DNA of 33,802 nt from Cytophagia bacterium CHB2 (GTDB lineage: Bacteria > Zhuqueibacterota > Zhuqueibacteria > Zhuqueibacterales > Zhuqueibacteraceae): positions 1 through 33,802 of the forward strand of contig SZPB01000018.1 of the NCBI GenBank assembly GCA_030263535.1. The letters are read 5' to 3'. Within the stretch, counting starts at the first letter, position 1; the number at the start of each line of letters is the position of its first letter. Shown piece after piece: positions 1 to 33,802 of the stretch. Under the pieces are notes generated by a model, which saw only the letters and a list, made by a program, of their open reading frames with translations, made no database searches and had not been told where the DNA came from. Both the position numbers and the translations under genes were made by a program.

Positions 1-113
1 CAGATTTCTTGTTTTTCACAAGGGCTCCTGATTATGTGGTTGTCTGCCTTCAAGATAGGAGCCATCAGAAAAATTTCAACTAAATTTAGGACAAAATCCT
101 TCCGCATTCCGAA

Positions 114-602
114 GTGACGGTAACTCTTACTGAAATTCACAACCTGCCTTTGGATTGGGATGTTTTGTTATTGGATAAAACCAGCCGCGTTTCGGTGAAC
201 TTCCGCGAACTGGGGAAGTACACTTTTTTCTCAAGCGCTGGCGAAACGGTACGTGAATTTAGGATCGTGGTTGGCCGGAATGAGTTTGTCGAAACGAATG
301 ATTTGGATTTGGCCGGTGCACCGCAAGATTTTGTGTTATCCCAAAATTATCCTAATCCGTTTAATCCGAGCACGCAAATCAGTTATGAAATACCTGTAGC
401 GAGTCAAGTGAAGATTGTGATCTACGATTTGAGAGGCCAGTTCATTTGGACATTGATTGATGAACAGCAAAGTGCCGGGCGATACGTTGTTTCGTGGGAT
501 GGCACAAATGCTGGCAATGAACGTGTGGCGAGTGGAATCTATCTGGTGCGGATGGAAGCGGGCAGATTCGATTGTATCCGGAGAGTCATCTTGATTAAAT
601 AG
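114..602 (+). CDS. C-terminal part of a secreted protein with a type IX secretion sorting tail (5' end damaged)
   Basis: The last ~85 residues form a type IX secretion sorting domain: FVLSQNYPNPFNPSTQISYE, then IYDLRGQ, a W-D-G-T-N turn, and the closing strand ASGIYLVRMEAG with a basic end. In this family the tail carries the protein through the outer membrane and is then removed or anchored. The preceding ~60 residues resemble the end of a beta-sandwich domain (YTFFSSAGETVREFRIVVG). The frame is open only from about base 90, where a TAG precedes it. The GTG at 114 is the only reasonable start and has no ribosome binding site. The rest of a normal cargo protein, with its signal peptide, is not in this frame upstream. 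The gene is therefore probably frameshifted or truncated near base 90, and this is a fragment. The cargo function is unknown. Confidence 0.6.
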   Translation: MTVTLTEIHNLPLDWDVLLLDKTSRVSVNFRELGKYTFFSSAGETVREFRIVVGRNEFVETNDLDLAGAPQDFVLSQNYPNPFNPSTQISYEIPVASQVKIVIYDLRGQFIWTLIDEQQSAGRYVVSWDGTNAGNERVASGIYLVRMEAGRFDCIRRVILIK

Positions 603-715
603 TATCGAATAACCAGATGATGGTCAAAGGTGCTTGTGGGCTTTCGTTTACAAGGCATATTGCCCAAGGCATTTTTGGTATTGAAATAAGGACCCCCATT
701 CTCTTGTATCCTTGA

Positions 716-750
716 GAATGCATTGGCATTCTGCCACACCCGGTCGGGTG
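716..750. repeat. Two adjacent small hairpins
   Basis: GAATGC-ATTG-GCATTC (716-731) is followed six bases later by CACCCG-GT-CGGGTG (737-750). Both stems are perfect six-base pairs. They lie about 115 bases after the secretion-tail fragment, but no T-run follows, so they are not a clear terminator. They may be a REP-like palindromic unit. Confidence 0.4.
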
Positions 751-1172
751 GCCGACAGCGGTGCATTTTACGGAGGAGATACGGGCCCTATAACAACATT
801 TTTCCACTTCGAGTACTTGATGATCCACTTACGACGCTGATTCGACGCTAACCGTTAATTTCGGAGCATGAAAACCAAGTGTTTAGGCAATCCGGCCGTT
901 GGTTGCAGCAAGCCGACGGCGAAGCCCCAAGCCTTTATTTTACAAGGGGAGGCGTTTTCGGAAAGAATGTGTCTTTTGCATAAATATGCATTTCTCGTCT
1001 AAAAGTAAACTCACCGCGATTTGCCGCGCCGCGTCACCTTTTTTCCATTTTTCCCCTTTTTTTTGCGGACCATGGGAGCCATAAAAATGGACAATTAACG
1101 CGCTGCGTCGGAGATTCTCTCGTTCAGGATTGGCAGTGCCATCCGCATTATTATAAGACTTGTCGATAGATT

Positions 1173-1188
1173 ATGCGAATGTTCGCAT
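1173..1188. repeat. Short palindrome ATGCGAA-TG-TTCGCAT
   Basis: Seven-base arms around a two-base centre, in the spacer beyond the end of the small RHH-like gene. It is operator-sized, but no promoter is recognisable around it and no gene clearly starts next to it. The role is unknown. Confidence 0.35.
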
Positions 1189-1276
1189 GGTCATGCGGAG
1201 TCGGTTTGGATGTGGGATTTTTGGGAGGGACTGAGTTAAAGATGCACAAGCCAGCAGGGAGGATGCCGGCCTGGAA

Positions 1277-1492
1277 TTACGGCTGAGTGGCTTCTGGTGG
1301 ACTTGGCGGAGTCGAGGGATCGTCCGCCGAGGGTTTGAGCGCCTCCTCGAGCTTGCGCACGGCTTCTTTGAGCAATTTGTTGATGGGCGTGCCGGTACGC
1401 TTCCGGAGGTGATAGAGGATCGCCATCTCTTCGGGCGTGAGACTGCTGGCCGGCCATTGGTAGCGAGGCGTTTTGCGATTATTTGTCGCCAT
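1277..1492 (-). CDS. Small hypothetical protein, possibly ribbon-helix-helix-like
   Basis: A 71-residue protein. Its middle reads SLTPEEMAILYHLRKRTGTP then INKLLKEAVRKLEEAL, a helix-turn-helix pattern like the helical half of small ribbon-helix-helix or antitoxin-type DNA-binding proteins. The C-terminal 18 residues are Pro/Ser-rich and probably disordered. It is the last gene of the minus-strand module that contains the integrase. No good ribosome binding site precedes the ATG at 1492, so it depends on the upstream genes or is weakly translated. The assignment rests only on pattern resemblance. The sense of the gene is supported by the amphipathic helices, whereas the overlapping frame gives a low-quality protein. 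Confidence 0.4.
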   Translation of the reverse strand: MATNNRKTPRYQWPASSLTPEEMAILYHLRKRTGTPINKLLKEAVRKLEEALKPSADDPSTPPSPPEATQP

Positions 1493-1554
1493 GAGTATGA
1501 TTTGTATGCTGAGGCTGAGATTTCATTAGCTACTTGATAAAAGCGGGCGGAGAA

Positions 1555-1842
1555 TTATCTTCCCGCGCCTTGCGACTCAGAGCGCTGCACAGTGCATCTA
1601 CGACATATCCTCCCCTGAGTCAACTCACCCTCATCGAGCACCGCAACGTTGAGCCGTTCATCCGCCAAGAACACCATGCCTGAGACATTGCTGAAGTACA
1701 AGCGCACACCGGATTTCAAAAATCTCTTCTGCCGGCGTTGAAAGCGATAGGCTTTGAGTAGAGCGATGGCTTCCTCCAAAACCGCATCGTCGAATTTGGA
1801 GAGGTCGCTGGTGGGCATGGAAATGTTCGATTGCTTTGGCAT
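1555..1842 (-). CDS. Small hypothetical protein, phage/plasmid type
   Basis: A 95-residue protein starting at ATG 1842, with a GGAG ribosome binding site seven bases upstream. An acidic helix (DLSKFDDAVLEEAIALL) is followed by GVRLYFSNVSGMVFLADERL and NVAVLDEGELTQ, then a single C-R-R-C. The arrangement resembles small mobile-element proteins that carry a strand with YSN-G-VFL-DE-NVA followed by a zinc-binding cysteine pair. I recognise the pattern but cannot name a family. The last ~15 residues (after CRRC) look unlike a folded end, so a late frameshift is possible. It lies 33 bases downstream of the paralogous pair and is probably cotranscribed with it. Confidence 0.45.
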   Translation of the reverse strand: MPKQSNISMPTSDLSKFDDAVLEEAIALLKAYRFQRRQKRFLKSGVRLYFSNVSGMVFLADERLNVAVLDEGELTQGRICRRCTVQRSESQGAGR

Positions 1843-1875
1843 GGTCGTGCTCCAGGGTTAATGAGAAAGTCAAAG

Positions 1876-2157
1876 TTATGAAATACGCGGGAAATCCAAT
1901 TCCAGCGCTCGCTCAAGAACAACGTTCAAGCGCTGCAAGACAGCCACGTTCGACCAATGAATCTTGTCGGAAAGCGTCCCGTCTCCGAGTGCAACCTTGA
2001 GCCGGTTAGAGAGCGCGTTGATGGCGGATTCAACTTTTTGCAGCTCAACAGCATAGGCGGACTTGGCAGTCGGGGCAATGGTTGTCTCGGATTTATTTAT
2101 GATGGCCTCACAGGAATCGGTTTGTTCAAGGGTATTGCACCTTTCTAAACGTATCAC
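1876..2157 (-). CDS. Small helical protein, second of a tandem paralogous pair
   Basis: A 93-residue protein from GTG 2157, whose start overlaps the stop of the gene before it (GTGA). Its middle and C-terminal part align with that neighbour: Y-x-x-EL-x-x-(V/I)E near residue 35, then a (D)KIHW/DQIHW core, then a leucine-rich helix ending in (L/V)xRAL/VLEEL. Both are therefore copies of one small two-helix protein with a conserved basic-I-H-W centre. The N-terminal ~30 residues differ. The function is unknown. Its place directly behind the integrase would fit an accessory or excision-type role, but that is only an inference from position. Confidence 0.5.
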   Translation of the reverse strand: MIRLERCNTLEQTDSCEAIINKSETTIAPTAKSAYAVELQKVESAINALSNRLKVALGDGTLSDKIHWSNVAVLQRLNVVLERALELDFPRIS

Positions 2158-2408
2158 TTTCGGAGAGATGATGCAGGAGGCTGATTTTCAAACCGTGGCT
2201 GCCAAAAGCTCAGAAGCTCTTCGAGAACGCTGTTGACATGCTTGGCGTCGCCGAGATGCGCCCAGTGAATCTGGTCAGGCTTCCTGGCGGCACGACGGGA
2301 TTTGAGCACGCATTTCTTGAGATCGTCCAGCTTTTGCTCGATTTGCTCCAGCTCAAGAACATAAATCGCGGCGACTCGAGGTGTGTGGGTTACTGAAGGT
2401 TTGGTCAT
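2154..2408 (-). CDS. Small helical protein, first of a tandem paralogous pair
   Basis: An 84-residue protein with ATG at 2408 and an AAGGAG ribosome binding site eight bases upstream. It contains YVLELEQIEQKLDDLKKCVL, then KPDQIHWAHLGDAKHVNSVL, and shares its layout and the IHW core with the gene that follows it. The start lies about 40 bases after the end of the integrase on the same strand, so these genes are likely one transcript. I know no named family for it. The helix-IHW-helix layout and high Glu/Lys content suggest a small soluble protein. Confidence 0.5.
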   Translation of the reverse strand: MTKPSVTHTPRVAAIYVLELEQIEQKLDDLKKCVLKSRRAARKPDQIHWAHLGDAKHVNSVLEELLSFWQPRFENQPPASSLRK

Positions 2409-2449
2409 GACAATTGCTCCTTTATTTGGCTTTCACAACAAACAGGTAC

Positions 2450-3496
2450 TCAGTCAAAGGCTTGCAGCACCGCGCTTTCCAATCTTCCTTCCATCACATG
2501 CGTATAGATTTCGGTCACCGCAATGTTGCTGTGCCCCAAGAACTCCTGAGCGATACGAATATTGCCGCCGGAACTGAGCAAATCGGTGGCAGCAGTATGC
2601 CGCAAAATGTGAACAGCCCCAGGCTTATGGATGCCAGCTTTCACCCGTGCTTTTGCGAAGTAATCCGAGAGCGTATCGCGTACCAAGCTGATGACGTGAG
2701 TTTCTGGTTGCGCTTGCTCACCCATCTCATTCTTTCTTGCCTCGAGCAACTCGCGTAATCTCGGATGCATAGGCACCAGCCGATCTTTCTTCTTGGCATA
2801 TAAGCGGATGGTGTTGCGCGTCCAATCAATATCCTTCCATTTGAGACCCCGCTCATCCCCGATGAACTTGCGCGCGATTTCACTGCGCCGGGCGCCGGTG
2901 TAGCGAATAATCCAAAACGCCAAAGCCGCCTCACCGGAAAGCTGCGCAGCCATGTCCTGGACTTCTTGTTTGTTCAAGAACGTCGGAAGGCGCCGGCGAT
3001 CGACTTTGAGCTTTTCAAGCTTGGGCAAATAGTGAAGCGGCATAAGCCCCTTCTTCACCGCCAGCTTCAAAACCGTTCTGATGTTCTCAATCTCCTTGTT
3101 CCAGCCGCGCTTGACCTTGTCTTCATTCCATGCCCAGCCACGCTTTTGATAGAGCTGTTTCATGGCATCGAAGCGCGCATTTCGAAATTGATCGAAGTGC
3201 AAGGGTTTGATTTCTGAAACCAGCGTTTGCTTACCAATCGCTGCAATGAAAAGCTTCATGGCATGGCGGTTTCGTGCAATGGTTTCTTTGGCGACTTCAT
3301 GCTGGCGGGAGTTGAGCACTTGTTCGGTGAGATCATGCACGGTAAGAAATTCAGCAGCGCGCGGGTCTTCACCGAAACGCTTGAGACCAGCCTTGTGAAA
3401 TGCGAGTTCGGACTCGATGCGCTTGCATTCCGCCTCGACCACGGCTTTGGGAGTGCCCTTGGGGAATTTCCCATTTGCGTCTCTGCCATCACGCAT
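2450..3496 (-). CDS. Tyrosine recombinase / phage-type integrase
   Basis: Site-specific DNA recombinase of the tyrosine integrase family, 348 residues from ATG 3496. Residues ~50-160 form the SAM-like core-binding domain (LTVHDLTEQVLNSRQ...). The catalytic domain follows with the expected residues: Arg203 in GARRSEI, a lysine at ~235-237 in the beta-hairpin, His296 and Arg299 in VHILRH, His322 in FLGHSNIAV, and the nucleophile Tyr331 in EIYTHV. The set is complete, so the enzyme may be active. A TTG eight codons upstream (3520) is the alternative start, but the ATG has a better purine-rich stretch before it. It follows the methyltransferase remnant closely and precedes two small paralogous genes. 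Its attachment site cannot be assigned; a tRNA-derived scar near 18.8 kb is the only candidate in the window. Confidence 0.92.
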   Translation of the reverse strand: MRDGRDANGKFPKGTPKAVVEAECKRIESELAFHKAGLKRFGEDPRAAEFLTVHDLTEQVLNSRQHEVAKETIARNRHAMKLFIAAIGKQTLVSEIKPLHFDQFRNARFDAMKQLYQKRGWAWNEDKVKRGWNKEIENIRTVLKLAVKKGLMPLHYLPKLEKLKVDRRRLPTFLNKQEVQDMAAQLSGEAALAFWIIRYTGARRSEIARKFIGDERGLKWKDIDWTRNTIRLYAKKKDRLVPMHPRLRELLEARKNEMGEQAQPETHVISLVRDTLSDYFAKARVKAGIHKPGAVHILRHTAATDLLSSGGNIRIAQEFLGHSNIAVTEIYTHVMEGRLESAVLQAFD

Positions 3497-3526
3497 GCTT
3501 GCGCCCTTTCGTGTTGACAAGTGAAA

Positions 3527-4043
3527 TCATGCTGCAGCTTTCCGTGCAGCACAAGTATGGACCCGATCCAGAATTTCATTTTTGATGTGAAGCGCAATGG
3601 CGCGCATCAACAAGGGTGGCACCGAATTGCCAATGCGCGCCCAGCGTTCTTCGAATGAACCTTCGAGCTGAAACTGATCCGGAAACGAGCCGAGCCGTTT
3701 GAGTTCGGCAATCGAAACATAACGGTCTTCATCGGGCATCATCAAGCCCGCGCCGAAGGTGGCGGACACACTTACCGTTTTGAGTATCGTGGGAGCAGGT
3801 GCACTCCACCGAAAGCTTGGCAATGTCGCCCTGATACAAAGGCACTTCAGGAAAGTTCGCCTTGAAGGTTGCTGCGGCATGCTCGTCCCATTCGACTGCC
3901 AGCAATTCACGAAAGCCGGCCATGGAATACCCGAGCGAAGAGCTGCCGCAACCAGCAAAGGTGGAAATGACTGTGGGAGCGGAAGGAGATTTGGGGGCAA
4001 GATGATCTTGCCAGAATTGCTCGAGAGTGTTGCAGTAGTTCAT
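3527..4043 (-). pseudogene. DNA (cytosine-5) methyltransferase remnant with internal deletion and frameshift
   Basis: The N-terminal frame (from ATG 4043) gives the S-adenosylmethionine motif FAGCGSSSLGYSMAGF and LLAVEWDEHAAATFKANFPE, typical of motifs I and II of C5 methyltransferases. Around base 3800 the reading shifts by one frame. The other frame then supplies only the far C-terminal part: PAPTILKT, PDEDRYVSIAELKRLGSFPD and RIGNSVPPLLMRAIA, which are motifs IX-X. The catalytic Pro-Cys loop (motif IV), ENV (VI) and QxRxR (VIII) are absent. The remnant codes about 170 residues against more than 300 for an active enzyme. It cannot methylate. Sequence on both sides of the junction is well preserved, so the deletion looks fairly recent. 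Confidence 0.85.
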
Positions 4044-4072
4044 GACGCTGATCCAAAAGACAATGGAGTTGT

Positions 4073-4294
4073 TTAGACAATCTTCTCCATTCGCGCCTGC
4101 GGAAACTGCTCGAGAAATTCGCGCAGCGGTGTTTCGATTGCTTCCGCATCATCCACGGGCACACGAATCTTAAACAGCGCTTCGAGTTCAACACCATCGG
4201 CAATGTCTTCGCCGAATTCCTTTGCTTCGACGCCGGCGTTAACGATGCGAAGATATGAAGCAATGTCCTCATGGCTCATCGTGATGGGTGCCAT
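4073..4294 (-). CDS. Small acidic hypothetical protein
   Basis: A 73-residue acidic protein from ATG 4294, preceded by GGGGCGAG four bases upstream; an internal ATG at Met6 (MSHEDI) is possible. The sequence alternates helices and strands (HEDIASYLRIVNAGVEAKEF, GVELEALFKIRVPVDD), ending in a Gln/Arg-rich helix. No family was recognised. It lies 29 bases upstream of the methyltransferase remnant and would be the first gene of the minus-strand integrase module, just downstream of the terminator that closes the restriction operon. It could be a controller or partner of the former methyltransferase, but nothing in the sequence proves this. Confidence 0.4.
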   Translation of the reverse strand: MAPITMSHEDIASYLRIVNAGVEAKEFGEDIADGVELEALFKIRVPVDDAEAIETPLREFLEQFPQARMEKIV

Positions 4295-4330
4295 CTCGCC
4301 CCATTCTCTAGCTCTCGCGAATCAGCCGCA

Positions 4331-4369
4331 ACAAAAACAAAAAGGCCACAATCACCAATGATTGTGGCC
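4331..4369 (-). terminator. Strong intrinsic terminator closing the hsd operon
   Basis: Read on the minus strand, this is a perfect 11-base-pair stem GGCCACAATCA/TGATTGTGGCC with a four-base loop, followed directly by TTTTTGTTTTTGT. It lies about 140 bases after the end of the YgjP-like gene and before the integrase module, so it separates the two minus-strand transcription units. Confidence 0.85.
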
Positions 4370-4506
4370 GCTATATGCAAACAAAGATCACAAACTTCCA
4401 GATAGTTGGAAGATTCCTCCCAACCACCCAGTCTTTAACAGAAGTCGATCACCTTTTTTATCCGTTCTCTCATGATGCGAATTGTCTCATTCTATCACCT
4501 CGATCC

Positions 4507-5226
4507 TCAATACTCCCACGTCACATGTCCCAAAGGCGCGCGATTCAATTCTGCGCGATAGTGTCGCCAGTTGGGCATGAACTGATCTAAAAGGATAAAG
4601 AAGCGCTCGTTGTGCGTTGACTCTAGCAGATGAATCATCTCATGAACCACAATATACTCCAGACATTCGCAGGGTTTCTTGGCCAGTTCGGTGTTGAGCC
4701 GGATCGTGCCGGCGTTATGGTTGCAGCTTCCCCACTTGGTTTTCATCCGTTGCACAAAAAAGCGCTTCACCTTCACGCCCAGCAGCGGCTCCCATTTGGC
4801 GAGCAATGGCGGCACCGCCTTCTTGATCTGCTCGCGATACCATTCTTCCACAATGGCATGCTTTTTATCTCTACTCGTACAAGGCCGCACATGGAGAAGC
4901 ATTTGACGGTGTTGCAGGTCAACGGAGGGCGCTTGTTTTCTCTCCTCCACGACAAGCAGGTAGCGCTTGCCCCACACGTAGTGGCTTTCGCGATCCACAT
5001 ACTCACGCGGGGTTTCGCGTTCCTGCCCGCGCAGCTTTTTCTGTTGCAGTTTGATCCAGCTCAGTTTGGAAATGGCGAAGACACGAATGGTTTCGAGCTT
5101 CATGCGCGCGGGTGCGGAAATGCGCACACGGCCGGCGGGAGGGTAAACGCTCAAATGGATATTCTTAATATCCTTGAGCACCACGTCCACTGTGATTCCA
5201 CCCAACTCCATCTGTGTGGTCATCAA
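4507..5226 (-). CDS. YgjP/DUF45-type metal-dependent hydrolase
   Basis: A 239-residue protein of the YgjP/M48-like family often encoded with type I restriction systems. The zinc-binding signature HEMIH (residues 195-199) and the third ligand region STHNERFF (His205) are intact, and the family hallmark MKTKWGSCNHNAGTIRLN (161-178) precedes them. The N-terminal half has the usual beta-rich segment (IHLSVYPPAGRVRISAPARM) and a WGKRY strand. Its start overlaps the hsdR stop by four bases (ATGA), so it is translationally coupled as the last gene of the operon. The biochemical role of these proteins in restriction loci is unsettled; they are presumed peptidases. The identity of the family is secure. 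Confidence 0.9.
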   Translation of the reverse strand: MMTTQMELGGITVDVVLKDIKNIHLSVYPPAGRVRISAPARMKLETIRVFAISKLSWIKLQQKKLRGQERETPREYVDRESHYVWGKRYLLVVEERKQAPSVDLQHRQMLLHVRPCTSRDKKHAIVEEWYREQIKKAVPPLLAKWEPLLGVKVKRFFVQRMKTKWGSCNHNAGTIRLNTELAKKPCECLEYIVVHEMIHLLESTHNERFFILLDQFMPNWRHYRAELNRAPLGHVTWEY

Positions 5227-8200
5227 TATTCACCTTTATGAGCGAAGATAATGCGAAAAATACGCTCCACTTCCTCGTCATCCTGGATAAAATCGTACAA
5301 GGCCTGCTTAATCACCCGCTCCCGCGGCTCGACTCCGCGCCAGTCGTCGGGCCGCACCTGCTTGACGGTTTCATCAATCCGCAGGGCCAACCTCAAAGCC
5401 GGGTCACCAAGAGCTTTGAATTTCTCCTGCTCATTTGGCCTTTCTTTCAAATTATCGCTGATTGGCTGTGGCGTGGGCTTTTTGATGTAGTTGTAAAGCG
5501 CACGCAAGGCCGGACTCTTCCTGAGTTCCGCGGGCGTATCATCCGTGTGACCGGCCTGCACGTTTTTCGCCACTTCCGCAATACGTTTCAAATATTCCTC
5601 ATAGGCAATTGCCCGGGCTTTGCGGGCTGCGACAATCTCTTCCAGTAGAGCGGACATTTTCTCATAGAAGGCCGGATCGTTCAGGTGTTCTTTGATGATC
5701 TTGCTGCGCACGTTGTTCTCAATCGTTTCCGCGATCGCGTCCTTGTTCCCTTTCAACCCACCGAGTTGACTGGCAATGGCATCAGCAATGCCGGTTTTTA
5801 CAATCAACTCCAGCAACGGCATATCGTCAAAAGGCGAAATCTTCCTCGGTTCATCGGCCTGGATATAAGTGTCGATCAAATGCCGCATGTCGGCTTCATA
5901 GGTCTTCAGGTCGAGATGCTCACCGCTGGCTCTGCGAATAATCTCCCGCAGCTTTAGGTAGCGATCAAGTTCTTGCTTGAGGCGGGCGATGTCGGCGCTG
6001 CTGTAGCCCGCAGCCTCAAGTTCATCAGCCATGTTGGCGTAGGCCCGCACCAGCGAGGCCGTTGCCTTGTAAAACGCGACCCGTTGCGGCTCGCGTTCTT
6101 GCAGGTCGGTGGCAATTTCGGTATTGCCGCAAAAGTAATGAATGTGCTCCAACTCGCCTTGCGGCGGCTCGACGGGCTCGCACAGCAAGGCCAGCGTTTC
6201 CACCGCATTGTCCAACCGCTCTTTCCCTTTCTTGAGGCGATCTTGAATTAGCACTTCAGGATCGGGGCCACCCGCGCTGTGGTCCAACTCAGAGGTATAC
6301 ACCGCCAGGGCATTCTCAACCTTTTTGAACAGGTCTTTATAGTCAACGATGTAGCCAAACTGCTTGTCTTCACCGTCGAGACGGTTCGTGCGGCAGATGG
6401 CCTGAAACAAGCCATGATCCTGCATGGACTTGTCGATATAAAGATACGTGCAGGGTGGCGCATCGAAGCCCGTGAGCAGCTTATCCACGACTATAAGCAG
6501 CTTCATGTTCGCCGGCTCTTTGGTGAAGAGCTTCTTCGCCCATTCTTCGTACGTCTCCGTTTTGGACATGCCCGACTCGGCTTCGACGTTTTTCAGCAAC
6601 TCGGTGTAAGTATCATAAATGAACTTTTTGTCAGTTTCGTTGTTCGCCCCAGTATCTTCTTTAGTAATATCCTTCATCTGCGGATTATAGGAGGTCACCA
6701 ACCCGCATTTACCCTTAAACGGCGTCTTCTCAAACAGGACGAAATACTTGCATGCTTCGTAAATGCTCGAGGCCACCAACATGGCATTGCCCCGCTCGCT
6801 GGAGAGACGCGGTTTCACGCTAAAATCAAAAATAACGTCGCTCACTACTCGCTCCATGCGCGAGCGTGAGCTGAGCAACTTTTGCATTGTACCCCAGTGC
6901 TTTTTCAGCTCGTCCTTTTGCCAGTCATTCAGCCCCTTCGTCTTGGCCTCAAACCAGGCATCAATCTTGTCCTCCGAGCCGAGGCGCTGATCGATGTCGC
7001 GCGCTTCGTAAACCAGGTCGAGCACCACTTCATCTTCCACCGCTTCGCTGAATTTGTAGGTATGAATGTAGCCGCCAAAGACCTCGAGGCTGGATTTTGC
7101 GTCCTCCTTGAGCAGCGGCGTGCCGGTGAAGCCAATGAACACAGCGTTCGGCATCATCGCTTTCATCACCCGATGCAGCTTGCCGCCCTGCGTACGGTGG
7201 CATTCGTCCACGAACACAAAGACCTCACCAACCGTTTTGCTGGGTTTGGCCTTGAGTTCTTTGATGAACGCTTCAACGTCCTTCACATCGCGCCGGCCGA
7301 ACTTGTGAATCAGTGAGCACAACAGCCGCGGCGCGGCCTTGCCGAGCTGGCGCATCAGGTCGCGGCCGCTGCTGGTGCGATAGATGGTTTCGCCGGAACC
7401 CGTGAACACCCGATCAATTTGCTTGTCCAGCTCGTCACGATCGGTGATGATCACGACGCGGGCTTTATGATTGTGCCCCAAAATCCACCGGGCCAGCAGC
7501 ACCATGACGATACTCTTGCCGCTGCCCTGGGTATGCCAGATGATGCCGCCTTGGTGGCGCTTGACGTGTTCCTGCGCCGCCTTGAGGGCGAAATACTGAT
7601 GCGCGCGCGGCAGTTTTTTTATGCCGCCGTCAAAGAGCACGAAATCACGCATGAGTTCGATCAGGCGGTTCTGGCGGCACATTTTGAGCAGGTACTTGTC
7701 CAGCTTGTAATCCGTGTTGTCTTGCTCGTCTTCTTTCCATTTCAGGAAATATTTTTCTTCCGTGCCAATAGCGCCGTACTGCAGGCCTTCGGAGTCATTG
7801 CCGGCAAAGATGAACTGCACCGTGCTGAAGAACCATTCGTTGAACTCGGGCCGTTGGTTGGAGAGGCTCTGCCGAATTCCGTCGCCGATGGAAGTGCGGC
7901 TGTTTTTCAATTCCAGCACACCAATGGCGATGCCGTTGACATAAAGCACCAGGTCCGGCCGCCGTTCATGATTGCCGTGCAGAGTCACTTCCTCGGCCAG
8001 GGCGAAATCGTTCTTCTCCGGCTCTTGCCAGTTGATAAGATGCACAGTTTCTGTCACCTTGCCGGCTTCGAGCTTTACGGGCACACCGTAACGCAACAAG
8101 CTAAAAACCGCCTTGTTGTTATCATAGAGACCGCGATGGTGATTGTCCGCCTCAGTACGCAACTTGAAAATGGCCACACTGATTTGAACCGGCACATAGC

Positions 8201-8357
8201 CACTCTTGTTGAGGTAGTCTGCCAACAGCTTTTCCTCGATATTGCTGTTGCCCTCACGCTCGCTCCAGTCGCCCAGATAGCGATAGCCCAACTCCTCGCG
8301 GAACAGGGCAATAACGCGATTCTGCGTCGCGCGTTCGGGTTTGCCGATAGTGGTCAT
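5223..8357 (-). CDS. hsdR: Type I restriction enzyme subunit R (HsdR)
   Basis: Motor and nuclease subunit of a type I restriction enzyme, 1044 residues. The N-terminal PD-(D/E)xK nuclease is visible as RPDLVLYVNGIAIGVLELKN with Asp135, Glu149 and Lys151. The SF2 translocase follows: Walker A TQGSGKS (276-282), DECH box (384-387), FTGTP, and a second RecA-like domain containing LLTGFDAP and QAICRTNR. The C-terminal ~300 residues are the helical region that docks on HsdM. The ATG at 8357 has a GGGAGA ribosome binding site seven bases upstream and overlaps the previous stop as ATGA; an upstream TTG at 8372 is less likely. All key motifs are intact, so the subunit should be functional. Confidence 0.96.
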   Translation of the reverse strand: MTTIGKPERATQNRVIALFREELGYRYLGDWSEREGNSNIEEKLLADYLNKSGYVPVQISVAIFKLRTEADNHHRGLYDNNKAVFSLLRYGVPVKLEAGKVTETVHLINWQEPEKNDFALAEEVTLHGNHERRPDLVLYVNGIAIGVLELKNSRTSIGDGIRQSLSNQRPEFNEWFFSTVQFIFAGNDSEGLQYGAIGTEEKYFLKWKEDEQDNTDYKLDKYLLKMCRQNRLIELMRDFVLFDGGIKKLPRAHQYFALKAAQEHVKRHQGGIIWHTQGSGKSIVMVLLARWILGHNHKARVVIITDRDELDKQIDRVFTGSGETIYRTSSGRDLMRQLGKAAPRLLCSLIHKFGRRDVKDVEAFIKELKAKPSKTVGEVFVFVDECHRTQGGKLHRVMKAMMPNAVFIGFTGTPLLKEDAKSSLEVFGGYIHTYKFSEAVEDEVVLDLVYEARDIDQRLGSEDKIDAWFEAKTKGLNDWQKDELKKHWGTMQKLLSSRSRMERVVSDVIFDFSVKPRLSSERGNAMLVASSIYEACKYFVLFEKTPFKGKCGLVTSYNPQMKDITKEDTGANNETDKKFIYDTYTELLKNVEAESGMSKTETYEEWAKKLFTKEPANMKLLIVVDKLLTGFDAPPCTYLYIDKSMQDHGLFQAICRTNRLDGEDKQFGYIVDYKDLFKKVENALAVYTSELDHSAGGPDPEVLIQDRLKKGKERLDNAVETLALLCEPVEPPQGELEHIHYFCGNTEIATDLQEREPQRVAFYKATASLVRAYANMADELEAAGYSSADIARLKQELDRYLKLREIIRRASGEHLDLKTYEADMRHLIDTYIQADEPRKISPFDDMPLLELIVKTGIADAIASQLGGLKGNKDAIAETIENNVRSKIIKEHLNDPAFYEKMSALLEEIVAARKARAIAYEEYLKRIAEVAKNVQAGHTDDTPAELRKSPALRALYNYIKKPTPQPISDNLKERPNEQEKFKALGDPALRLALRIDETVKQVRPDDWRGVEPRERVIKQALYDFIQDDEEVERIFRIIFAHKGEY

Positions 8358-9664
8358 TTCAGTATCTCCCAACGACCGGCCTTTGTGGAACCAACATGAC
8401 GAATGATCCCTGCCGATTTTAATTTACCTAAATGGTATTTTATTCCATCATCGCTGAAACCCAATTCTACTGCCATCGCTTTGCGTGTTATCGTCGGATT
8501 AGTGCGTAGCAAAGCCAAAATTTTTTCTTGGGTAGTTTCTTGGGTAGTGCTTCCCATTTGCTGCTCAGAAAAATGGAACCCAAACCATAATCCCGTCTTT
8601 TCATAATTTATTTCCGGCTCCGGCAGCCTGGCGGCTTTGCATGCTTCCAAAATGCGCGCGATGCCTCTGCCCCAGGCCTCGATCATGCCCGCCCGGAAGA
8701 AGACGTTGGCGATGTCGGGATTGAAGGGTTGGGAGGGATGTTTGCCTTTCAGCTTGGCCACTGTCCAGTCAGGGGGAAGCTCGCCGGGGTTCCACACCAT
8801 GTTCTTGTCAGAATACACACTGATCTGAATTGGAGTATCGGCTCCATAATCCTTGTGGATGATGGCGTTCAAGACCGCCTCACGCAGAGCCGCCTCAGGT
8901 ACGGGAAAGGTTTCCAAGCGCCGGATGCCCCGGTAGCTGATGCTCGCCCTCAGGTATTTGGTGAGCAAGAGATCCATCGTCTTGGACACCTGGGTCAAGA
9001 GATCGCCGTGGATTTCGTCGTGATAAAGCAGATCCGTGCTGGTACGAAAGAAACCGATCTTCACAAAGGCACCGGTGAAGAAGCGTTCCGGATCGGGATG
9101 GAACACAAGCACAGCGGCCCGTTTGAGATATTGGTTGTCGAGCAAATGCAGCTTATCGATAAGCCCCGGTGTGGATTCCCGCAGGATGGTGGAATCCAGA
9201 CGCTGGCTTTCGCGCGCTAATTGCCGGAAGGCAACAATGGCCGGCTTGGACAAATCCTTGATTGTAACGTGCGGCACCGGCACACCGTCCCAGTGCCGTC
9301 CCTGCTTGCGCAAAAGGAAACGGTCCAGCGCGGCACCCTTGAGAATCTGGTTCGTGCTGCCGCTGCGATAGAAATACTCGCCTTTGTAGCTCACCGGATT
9401 CGAATAGGGCTCCACCACGATTTCAAGGTATTCTCTGCCAGCTTTTGCACGTAGGTTGACTTTCACCATGATGCCCAGAATGTCCCTGACCTTGTTGGGA
9501 ATATCCTCGAGCAGTTTCGGCGCATTGGCAACGCCCACAACTTCACCCCGGTCATTCTTTCCGATCACCAGCGTACCGCCCTCGGCATTGGCAAAGCCGC
9601 AAATCCATTTGAGATATTCATCCCGCCAAGAGGCTTTGTATTCGATACTCTGGTCTTCTTTCAT
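8354..9664 (-). CDS. AlbA_2/Schlafen-type putative ATP-binding and DNA-binding protein
   Basis: A 436-residue protein inserted between hsdS and hsdR. Residues 1-130 match the AlbA_2 (Schlafen AAA_4) fold: SIEYKASWRDEYLKWICGFA, NAEGGTLVIGKNDRGEVVGV, and FYRSGSTNQIL. The middle has an ATPase-like region of the kind called RecG-like C-terminal (REAVLNAIIHKDYG, near 275; WGRGIARILEACK). The last ~60 residues form a winged helix (ITRKAMAVELGFSDDGIKYH), preceded by a TTQETTQEKI linker common in this group. Such proteins frequently accompany type I restriction loci, perhaps as regulators or effectors. Coupling by four-base overlaps on both sides makes it an integral gene of this operon. The molecular role is not established. 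Confidence 0.88.
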   Translation of the reverse strand: MKEDQSIEYKASWRDEYLKWICGFANAEGGTLVIGKNDRGEVVGVANAPKLLEDIPNKVRDILGIMVKVNLRAKAGREYLEIVVEPYSNPVSYKGEYFYRSGSTNQILKGAALDRFLLRKQGRHWDGVPVPHVTIKDLSKPAIVAFRQLARESQRLDSTILRESTPGLIDKLHLLDNQYLKRAAVLVFHPDPERFFTGAFVKIGFFRTSTDLLYHDEIHGDLLTQVSKTMDLLLTKYLRASISYRGIRRLETFPVPEAALREAVLNAIIHKDYGADTPIQISVYSDKNMVWNPGELPPDWTVAKLKGKHPSQPFNPDIANVFFRAGMIEAWGRGIARILEACKAARLPEPEINYEKTGLWFGFHFSEQQMGSTTQETTQEKILALLRTNPTITRKAMAVELGFSDDGIKYHLGKLKSAGIIRHVGSTKAGRWEILK

Positions 9665-10893
9665 ATCAACCGTACCCTCCCGGTTAAAAGTTCCTGCATC
9701 ATGCCCTGCTTGAGCTGGCGAACTTTCGCGAGTTTGGCTTCCAGCGCGGCGATCTCGGCGTCCATGTCGCTCAGGATGGCGGCGATGGCGGTTTGTTCGG
9801 CCAACTCTGGCAAAGGAATCGGAACACCTCCAATCTCGCCCATGTTGATTTTCTTGGGGGAGGCGTTCATCAACGACCTTTCCTCAATATCAAGCCTGAA
9901 TTGGCGGCATTTTGTGTAACAATGGATATAGCGTGAATCTATGCCATGCTTCACCTTCAGCAAAGCCAAGCTCACGTAGATACTGGCCTCAACATCCCAA
10001 TCAATCAGCTTTGTATCGCCTATAGCACCGATACGGGTAAGGAGAATGTCGCCCTTTTCTGGCTTGCACCGTTTGACGAGTTGATTGTGCTCTTTCACGG
10101 ATATGAACTTTGTGTCCGCGAAGTTGTTGGCTGTAACATTCTCCACGCTGTAGAAAGGAATTCCCGTTTCCATGTATTGCGGTGTGAAATGAGTGCCGTC
10201 GGTAATTGAGCTACAAACGTCCATCAACGTCTTCACCTCCCACTCTCCACTAAACTCCGGCAGGCGCTTCTTGCCGGTGAGCAACTCCTGCATGGCGCCT
10301 TGTTTGATCTGACGTTTTTTGGCGATGAGCTGCTCCAGCGATTCGATGAGGGCATCCGCATCGCTCAACGCCTCGGCGATGGCTTCTTGTTCGGAGAGGG
10401 AGGATGGACGCGGAATTGGAACTTTTTCGAATTTATCCTTCGGTAAGTGGGCAATACTAGTTTGCGTTACAAAGTTGGTCAAATATCCAGTTGATGCCAA
10501 CCGTTGAAGTACGTTTAACATCAATTGCACTTTGTAACCACGAATTGGCCGAAGTCTATGCAATGCTTTCTGATAATAACATTCCGCAATCGGTTCGTTC
10601 CAAATTGCAGCGCGCCCAATTTCTCCCCCTTCGCAAACAAGAAGGTCACCTTTGAGCAGTCGAAAACGTTGGAGATCAGACGGAGTCATTCTGATAACAC
10701 CAAGGTCATTGAGATCTATGCGCCCCCACTGGACGGCTCTATTGCCCAAATAAGACTTTGGTACGCCGACGTTTTTTTCAGAATCCAACATTTTACCGAG
10801 TTGGATTGAGAATTCGTTGCCTACTGTGGTAACGTCCCAATCCTCCGGAATCAACCCCACCTCTGTCTGTTTGTAGCCCGGCTTCATTTCCAT
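9661..10893 (-). CDS. hsdS: Type I restriction enzyme specificity subunit (HsdS)
   Basis: DNA recognition subunit with the normal two-fold layout. The first target recognition domain begins KQTEVGLIPEDWDVTTVGNE and the second at GEWEVKTLMDVCSSITDGTH. Each is followed by a conserved helix of the pattern EQEAIAEALSDADALIESLE or EQTAIAAILSDMDAEIAALE, then KQG-M-QELLTGK/R. Length is 410 residues, as usual. The start chosen is ATG 10893, which overlaps the end of hsdM by ten bases and has GGAAAGGA upstream; ATG 10887 is an ATGA-overlap alternative. A reading extending to 11070 is only an out-of-frame read of hsdM. The target sequence cannot be deduced here. Confidence 0.95.
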   Translation of the reverse strand: MEMKPGYKQTEVGLIPEDWDVTTVGNEFSIQLGKMLDSEKNVGVPKSYLGNRAVQWGRIDLNDLGVIRMTPSDLQRFRLLKGDLLVCEGGEIGRAAIWNEPIAECYYQKALHRLRPIRGYKVQLMLNVLQRLASTGYLTNFVTQTSIAHLPKDKFEKVPIPRPSSLSEQEAIAEALSDADALIESLEQLIAKKRQIKQGAMQELLTGKKRLPEFSGEWEVKTLMDVCSSITDGTHFTPQYMETGIPFYSVENVTANNFADTKFISVKEHNQLVKRCKPEKGDILLTRIGAIGDTKLIDWDVEASIYVSLALLKVKHGIDSRYIHCYTKCRQFRLDIEERSLMNASPKKINMGEIGGVPIPLPELAEQTAIAAILSDMDAEIAALEAKLAKVRQLKQGMMQELLTGRVRLI

Positions 10894-13298
10894 GCGAATC
10901 CCATCCTTTCCAAATGGCCGTTCACTTTCGCTTCGAGTTCGGCCATGCGGCTGGCCATCTGCGGCAGCGGTGTTGCGTAGCGTTCGGCCAGATCCTTCAC
11001 GCGTTGGGTGAGCGCTTGGCTGATGCGATCCATTTCGCCATGAATGGCAGCCTCCAGCGCGGCGAGCCATTTGTCCTCCACCACCAGCGTCTTGATCTCT
11101 TTTTCAGTAAGCTTGGGATATTGCGCGTAAGCTTTGGCGTCCAACTCGGTCTCGGATTCTTTCAACTTTTTCTTAAGTTCGGATTCTTCATTGGCAAGCT
11201 TCAGCCATTCCTCCAACACCGCCTTCTCTTCCGCTGGCACTTCTTCATTTTCACTTTTCAACTCCTCCAGTCGCGCGATGACATTCGCCTTGCTGATTTT
11301 TTCCAGCTCAGAGAAAGCGCCTTCTTCACCGCCGTGCTCTTCTTCCAACTCATTCATTCGAGCGGTGACGCTTTCCAACTCGGTTTGCAATTGGTTGATC
11401 GCCTCTTGCTCTTTGGCGAAATAGCGGACGACGATGAGTGCTTTGGGAACGAGATCGCAGGCCCAGCCTTTGTCTTTCTCCTTGCCCTTCTTGTCTTTCT
11501 CAATGATGCGATAGGTCTCGGCTTTCCAGCCGTCAGCGGCGATGAGATAGCAATCGTCCTGCATCGTCTCGGCCCAATAATCCATGAGGTGCTGATAAAC
11601 GTCATATTTGTCAATCAGCGGCTTGCCCGCGTAGTGGGCCAAAATATCCTCAGCAAGCGCGGCGATGATTTCCTTCGGATGACAGCCGGCCTTTAAAGCC
11701 TTGAGCGTGCCGGCACTCTTGTTTCGCCAGGCAGCAAAGACGGCATTCATCCTCTCGGTAAAAGCGACGAACTCGGCGTGTTCGTAAATGGTCCGCTTCA
11801 GTTGCGCCAGAGAAATTGACAATTGCGAGTAGTCTTCTCTGAGCGGCTCGAAGAGCGCGGATTTGAGATGAGGCAGGACCGCCCAGTATTTCTCCAGCGC
11901 CTCGATGTCACGGTTCGGCATGCCGCCGCGCAGGTGGCCCGCAATGTCTTGCACGTCCTCGGCCTGCTGGCTGTCGATGTAGCGCGGCAGGTTGAGGTTG
12001 AATTCGTTCTTCTCGATCTCCGCGAAGCTGACCATGCGGGAATATTTTTGAATTTCAAGCTGCCGGTTGAAAACATCAACGATCTTGTGGATGTCCATCG
12101 CGCGCAGGCGGTTCTTGTTGCCATCTTTCATGTAGCCGGCGCTGGCATCGATCATGAAGATACCCTTGCGAGCGCGGGCGTCTTTCTTGTCGATCACCAC
12201 GATGCAAGCGGGAATGCCGGTGCCGTAGAAGAGATTGGCGGGCAGTCCAATGATGCCTTTGATATAACCCTTGCGCACGAGATTGCGGCGGATGTCGGCC
12301 TCGGCATTGCCGCGAAACAGCACGCCGTGCGGCAGAATGCACGCGCCGGTGCCCGTGCTTTTGAGCGAGCGCACGATGTGCAACAAATAGGCGTAATCAC
12401 CCTGCTTGCCCGGCGGCACGCCAAAAGCCTTGAAGCGTTCGTGCGGATCGTTCAGCGGATCGAGACCGGTGCTCCAGCGCTTGTCGCTGAACGGCGGATT
12501 GGCGACAACGTAGTCGAAGGTTTTAAGCGTATCACCGTCTTTGAATTTGGGATCGGTCAACGTGTTGCCCTGCACGATCAGTGCCGTGGGGTTGTTGTGC
12601 AGAATCATATTCATGCGCGCCAAGCCTGAAGTGGCAGCGTCTTTCTCCTGCCCATTCAAAGTGACCGGCGTGCGCGCTTCATCGGCAACCTTGAGCAACA
12701 GCGAGCCGGAGCCGCAAGTAGGGTCATAGACAGTGGTGGCGCTGGTGGTCTTGGCCTCGCGAATGCCAAGAATCTGCGCGATGATGCGGCTCACCTCCGC
12801 GGGCGTGTAGAATTGGCCTTTGCTCTTGCCACTCTCCGTGGCAAAGTGGCGCATGAGGTATTCGTAGGCATCGCCCAGAATATCATCGCCCTCCGCGCGA
12901 TTCTTGGAGAAATCGAGCGCCGGGTTTTCGAAGATGGCGATGAGGTTCGTAAGGCGCTCGATCTTTTCCTTGCCGTCGCCGAGTTTGGTGGCGTCGTTGA
13001 AATCGGGAAAATCGGACTGGGAAATCTGCCTATTGTGCTTGGCCAGCGGTGCGACAATCTTTTTGTTGATGTCATCGCCAATGTTCGTCTTACCCTTGAG
13101 TGCGACCATATCACGAAAGCTCGCGCCTTTGGGGATCGTGATGGGAGCAAAACGGACGCCGGCGTATTTGTCGCTAATGTATTTGATGAAGAGCAGAACG
13201 AGCACGTAATCTTTGTACTGGCTGGCATCCATGCCGCCGCGCAGCTCGTCGCAACTTGCCCAGAGGGAGGAGTAGAGTTCGGATTTTTTGATGGCCAT
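10884..13298 (-). CDS. hsdM: Type I restriction enzyme methyltransferase subunit (HsdM)
   Basis: N6-adenine methyltransferase subunit, 804 residues. The N-terminal helical domain starts at SELYSSLWASCDELRGGMDA. The SAM-binding motif DPTCGSGSLLLKVA lies at 192-205 and the catalytic NPPF at 267-270. FATESGKSKGQFYTPAEVSR (151-170) is a typical HsdM signature. Beyond ~residue 480 the protein continues for 320 residues with a long charged coiled coil (NQLQTELESVTARMNELEEE, then repeated Glu/Lys helices), which ordinary ~500-residue HsdM lacks but the longer HsdM subfamily has. It is the first gene of the operon. No strong ribosome binding site precedes the ATG. It should modify host DNA and form the M2S1 core. 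Confidence 0.96.
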   Translation of the reverse strand: MAIKKSELYSSLWASCDELRGGMDASQYKDYVLVLLFIKYISDKYAGVRFAPITIPKGASFRDMVALKGKTNIGDDINKKIVAPLAKHNRQISQSDFPDFNDATKLGDGKEKIERLTNLIAIFENPALDFSKNRAEGDDILGDAYEYLMRHFATESGKSKGQFYTPAEVSRIIAQILGIREAKTTSATTVYDPTCGSGSLLLKVADEARTPVTLNGQEKDAATSGLARMNMILHNNPTALIVQGNTLTDPKFKDGDTLKTFDYVVANPPFSDKRWSTGLDPLNDPHERFKAFGVPPGKQGDYAYLLHIVRSLKSTGTGACILPHGVLFRGNAEADIRRNLVRKGYIKGIIGLPANLFYGTGIPACIVVIDKKDARARKGIFMIDASAGYMKDGNKNRLRAMDIHKIVDVFNRQLEIQKYSRMVSFAEIEKNEFNLNLPRYIDSQQAEDVQDIAGHLRGGMPNRDIEALEKYWAVLPHLKSALFEPLREDYSQLSISLAQLKRTIYEHAEFVAFTERMNAVFAAWRNKSAGTLKALKAGCHPKEIIAALAEDILAHYAGKPLIDKYDVYQHLMDYWAETMQDDCYLIAADGWKAETYRIIEKDKKGKEKDKGWACDLVPKALIVVRYFAKEQEAINQLQTELESVTARMNELEEEHGGEEGAFSELEKISKANVIARLEELKSENEEVPAEEKAVLEEWLKLANEESELKKKLKESETELDAKAYAQYPKLTEKEIKTLVVEDKWLAALEAAIHGEMDRISQALTQRVKDLAERYATPLPQMASRMAELEAKVNGHLERMGFAWK

Positions 13299-13901
13299 TG
13301 GGTTGAGTCTGTTCGTCGGTTTCAGAAGGTTTCAAAATCGTTTATCAACTCATGCAAAAAACATGATCGGCTCTGTCACAGTTGGCTGGGGCTAACGTGA
13401 AACTTCATTGACTTTCGAAATAACGCGGAATTCACGTCTGCAGGGCTGCATTCCGAAGATGCATAAAGAGTGGTATCTAAATTGGTAAGATGAACGGTAT
13501 CTGTCATGAACGCATCGAAGTCCCCGAAAACGCAAAACCCTTGCAAATCCAAGGCACGCTTTGGGAGAGCGCGGAATAACCTGCAAGGGTTGAAAAGCCG
13601 GCTTTAGTCAAATTTCCCAAATTTTCCTTGTAGCGCGACTTTACGAATTATATACCATTTTATCAAACTTTTTTTCGGGAGGGACAAATACGAGTAAACA
13701 ACTACAAAGTCATTTCTCTGTTGGATGATTCGTCGAATGTAGAGGCGTGTCACCGCGGGGCAACAGGACAGAAGTTAAGACCAACTTTATTCGCATAGTC
13801 AGAATGACAGGGTCTCATTTCAGGCATCTCAGCAGTTCGACCCATGCCTGAATTTTGCTTGTCCGTTACGAGAACTCATCATAAGTTGACCGCGACATGC
13901 C
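13299..13901. other. Intergenic region upstream of the hsd operon
   Basis: About 600 bases without a credible gene. It holds a 10-bp inverted repeat at 13536-13591 and an AT-rich stretch around 13640-13675. The latter contains ATTATA (TATAAT on the minus strand) and could carry the operon promoter, but no correctly spaced -35 box was found. A GGGACAAAT copy at 13681-13689 matches one of the repeats near 18.89 kb. Confidence 0.5.
13536..13591. repeat. Inverted repeat AACCCTTGCA ... TGCAAGGGTT
   Basis: Perfect ten-base arms at 13536-13545 and 13582-13591, separated by 36 bases that include a weaker inner fold (acgctttgggagagcg). It lies about 240 bases upstream of hsdM. Neither end looks like a transposon boundary. 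It may form a structured RNA or be a REP-type repeat. Confidence 0.45.
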
Positions 13902-15128
13902 TCACACGTAACGCAACCACCATTCCTTTCTGGTAGCTTTAAAGTCTGCGAACCAACGGCAGGCGAAATAAAGCATCACGATCGCTATCGCCCAAACCAA
14001 GTACAGATGTGCGAGACTCCAGGTGTATCCCTCCGGCGGCGGTGGATTGCCCATGGGATGGTTGGCGAAGAGCCAGGAGCTGACGTCGCCCAGCCGGATC
14101 TTCGACACCACCAGCGCCAATAGGTGAATCAGCGGAATGTGAAGCATGTAGAAGAAGAACGGAACACGGCCAAAGACGCTAATCGCGCGGGCAAGAGAAC
14201 CGCGAACTTTTTCCAGTATCGGAATCAGCGCGATGGTCGGACCCAGCGTCATCAGCAGAAAGTTGAGTGAGGCGGGATACTTTGTGGTGTTGAGAAATGC
14301 AAACAGCGCGGGCATCGTTCCGGCGCCGTTTGGTCCTTGTGCTGCGGAACCCCATGGACGCGGATCACCATAGAGATTGAAGCCGCGCAGCACGAGAAAA
14401 AGCGCCGTGGCGCCGAGGCCGATCGTCAGGCAAAGGCGGTTTCTCTGCGCCGGCGCCAAAGTCAAAATCTTGCCAAACGCATAGCCCACTGCCATAACAC
14501 CAATCCAAGGCACGAGGGAGTAAAGCACAATTAAATTCGGCCCACCATCACCGAACTGAATCGGGCCTGCAAAAAATCCCAGGTAGAGAATTTTCCAAAG
14601 TGCAGCGAGGCTACTGTCTGCGAGAGCCGGGATCAGTTCTTTCAGATGAGGATCTAGCAGGTTATGTCCCGCAATGATGACGAGACCGATGGTTCCGACC
14701 GCGACCAGCGGCAGCTTTACCAGGCCGGCCAACAGGATCATGCACCAGCCAATTGCCCAGATGACGCCGGCCATTTCGTATTGTGCAAACTCGAAATTAA
14801 ATGTCCACGCCACCCGAAGAAACGTCAACTCAAGCAAGATGAGCCAGAAGCCACGGATGATGAGAAACCGAGGCAGGTCGGCGTGTTTGCGACCATAGAA
14901 AAAGGCGCTTGTGCCGGCCAGGAAAAGAAATGCCGGCGCGCAGAAGTGTGTGATCCAGCGGGTAAAGAAAATGCCTGGCTCCGGACCACCGGCGGGAAGG
15001 CCCGAGTAGACCCGTACGTGATCGATAGCCATCAGAATCATGACGGCGCCACGAATGAGATCAATTGACGCAATGCGGAAAGATGGCACAACGTCTTTCG
15101 TCTGGTGTAATGAAGTTGTCGTGGTCAT
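13902..15128 (-). CDS. DUF1624 / acyltransferase-like multi-pass membrane protein
   Basis: A 408-residue membrane protein of the DUF1624 group (COG3503), related to heparan-alpha-glucosaminide N-acetyltransferase-type integral membrane acyltransferases. The diagnostic start RIASIDLIRGAVMILMAIDH is followed by a conserved THFCAPAFLFLAGTSAFFYG. At least nine hydrophobic spans follow (for example FLIIRGFWLILLELTFLRV, and the C-terminal LYLVWAIAIVMLYFACRWFA). The start is taken at ATG 15128. The 35 extra residues from the ATG at 15233 are basic and Pro-rich, do not look like part of the family, and neither start has a clear ribosome binding site. The substrate is unknown. It stands alone between the hsd operon and the ankyrin gene. 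Confidence 0.85.
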   Translation of the reverse strand: MTTTTSLHQTKDVVPSFRIASIDLIRGAVMILMAIDHVRVYSGLPAGGPEPGIFFTRWITHFCAPAFLFLAGTSAFFYGRKHADLPRFLIIRGFWLILLELTFLRVAWTFNFEFAQYEMAGVIWAIGWCMILLAGLVKLPLVAVGTIGLVIIAGHNLLDPHLKELIPALADSSLAALWKILYLGFFAGPIQFGDGGPNLIVLYSLVPWIGVMAVGYAFGKILTLAPAQRNRLCLTIGLGATALFLVLRGFNLYGDPRPWGSAAQGPNGAGTMPALFAFLNTTKYPASLNFLLMTLGPTIALIPILEKVRGSLARAISVFGRVPFFFYMLHIPLIHLLALVVSKIRLGDVSSWLFANHPMGNPPPPEGYTWSLAHLYLVWAIAIVMLYFACRWFADFKATRKEWWLRYV

Positions 15129-15345
15129 CAAGTCGTATAATGGGGTGAACCGCCAGGTGCGTGGCTTGCGAGTCCGGCGATGAGGGGAGGGAGAGAAGCC
15201 CGCCCCGACTCGCTTAGAAAAGATAGCTTGCATTTACCACGATTTCTTTCTCGAACTCGAGCACAGCTTTTCTTTCTTACGAATCTGCTTCTCGCTCTTT
15301 CACACTTTGTATTATTCATCATTTTACCGAGATACCTTGAGATGA

Positions 15346-16503
15346 TCATTTGGTTAGGCTTTTAATATCACTTGGATCCGCACCGTTTGCTAGAAGCATG
15401 TCCACAATATCCGAATGATTATGAGCTGCTGCATGCCAAAGTGCAGAAACGCCACCCTTATTTTTGAGATTAATATTGGCATGATTATCAATTAATATCT
15501 TGACGGCTTTAGTTTGCCCGTTTCGTGCTGCTCTCATTAAGGCCGTATATCCACCATCTGCACCACTTGCCCTCGTACCATCTGACCTAGCATTAACGTC
15601 TGCCCCGTTATCAATGAGAATTTTCATAATGTCGTCATAACCAAATCGCGCCGCAATCATAAGCGCAGTAACTTCGATAGAGCCTTGTGCTTTCGAGTTT
15701 ACATCGGCACCATTTTCGACCAACATCTTGACAACTTCAACTTGATTTCGGCGTGTGGCAGACATTAGCGCCGTTTGTCCCTCCACATTTGTTTCATTGA
15801 CATCGGCACCTTCCTTTATAAGCTTTCGCACTTCTGCTATATCGCCATTGTATGCAGCAGACATCAAAGGCGTATTCCTAATCTTGACAGGTATTTCACT
15901 CTCACTGTTGGCAAAGGAGTCAGTCAAAGCCTTTTTGAAATCTCCATCTGATATCAAAGGCACATTCCTAATCTTGACAGGTATTTCACTCTCACTATTG
16001 GCAAAGGCGACAGTCAAAGCCTTTTTGAAATCTTCCATGGTGTAATTCTTCTTTTCAAACATGAATTTAATTGCCGCTTTTGCGCCTCCCTCGTCTGTTA
16101 TTCCGATTTGTATTTGATCTCGGCCTAATTTCACTTCATGAATCTCTACTTTTCTACCTTTATGCCAAACTCGCACCTCTCCATCTTTTATTTTCTTGCT
16201 CGCCTCGTCTGCAAAATCTTCTGCTGCTGTGGATTGTGTGTCTCTAAATGCAGATAGCCCTTCACCAACTTTTGCTTTGTAGTATGTCTTCCCATCAGGA
16301 TCAACATATGTCGCATCTTTTCCTCCTATGCCATACTGAATTCTTACAACGTCGATTCTCAACCATTTTTGCTGTCCTTCTAGTTCTTTTGCCATAGCTT
16401 GTATTGTTGTTGTTGAGTCCCCCTGCCCTCCAGCAAAAATTGGCGGAATAGAAAACGCGACGATAAAAAGTATCGAACATTCAAAATAGATAAAGCGTTT
16501 CAT
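15346..16503 (-). CDS. Exported ankyrin-repeat protein with internal tandem duplication
   Basis: A 385-residue protein. The start is ATG 16503, with GGAGG six bases upstream; the first ~24 residues (MKRFIYFECSILFIVAFSIP, then Ala-Gly) are a signal peptide. Residues 30-160 form an unrecognised alpha/beta domain with a KVGEGLSAF and a charged EVRVWHKGRKVEIHE segment. Two nearly identical 30-residue units (FANSESEIPVKIRN) follow. The C-terminal ~180 residues are about five ankyrin repeats (for example GQTALMSATRRNQVEVVKML, then VENGADVN). Ankyrin repeats bind proteins. The export signal suggests a periplasmic or surface location. Partner and role are unknown. Confidence 0.85.
   Translation of the reverse strand: MKRFIYFECSILFIVAFSIPPIFAGGQGDSTTTIQAMAKELEGQQKWLRIDVVRIQYGIGGKDATYVDPDGKTYYKAKVGEGLSAFRDTQSTAAEDFADEASKKIKDGEVRVWHKGRKVEIHEVKLGRDQIQIGITDEGGAKAAIKFMFEKKNYTMEDFKKALTVAFANSESEIPVKIRNVPLISDGDFKKALTDSFANSESEIPVKIRNTPLMSAAYNGDIAEVRKLIKEGADVNETNVEGQTALMSATRRNQVEVVKMLVENGADVNSKAQGSIEVTALMIAARFGYDDIMKILIDNGADVNARSDGTRASGADGGYTALMRAARNGQTKAVKILIDNHANINLKNKGGVSALWHAAAHNHSDIVDMLLANGADPSDIKSLTK
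15863..16036. repeat. 90-bp tandem duplication inside the ankyrin gene
   Basis: Two copies of about 84 bases, at 15863-15946 and 15953-16036, are offset by exactly 90 bases and differ at only a few positions. Each encodes a unit containing DFKKALT-x-x-FANSESEIPV then KIRN. The near identity at the DNA level shows a recent, in-frame duplication of 30 codons. Confidence 0.85.
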
Positions 16504-16687
16504 TTTAAGCCTCCGTATATAAAGACGGTGATCTGTGGTCTTATTAAACCATCGAATTTCCTTTGCATACCGAATCACAGTTTTGGAATTTTAGGGCAAC
16601 CTCAAATCAATGCCTCAAAAATACTTCAAAAACTTCCTCAGCGCGACTCCGGAAGTTCTAATACGAGTTTCAGCGGTTACGGGATTT

Positions 16688-16702
16688 CCCGCCGAGCGGG
16701 AT
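16688..16702. repeat. GC-rich palindrome in the wreck of a sorting tail
   Basis: The bases tcccgc-cga-gcggga form a perfect six-base stem. It lies where the sorting tail of the beta-propeller gene should continue. The surrounding sequence (about 16600-16718) reads as non-coding and replaces the expected NPFNPST segment, which suggests that a small palindromic repeat unit inserted there. Confidence 0.45.
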
Positions 16703-16717
16703 GTCGCGTCGCGCCAA

Positions 16718-16790
16718 AAAAGATTGGGATAGTTTTGTTCCAGCGTAAAACCAATTTGGGCTTGACTGAAATCATCTTCCTTCTTCAGTA
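16718..16790 (-). pseudogene. Out-of-frame remnant of a type IX secretion tail
   Basis: In the frame next to the end of the beta-propeller gene the sequence reads DDFSQAQIGFTLEQNYPN, the exact beginning of a type IX sorting tail. It is then lost: LFWRDATSRS replaces the expected PFNPST. Two lesions are visible. One is a one-base shift in the GAAGAAGGAAGATGA run at about 16770-16785; removing one G restores the join. The other is loss of everything after Y-P-N. The propeller protein therefore probably once carried a full tail. Confidence 0.7.
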
Positions 16791-17458
16791 ACCATCTCAG
16801 ACAGCGGGCGCCGCCACACGCCACCGCCATTAGTTCCCACAAAGAGATGCGAGCCGTTCACGGCGAGAGACAAAACAAAAGTGTTCGTCAAGCCGGTATT
16901 GACGTCAGTCCATTTTGTGCCATTATTGGTGGAAAGAAACACGCCATAAGTTCCCGCAAAGAGATTCGAGCCGTTCACGGCGAGAGACAAAACAGGAGCG
17001 CCCGGCAAGCCGGTATTGACGGCGGTCCAGCTTGTGCCGTTGTTGGTGGAAAGGAACACGCCGCCCTCTTCAGCTCCCGCAAAGAGATGCGAGCCGTTCA
17101 TGGCAAGGGCTCTGATAGGGGTGTCCGTCAAGCCGGTATTGACAGCGGTCCAGCCTGTGCCGATGTTGGTTGAAAGAAACACGCCGCCCTCCTCAGCTCC
17201 CGCAAAGAGATGTGAGCCGTTCAAGGCAAGAGAAAAGACATGAGTATTCGTCAAGCCGGTATTGATGGCTGTCCAGCTTACGCCGTTGTTGATGGAAAGA
17301 AACACGCCACCAAAAGTTCCCGCAAAGAGATTCGAGCCGCTCGCGGCTAAGCACCGAACATCGCCTTCGTTGGGACCATTGGTTTGAATCCACTGCGCCT
17401 GGAGGCTTTGTGCGCCAAGTAGGAGCACGATAGTGAAGAAAAAATACAGGCGTTTCAT
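16772..17458 (-). CDS. Secreted beta-propeller (BNR/sortilin-like repeat) protein, C-terminally damaged
   Basis: A 228-residue protein with a signal peptide (YFFFTIVLLLGAQSLQAQW) and about four and a half copies of a 39-41-residue repeat: S(H/N)LFAG, then GGVFLSTNNGTSWTAVNTGL, then LSLAVNG. These are BNR/Asp-box-like blades, as in photosystem-stability-factor or sortilin-type propellers; a complete propeller would need more blades. The frame ends EMVTEEGR, but the neighbouring frame continues into a sorting-tail remnant, so the natural C-terminus has been lost to a one-base shift. The protein may still be exported but would not be anchored. The ATG at 17458 lacks a ribosome binding site, as is frequent in this bacterial group. 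Confidence 0.75.
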   Translation of the reverse strand: MKRLYFFFTIVLLLGAQSLQAQWIQTNGPNEGDVRCLAASGSNLFAGTFGGVFLSINNGVSWTAINTGLTNTHVFSLALNGSHLFAGAEEGGVFLSTNIGTGWTAVNTGLTDTPIRALAMNGSHLFAGAEEGGVFLSTNNGTSWTAVNTGLPGAPVLSLAVNGSNLFAGTYGVFLSTNNGTKWTDVNTGLTNTFVLSLAVNGSHLFVGTNGGGVWRRPLSEMVTEEGR

Positions 17459-17507
17459 GTTTGGTTTTCTTGATTATGTTTTAGGGTATGCGGCGGCTAA
17501 CACTTAG

Positions 17508-17601
17508 AATTTTATCCGTAATTCAGGCCGCCAATATCTTGCGGGGAGGCTGCACGTCCCGAAGGGGTACATTTGCTCATGAGTCAATTACGGATAAAAT
17601 T
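17508..17601. repeat. 94-bp element with perfect 16-bp terminal inverted repeats
   Basis: AATTTTATCCGTAATT (17508-17523) and its exact reverse complement AATTACGGATAAAATT (17586-17601) enclose 62 bases that include cacgtcccgaaggggta. The arms match at all 16 positions and stop matching immediately inside and outside, as in a miniature inverted-repeat transposable element or a long REP-type hairpin. No target duplication is obvious. Confidence 0.65.
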
Positions 17602-17902
17602 GTGTTGACCGAAACGATGGTGTGTAGTTTCTCTATGGGTATTCTTTCCCGCTTCTGTGCCTGCAGTGGGAGGTGGTTGGGTTTGCGATGAGCGTAGCTA
17701 TGCAAACGCGGATAAGTGATCCGAGCCAAAAGCGGCGATAGAGGTTGCATCGCGAAACTCCTCATCTTCTGCCAAGCATCCCGGGCAGGTTGCGCGCAGC
17801 AGCCCCCAAAGTGATGGCCTTATTATGCAAAACGTAAGGCACAGAATCAAGTGAGATTTTTGCATACGAATGCCATTTATCAAGGCCTGTTGAAAAAAGG
17901 TG

Positions 17903-17931
17903 TTTATTTGAAATTCAAATTCTGCTATATT
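17903..17931 (+). promoter_or_regulatory. Possible vapBC promoter and operator
   Basis: TATATT at 17926-17931 resembles a -10 box, 54 bases before the antitoxin start. A weak TTTATT (17903-17908) stands 17 bases upstream of it. Between and overlapping them lies TTTGAA-A-TTCAAA (17907-17919), an operator-sized palindrome where an autoregulatory antitoxin could bind. The -35 element is poor, so confidence is low. Confidence 0.3.
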
Positions 17932-17984
17932 GATTCTGAGAAATGACGGATTGCCGAATGATCCCTAGATGAAAGCAGAGTGCC

Positions 17985-18281
17985 ATGACCATCACATTGA
18001 CGTCAGATATTGAAAGCGCGTTGGCGCAATATGCCCGCAAGATTGGTACGACGCCAGAACTGCTCGCCTTGAAAGTCTTGGAGGAGCAATTTCTGGCTTA
18101 GCCGGATGCGATGGAAGCATCTCCTAAAGGTAAAGGGCAGACTTTGTTCGATTTTTTGGGTGGGCATCTCGGTACGCTTTCGAGCAGTGAATTCACTCCC
18201 GGTGGTGCGCAAATGTCAACGAAATCCGGAAAGAAATTCACGGCCTTGATGGAGCAAAAACGCCAACGAGGGCGATTGTGA
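17985..18281 (+). pseudogene. vapB: VapB-type antitoxin interrupted by an in-frame TAG
   Basis: The 99-codon reading frame starts MTITLTSDIESALAQYARKI, an AbrB/RHH-like antitoxin N-terminus with a helix pattern TTPELLALKVLEEQFL, and ends at GTGA, where the toxin gene begins. Codon 39 (18099-18101) is TAG. The downstream 60 codons still read sensibly (GQTLFDFLGGHLG, KKFTALMEQKRQRGRL), as expected for the toxin-neutralising tail. The stop therefore splits an otherwise intact gene. Re-initiation at ATG 18111 (MEASPKGKG) could still produce the tail alone. A sequencing error is possible. The toxin partner is intact. Confidence 0.7.
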
Positions 18282-18694
18282 TACTCACGGATACCGGCCC
18301 TTTGGTGGCATTGCTTGATAAAGACGATTCTCACCATGCGGCTTGCGTCGAGGCATCGAAACATCTTCCGGCTGCGCCCTTGGTGACCACCTGGCCTTGT
18401 TTCACTGAAGCGATGTACCTGCTTGGAGAAGTAGGGGGCTACCGCTACGAGGCTGAATTTTGGAAACTGCTGCGCGACCAAAAACTTTTCTTGCTCGATT
18501 TGACTCAAGCCGAGATTGTCCGTGCCAATGATCTTATGGAGAAATACCAAAATGTGCCAATGGTTCTGGCGGACGCTTCGTTAATGGCGATTGCTGAGCA
18601 TCGCGAATACCAGCAGCTCTTTACGATTGACAGTGATTTTCGAGTTTATCGTTTGCCAGATGGAACGGCCTTGGAGATCGTGCCGTTCTCGTGA
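18278..18694 (+). CDS. vapC: VapC-like PIN-domain ribonuclease toxin
   Basis: A 138-residue PIN-domain endoribonuclease. The four acidic metal-binding residues are all visible: Asp5 in ILTDTGPLVALLD, Glu44 in FTEAMYLL, Asp98 in VLADASLMAIAE, and Asp117 in TIDSDFRVY. The GTG start overlaps the antitoxin stop by four bases (GTGA), the usual translational coupling of these pairs. VapC-type toxins cleave tRNA or rRNA and are inhibited by the antitoxin tail. Because the antitoxin frame is interrupted by TAG, this toxin must be silent, inactive, or held by a re-initiated tail fragment. Confidence 0.9.
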   Translation: MILTDTGPLVALLDKDDSHHAACVEASKHLPAAPLVTTWPCFTEAMYLLGEVGGYRYEAEFWKLLRDQKLFLLDLTQAEIVRANDLMEKYQNVPMVLADASLMAIAEHREYQQLFTIDSDFRVYRLPDGTALEIVPFS

Positions 18695-18776
18695 TGAAAA
18701 CGACGCTAAAATATCACCAACATTTCGAAGATGATCTCCAAAACAAGGGTTTACGCTCGAAAAACGCGCATCACCG

Positions 18777-18826
18777 TCGGTCTTATAACCCAAAGGTCGG
18801 AGGTTCAAATACTCTCCCCGCAACCA
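18777..18826 (+). pseudogene. 3' half of a tRNA gene (attachment-site scar)
   Basis: The sequence from the anticodon arm on looks like an initiator/elongator Met- or Ile-type tRNA: a loop CTTATAA (anticodon position TAT), AAAGGTC, a T arm GGAGG-TTCAAAT-ACTCT, and acceptor CCCCGCA-A-CCA ending at 18826. The 26 bases that should form the 5' acceptor and D arm have no tRNA character (a TGCGGGG would be needed). The anticodon stem carries two mismatches. This is what remains when an integrative element targets the 3' part of a tRNA gene. It is not a functional tRNA. Confidence 0.65.
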
Positions 18827-18851
18827 ATCTAAATCATTGATTTTGTGTAGC

Positions 18852-18879
18852 AAGGGAATCCAAAAGATTCCCTTTTTTG
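18852..18879 (+). terminator. Intrinsic terminator behind the tRNA scar
   Basis: AAGGGAATC-CAAAA-GATTCCCTT, a nine-base-pair perfect stem with a T-run (ttttttgtttt) directly after it, 25 bases downstream of the tRNA-derived CCA. It would also end vapBC transcription. It probably belonged to the original tRNA gene or came with the element. Confidence 0.8.
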
Positions 18880-18889
18880 TTTTGTGGTA

Positions 18890-18919
18890 GGGACAAATTG
18901 GGACAGGAGGGGACAGGGT
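18890..18919. repeat. Three GGGACA direct repeats with exact 10-bp spacing
   Basis: GGGACAAATT, GGGACAGGAG and GGGACAGGGT stand head to tail at 18890, 18900 and 18910, one helical turn apart. The position, just behind a tRNA-derived CCA and terminator, is where integrase arm sites lie in tRNA-integrated elements. An array of this kind fits binding of several protomers on one DNA face. Confidence 0.6.
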
Positions 18920-18920
18920 T

Positions 18921-18938
18921 TAGCGCTAAAATAGCGCT
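18921..18938. repeat. Inverted repeat TAGCGCTA-AAA-TAGCGCT
   Basis: Two AGCGCT palindromes, five bases apart, follow the GGGACA array immediately. The arms can pair with each other, or each can bind a dimer. It is probably part of the same attachment-site region. Confidence 0.45.
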
Positions 18939-19153
18939 TGGGCAGAGGTGAGTCAGCTCGCTTGCTCGAGCGATCTTTGGTTTTCAGATTCCGATCCTTG
19001 CCAGTATCTCCTCGGTTGGCCCTTGGATTTTCTTTCGATGTGAGTGCACCGCTTGGGTATCAGTGTGCGGAGAAGGACTCATACCGGATCCTTCCTGGGC
19101 CTTTCAAATTGATCTTCACTCCAATTAATTTTTTGAGAGAATTCAATTTTTTC

Positions 19154-19181
19154 TTGATATTTGTTCTCATCGAATTATATT
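19154..19181 (+). promoter_or_regulatory. Candidate promoter of the CRISPR operon
   Basis: TTGATA (19154-19159) and TATATT (19176-19181) are separated by 16 bases and point at the CARF and cas genes. About 295 bases lie between this and the first coding remnant. The match to the sigma-70 consensus is fair, but the sequence around is AT-rich, so a chance match is possible. Confidence 0.3.
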
Positions 19182-19475
19182 GCCCAGCAGAGGCAATTGC
19201 GCGAAAAATGAGCCTCTCTGGGGAAGACAGAAGCGCCCGGTTGCTTTTGCATTTTATAAGCTGCCCGCTTGTGCCATCCCGACCGAATTCAGAATACTTG
19301 GTGGAAGTGAGGTCGGAATGCTCAATTGTTTTCTGGTTGTAATCCCTCCAACTTTTCGTGAGCTTTGTGGGGATAGCTCCGCCTCGCCTGAAATCACTCC
19401 GCAAATCCTGAGTCGAATCTTCTTCCGCATATCACACATTTTTTTGTTCAAATTCGACCAACTCGTTCAAGCAGA

Positions 19476-19664
19476 ATGTCCAAGCCCGCGCCGGAGTACC
19501 GGCATTTGTTGGTCGCGCTGTTGGGCCGCACGCCTCAGGTTTTGACCGAGACGTTGTATACCCTGTGCGTACAGAAGGGCATACCCATTTCGGAAGTTTC
19601 GGCTATTTCCACACAAGAAGGCCGGGAGGTAGCGCTCGATATATTGCTCGAACCGCAAGATTGA
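19476..19664 (+). pseudogene. Truncated paralogue of the CARF (Cas_NE0113-type) protein
   Basis: The 62 codons read HLLVALLGRTPQVLTETLYT then LCVQKGIPISEVSAIST, which matches the first ~55 residues of the complete CARF gene that follows (LAMLGLHPKVLTETLYGLCV). The frame then ends at TGA (19662). Reading through gives WFWLEQL, which aligns with EFYKLC in the intact protein at the position where that protein has Gly. The TGA therefore probably arose from a GGA codon. The frame remains open to 19805 but soon loses similarity. This is the decayed first copy of a duplicated cOA-sensor gene. Confidence 0.75.
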
Positions 19665-19826
19665 TGGTTTTGGCTGGAGCAGTTGAGGCATGCTCTGATC
19701 TTCCTGCGGGGCTTGAATTCGATTAATAGCTTCTACTTCGACCTTGACAGTGCTCAAGCGAGAATGGCATTGGTTGAAATTTCGATAATCTTCTCTGTCA
19801 TCTGATAACGAATTCGGGACCTGTCG

Positions 19827-20984
19827 ATGAAGCACCACCTGTTGGCAATGCTGGGCTTGCACCCCAAGGTACTGACTGAGACCCTCTACGGTTTGTGTGT
19901 CAAACGAGGGATCGCCATTACAAAGGTGATTGGCATAGCGAGTGGAGTGGCGAGGCAGAAGATCGTTTCCGAGCTGCTGAATCCCGTTACCGGCGAGTTT
20001 TACAAGTTGTGCCGTGAGTATCCGGAGTGTTTTACCGGCATTCAGTTCTCGGCGGAAAGTGTGCGGGTGGCCCGTCTCGGAGACGACGAAATAGCCGACA
20101 TCGCCAACTCACGCCAAAGCCAGGCGTATTTGGATTTGATCATGCGAACGGTGATGGAAATGACCGCGCACAAAGAGGTTTGCCTGCATAGCGTGGTCGC
20201 AGGCGGCAGGCGCACCATGAGCGTCTATCTCGCGATGGTAATGCAGCTTCTCGCGCGGCCGCAGGATCACATGTACCATCTTTTTGTCGAGCCGTGGGAG
20301 GCGGAGACAAATTCGGATTTCTTCTTTCCGCCCCGCCAGTCGAGGCCCATGACTACGTACGGCGGTCTGGCTTTCGATGCAAAGGATGTGCTCGTCGAAC
20401 TCGTGGAAATTCCTTTCCTGCATTTGCGGCCGCACGTGCCCGCGGAGCTGCTGCGCTCGCCCGACTATCAGGACATTCTCGCGTGGGTGCAGCGCGAGGT
20501 GAATGTTGCACCCCAACTCCTGCCACTCAGCATTGACGTAGATCAGCATCGCATTCTGATCGGCGCCATTCCAATCTCCCTGGAACCGGCGGAGTTGGCG
20601 ATCTATTGGTATTTTGCCGAGAAGAGTGCCAAGCGCGAGGAACGTGTTGCTCGGGAGTATTATGAAGGCTATTTCGAAAAGCCAAAGGCCGATGGACATT
20701 TCTCCCGCCAGGCTTCGGCGCGCATGAAGAGTCTGTATGAAACTCTGGTGCAGCGCCATGGCATGCGCAGCCGTTTTCTCAATGCTTTCAACAAGGAAGG
20801 CCGCATTGATTTGGAGCATCTGCGCCCGCACTTCAGCAACCTCAAGCGCAAAATCAGCGAAAAGTTTCTGGACGAAGATTTCAACCGCTGGTACGTCGTC
20901 TCCGCCATCGGTCCGCGCGGGGATACGTGCTATGGCATTCGGTTGGATCGGGAGTTTATTCGACTGCCGGAGGCAAGATTGTGA
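19827..20984 (+). CDS. CARF-domain CRISPR protein of the Cas_NE0113 type with C-terminal winged-helix-like region
   Basis: A 385-residue protein. Residues 1-180 form a CARF (Rossmann-like) domain that binds cyclic oligoadenylate in type III CRISPR systems. It starts HHLLAMLGLHPKVLTETLYG and contains HSVVAGGRRTMSVYLAMVMQ (119-138) followed by DHMYHLFV, the hallmark of the NE0113 family. Members of this family are thought to act as cOA sensors or ring nucleases. The second half (SLEPAELAIYWYFAEKSAKR near 255, then a long helical stretch to FLDEDFNRWY) resembles a winged helix plus helices, suggesting a DNA-binding or regulatory output. No HEPN or other nuclease motif was seen. It precedes the CARF-HEPN gene by about 90 bases. 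Confidence 0.82.
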   Translation: MKHHLLAMLGLHPKVLTETLYGLCVKRGIAITKVIGIASGVARQKIVSELLNPVTGEFYKLCREYPECFTGIQFSAESVRVARLGDDEIADIANSRQSQAYLDLIMRTVMEMTAHKEVCLHSVVAGGRRTMSVYLAMVMQLLARPQDHMYHLFVEPWEAETNSDFFFPPRQSRPMTTYGGLAFDAKDVLVELVEIPFLHLRPHVPAELLRSPDYQDILAWVQREVNVAPQLLPLSIDVDQHRILIGAIPISLEPAELAIYWYFAEKSAKREERVAREYYEGYFEKPKADGHFSRQASARMKSLYETLVQRHGMRSRFLNAFNKEGRIDLEHLRPHFSNLKRKISEKFLDEDFNRWYVVSAIGPRGDTCYGIRLDREFIRLPEARL

Positions 20985-21075
20985 CAAGGTTGGGAGGGTA
21001 GCGGCTAATCTCTGCTCTTCCGATTTTTTACAGGATTTCAAATTGTGCGCGTTCATTCAATTGATGGAGAAAAAC

Positions 21076-22686
21076 ATGCCGTGCGACGTCGATAGTTTGA
21101 AAAGCCAAACGGAGAATTATTGGCGCAATTTACAAGATGCCAATAGCGAGAGGGCCCGTGACGGAATTGTTCAAAGCGTTTATCTTGAGAGCTTGCTCCG
21201 CGATGAAATTGCCTGCGCAAAGGAGCGCGCCCTCACCCAAGAGGGCGTTTGGCCGCAAGAACAGGCCGAAGTGCTCGTGCTTTTAGTCGGCCACTCCATC
21301 GAGCCGCTCTTACAAACCGTTTGCGCTTATGAACCAAAAGAAATCGTTTTGGTTTTGAGCCAAAAATACAACGCGCCTAACGACGGGATGCTCTTTGCGG
21401 AAGATCATGTACTGCCTTGTCTGCGCGCGCTGAAAGAGTTGGAATCGCCGCTCCTAAAGCGGCATTTTGCAGAGCTTCGCTGTGTTTGTCCGAAACCAGG
21501 GCAAGGCAGCAGGCCCGGCGATGTTTTTCAGCTACTCTTTGAAGCTTTGAGCGAAGACGTCAAGAAGAAAAAAAATATCATCATTGATATCACCGGCGGC
21601 AAGAAGAGCATGGTTGCCGGCGCCTATTTCTTTGCGACCTATACCAACGTCAAAATTTCTTATGTCGATTTTGAAGACTATCATGAAAGGAAACGGCGGC
21701 CTTACGGCTTCTCGTGCCAGATCGGCCTGCTTCCTAATCCCTATGAAATTTTCGGCCTGCGCGATTGGGAACAGGTCAAGAGCCTTTACAAACGCTTCTT
21801 CTTTGATGAAGCCGTCAAGAAACTGTGCATCATCGCCAAAGACATGTCGTCGGAGTATTTTAAACCTGAACAAATCACCGCAGTCGAAACGTTGATCAAA
21901 ATCATGCGCGTTTATCACGCATGGAGCGTGGGCGATTACGCGCAAGCGAAAAAGTTGAGCGACGAAGTAAAAGTCTTGCAGCCACTCGCCTCGGTTGAAG
22001 CATTGCACGATAAGTGGCCGGAGAATATTGACTCTGAGCCCAGGCTGCGACTAAGCGATTGGGATTTTTATTCCAATCACAAGCTCATTCTGCAATACGC
22101 GCTCGATGAAAGCGCCAAAGTGGACCGCATTGTGAAACTCAAGGAAGATTACCGCTCCGGTCTGTTGCGCGCTGCGGGTTTGAACGAGGTGTTGCTCAAA
22201 GCGCGGCTAGCTTTTTTGTGCGAAAGAAAGATGCTCTTGCTTTATAGAAAGGATCAAAAGCTGGCCGATGCCGACGCTCAAAACACCGTCGTCGATGGGC
22301 AACAAGTTAAAGCTTGGTTTGCGGAGGAGATACTGCGAGCAAAGAACAAGGAGAAAGTCCCTGCAAAAGCGGCACTGAAAGCAGAAAAGACCGAGAATGC
22401 CTTGCCATATATGAGCCAGTCACCAGAGTACCGTGCGATACTAACAAAAGATCGCGACCTCAGAAATGGAGTCATCCACTTCGTCATTCCAGTTTCAAAG
22501 CAGATCGCATACGAAGCCGTGGATGCAATGCACAAAAACGTGCAAGATTTCGAGCAAGTATGGGTGCAATCAGTTGACCCAAAACACCAAATAAAGCCGG
22601 ATACTTTGCCGACCTGGGAAGAATTGTGCGGATGGTGCAATATCGATTTTCTGCTGCATCCAAAGAAACAGGAGAAGCAATCATGA
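21076..22686 (+). CDS. CARF-HEPN ribonuclease, Csm6/Cas02710-like
   Basis: A 536-residue ancillary nuclease of type III CRISPR systems. The CARF half has VLVLLVGHSIEPLLQTVCAY and the ligand-loop motif DITGGKKSMVAGAYFF at Asp171, characteristic of the TIGR02710/Csm6-like group. The helical C-terminal half ends in a HEPN domain with the catalytic R-x4-H: Arg463 to His468 in DLRNGVIHFV. On binding cyclic oligoadenylate made by Cas10, such proteins degrade RNA non-specifically. The start is ATG 21076, six bases after GGAG; ATG 21064 is the alternative. The stop overlaps the cas10 start (ATGA), so sensor and signal producer are translationally coupled. Confidence 0.88.
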   Translation: MPCDVDSLKSQTENYWRNLQDANSERARDGIVQSVYLESLLRDEIACAKERALTQEGVWPQEQAEVLVLLVGHSIEPLLQTVCAYEPKEIVLVLSQKYNAPNDGMLFAEDHVLPCLRALKELESPLLKRHFAELRCVCPKPGQGSRPGDVFQLLFEALSEDVKKKKNIIIDITGGKKSMVAGAYFFATYTNVKISYVDFEDYHERKRRPYGFSCQIGLLPNPYEIFGLRDWEQVKSLYKRFFFDEAVKKLCIIAKDMSSEYFKPEQITAVETLIKIMRVYHAWSVGDYAQAKKLSDEVKVLQPLASVEALHDKWPENIDSEPRLRLSDWDFYSNHKLILQYALDESAKVDRIVKLKEDYRSGLLRAAGLNEVLLKARLAFLCERKMLLLYRKDQKLADADAQNTVVDGQQVKAWFAEEILRAKNKEKVPAKAALKAEKTENALPYMSQSPEYRAILTKDRDLRNGVIHFVIPVSKQIAYEAVDAMHKNVQDFEQVWVQSVDPKHQIKPDTLPTWEELCGWCNIDFLLHPKKQEKQS

Positions 22687-24302
22687 AACGTTATCTCGTG
22701 GCGGCCGACGCCGACCAAATTCAAAACCTGCTGTTTCGATCCTCGCACTTGCGCGAGGTCATCGGCGGCAGCATGATGCTGTCACGGTTTTGCAAGGAAG
22801 AGACGAACCCGGCGTTGGCGAAAATTATCACGGACTTTCACGGCAACGTCATTATCAACGACGGCGGCAGTTTCCGCCTAACCCTCGGCTCCGACAAAGA
22901 GGCGAAAGACTTTCTCGAATGCCTCGCAGACTTGTTCCGTGAAGAGACCGGCGGTACGCTAACCGTTGCCGGACCGATTGAGTATAACGACGGCGAGTTT
23001 CGAAGTAAGAACGAAACGCTCCAACTCGAATTGCTCAATGCAAAATACTACCGCACAGGCGCAGAGGCCGAGCCGCAATTGCCCGTCAGCGCATTTTGCA
23101 CGTCATGCGGAATTGGTTTGGCGGCGCAATATGCTAGACCGGCATGGGAGCTTCCCGGCGAAGAAAAGACCTATTTGTGTAATCACTGCTACGACAAGGC
23201 AGAAGACAAACTGCTCAAAGCGCATTTCTTCTATCAAGACTACCGTGATGCAATTAAGAAGAAACACGCCGCCGACTTCAATAAGTTTTTGGAGAATCCC
23301 AAAGACCCGGCCGAGCTTATCGGCAGCCTCGATGCAACACAATATGTCGGCTATGTTTTGGCGGATGTCAACGGCATGGGCAGGCATTTCAACCGACGTG
23401 AATCACCGGAAGACCTCACTAAGTTGTCCAATGATTTGACGGCCGCGCTCTGGGCAAGTCTAGCAGCGCCGATCCCGGATTTGATCAAACGCTTGCGGGA
23501 ACGCAAGAGTGGAGAACGTGAACTCATTGAGAAGTTGGAAAACCGCATGCCCATCGTTCCTCTCATCCTCGGCGGCGACGACGTGCTCGCACTCGTGCCT
23601 GCGCGTTATGCTTTAGATATTGGCTCCCGTTTCGGTGAAGAATTTGAAAAGCACATGAACGGAATCACCATCGGCGTGGCGGTGATCATTTGCCAAAAAC
23701 ATTATCCCTACACTTTGGCATATGAAAGAGGGCACAAATTGCTGGAGCAAGCGAAAAAGCACGGCAAGAGTCTTGGCACGCAAAAGCTGTCGGCGATCAA
23801 CTTCGAAGTGATTCTCGGCAACGAGCTGAAAGTTTCGGCGGAGGATGAAGTGGGTAAAGAAAAAGAGTATCACTCTTCGCTGAAGCCTTATTGGATCGGC
23901 GCCAAAGCAAATGCGGAGTCATCCGAGTCTTCGCATGCCGGAATTCATTTTGAGCGCATCCTTCATCATCGCCTCGCACTCAAAAACATTCCACAAAAGC
24001 GCTTGCACGAGCTGCGCCGTTTCTTTGACCCTCGGCGATTAAACGAGTTGCACAAAGACAAAGAACGAGAAGAGTGGAACAAAGGCTTCGAAGATTTTCT
24101 TCATAGGATAAAACCTGAAAGCTGGGCCAGTGCGCTGGAAAGCGCCATAAAAGAGTTGGGACCCTGGCGCAACATCAAGCGATGGCCAAAAAAGGATTTC
24201 GATCCCGCGACCGGCCTGCTCGATTTGATCGAAGCATGGGATTATGCTTACAAACTGGATAAGCCGGACAAAGACTACCAACCGAAGGAGTCACGAGCAT
24301 GA
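22683..24302 (+). CDS. cas10: Cas10-type subunit without HD domain, GGDD cyclase intact
   Basis: Large-subunit signature protein of type III CRISPR complexes, 539 residues. It begins directly with a palm-like domain (LVAADADQIQNLLFRSSHLR, then EVIGGSMMLSRF) of the Cas10/Cmr2 type, so the usual N-terminal HD nuclease is absent. A zinc ribbon follows (Cys139/Cys142 and Cys166/Cys169). The second palm has the catalytic residues LADVNGMGRHF (Asp228) and LILGGDDVLAL (GGDD at 297-300). The protein should convert ATP to cyclic oligoadenylate but not cleave DNA. The C-terminal helices (RFFDPRRLNELHKDKEREEW) complete it. The start has an AGGAGA ribosome binding site. The end overlaps the next gene by four bases. 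Confidence 0.92.
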   Translation: MKRYLVAADADQIQNLLFRSSHLREVIGGSMMLSRFCKEETNPALAKIITDFHGNVIINDGGSFRLTLGSDKEAKDFLECLADLFREETGGTLTVAGPIEYNDGEFRSKNETLQLELLNAKYYRTGAEAEPQLPVSAFCTSCGIGLAAQYARPAWELPGEEKTYLCNHCYDKAEDKLLKAHFFYQDYRDAIKKKHAADFNKFLENPKDPAELIGSLDATQYVGYVLADVNGMGRHFNRRESPEDLTKLSNDLTAALWASLAAPIPDLIKRLRERKSGERELIEKLENRMPIVPLILGGDDVLALVPARYALDIGSRFGEEFEKHMNGITIGVAVIICQKHYPYTLAYERGHKLLEQAKKHGKSLGTQKLSAINFEVILGNELKVSAEDEVGKEKEYHSSLKPYWIGAKANAESSESSHAGIHFERILHHRLALKNIPQKRLHELRRFFDPRRLNELHKDKEREEWNKGFEDFLHRIKPESWASALESAIKELGPWRNIKRWPKKDFDPATGLLDLIEAWDYAYKLDKPDKDYQPKESRA

Positions 24303-26800
24303 CATTGACATTCAAACTCGAACTGAAATCCGATTATCACGTCGGCGCCGGCCATCGCAAAGGCACGGAAATCGACTCCGCTTTGCTGCGTGAACACGAC
24401 GGACGCCCGGCATTGCGTGGCTCGTTGCTCGGTCAAATGTTGCGCGATTCCGCGCGAGAGTTATTGACGACTCCTGTGATGGCAAAGCATGGATATGGAA
24501 TCTGTAAAGCTTCGGGCGACCGAGAAGAGCCGGAGTATTGCGGCCAATGGCAAAATAATGAAGGCGTTTGCCCGATTTGCCGCGTCTTCGGCACACCGCG
24601 CGCGCCGCGACGCTGGCAATTTTCTTCCGCATGGTTGCAGGGAATGCAAGCCGGCGCAACAGCAGAGAATCATAGCAACGATTGGGGCGCGCAACCCGTC
24701 ATGCGCGTGCGCGTCAGCCCAGAAACTCGCCGCGCCGAAGCGAATAAATTGTTTAGCGAGGAGATCGGCGACAGTCGCTTGGTCTTTCGCTTCGAAGCAA
24801 CGTGGCAGGGCAACGGCAAGCCTGATGAAAAAGAAATCGCACTGTTAGCTGCCGCAGCGGCGAACATGCGGCATCTCGGCAAAAGCCGAAGACGAGGCCG
24901 CGGGGTGTGCCGAGTGCAATTGATCAAGGTTGACAACCAAGAGCCGCCTGAAAATGTTGACTGGCTCAAGCTGTTCAAGCAAGAATTGGTTGACAAGAAA
25001 TGGCAGCCCGAACCGCACGAGCAAAACAAATCGGCACCGGCGTTGAGCGCGGAATCGCCTGCGCCGGCTTGGCAACCGGTGCGCGTGCGTGTCGTTGTGC
25101 ATTTGGACGAGCCCGTTTTGGTGGCGCACCGTTCTTCGGCTGGAAATCAATTCGAAGGCCTCGACACGCTTCCCGGAAACATTTTGCTCGGTGCATTGGC
25201 CGCGCGCGCCGTGCGCCATCTCGATTTAGGCAAAACTGACGATTATCAAAACTTCGTCGGCCTCTTTCGTCGCGGTTGGGCGCGGTTTTCTTTTTTGGCA
25301 TTGGCTCATGAAAAACACGACAAGCTCTACCCCGCCTTTGCGTCGCCTCTGGATATCTTTCGCTGCAAGCGACAATCTCCGCATGACCCGCAAAGAAAAT
25401 TTTACGACCGTGCCTTTGCGCTAACGGAAGCGGAGAAAGAAAAAATCATTTGCGATCTCTGCGCCAAACAATACGATGAGGAGGACGCCGAGGTCGAAAA
25501 ACTCGAATGCCTTCAAACTTTGCGCGCCGGCTTTATGCAGGAACTCGCTTTTGAGCAACGCGAAGAGATGCACGTGCAAATCAACCCCGCAACGCAGCGC
25601 GCCGAAGACGGCAAGCTCTTCGAATATGTTTGCTTGCAAGCCGGCCAATATCTCTGCGGCGAAATCATTTGCCGCAATCAAAAGGTTTGGGAAGCTCTGC
25701 GCCAATGCGCCGAATTGATTGAAAGCATGGAAAGCAAACAGCAAGCGATTCCGTTGCGCTTGGGCAAAGCCACGCGCAGAGGTTATGGGCGCGTCTCGGC
25801 GTTTTTCTTTGTTGAAAAAGACGACAAGGGGCTTTATCAAAACACTCTGAGCCAACGCCTGCCCGATCCCAAGCAGCCGTTCACGCTTTTGCTCACCACC
25901 GACACGATCATTCGCGACAAGTGGGGCCGCTTTCCGACACGCTTTGAAGAAGATTGGCTCGCTGAAGCGTTGGGCTTGGAAAAGGGAGACCTCAAATTGA
26001 TTCGCGGCTTTGCCAAAACGCGCGAGATTGACGGATTTCATAACTACCTCGGCCTGCCGCGCTGGCGCGATCGCGCTTTTGTTGCGGGTTCGGTTGCGGG
26101 CATTCAAATCGTTGGCGGCAAATATACCAATGATGAGATTGTGAAAAAGCTGGAGCGTCTTGAATGGGAAGGCATCGGCCTGCGCCGTCACGAAGGCTTC
26201 GGCCAAATCGTGGTCAATCATCCGGTGTATGAAGCCATTAAAAATCCACACAGCGGAGCCCGAATTGATATCGAGTGGAAGAGCAAGCCGCAAAGAGTCA
26301 AGCTTGAAAACCAAATTGAAAACGAGCGCAAGTTTCGGCAAGATTGGGAAGGGATTCTTGCACAACTTGGCGACAAGCATCTCGACAAGCATCTCAAGGA
26401 GGGCCAACGTTGGCGGCAATTCGAGTTCAAAGAATTCGCGCCGGTCGCGCGGCTGCTGCGTGCGCGAAGCGATGCCGCGATCAGTGATCTTATAAAAGAA
26501 TTGCAGGCGTTGGGGGATTTCAAACTCGAACAACCCGAGGGCGAGAAAGAGCTATACGTGGAGAAAAAGCTGAACTACCGGATCAAGCTCGGAGAAAACC
26601 AAACACCCGCGCCGCGCGAGACCAAAAAGTTCTTCGAGAAAGAAGACAGGGGCAAGCCCGGCATCGAATTGATCAAAGAGGCTTTTGCCAAGTTGCAAAC
26701 GACTTCGAATGACGCGAAACTGCGCGCCATCGGCGTGGAAATGCTCGCCTTGATCATCGCCGAGGCCGCCAATCGCGCCATCAAAGAAGGGAGAAAATGA
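24299..26800 (+). CDS. Fused Cas7-Cas5(Csx10)-Cas11-like subunit of a type III-D variant complex
   Basis: An 833-residue multidomain RAMP protein. Residues 1-215 are a Csm3-like Cas7: HVGAGHRKGTEIDSALL with Asp26 at the position of the RNA-cleaving aspartate, RGSLLGQMLRDSA, zinc cysteines ending in CPICRVFGTP, and a Gly/Arg-rich KSRRRGRGVCRV strand. Residues ~258-640 are Csx10/Cas5: LVAHRSSAGNQFEGLDTLPG, NILLGALAARAV, CDLC (~385), and a glycine-rich loop LGKATRRGYGRVSAFF. The last ~170 residues are mainly helical and fit a Cas11 small subunit. The same order is known from the Cas7-5-11 fusion of the III-Dv complex. It probably caps the crRNA 5' end and cuts target RNA. Confidence 0.85.
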   Translation: MTLTFKLELKSDYHVGAGHRKGTEIDSALLREHDGRPALRGSLLGQMLRDSARELLTTPVMAKHGYGICKASGDREEPEYCGQWQNNEGVCPICRVFGTPRAPRRWQFSSAWLQGMQAGATAENHSNDWGAQPVMRVRVSPETRRAEANKLFSEEIGDSRLVFRFEATWQGNGKPDEKEIALLAAAAANMRHLGKSRRRGRGVCRVQLIKVDNQEPPENVDWLKLFKQELVDKKWQPEPHEQNKSAPALSAESPAPAWQPVRVRVVVHLDEPVLVAHRSSAGNQFEGLDTLPGNILLGALAARAVRHLDLGKTDDYQNFVGLFRRGWARFSFLALAHEKHDKLYPAFASPLDIFRCKRQSPHDPQRKFYDRAFALTEAEKEKIICDLCAKQYDEEDAEVEKLECLQTLRAGFMQELAFEQREEMHVQINPATQRAEDGKLFEYVCLQAGQYLCGEIICRNQKVWEALRQCAELIESMESKQQAIPLRLGKATRRGYGRVSAFFFVEKDDKGLYQNTLSQRLPDPKQPFTLLLTTDTIIRDKWGRFPTRFEEDWLAEALGLEKGDLKLIRGFAKTREIDGFHNYLGLPRWRDRAFVAGSVAGIQIVGGKYTNDEIVKKLERLEWEGIGLRRHEGFGQIVVNHPVYEAIKNPHSGARIDIEWKSKPQRVKLENQIENERKFRQDWEGILAQLGDKHLDKHLKEGQRWRQFEFKEFAPVARLLRARSDAAISDLIKELQALGDFKLEQPEGEKELYVEKKLNYRIKLGENQTPAPRETKKFFEKEDRGKPGIELIKEAFAKLQTTSNDAKLRAIGVEMLALIIAEAANRAIKEGRK

Positions 26801-28578
26801 TGACCGAAAAAAAATATCAAGCCGTGATCGCCGAACTGATCTTCGAAACGGCGCTGCACGTGGGTACCGGCCGCGACAATCCCGGCACCGATGCACCCGT
26901 GCGCCGCAATAACACCGGCGACCTCGTGATTCCCGGAACCGCGATTGCCGGCGCACTGCGAACACTCGCAACTCGCCTCGCGCCGCGAATCGATCTGACA
27001 GCAAAGCGAAAGTGTATCGAACTTTCTTATGAAGACAAACAGAAGCGCGAAGAAGATAAAATCTGTGGCTGCGCGGTTTGCCATCTCTTCGGCGAGTTCT
27101 ATCCCAACAAGAAAAACACCAAAACCGAAGATGATGGCGGTCGCGCCTCGCGTTTGTGGATTTACGATGCCAAGCTTATCTCTGCGCCGCGGCCCTTCGT
27201 GCGCGACGGCGTAGGCATTGATCGCAGAACCGGTGTTGCGGCCAGCGCCGCGCGGGTGAAGTTCGATACCGAAGTCGTTCCCGCCGGAGCCAAGTTTGAA
27301 TTGCGTGTTGAAATGGAAGACGTCAACGATAATGACCTGAAGTTGCTCGCCGCAACGCTCGCGGAATGGCAGGCGGGTCGCGCCTGGCTCGGCGGCAACA
27401 CCGCGCGCGGCTTGGGCAACGCCAAGCTTGACAAAATTCGTTTCATGCGCAATGAGTTGGATACTGGAAAGCAGTTATTAGATTATCTCAAAGCTGATGA
27501 CCCGAAGGACGCTGCCACAGAAGTTACAGACTGGTTGAAGCACAAGGTCGCAAATGCGCGCGAAAATCCCAATCCTGGTTACAACGGCAAGAATCGGCCG
27601 TTCCTCGCCGCGAGTTTTCAACTTGCGTTCGACGGCCCGTTTTTGATGCACGACGCCACTGCGGCCACGGTCGTGGGCTTCGATCATCTGCCCTTGCTCG
27701 ACGCTGTTCCTGGATTTAATGAAAAACCGCGACCACCCCTCATGGCCGGCTCAGGCTTGCGCGGCGTTTTGCGCTCGCACGCCGAACGTATTGCGCGCAC
27801 GATTGCTTCATTCAACGCTTACAACGCATACAAAGAAGGCAAAGGCGAGGCAAGCAAGCTATTTCTCAAAAGTTGCCCGGCGTGCAATCCGTTGGAAGAT
27901 GATGCCACGAAACCTTTGACAAGATGCGATAAGTTTTTGGAAACCTCCGAGGAATTTGAGAAAATAAAAGACCATGTCGAAGATAAGCACCTCTGCCTCG
28001 GCTGTCTCTTGTTTGGCAGCACCGTGCGCGGCAGCCGTTTGAAAATGATGGATGCGAAGCTCGAAGGTGAGCCGCAATGGAAGCTGCTCGATTTTCTTGC
28101 CATCGACCGCTTTACCGGCGGCGGCTTGGAAGGCGCGAAGTTCGACGCCATGGCCTTGTGGCGACCGACCTTCAACGTGAAGTTGTTTCTCGAAGAGCCG
28201 GAAGATTGGGAACTCGGTTGGCTCGCGTTGGTGCTGCGCGATATGATCGAGCAGCGTTTGACTTTCGGCTTCGGTGCGGCGAAGGGCTTTGGCCATGCGC
28301 GAGCGCAAAAGATCGAAATTCAATGCGGCTTCTTGCGGGATGATGATTGGGGCGTTGATTTCGGTAAAATCAAACCCAAAGATGAAAATGTGCCCGGCTT
28401 CTATCGCGTGGCAAAATTCACCGAAGCTGATTGGGAAGCGCAGAAAAGTATCGTGAGCAAGTGGGTCGAAGTTTTTCGCACGAAGCTAAAACGCGAAGGC
28501 GAAACTTTGCCAACTCGCAAGCAAGACTCCTACTTCGATGGCAATCTTGAAAAACTCTATCCCCTGACGGAGGCTTGA
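26797..28578 (+). CDS. Double Cas7 (Cas7-2x) backbone subunit
   Basis: A 593-residue protein with two consecutive Csm3-type RAMP domains. The first (1-210) has LHVGTGRDNPGTDAPVRRNN with Asp32 at the catalytic position, VIPGTAIAGALRTLA, a CGCAVCHLFGEF zinc motif and a glycine-rich GRAWLGGNTARGLGNAKL loop. The second (~268-590) has GPFLMHDATAATVVGFDHLP, PLMAGSGLRGVLRSHA, a split Cys motif ending in HLCLGCLLFGST, and a final LTFGFGAAKGFGHA loop. Each domain would cover part of the crRNA spacer. Domain one has the cleavage aspartate; in domain two no clearly equivalent residue stands in the same context. It overlaps the previous stop by four bases. Confidence 0.87.
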   Translation: MMTEKKYQAVIAELIFETALHVGTGRDNPGTDAPVRRNNTGDLVIPGTAIAGALRTLATRLAPRIDLTAKRKCIELSYEDKQKREEDKICGCAVCHLFGEFYPNKKNTKTEDDGGRASRLWIYDAKLISAPRPFVRDGVGIDRRTGVAASAARVKFDTEVVPAGAKFELRVEMEDVNDNDLKLLAATLAEWQAGRAWLGGNTARGLGNAKLDKIRFMRNELDTGKQLLDYLKADDPKDAATEVTDWLKHKVANARENPNPGYNGKNRPFLAASFQLAFDGPFLMHDATAATVVGFDHLPLLDAVPGFNEKPRPPLMAGSGLRGVLRSHAERIARTIASFNAYNAYKEGKGEASKLFLKSCPACNPLEDDATKPLTRCDKFLETSEEFEKIKDHVEDKHLCLGCLLFGSTVRGSRLKMMDAKLEGEPQWKLLDFLAIDRFTGGGLEGAKFDAMALWRPTFNVKLFLEEPEDWELGWLALVLRDMIEQRLTFGFGAAKGFGHARAQKIEIQCGFLRDDDWGVDFGKIKPKDENVPGFYRVAKFTEADWEAQKSIVSKWVEVFRTKLKREGETLPTRKQDSYFDGNLEKLYPLTEA

Positions 28579-28579
28579 T

Positions 28580-29224
28580 ATGAGCGAATTAGGAAAGCTT
28601 GAATGGAGCAAAGATAAATTTGCGGTTTGGGGTGGAAAGCTGAAACCGACTGAATGGCTCGACTTTCTCGAAGCATGGAAATGGAAAGACGACAAGCGCT
28701 GGCGCATATTGGAATTCGTCAGCGACTTCAAAATCGAGGACGATAAACCGCAGATTATTTCTGAAAAGGATATTCCGCTTTTGGAGCGCGCCGAGTTTTT
28801 CGGCAAAAGCGGCCACCTGAGCACGCGCCGCGACGGTGAAACGGTTTATTGGCACTTCGTCGGCGAACGTGACATCAAAGTGCCGGATGGCTATGATGAC
28901 GTGAAGAACAATTATTGGACGGCGCATCCCGAAGATAAATTCCGCCGCTCTGAAAAGCACATGCTCCTCTGGGGCGAGCGCATCAAAGATGGGGACACAT
29001 GGACGAACGATTGGTTTGATGACCGCGTCGGTTGGGCGAAGTTGAGCTATCCTCATGTTGAAGAGCCAAAAAATGGCAATGCGGAAAATCAACCCCCTGC
29101 TGCCAAAGAACAAAATCAGCGCGTGCAAGCGAACTACTGGCAATTCACCCGCGCCGGACAGGTGGCATTTGTATGGCTTACGGGTCTGAGCGAATATCAA
29201 CCGCAAGAGGAACAAAATGGCTAA
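28580..29224 (+). CDS. csx19: Csx19-like type III-D CRISPR protein
   Basis: A 214-residue protein with the TIGR03984/Csx19 pattern: ERAEFFGKSGHLSTRRDGET, then VYWHFVGE, then a KHMLLWGERI strand followed by WFDDRVGWAKLSYP. Csx19 is a III-D-specific subunit; in the known III-Dv complex it sits on the backbone near the double Cas7. The start has GGAGG six bases upstream and follows the previous stop after a single base. A Glu/Gln-rich disordered linker (about 155-178) precedes a last strand QANYWQFTRAGQVAFVWLTG. The end overlaps the next gene by eight bases. Confidence 0.8.
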   Translation: MSELGKLEWSKDKFAVWGGKLKPTEWLDFLEAWKWKDDKRWRILEFVSDFKIEDDKPQIISEKDIPLLERAEFFGKSGHLSTRRDGETVYWHFVGERDIKVPDGYDDVKNNYWTAHPEDKFRRSEKHMLLWGERIKDGDTWTNDWFDDRVGWAKLSYPHVEEPKNGNAENQPPAAKEQNQRVQANYWQFTRAGQVAFVWLTGLSEYQPQEEQNG

Positions 29225-31634
29225 AGGCGAAATCGTTGCTTGGAAAGAAGATCGAGGCTTCGGCTTTATTCAACCCGAAAGCACAAACACGCAGGAAGCG
29301 CAGTTGTTTTTTCATATCAATGATGCGAGAGCCGTGCCGCGTGAGCAATTGCGCAAAGGTACTCAGGTGGAATATTCCGTCGGTCCAGGCAAAAAGAGCA
29401 AAACTGCTGCTAAAAATGTGCGCATTGCGGGAATGCCTGCTCCGGCACAGCCTCAGCAGCCGAGAGAAAAGAAAGCAGAAAGCCGCCAAGTTCAGCACTC
29501 TTCAAAAGGCTATCGCTTTCTCAATCCCTACAACTTTGCGCGTTGGCTCGAAAGTCCGCAGTCGATTCTAAGTCATCCCGACACACGTTATCTCAACAGG
29601 CAACCGCCTCCGCCGCATGACCGGTGGGTTGGGAAGTCCGGTGAGATCGAGTGCGAATTGACGGCATTAACGCCGATTTTTATATCGGATTCTCTCGCCA
29701 AATTCGCCAATGAAACCGACAAAAAAGAACTGCACAAATCTTTTGAATTTTTCAATGTCCCCAAAGGCGACGACTCTGAGCCGATCCTGCCAGCATCGAG
29801 CTTGCGCGGCATGGTTCGCAATATTTTCGAGGCAGCAACGAACTCGTGTTTCGCCAGTTTCGACTACGGACAACGGCTCAGTTATCGCCTCGCACCTAGT
29901 GAGGCTTTGAAGCTCGTTCCGGCGCGGGTGCTGGCCCCCAGAAATAAAGGCGAAGTTTGGCGACTGCAGCTTATGCTGGGCTCGGCAACGCTTACGATTG
30001 GCGAAAACCCACGCCGTGGACCATATGCTGCCACCGTGCGGCAGTACCCGCGTGCTCCACAAGCTGGCAAAGGTGAAGTTCCATCTGCGCATCATGAAAT
30101 TGTAGATATCAATGACTACAAGCATGGCAGTGAATGCTATGCTTTAGCTAAAATACCACGGCAAGGCCCCCTTGTCTGGAATGTGACGCATTTGGCAGAT
30201 TCGTATGAAGAACTCGAACCCTTGCAGGATGATCGTTCGGAGATTTTAAAAGGCTATCTTTGCATCACCAATCAAAACATCGATCTCAAAGTTAAAGAGC
30301 GGTTCTTCATCTCCGAGTACAAAGACAGCCCGACGCTCAAGGAGATTGAATTGCCAGACAATGTGTGCGTGGAATACGAAGAGTTGATCCGTGATTATCA
30401 ATTGCGGCATCGTGAAACCGTTGAGACGTGGCGCAAGCAGCATTATGACCCATCAAAACCTCGCAAGATAAAAAAGACGCAGGGGCGCGAAGTCTGGGAA
30501 CCCGCTTTTAGCCGGTTCATTTTGGAATCTACCTACAAACTCAAGGGCAACGAGTTGGTTTATGCCTACCTGGAAAAAACTGCGAAAGGCATGAAAGTGC
30601 GATTCATTGCGCCGGTTTCCATTCCTCGTGTGGGATACCAAAACAAAACATACTTAAGACTTCCGAGCCACCATTGGAAATGCGAAAGCCATGACAAGCT
30701 TTGCCCTGCTTGTCGCACGTTTGGTTGGGTTGAAGGCCGACCAGGAGTCGAGAAAAATGAACGGGAGAGTGATCGGAACAAGATTGTGGCTTATCAAGGC
30801 CGAGTGCAATTTACCCACGCGACGCTGGATGAATCTCAGCAACAAAAGCCTATGGACGAAATCACCCTGGCAATTCTCTCTTCACCCAAGCCCACGACCT
30901 CGCGCTTCTATTTAATGCCTGTGAAGGCGAAGCCTGAATCCAAACAAGGTGCGCCCGACGAGCAAGTGGGATACGATGCGCCGGACATGATCATTCGAGG
31001 CCGCAAATTCTTTCGACATCATCCAACTGCGAATAGCAACGAGTATGAGCGCGTTCGCGGCATTCCCGACGATCAAAACCGTACGATCAATGGGGCTCTT
31101 CCTGTAGGAACGAAATTTCGTTTCAAAGTTAGATTTGAAAATCTCGCAGCGGTTGAGCTTGGCGCGTTGCTCTGGGCGCTGGAGATGGAATCAAACATGT
31201 GTCACCGTTTGGGATTTGCCAAGCCTTTAGGCTTCGGCAGCGTCCGCATCAACGTCACCGGTATTCGGGAATTGAACCTAAAACGTTACGACTCGTTGGA
31301 CGGTGAAGGTTGGCAAGCTCTAACTGAGCAAAAAGCGGAGCTCATCCGCCGATTCAAGGCGGCAGTGGCGCACGCCTATTATCGTAAAGATGAAAACGAG
31401 TTCGCGAAGCTGGAGAATATCGCTGATTTGAGCAAGATGCTGAATACGTCTCAGCCGCAGCTCCCGATTCACTATCCGCGACCGCAGGAAGTCCCTGATG
31501 CCGAGGGAAAGAATTATGAGTGGTTCATGGGCAACAAGAGGCCGAAAAGAGGACCAGGCTATCTTCTGCCGCTTGCGGTTGATGATACGGCGGGATTTCC
31601 ATTGATGGAAAAGTTTGGAAACCTGAAAGAATAG
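29217..31634 (+). CDS. Cold-shock-domain fused to a large TIGR03986-type Cas7 (Cas7-insertion) subunit
   Basis: An 805-residue protein. Residues 1-70 are a CspA-like cold-shock domain: GEIVAWKEDRGFGFIQPEST (RNP1 = RGFGFIQ), QLFFHINDA (RNP2 = LFFHI), then KGTQVEYSVG. A charged linker (Pro/Gln/Lys-rich, 71-92) joins it to a RAMP domain starting GYRFLNPYNFARWLE, the PYNF start of the TIGR03986 family. This continues with LTALTPIFISDS, LPASSLRGMVRNIFEA, a long insertion (about 240-480), a CPACRTFGWVEG zinc site, and the closing MCHRLGFAKPLGFGSVRINV loop. In the III-Dv layout this is the Cas7-insertion subunit. The cold-shock domain should add single-stranded RNA binding. An AGAGGAAC ribosome binding site precedes the ATG. 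Confidence 0.88.
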   Translation: MAKGEIVAWKEDRGFGFIQPESTNTQEAQLFFHINDARAVPREQLRKGTQVEYSVGPGKKSKTAAKNVRIAGMPAPAQPQQPREKKAESRQVQHSSKGYRFLNPYNFARWLESPQSILSHPDTRYLNRQPPPPHDRWVGKSGEIECELTALTPIFISDSLAKFANETDKKELHKSFEFFNVPKGDDSEPILPASSLRGMVRNIFEAATNSCFASFDYGQRLSYRLAPSEALKLVPARVLAPRNKGEVWRLQLMLGSATLTIGENPRRGPYAATVRQYPRAPQAGKGEVPSAHHEIVDINDYKHGSECYALAKIPRQGPLVWNVTHLADSYEELEPLQDDRSEILKGYLCITNQNIDLKVKERFFISEYKDSPTLKEIELPDNVCVEYEELIRDYQLRHRETVETWRKQHYDPSKPRKIKKTQGREVWEPAFSRFILESTYKLKGNELVYAYLEKTAKGMKVRFIAPVSIPRVGYQNKTYLRLPSHHWKCESHDKLCPACRTFGWVEGRPGVEKNERESDRNKIVAYQGRVQFTHATLDESQQQKPMDEITLAILSSPKPTTSRFYLMPVKAKPESKQGAPDEQVGYDAPDMIIRGRKFFRHHPTANSNEYERVRGIPDDQNRTINGALPVGTKFRFKVRFENLAAVELGALLWALEMESNMCHRLGFAKPLGFGSVRINVTGIRELNLKRYDSLDGEGWQALTEQKAELIRRFKAAVAHAYYRKDENEFAKLENIADLSKMLNTSQPQLPIHYPRPQEVPDAEGKNYEWFMGNKRPKRGPGYLLPLAVDDTAGFPLMEKFGNLKE

Positions 31635-31661
31635 ACGCCACAATCTTCAGGGAGCGTGAAT

Positions 31662-33044
31662 ATGCTAGCGGTAGAACCTTGCAAGCTGGTTGAGTTGGGA
31701 ACACTCATCTCGAACCTTCGTGCCATTGAAGCTGACGTCAGTGTAAAAAAGGCTCGAGGGCAGCTCGACTCCGTTTTCGATTTGCTCGGTCTCTTTGGTC
31801 TGCAAAGAACGATCAACAAAATTGACGGTATCGCTCAAGATATACGAAATCAATTTATAGATATTGAGAGCACAAACGGTAACGGCAAAGAGGAGACCGA
31901 TACTAGCAATTACGCCATCGGCATGGGTTTAGCCAATGATTTCGAAGCATTTGCGAATCAAGTTGAATCAGAACTGAAGCGTGAATGTGAAGATCGTGAA
32001 GAGCTTCGAATTTTCATTCCGGAAATGAAGCTGCATGAACTGAAAAGACTAATCAATACGGAAAAAGTCGTAAGTGAAGAATTTGTCGAAGGCGCGTTTA
32101 ATTGGCTGCCAAAAGTGGTGAAACACGACTTTAAAGATGCGGCCTGCTGTTTGTCTTATGGCGTGAGCACAGGTGCCGCTAGCTTAATGCTCCGTGCAAC
32201 AGAGGCTTCTTTACGGCACTTTTATCGTTGCTACTTGAAGACAGAGCCTTTCAACAAATCTCATTGGCAAAATCTGAAAAACAATTCGGATAGACAGGAC
32301 CAACTACTTCCAGAAACCCTTAATTGGTATAAAATGACGAAAGGGTTAGACGGGGTATTTCTGAATGAACATGATCCTGATTTATATCATGAACTTGAAA
32401 TATTGCGTGAACATTATCGCAATCCTACACAACATGCAGCACGAAGATTTGACAAAAGGGAGGCTGAGATGTTGTGGAAGAACTGCTGCAGTGCCGTCAA
32501 TCGAATTCATAATCGAATTCAAATAGAAGATGTAGTTTTGAAGGTTTGCATGCCATGGCCTTGCGATCTTGACACCTTGTTCGCTATTCATCTCATCAAT
32601 GACAACGCGGGCCTAATTGGCGAGTGGGAATTTGTTGGTCTCAACGACAAAAGCGATGACCATCAGGGAGGTTATGTGGTCAATTGCGCGAGGGGACAAT
32701 TCGACCGCAGTCAACTCAAAGAACCCAAATCCGCCAGTTGGATGCTTATAAAGCATTTCTGTTTACCTGAAGGCGGCGAATGGCAGAAACTTCTAAATCA
32801 TGTGAATCAGACCGTCGTTCTTTACAAAAAAAATCCCAATGTCGATCCCCCAAAAGGGCTTTGGGGCTATGTTCATTGGTACATGAAGAATATGGTTGAG
32901 GAAATATCTAAAATAGAAACCATTGAAAAATTCTTGCCATTGATTGAATCCTATCTTGGCGACAAAAACCCAACTGATTTAGCGATTCTAAAGGACTCCA
33001 TTCTTAAACTGAAATCGCCACTACCTCTACCTGAATGGCTGTAG
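31662..33044 (+). CDS. HEPN-like protein of unknown family directly behind the CRISPR operon
   Basis: A 460-residue protein of no family I can name. The start is ATG 31662 with GGGAG seven bases upstream (GTG 31656 is possible), 27 bases after the cas7 stop. Residues ~1-120 are charged helices. Residues ~150-280 look like a HEPN domain: LSYGVSTGAASLMLRATEAS, LRHFYRCYL, then LREHYRNPTQHAARRFDKRE with Arg253-Asn-x3-His258, the RNase motif. The last ~180 residues form a separate domain with PWPCDLDTLFAIHLIND, EWEFVGLND, GGYVVNCARGQFDRSQ and a final helical segment. This faintly recalls MYG1/DHH-type hydrolases, but the metal ligands are not evident. Spacing and strand suggest an ancillary CRISPR nuclease. 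Confidence 0.6.
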   Translation: MLAVEPCKLVELGTLISNLRAIEADVSVKKARGQLDSVFDLLGLFGLQRTINKIDGIAQDIRNQFIDIESTNGNGKEETDTSNYAIGMGLANDFEAFANQVESELKRECEDREELRIFIPEMKLHELKRLINTEKVVSEEFVEGAFNWLPKVVKHDFKDAACCLSYGVSTGAASLMLRATEASLRHFYRCYLKTEPFNKSHWQNLKNNSDRQDQLLPETLNWYKMTKGLDGVFLNEHDPDLYHELEILREHYRNPTQHAARRFDKREAEMLWKNCCSAVNRIHNRIQIEDVVLKVCMPWPCDLDTLFAIHLINDNAGLIGEWEFVGLNDKSDDHQGGYVVNCARGQFDRSQLKEPKSASWMLIKHFCLPEGGEWQKLLNHVNQTVVLYKKNPNVDPPKGLWGYVHWYMKNMVEEISKIETIEKFLPLIESYLGDKNPTDLAILKDSILKLKSPLPLPEWL

Positions 33045-33085
33045 AAAATTTTTTAATCTTCGTTGAAGGAAGACAGGAGCCTCCC

Positions 33086-33706
33086 ATGTCCCAAGACTTC
33101 ACCCCCGCCGAGCTCAAATCGCGGATTACCAAGCTCCACGATCCGCGCACGCCGCAGGAAGAGCTCAAGCGTATCGTCATGACGCTCGCACACCTCGATA
33201 ATGCCGAGGCATTGCAGGCGCTGGAGGAATTTCGTCAGTCGTCGCGCGCGGCGGAGGTCGAATGGATCGAGCAGGCGATTGACGAATCCACGTACTTCGT
33301 GTTGGAGCCAAAGAACGAGCGCGAGGAGAAAGATTACCTTCGCGTCGAGTTGTGGCAGGAATACGAAGAAGAGTTGTACGACAAAATGGCTCAGCGCGAG
33401 GCTGCGGAAGTCCACAAACAGCAGCTCGAAGTCGAGAAAGAATTCCTCGAAGAAGCCATGGCTGCTGCGCCGAATGAGAGCATCCGTTTGCAAGTCATAG
33501 CGCGCCACAGCGGCATTGACACTCTCATTCTCATGGCCGTGAACGATCGCATGAATCTCGAAGACGAAATTGTCGGCTTGGAATTCATCCTCGCGCAAAT
33601 TGAAAAGGCCGTCGAGTCGCCGCTCTATCGCACGCACGGCAAGCGCGAGATCGGTGTACATATTCATCGCGATTGCGAGACCTGGCTCAAAAAACGTAAG
33701 GAATAG
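33086..33706 (+). CDS. Charged helical protein of unknown function
   Basis: A 206-residue protein from ATG 33086, six bases after AGGAG. An in-frame ATG at 33035 would overlap the previous gene and lacks a site. The first part reads FTPAELKSRITKLHDPRTPQ, then LAHLDNAEALQALEEFRQSS, a HEAT-like helical pair. A very acidic coiled-coil follows (LWQEYEEELYDKMAQREAAE, VHKQQLEVEKEFLEEAM), then amphipathic helices and a basic end (RDCETWLKKRKE). No catalytic motif was seen. The Glu/Lys content and predicted helices suggest an adaptor or scaffold. It lies in the same direction as the CRISPR genes and directly before a membrane-anchored protein. Confidence 0.6.
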   Translation: MSQDFTPAELKSRITKLHDPRTPQEELKRIVMTLAHLDNAEALQALEEFRQSSRAAEVEWIEQAIDESTYFVLEPKNEREEKDYLRVELWQEYEEELYDKMAQREAAEVHKQQLEVEKEFLEEAMAAAPNESIRLQVIARHSGIDTLILMAVNDRMNLEDEIVGLEFILAQIEKAVESPLYRTHGKREIGVHIHRDCETWLKKRKE

Positions 33707-33708
33707 AC

Positions 33709-33802
33709 ATGGAACTGTTCAACGCTATTGGCTCTTTTGTCAGCATTCTCGCCGCGCTCTTTTCGCTTTTAGCGTGGCTCAAGGCGCGTAGAGTACAAAA
33801 AG
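33709..33802 (+). CDS. Start of a membrane-anchored protein (cut by window end)
   Basis: Thirty-one codons are visible from ATG 33709, two bases after the previous stop, with AAGGA nine bases upstream. They encode a short N-terminus and one transmembrane helix (IGSFVSILAALFSLLAWLKA), followed by a basic RRVQK stop-transfer. This is an N-out/C-in type anchor with the bulk of the protein outside the window. Given the operon, a membrane effector of the CRISPR response is possible, but nothing beyond the helix can be seen. Confidence 0.6.
   Translation, partial: MELFNAIGSFVSILAALFSLLAWLKARRVQK

Follow-up and report, generated by a model that had tools for sequence, protein, structure and literature searches.

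A III-Dv-like type III-D CRISPR effector operon with an N-terminal cold-shock domain on its Cas7-insertion subunit

Introduction

The closest described system is the type III-Dv complex of Synechocystis sp. PCC 6803, which is encoded on pSYSA and has been solved in a series of structures (PDB 8s9t-8s9x; PMC11026444). Its Cas10 was described with a GGDD motif and without an HD domain, and mutation assigned the cutting of target RNA to residue D26 of Cas7-5-11 and residues D33 and D246 of Cas7-2x (PMC11026444). The Cas7-insertion subunit holds the crRNA 3' seed, and its N-terminal 112 residues belong to an uncharacterised domain that is missing from the cryo-EM map (PMC11026444).

Here we analysed a stretch of 33,802 nucleotides from Cytophagia bacterium CHB2 (hereafter the window), which is the entire contig G000:C18. 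The original prediction of a fused-subunit type III-D (III-Dv-like) effector operon was borne out by HMM and structure matches for every subunit; moreover, its claim that the subunit set and core gene order are those of Synechocystis III-Dv agrees with the HMM families and with a direct comparison to pSYSA, the same five subunits being encoded in the same order. Both systems possess three catalytic aspartates, a GGDD-containing Cas10 without an active HD domain and adjoining CARF effectors. The locus is III-Dv by architecture and III-D by descent, and it very probably represents a complete effector module of a type III-D CRISPR system with III-Dv architecture, on a deep branch apart from the Synechocystis lineage.

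Organization of the locus

ORF calling and HMM searches recovered seven ORFs at approximately the predicted coordinates, which, like every other feature located below, lie on the + strand. Between positions 19827 and 31634 they encode, in order, CARF5, CARF-HEPN, Cas10, Cas7-Cas5-Cas11, Cas7-2x, Csx19 and Cas7-insertion. From Cas10 through Cas7-insertion each junction is an overlap or a 1-base gap. The statement that all junctions are overlaps or gaps under 30 bases is thus accurate within the effector operon, but not for CARF5 and CARF-HEPN, which are separated by about 79 bases given a CARF-HEPN start at Met 21064.

The 385-residue CARF5 protein (19827..20984) is placed by sequence in the ring-nuclease family NE0113/TIGR02584, with an E-value of 2.7e-39 and a score of 135 bits, above the cut-off of 80.65, and also matches the PADLOC CARF5 model (1.1e-67). 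It shares 92.7% amino-acid and 92% nucleotide identity with its orthologue in the congener G001. Nearby lies what is left of a second, decayed CARF5 gene (19500..19655), which is interrupted by TGA after about 55 codons, matches CARF5 residues 2-53 in tblastn (48%, E-value 4.6e-10) and shares 82% nucleotide identity with the beginning of a CARF5 gene located at the edge of a contig in a further congener, G002. The CARF-HEPN effector nuclease of Csx1/Csm6 type (21064..22686; PADLOC CARF1-CARF_HEPN, 1e-114) occupies an ORF that opens at 20737, with homology beginning at Met 21064; its HEPN R-x4-H motif, RNGVIH, corresponds to residues 576-581 of the ORF 20737-22686. The CARF genes and extra domains had been put forward as signs of a distinct branch. 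A branch is recovered in two gene trees and an extra cold-shock domain (CSD) was found, but the CARF genes do not mark that branch, since Synechocystis III-Dv is also flanked by Csm6/Csx1-type CARF genes.

Downstream of the operon, a co-directional accessory gene (31656..33044) gave no family match in HMM searches; an R-x4-H sequence at residue 255 (RNPTQH) faintly suggests a HEPN domain. It is followed by a conserved non-Cas flanking gene (33035..33706), which is 83% identical in nucleotides to G001 from 33075 onward. On the other side, the 3' half of a tRNA-Met with its 3' flank was located at 18775..18895, where the tRNA is intact in G001; Rfam and tRNA scans over the window returned no matches.

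Subunits of the effector

Cas10 (22683..24302) most likely starts at ATG 22683, forming an ATGA overlap, rather than at GTG 22626. It matches the Pfam Cas10 palm2 (1.4e-15) and PADLOC Cas10 (7e-51) models and has an intact GGDD palm, and a search of the protein for an HD domain found none.

The following gene (24299..26800) encodes an 833-residue Cas7-Cas5(Csx10)-Cas11 fusion with the catalytic residue Asp26, as identified from HMM, profile alignment and structure matches. RAMP/Cas7 was matched at residues 6-204 (3.6e-13) and Csx10/Cas5_IIId of PADLOC at the centre of the protein, residues 265-673 (6e-34), in addition to TIGR02674 at 9.5e-21, which is under the curated whole-protein cut-off. 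Profile-profile alignment with ten cyanobacterial homologues extends over 568 columns, with a probability of 99.9% over Cas7-Cas5. Structural similarity search of the AlphaFold2 model (pLDDT 65) using Foldseek revealed Cas7-Cas5-Cas11 (PDB 8s9t/8s9x, chain A) as the top PDB match, with an E-value of ~1.6e-24, or 1.7e-24 against 8s9t_A; the match counts at the level of domains, as the low TM-score results from uncertain inter-domain placement. The C-terminal residues 663-829 are modelled as all-helical and, judged by fold, would constitute the Cas11 part. The Cas5/Csx10 centre on which the original prediction depended was therefore found by HMMs, profile alignment and predicted fold alike.

Cas7-2x (26797..28578, 593 residues) consists of two fused Cas7 domains, matched by TIGR02581 in two stretches (9.3e-42) and by Cas7_IIId across the entire protein (2.2e-117), with the catalytic residues Asp32 and Asp296 and a PDB match to 8s9t_D (2.6e-23). 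Csx19 (28580..29224) was identified by PADLOC (7.2e-41) and had no match in a phmmer search against the PDB. The last subunit, Cas7-insertion (29217..31634, TIGR03986, 5.8e-115), has 805 residues including the CSD, and its residues 99-795 match PDB 8s9t_E (7e-50). Residues D26, D32 and D296 of the window align with D26, D33 and D246 of Synechocystis, respectively, all three catalytic aspartates being kept.

Phylogeny and history of the fusion

A scan of 84,980 genomes yielded 79 related loci, mainly from Chloroflexota (the closest, 41-46%), cyanobacteria, planctomycetes and acidobacteria, and the core gene order is kept in most of them. One record among the 79 is archaeal (Candidatus Jordarchaeum, L056). 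Genomes from the same class, order and family as the window present a graded series that leads from unfused III-D1 through intermediates to fused forms. Fully unfused III-D1 is represented by L135, L137, L139 and L142, plus contigs C397 and C308 of the window's own genome, and intermediates with Cas7, Cas5-Cas11 and Cas7-2x as three separate genes by L141 and L143, as well as by the plasmids L133 and L134.

We rooted a Cas10 tree with III-A and III-B sequences and a concatenated Cas7+Cas5(-Cas11) tree on III-D1; neither contained III-E sequences. In the Cas10 tree, the window sits inside a Chloroflexota-centred clade of 19-21 loci (SH-aLRT 100), and D26 of Cas7-5-11 is invariant throughout the clade. 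Loci with split Cas7 and Cas5-11 group with the Synechocystis clade as its sisters and leave the window clade outside (SH-aLRT 99 and 96; 99 for the Cas10 join), an order that is repeated in the Cas7+Cas5(-Cas11) tree. A distinct branch is thus supported by two gene trees. Constraining all fused loci of these two clades to group together was rejected with p-AU values of 0.005 (Cas10) and 0.020 (Cas7+Cas5), which are indicative because the tested group was named after the tree had been seen, and are further weakened by long branches. Rejection of a single fused clade means that fusion either happened at least twice or was reversed. On the Cas10 tree the fused state requires at least three changes, and the unfused L144 adjoins the fused L140.

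The history may accordingly have been one of repeated fusion or of fusion followed by fission. On the latter account, the window would belong, as an unexceptional member, to the Synechocystis III-Dv lineage, in which a single Cas7-5-11 fusion occurred and the split loci are later fissions. We give this account rather less than an even chance: it fits the core subunit order shared with the Synechocystis lineage, and one fusion with two fissions (in the 12-member split clade and in L144) takes no more steps than repeated fusion, the fewest changes being three; however, both the grouping of the split loci with the Synechocystis clade instead of the window clade and the post hoc p-AU rejection described above speak against it. 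If, on the other hand, fused complexes have arisen several times, fusion comes about readily and again and again, and is not a single event toward III-E.

The N-terminal domain of Cas7-insertion

The N-terminal segment of Cas7-insertion (29217..29432) is a CSD, matching the Pfam model with an E-value of 4.6e-9, or 1.4e-10 with the N-terminus alone, and displaying in the alignment the RNP1-like and RNP2-like motifs RGFGFI and LFFHI. Among 53 homologous extensions that precede the conserved NPYNF motif, 12 matched Pfam CSD and one matched RRM. A second family, comprising short N-termini, connects to the CSD family through an HMM score of 22 bits, compared to a best of 11.8 in 5,200 shuffles, and through hhalign over 63/65 columns with a probability of 91%. 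The third, cyanobacterial-type family includes Synechocystis (70 bits), in the N-terminus of which no canonical CSD was found by sequence (hhalign A3 vs A5, probability 2.6%). The cyanobacterial-type model (pLDDT 84.9) adopts the OB topology b1-3-helix-b4-5, and most of the structures closest to it are those of cold-shock proteins and EF-P/IF5A, with Z-scores of 5-6.9. At Z-scores below 8 and Foldseek E-values above 0.05, these similarities support an OB fold and do not prove homology to CSD; a CSD-like OB fold is thus predicted for the Synechocystis-type N-terminus, which proposes a likely fold for the domain called uncharacterised in the published structure.

We infer that the N-terminus of Cas7-insertion provides an ssRNA-binding slot adjoining the crRNA 3' seed. 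That the CSD itself acts at the seed end is a proposal falling only just short of an even chance. The domain is not essential to the architecture, as L029, L034, L041 and L044 have a short basic tail only. Alternatively, the CSD may make no contact with target RNA, and instead serve as an assembly chaperone or bind either the mRNA of its own operon or the crRNA precursor. RNA chaperoning is a general activity of CSDs, and the matching Synechocystis N-terminus is flexible and missing from the map, yet we regard this alternative as doubtful, though far from negligible: the CSD position adjoins the exposed crRNA 3' seed, a free-standing chaperone would need no fusion, and in the poribacterial locus L060 an RRM (2e-24) replaces the CSD that its close relatives and Cas10-tree neighbours L092 and L100 carry, suggesting selection there for RNA binding and not for the CSD as such.

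Placing the CSD at the seed end, we tentatively propose, at somewhat short of an even chance, a combined scenario: the III-Dv architecture would have evolved at least twice from unfused III-D operons, Cas7 having fused to Cas5-Cas11 independently each time, and the crRNA-3'-end subunit would carry at its N-terminus a general docking slot for ssRNA-binding domains (CSD, CSD-like OB, RRM) that speeds seed capture. Such a slot would give a function to the domain that is missing from the Synechocystis structure. A literature search, covering few subscription journals and therefore weak evidence of novelty, found no paper linking a CSD or RRM with a type III Cas7. The N-terminal domain offers a concrete and inexpensive way to examine how type III complexes initially locate their RNA, and an RNA-binding domain added naturally at the seed end could guide RNA-targeting tools.

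Exchange of the cassette and supply of crRNA

Genes on both sides of the cassette are 83-92% identical in the congener G001, whereas window positions 21000-33074 share only 30-44% protein identity with it, the figure for the effector cassette being 34-44%, and the right border of the cassette lying at ~33075. The gene after Cas7-insertion is unrelated between the two, and the G001 effector is sister to the Acidobacteriota locus L034 (support 99-100 in both trees), not to the window. Close flanks around a diverged cassette of another lineage indicate, at the level of sequence comparison, that the effector cassette was exchanged in place between fixed neighbours.

By synteny with G001 (86%), the window is continued by contig C288, which encodes Cas6 (8e-20) and, at the contig end, a reverse transcriptase (1.7e-35). 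At the equivalent place, G001 has both a gene for Cas6 and an array of ~132 repeats of 37 nt. Searches of the window and of C288, including the surroundings of cas6, gave no CRISPR array, and the G001 repeat was absent from this genome, an assembly of 681 contigs. This counts against the reading of a complete module, in that the crRNA supply in this genome is presumed. Repeats of 90 nt and 117-123 nt in the window were considered as a CRISPR array and rejected, since they sit inside ankyrin-repeat and WD40-like genes.

Discussion

The simplest reading of the locus, given a CARF-HEPN and a ring-nuclease-family protein upstream of the effector, is crRNA-guided RNA cleavage combined with Cas10 signalling, with CARF5 removing the signal; it draws on general knowledge of these families. 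Cas6 from the next contig, ~5 kb further on, would cut the pre-crRNA. By analogy with Synechocystis, one crRNA of fixed length and one copy each of Cas10, Cas7-5-11, Cas7-2x, Csx19 and Cas7-insertion would assemble into a complex of the 332-kDa type, which may cut target RNA at three sites via Asp26 of Cas7-5-11 and Asp32 and Asp296 of Cas7-2x. Target binding would also activate the GGDD palm of Cas10 to produce a signal, presumably a cyclic nucleotide, that switches on the CARF-HEPN RNase, and the CARF5 protein probably breaks this signal down.

Mistaking a type III-A or III-B system for III-D is extremely improbable: Cas10 does match the Cmr2 and Csm1 models weakly (2.3e-9 and 4.2e-9), but far under their cut-offs, the III-D hallmarks Csx10, Csx19 and Cas7_IIId were all found by PADLOC, and Cas10 groups with III-D in trees with reference sequences, outside the III-A and III-B groups, where a firm placement had been named as contrary to the original prediction.

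Compared to Synechocystis III-Dv, the window proteins share ~24-29% identity and fall into separate clades in the Cas10 and Cas7+Cas5 trees. The window Cas7-insertion starts with a canonical CSD, whereas Synechocystis has a diverged OB-like domain there; in addition, the window differs in having cas6 ~5 kb downstream behind unrelated genes and no array found. The intermediate III-D loci on cyanobacterial plasmids (Planktothrix p3 and Nostoc pNsp_a; L133 and L134), together with L141 and L143, have the operon order of the window with Cas5-Cas11 and Cas7-2x already fused, but their first Cas7 is a separate gene and, unlike the window, they join the Synechocystis lineage in the trees. Unfused type III-D1 has the same ancestral gene set and order, with single-domain Cas7, Cas5 and Cas7 genes. 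The C-terminal Cas7 domain of the type III-E effector Cas7-11/gRAMP matches the window Cas7-insertion (2.5e-52); nevertheless, type III-E is a single polypeptide without Cas10 and Cas5, in contrast to the five proteins, from separate genes, of the window, with an intact and active-looking Cas10.

In III-B complexes, Cmr6 is positioned at the 3' end of the crRNA. The CSD-containing Cmr6 of one such complex (PDB 9arw_H) likewise bears its CSD on a Cas7-like subunit, with an E-value of 2.6e-8 to the window CSD, but is a subunit and subtype other than those of the window Cas7-insertion. The presence of a CSD on both suggests that this domain has been recruited more than once.

Exchange of the effector cassette and its surroundings

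Comparison of the window with locus L027 of the congener G001 revealed that the flanks of the effector cassette share 83-92% nucleotide identity, and delimited the exchanged cassette to window positions 21000-33074. The G001 cassette groups as sister to a locus from Acidobacteriota. The effector cassette has been exchanged in place, with the neighbours on either side retained.

To the left of the operon, an 18-kb stretch encodes a tyrosine integrase (2450-3520) along with the full complement of type I restriction-modification genes: hsdR (5223-8372), hsdS (9661-11070) and hsdM (10884-13298). Its inner end is marked by the 3' half of a tRNA-Met (18775-18895), where G001 has an intact tRNA. Altogether, the stretch looks like an integrated defence island. 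Positions 19500-19655 hold a leftover piece of a second CARF5 gene, which shares 82% nucleotide identity with the beginning of a CARF5 gene lying at the edge of a contig in another congener, G002.

Variation of the effector modules

Three mutually dissimilar genes (window 31656-33044, L027:2243-3211 and L026:2071-2895, the last from a related III-D locus) each sit just after Cas7-insertion and have one R-x4-H motif; this position is perhaps an accessory HEPN slot. The Cas7-insertion of a poribacterium (L060:320-2833) bears an N-terminal RRM (Pfam 7e-23) at the position where its close relatives have a cold-shock domain. In six Chloroflexota loci (L029, L030, L031, L032, L033 and L049), a second gene for Cas7-insertion stands in tandem, and its product begins with a basic tail; these additional genes possibly encode alternative seed subunits. 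Within the window's clade, the Cas10 proteins of L039 and L045 have no recognisable GGDD motif, and their signalling may have been lost.

Comparison with other type III-D architectures

The window's own genome also contains unfused type III-D1 fragments (L011 and L012, on contigs C308 and C397), and therefore the fused and unfused architectures share one cell. In Crossiella, a single open frame of 1442 residues (L084:5116-9444) combines Cas7-5-11 with Cas7-2x, and is one more collapsed effector. A planctomycete, the Cas10 of which is very divergent, has a 1301-residue open frame (L067:3185-7090) composed of two Cas7 domains and Cas7-insertion, a collapse by a route other than the joining of Cas7-5-11 to Cas7-2x seen in Crossiella.

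Follow-up and report, generated by a model that had tools for sequence, protein, structure and literature searches.

In the window, the 33,802-nucleotide stretch of DNA analysed here, a type III-Dv CRISPR operon encodes a Cas7-insertion subunit in which a cold-shock domain (CSD) is fused to the N-terminus of a TIGR03986 Cas7 core. We give an even chance to the reading that this CSD is a tethered, exchangeable module that binds single-stranded RNA on the Cas7 subunit presenting the crRNA seed, helping the complex to capture its target.

The operon runs in the order Cas10, Cas7-Cas5 fusion with a putative Cas11 part, Cas7-2x, Csx19 and Cas7-insertion (Table 1), and both this order and the component sizes match those of Synechocystis. 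The best solved sequence match of the fusion protein is chain E of 8s9t (phmmer E=7e-50 over residues 99-795), which also ranks first in Foldseek (E=1.4e-44, TM 0.76). The operon is thus type III-Dv, as the preliminary description had taken it to be, and the fusion protein is its Cas7-insertion subunit. The HD dipeptide is absent from the whole Cas10 sequence, a direct-repeat search found no CRISPR-like array in the window, and an IMG/VR scan found no viral relatives. Just downstream of the fusion lies a 462-residue gene (31656-33044) for which Pfam, NCBIfam and PADLOC gave no match, whose relatives adjoin TIGR03986 in four loci (L036, L038, L042 and L044) and whose product contains RNPTQH, by eye like the HEPN Rx4-6H motif. 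A 223-residue gene (33035-33703) follows at the window's end, and a fragment of a relative is seen near the same operon in locus L007 (E=5e-12). Elsewhere, type I restriction-modification genes (HsdR, a Schlafen-AlbA protein, HsdS and HsdM; 5223-13298, minus strand) make up a defence-rich region with an integrase (2450-3520), and a repeat protein built of 117-123-nt tandem units (16772-17458, minus strand) adjoins an ankyrin-repeat protein (15346-16578). The same genome also holds a second, shorter TIGR03986 (G000:C308:3899-4912, minus strand, L002/L003), a 526-residue frame without the N-terminal domain.

Table 1. Features of the III-Dv operon and of the CSD-TIGR03986 gene, all on the plus strand.
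Feature	Position	Strand	Basis or remark
CARF protein, NE0113/CARF5 family	19827..20984	+	family matches
CARF-HEPN accessory, Csx1/Csm6-like	20737..22686	+	PADLOC E=1e-114
Cas10, single GGDD motif (residue 316)	22626..24302	+	family matches and motif
Cas7-Cas5 fusion	24299..26800	+	putative C-terminal Cas11 part, from length and Synechocystis counterpart
Cas7-2x, two Cas7 domains, 593 aa	26797..28578	+	family matches
csx19	28580..29224	+	PADLOC Csx19 E=7e-41; stop codon 29222-29224
Shine-Dalgarno-like AGAGGA	29206..29211	+	5 nt before ATG; sequence
CSD-TIGR03986 fusion, III-Dv Cas7-insertion subunit	29217..31634	+	805 aa; one ORF, read from ATG at 29217 to stop codon ending at 31634
Cold-shock domain, residues 4-69	29226..29423	+	PF00313; five-strand OB barrel in AlphaFold2 model
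RNP1 motif RGFGFIQ, residues 13-19	29253..29273	+	F15, F17 align with CspB F15, F17
RNP2 motif LFFHI, residues 30-34	29304..29318	+	F31, H33 align with CspB F27, H29
Flexible linker, residues 76-99	29442..29513	+	pLDDT <50 at residues 77-96
TIGR03986 Cas7 core, residues 104-743	29526..31445	+	PYNF at start; best solved match 8s9t chain E

Two elements had been proposed from the first reading of this gene, a CSD in the first 70 residues with RGFGFIQ and LFFHI motifs and, after it, a TIGR03986 RAMP protein starting at PYNF, and both are confirmed. The Pfam CSD profile matches with E=4.6e-9 (36.5 bits against a gathering threshold of 27), and the NCBIfam TIGR03986 profile with E=5.8e-115 (385.9 bits against a curated cut-off of 161.35), PYNF being residues 104-107. 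The glycine-rich loop claimed for the end of the protein is present as KPLGFGS, but at residues 669-675 it is internal rather than terminal. Given the Shine-Dalgarno-like sequence before the ATG and the overlap of the gene start with the csx19 stop codon, the CSD is translated within this gene. Among other cas ORFs of III-Dv loci our CSD profile found no match.

An AlphaFold2 model of the protein, made from a 31-row alignment, has an overall pLDDT of 84.6 and a pTM of 0.78. In it residues 2-70 form the five-strand OB barrel that had been expected of this region, with strands at residues 2-10, 15-20, 30-33, 50-57 and 63-70 at pLDDT of about 90, followed by disorder at residues 77-96 and then by the Cas7 body. 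The CSD is therefore predicted to be joined to the Cas7 body by a disordered tether some 25-30 residues long. Its residues were compared with those by which CspB contacts nucleic acid, assigned from general knowledge of the cold-shock family, among which W8 is part of the usual binding platform. The window CSD keeps F15, F17, F31 (CspB F27) and H33 (H29), as well as R13 and K60, while the positions of CspB F30 and F38 are Ile and Arg, and that of W8 is Ala with Trp at the adjacent next position. Across 16 Cas-linked CSDs (12 TIGR03986 N-termini, three from Cmr6 and one C-terminal) the positions of F17 and F27 are aromatic in all 16 and that of F15 in 14, and H29 is His in 12, while W8 is replaced in every CSD that aligns there, by Ala in the window and mostly by Lys or Arg elsewhere. 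By this alignment the window CSD keeps the main RNA-contact aromatics.

The occurrence of the fusion was examined in one scan of 84,980 species, which gave 79 loci, supplemented by single-phylum surveys, and the relatives were sorted by the stretch that precedes PYNF into five kinds (C, G, S, B and R), with a few having nothing there. A canonical CSD (kind C) stands at the N-terminus of at least 12 TIGR03986 proteins (the window, L007, L034, L041, L045, L046, L049, L052, L053, L098, L106 and L121), drawn from the window's own phylum, Chloroflexota, Bacillota, Gemmatimonadota, Latescibacterota and Poribacteria. Eleven of these 12 match the Pfam CSD, nine of them belonging to a set of 31 proteins in which the nine bearers were identified with our own CSD profile; the CSD of L007, a second genome of the window's genus, was found by phmmer and by that profile. 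With 11 further proteins from separate assemblies, the CSD-TIGR03986 fusion is neither chance nor an assembly join. In kind G the CSD is eroded, GDDGKxYxFN replacing the RNP motifs, and is linked by profile to kind C (hhalign 94%). Kind S, the Synechocystis type, is found in Cyanobacteria, Planctomycetes, Acidobacteria and others, and kind B is a short basic tail with a net charge of +5 to +11 in 10 proteins. In kind R, seen in four genomes of Poribacteria, the III-Dv TIGR03986 protein begins with an RRM_1 domain (L066/L122, L123, L124 and L126; 80.7, 85.0, 65.8 and 49.8 bits against a Pfam gathering threshold of 20.7, E 3e-13 to 3e-24), one of the four N-termini being cut by a contig end, and another Poribacterium and two Latescibacterota carry a CSD at this same N-terminus. 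Several relatives are without any folded N-terminal domain. The CSD is thus real, as first described, but it is one of several alternatives at its site rather than an unusual feature peculiar to this locus. Two TIGR03986 genes lie in tandem or near each other within one III-Dv locus in L035, L036, L037, L038, L039 and L055, the second having a basic N-terminal tail wherever it is readable.

A quick tree of 77 TIGR03986 cores separates two large groups, FLNPYNF and FHNPYNF. Kind S is clustered on it; kind C occurs in both groups, scattered and no more clustered than shuffled labels. This scatter indicates that the canonical CSD has often been gained, lost or eroded, the counts of the kinds fitting gain and loss alike. 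The Poribacteria/Latescibacterota clade holds both CSD and RRM, and the core-tree neighbours L048 and L049 exemplify erosion or loss of the CSD between close relatives.

The Synechocystis Cas7-insertion itself begins with an 'uncharacterized' N-terminal domain of 112 residues that is missing from the cryo-EM map and likely flexible (PMC11026444). In 8s9t chain E our profile of the S domain hits this region at residues 1-92 (E=7e-15). In its AlphaFold2 model (pLDDT 85) the elements follow the order b1-b2-b3-helix-b4-b5, as in a CSD, and the structures listed by VIA-align are mostly CSDs, the best being 6y6e with Z 7.2 and an rmsd of 1.6 over 58 residues, where a Z of at least 8 is taken as clear and a lower one can mean a shared arrangement only. 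Foldseek matches are weak (E about 0.1). By hhalign the S domain is linked to the eroded kind G at 84% and to canonical kind C at 9%; as this gives no direct sequence link to canonical CSDs, the connection runs through the intermediate class and through structure. The S domain is likely to be an OB fold, judging from the model, and possibly descends from a CSD. The comparison thereby proposes an identity for an uncharacterized piece of a solved III-Dv complex, a small OB-like and possibly CSD-derived domain.

CSDs also recur elsewhere in type III systems. In III-B complexes Cmr6 occupies the 3' end of the crRNA. The PDB contains Cmr6 with an N-terminal CSD, as chain H of 9arw and in three other entries. 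Of all PDB sequences, that of 9arw scores highest with the window CSD, at 44.5 bits, whereas no free cold-shock protein exceeds 30.7. An N-terminal CSD is also seen on the Cmr6 of two among 30 Bacillota loci (L151, Pfam E=4.7e-11; L140, weak at 0.017). At the other end of the polypeptide, a C-terminal CSD is present on another TIGR03986 subfamily (L009:1111-3465, minus strand, E=9.6e-15; L023:1432-4122, plus strand, E=3.5e-6, barely above cut-off). In the L009 operon, which is of type III-D, cas7 and cas5 are two distinct genes; both loci come from the window's own order.

In Synechocystis, the 3' end of the crRNA is held by Cas7-insertion, which leaves six bases exposed to serve as a seed; mismatches in this seed largely prevent binding (PMC11026444). 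As the same subunit presents this seed, a tethered RNA binder would be well placed to catch unpaired target. The aromatic RNP face of the CSD would loosely bind unpaired target RNA next to the exposed crRNA 3' seed, and, since it would keep hold of the strand and open up weak structure, would allow the target to pair faster with the seed. The CSD would be one form of an exchangeable module, of which the eroded CSD, the Synechocystis-type OB-like domain, the basic tail and the RRM would be alternatives. Indeed, that relatives have a CSD, an eroded CSD, a basic tail or another RNA-binding domain at this position suggests that the III-Dv complex uses the Cas7-insertion N-terminus to hold loose RNA. 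The strongest argument is the occurrence at one site of two unrelated RNA-binding folds as well as of basic tails, which points to RNA binding as the selected property. The target-facing position first proposed for the CSD is plausible by analogy with Synechocystis, but a mobile arm is more probable than a fixed target-facing side, since in that complex the N-terminal 112 residues are unmapped and the structure bound to a 60-nt target is reported to be almost unchanged (PMC11026444), giving no sign of a fixed contact. Also counting against an RNA arm are the replacement of W8, part of the usual platform, the Ile and Arg at the F30 and F38 positions, the several relatives that lack a folded N-terminal domain, and the scatter of the canonical CSD on the tree. 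More widely, and more tentatively, a mobile arm that binds single-stranded RNA may be a common feature of type III complexes, attached to the Cas7-family subunit at the crRNA 3' seed end, made from assorted parts (CSD, eroded OB, RRM or basic tail) and setting the rate of target search or its tolerance of structure. Little is understood of the way in which type III complexes locate a short complementary segment within a long, folded RNA, and if this is true an RNA-binding arm near the seed would offer a tangible element that can be removed to probe that search.

Against this reading of the CSD as an aid to target capture, the same domain could be a dispensable, weakly selected attachment that adds a general affinity for RNA, or solubility, and hardly affects interference. 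Its scattered presence and its erosion or loss between the close relatives L048 and L049 would fit, as would the Synechocystis complex, solved and active with the region disordered (PMC11026444). We consider this unlikely, as the RNP aromatics persist even in diverged proteins, an RRM or basic tails substitute for the CSD where plain loss would be expected, and the CSD turns up again on Cmr6 and, at the C-terminal end, on another TIGR03986 protein of type III-D. CSDs generally bind single-stranded RNA, and the one here might instead hold or chaperone the crRNA, at its 3' end or its repeat-derived part, during loading and assembly and then stand idle. Such guide handling would suit a subunit that grips the crRNA 3' end and an arm that is unseen in the finished complex and so probably mobile, but in the solved complex it is the insertion domain and not the N-terminal domain that holds the 3' end (PMC11026444). 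Several relatives, moreover, have only a short basic tail, and we regard a role in guide handling as distinctly unlikely. Free cold-shock proteins act in antitermination on cellular RNA, and coupling of the complex to nascent transcripts, ribosome-bound mRNA or its own mRNA might be considered for the fused domain too, its nearest NCBIfam single-domain matches being CspE/CspA/CspD-type proteins with antiterminators among them. These matches fall so far under their curated cut-offs (25.7 against 120 bits) that only the fold is shared, and coupling of this kind is very improbable. That a csp gene was joined to a cas gene in a draft genome of 681 contigs, or that the CSD is a separate upstream gene, can practically be dismissed, the start being in-frame with its Shine-Dalgarno sequence inside the csx19 overlap and the fusion recurring in another genome of the same genus as well as in many further assemblies.

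The preliminary description was also aware of no account of this fusion in the III-Dv complex. In the open-access literature, outside which most subscription papers and preprints lie, we encountered no account of a III-Dv Cas7-insertion bearing a CSD or RRM, no paper pairing cold shock domain and CRISPR with Cmr6 or Cas7, and no mention of 9ARW, 9Z7Q, 9WXH or 9WXI; the terms cold shock, CSD and OB-fold are absent from the main text of the 2025 CRISPR classification. Within that literature the fusion appears to be new for III-Dv, but the existence of an N-terminal domain had already been noted, though without identification (PMC11026444), and a CSD on a type III Cas7-family protein has a precedent in the CSD-Cmr6 of 9arw.

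Among known systems the closest is the Cas7-insertion of the Synechocystis PCC 6803 III-Dv complex (8s9t chain E; PMC11026444), the same subunit with the same operon order and core fold and likewise an N-terminal domain of similar length that is probably mobile, although the sequence of that domain does not identify it as a CSD, and it belongs to a second family with a predicted OB barrel. The CSD-Cmr6 of 9arw is likewise a Cas7-family subunit of a type III complex and has a CSD at its N-terminus, but it is part of a Cmr complex, with a Cmr6 core rather than TIGR03986. CspA/CspB-type cold-shock proteins have the fold and both RNP motifs of the window CSD, but unlike the Cas-linked CSDs they are free 70-residue proteins with W8. 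In III-E Cas7-11 (gRAMP) the Cas7 segment that bears the insertion is homologous (NCBIfam NF041225, E=2.5e-52, a match below the cut-off), but this effector is a single protein of other architecture. CoCoNuT type IV restriction systems (PMC11090510) likewise fuse CSD-like OB folds, predicted to bind RNA, to defence proteins, but are GTPase-based and stand outside CRISPR.

Follow-up and report, generated by a model that had tools for sequence, protein, structure and literature searches.

In published descriptions, the sensors of type III CRISPR signalling are CARF or SAVED domains almost without exception (PMC12669027), and all four CRISPR-associated HEPN families treated in PMC3710099 carry CARF. 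The same work places DUF4145 in the contexts of restriction-modification, TerD and McrBC. We analysed a stretch of 33,802 nucleotides from Cytophagia bacterium CHB2 (the window), in which a 460-aa protein, P0001 (31662-33044, + strand), is encoded behind a type III-D operon. An initial annotation had described P0001 as a HEPN-like protein without CARF domain, linked to the CRISPR genes and ending in a novel C-terminal domain. These points were borne out, but its suggestion that the C-terminus is of DHH/MYG1 type or a cOA hydrolase was not. Unlike the four CRISPR HEPN families, P0001 is matched by no CARF or SAVED model of Pfam, NCBIfam or PADLOC. The protein is a member of an unnamed HEPN family similar to DUF4145, with an N-terminal helical domain followed by the HEPN domain, to which P0001 adds an extra C-terminal region. 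On balance, P0001 probably serves type III-D as an accessory effector, a HEPN RNase whose control route is other than CARF or SAVED in P0001 itself. A literature search returned no description of this gene; surveys of type III accessory genes were outside its reach, and an earlier description is possible.

Judged by model matches, the cas genes of the window, all on the + strand, form a type III-D set. They comprise a CARF protein of the NE0113 family (19827-20984), a CARF-HEPN effector of the Csx1/Csm6 family (P0002, 21064-22686, start inferred), Cas10 (22683-24302), a Csx10-like Cas7-Cas5 fusion (24299-26800), a double Cas7 of the III-D type (26797-28578), Csx19 (28580-29224) and a further Cas7 (TIGR03986, 29217-31634). 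The last of these has a cold-shock domain at its N-terminus (PF00313, E 4.6e-9), and its homologue in the congener G001 apparently has one as well. Cas10 looks active by motif inspection, its GGDD cyclase motif being intact; it lacks an HD dipeptide, and messenger signalling would thus be expected in this operon; HD is present in only 3% of III-D systems (PMC11229360). Downstream of P0001 lies the gene for P0009 (33086-33706, +), a 206-aa protein of unknown function that has no family match, is found only in G000 and G001 and is conserved in the latter. It is followed by the start of a gene for a Csx23-like membrane protein (33709-33802, +), which is cut by the contig end. The homologue of this protein in G001 (L036 7601-7993, - strand) is related to a Csx23 protein, and that in L037 (14598-14999) matches the PADLOC Csx23 model at 2e-27. 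Elsewhere, the window holds a defence island (2450-13298, - strand) with the type I restriction-modification genes HsdM, HsdS and HsdR, which enclose a Schlafen/AlbA_2 gene and adjoin a phage integrase, and a gene for a 410-aa ankyrin-repeat protein (15346-16578, - strand).

The best start of P0001 is the ATG at 31662, which is backed by a Shine-Dalgarno sequence, AGGGAG (31649-31654, +), recognized by eye 7 nt ahead of it. Due to the mechanical open reading frame beginning at the GTG at 31656, residue numbers in our model and alignments are higher by two than those of the initial annotation, so that R255 and H260 correspond to its R253 and H258. Only 27 nt separate P0001 from the co-directional Cas7 gene upstream, and the next gene, P0009, begins at the ATG at 33086. 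In composition P0001 is an outlier among its neighbours: its GC and GC3 are both 0.43, as compared to 0.49-0.56 and 0.53-0.70 in the surrounding genes.

The HEPN domain (32100-32525, +; residues 149-290 of the open reading frame listing) contains the Rx4H motif RNPTQH at 32418-32435 (+). Taken alone, this string is weak evidence for HEPN, because 47% of shuffled copies of P0001 contain an Rx4H and 10% contain R[NDH]x3H. However, in an alignment of 17 divergent family sequences including P0001, the R and H of the motif are the only two columns identical throughout, which argues that the motif is more than a chance occurrence. The residue after the R is N in 15 of the 17, and a polar residue such as N is what has been described for this position of the HEPN motif (PMC3710099). 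P0001 itself stays under the cut-off of every HEPN-clan model, and its sole match among the profiles searched, with Pfam, NCBIfam and PADLOC all negative, is phrog_32483 (E 2e-4). Weak HEPN matches were obtained for four of eight members (L058, L059, L063 and L064), of which L064 scores above the Pfam threshold for DUF4145 and just under that for HEPN.

An AF2 model computed from an 8-row alignment places helices at residues 153-167, 171-194, 241-259 and 267-298, a four-helix HEPN fold whose third helix ends with the R/H motif, ahead of the fourth. The pLDDT of the whole model is only 57, with about 75-80 in the HEPN core; a single-sequence model (pLDDT 41) was uninformative. The leading PDB fold matches, over residues ~149-290, are nearly all HEPN domains, among them sacsin, several archaeal and bacterial HEPN proteins, RnlA and Csm6. 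The VIA-align scores are Z 10.9 for the sacsin HEPN domain 3o10 (117 residues, rmsd 2.8), 10.7 for 2q00 (120, 3.1), 9.8 for 1o3u (110, 2.8), 9.8 for 1ufb (115, 3.2), 8.8 for RnlA (142, 4.2) and 8.4 for Csm6 (125, 4.1), values that are not decisive, as Z scores below 13 can arise by chance in helical bundles. Foldseek gave no match reaching E 0.001, and a sequence-profile search of the PDB with the family alignment returned chance helical matches only. The HEPN assignment is thus based on motif, Pfam and fold all agreeing, and with these combined we are nearly certain that P0001 is a HEPN-fold protein. Its RNase activity is predicted from sequence and model.

Scans with P0001 as a single query against GTDB contigs, IMG/VR, plasmids and phages yielded no relatives, and none of the other 81 genomes searched in its phylum has the gene, not even that of the same species (G081). 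The phrog_32483 match led to a 274-aa protein of G055, which is encoded directly behind the equivalent Cas7 and matches P0001 in a pairwise comparison at E 4e-7. A Cas7-based scan of GTDB contigs exposed the same slot in further III-D loci, and in 8 of about 30 with a readable slot it carries a family member (L054, 510 aa; L056, 387; L058, 276; L059, 273; L061, 291; L062, frameshifted; L063, 274, the G055 locus; and L064, 255). Location-blind searches of whole genomes with the family profile added a split gene in G331 (L103) and a 289-aa protein in G819 (L112), both again behind Cas7. Counting the window and degraded copies, the position directly downstream of Cas7 is therefore held by a family member in 11 loci, and the association of the family with III-D operons is real. 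The gene that follows differs between loci (Cas7, Csx15, Cas6 or TM-SAVED), which leaves Cas7 as the one constant partner, and no constant antitoxin-like gene was found across the family loci. Short SAVED proteins are encoded near the family members in L063 (13168-13692, TM-SAVED) and L056 (17735-18208) and could act as the missing sensor at those two loci. Three candidates were discarded: a first weak match, L002 (E 0.004), and a match in G178 were unrelated proteins, and a borderline match in G042 was a HEPN gene next to what by eye is a nucleotidyltransferase-like gene.

The wider family looks different. In the location-blind genome sample its members lie mostly outside CRISPR loci, and eight of them (L104, L113, L125, L126, L127, L128, L129 and L130; the context of L126 and L130 is only partly known from short contigs) have the N-terminal plus HEPN layout with no Cas7 nearby. 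Such solitary cousins occur in Chloroflexota and Acidobacteriota. The III-D genes thus look recruited, and a CRISPR-specific role has to rest on gene order. The initial annotation had held that homologues mostly away from CRISPR loci, together with a lack of a predicted HEPN fold, would speak against it; the former describes the wider family, whereas the fold is predicted and family members recur in the III-D slot. A tree of 17 rows separates the nine III-D rows from the others by one branch, supported at only 62/56. In it P0001 and L056 form a pair (81/83), which a midpoint-rooted drawing puts with the solitary members. Recruitment may accordingly have taken place in one event or in two. Compared with the window at the DNA level, G001 has 83% identity in the P0009-Csx23 segment and only about 70%, in patches, in the cas genes; no similarity is seen at the P0001 slot, which in G001 holds an unrelated 322-aa protein. 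This protein (L036 8743-9711, - strand) matches no family model but has an RHQFVH motif and is possibly another HEPN protein. Given the exchanged gene in G001 and the low GC and GC3 of P0001, the latter seems to have come fairly recently into a position whose content changes.

Most of the N-terminal four-helix domain of P0001 (31662-32015, +; listing residues ~3-120) is modelled at pLDDT 84-90, and the domain is common to most of the family, solitary cousins included. The C-terminal region (32526-33041, +; listing residues 291-462, ~170 aa) contains the two strings quoted in the initial annotation and has no detectable relative: its scores are at background in Pfam, in PDB sequences and against its sister L056, and a search of 356 Anaerolineae genomes gave nothing beyond an open frame of 51 aa (E 0.007). 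L054 and L056 have C-terminal extensions of their own; long ones are mostly absent in solitary members.

A general HEPN toxin or abortive-infection gene, carried as cargo of the cas operon or protecting the locus as an addiction element and not under Cas10 control, would account for the solitary life of the broad family, and the deviating composition of P0001 and the unrelated gene in the G001 slot would fit it too; a low GC3 is equally what a passenger gene would show. We nevertheless consider this unlikely, since 11 loci have a family member in exactly the same slot, the family is accompanied by no constant gene that might serve as antitoxin, and the III-D members stand apart from the solitary ones in the tree, if only with the support of 62/56.

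HEPN carries out pre-crRNA processing in Cas13, and by analogy P0001 could be a structural or crRNA-handling subunit of III-D (an RNA-binding helical protein, Cas11-like, or a pre-crRNA processing factor). The helical nature of the family and its invariable place beside Cas7 at III-D loci agree with this, and HEPN domains can bind or cleave RNA (PMC3710099). The operon already has Csx19, however, dedicated Cas6 genes lie close to the family members in L054 and L064, and most of the III-D loci sampled do without the family gene, so that a gene of the P0001 type must be dispensable; we regard such a role as improbable. The same low probability is assigned to a further reading, in which the HEPN RNase would be joined to a degenerate DHH/MYG1-like nucleotide-binding domain and a nucleotide messenger would be sensed or processed by that domain. 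To the eye, the C-terminal region recalls MYG1/DHH in its order beta-PxDLD-helix-beta-VVNCARGQFD-helix, and L056 has a loosely similar PLEFD segment. Yet scores stay at background in Pfam, in PDB sequence searches and in pairwise comparisons, tested by shuffling, with L056 and with a genuine MYG1 protein (L108); 47% of shuffles score as high against the latter, so that a DHH/MYG1 identity finds no statistical support; the canonical DHH residues are not present as such (PWPCDLD, GQFDRS), and AF2 gives no confident fold.

For the accessory effector that we favour, recognition of a target by the III-D complex would switch on P0001 without CARF or SAVED in P0001, and a HEPN dimer would then cleave RNA and bring about growth arrest, in parallel with the CARF-HEPN and Csx23-like effectors of the operon. 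P0001 might dock to the complex from the side of Cas7; alternatively, its N- or C-terminal domain might sense a messenger. This reading builds on features seen in sequence or model (the fold, the invariant Rx4H, the recurrent slot, the missing CARF/SAVED match and the active-looking Cas10), from which we infer RNase activity, dimerisation, trigger, partner, substrate and physiological outcome. More tentatively, and rather doubtful as yet, either the N-terminal domain or the C-terminal region private to this HEPN branch could be a messenger sensor or Cas7-docking switch unrelated to CARF and SAVED; if so, type III-D would have a HEPN effector under a control not yet described. A HEPN branch fixed beside Cas7 without CARF or SAVED would suggest that control takes a different path, whether through a new sensor or by coupling directly to the effector complex, and this is directly testable in a small operon.

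Among known systems, the DUF4145/HEPN superfamily (PF13643, PF05168; PMC3710099) shares with P0001 the four-helix fold and the Rx4H with a polar residue after R, and one relative exceeds the DUF4145 cut-off, whereas P0001 itself remains under all cut-offs. The HEPN toxins RnlA and HepT (of MntA-HepT) resemble its HEPN region in fold, but belong to a toxin-antitoxin context with a constant antitoxin gene. Csx23 (PMC11014256) is a precedent for a type III effector whose messenger-binding domain is unrelated to CARF and SAVED; it differs in being a membrane protein without HEPN, and its own homologue begins two genes after P0001. With the Csx1/Csm6 CARF-HEPN effectors, P0001 has in common a HEPN domain, in its case a predicted RNase, within a type III operon, and its model matches Csm6 HEPN regions. 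Because it lacks CARF, P0001 is not a member of that family; it has a different N-terminal domain and stands in an operon that already encodes the CARF-HEPN protein P0002, but it may work like Csx1/Csm6.
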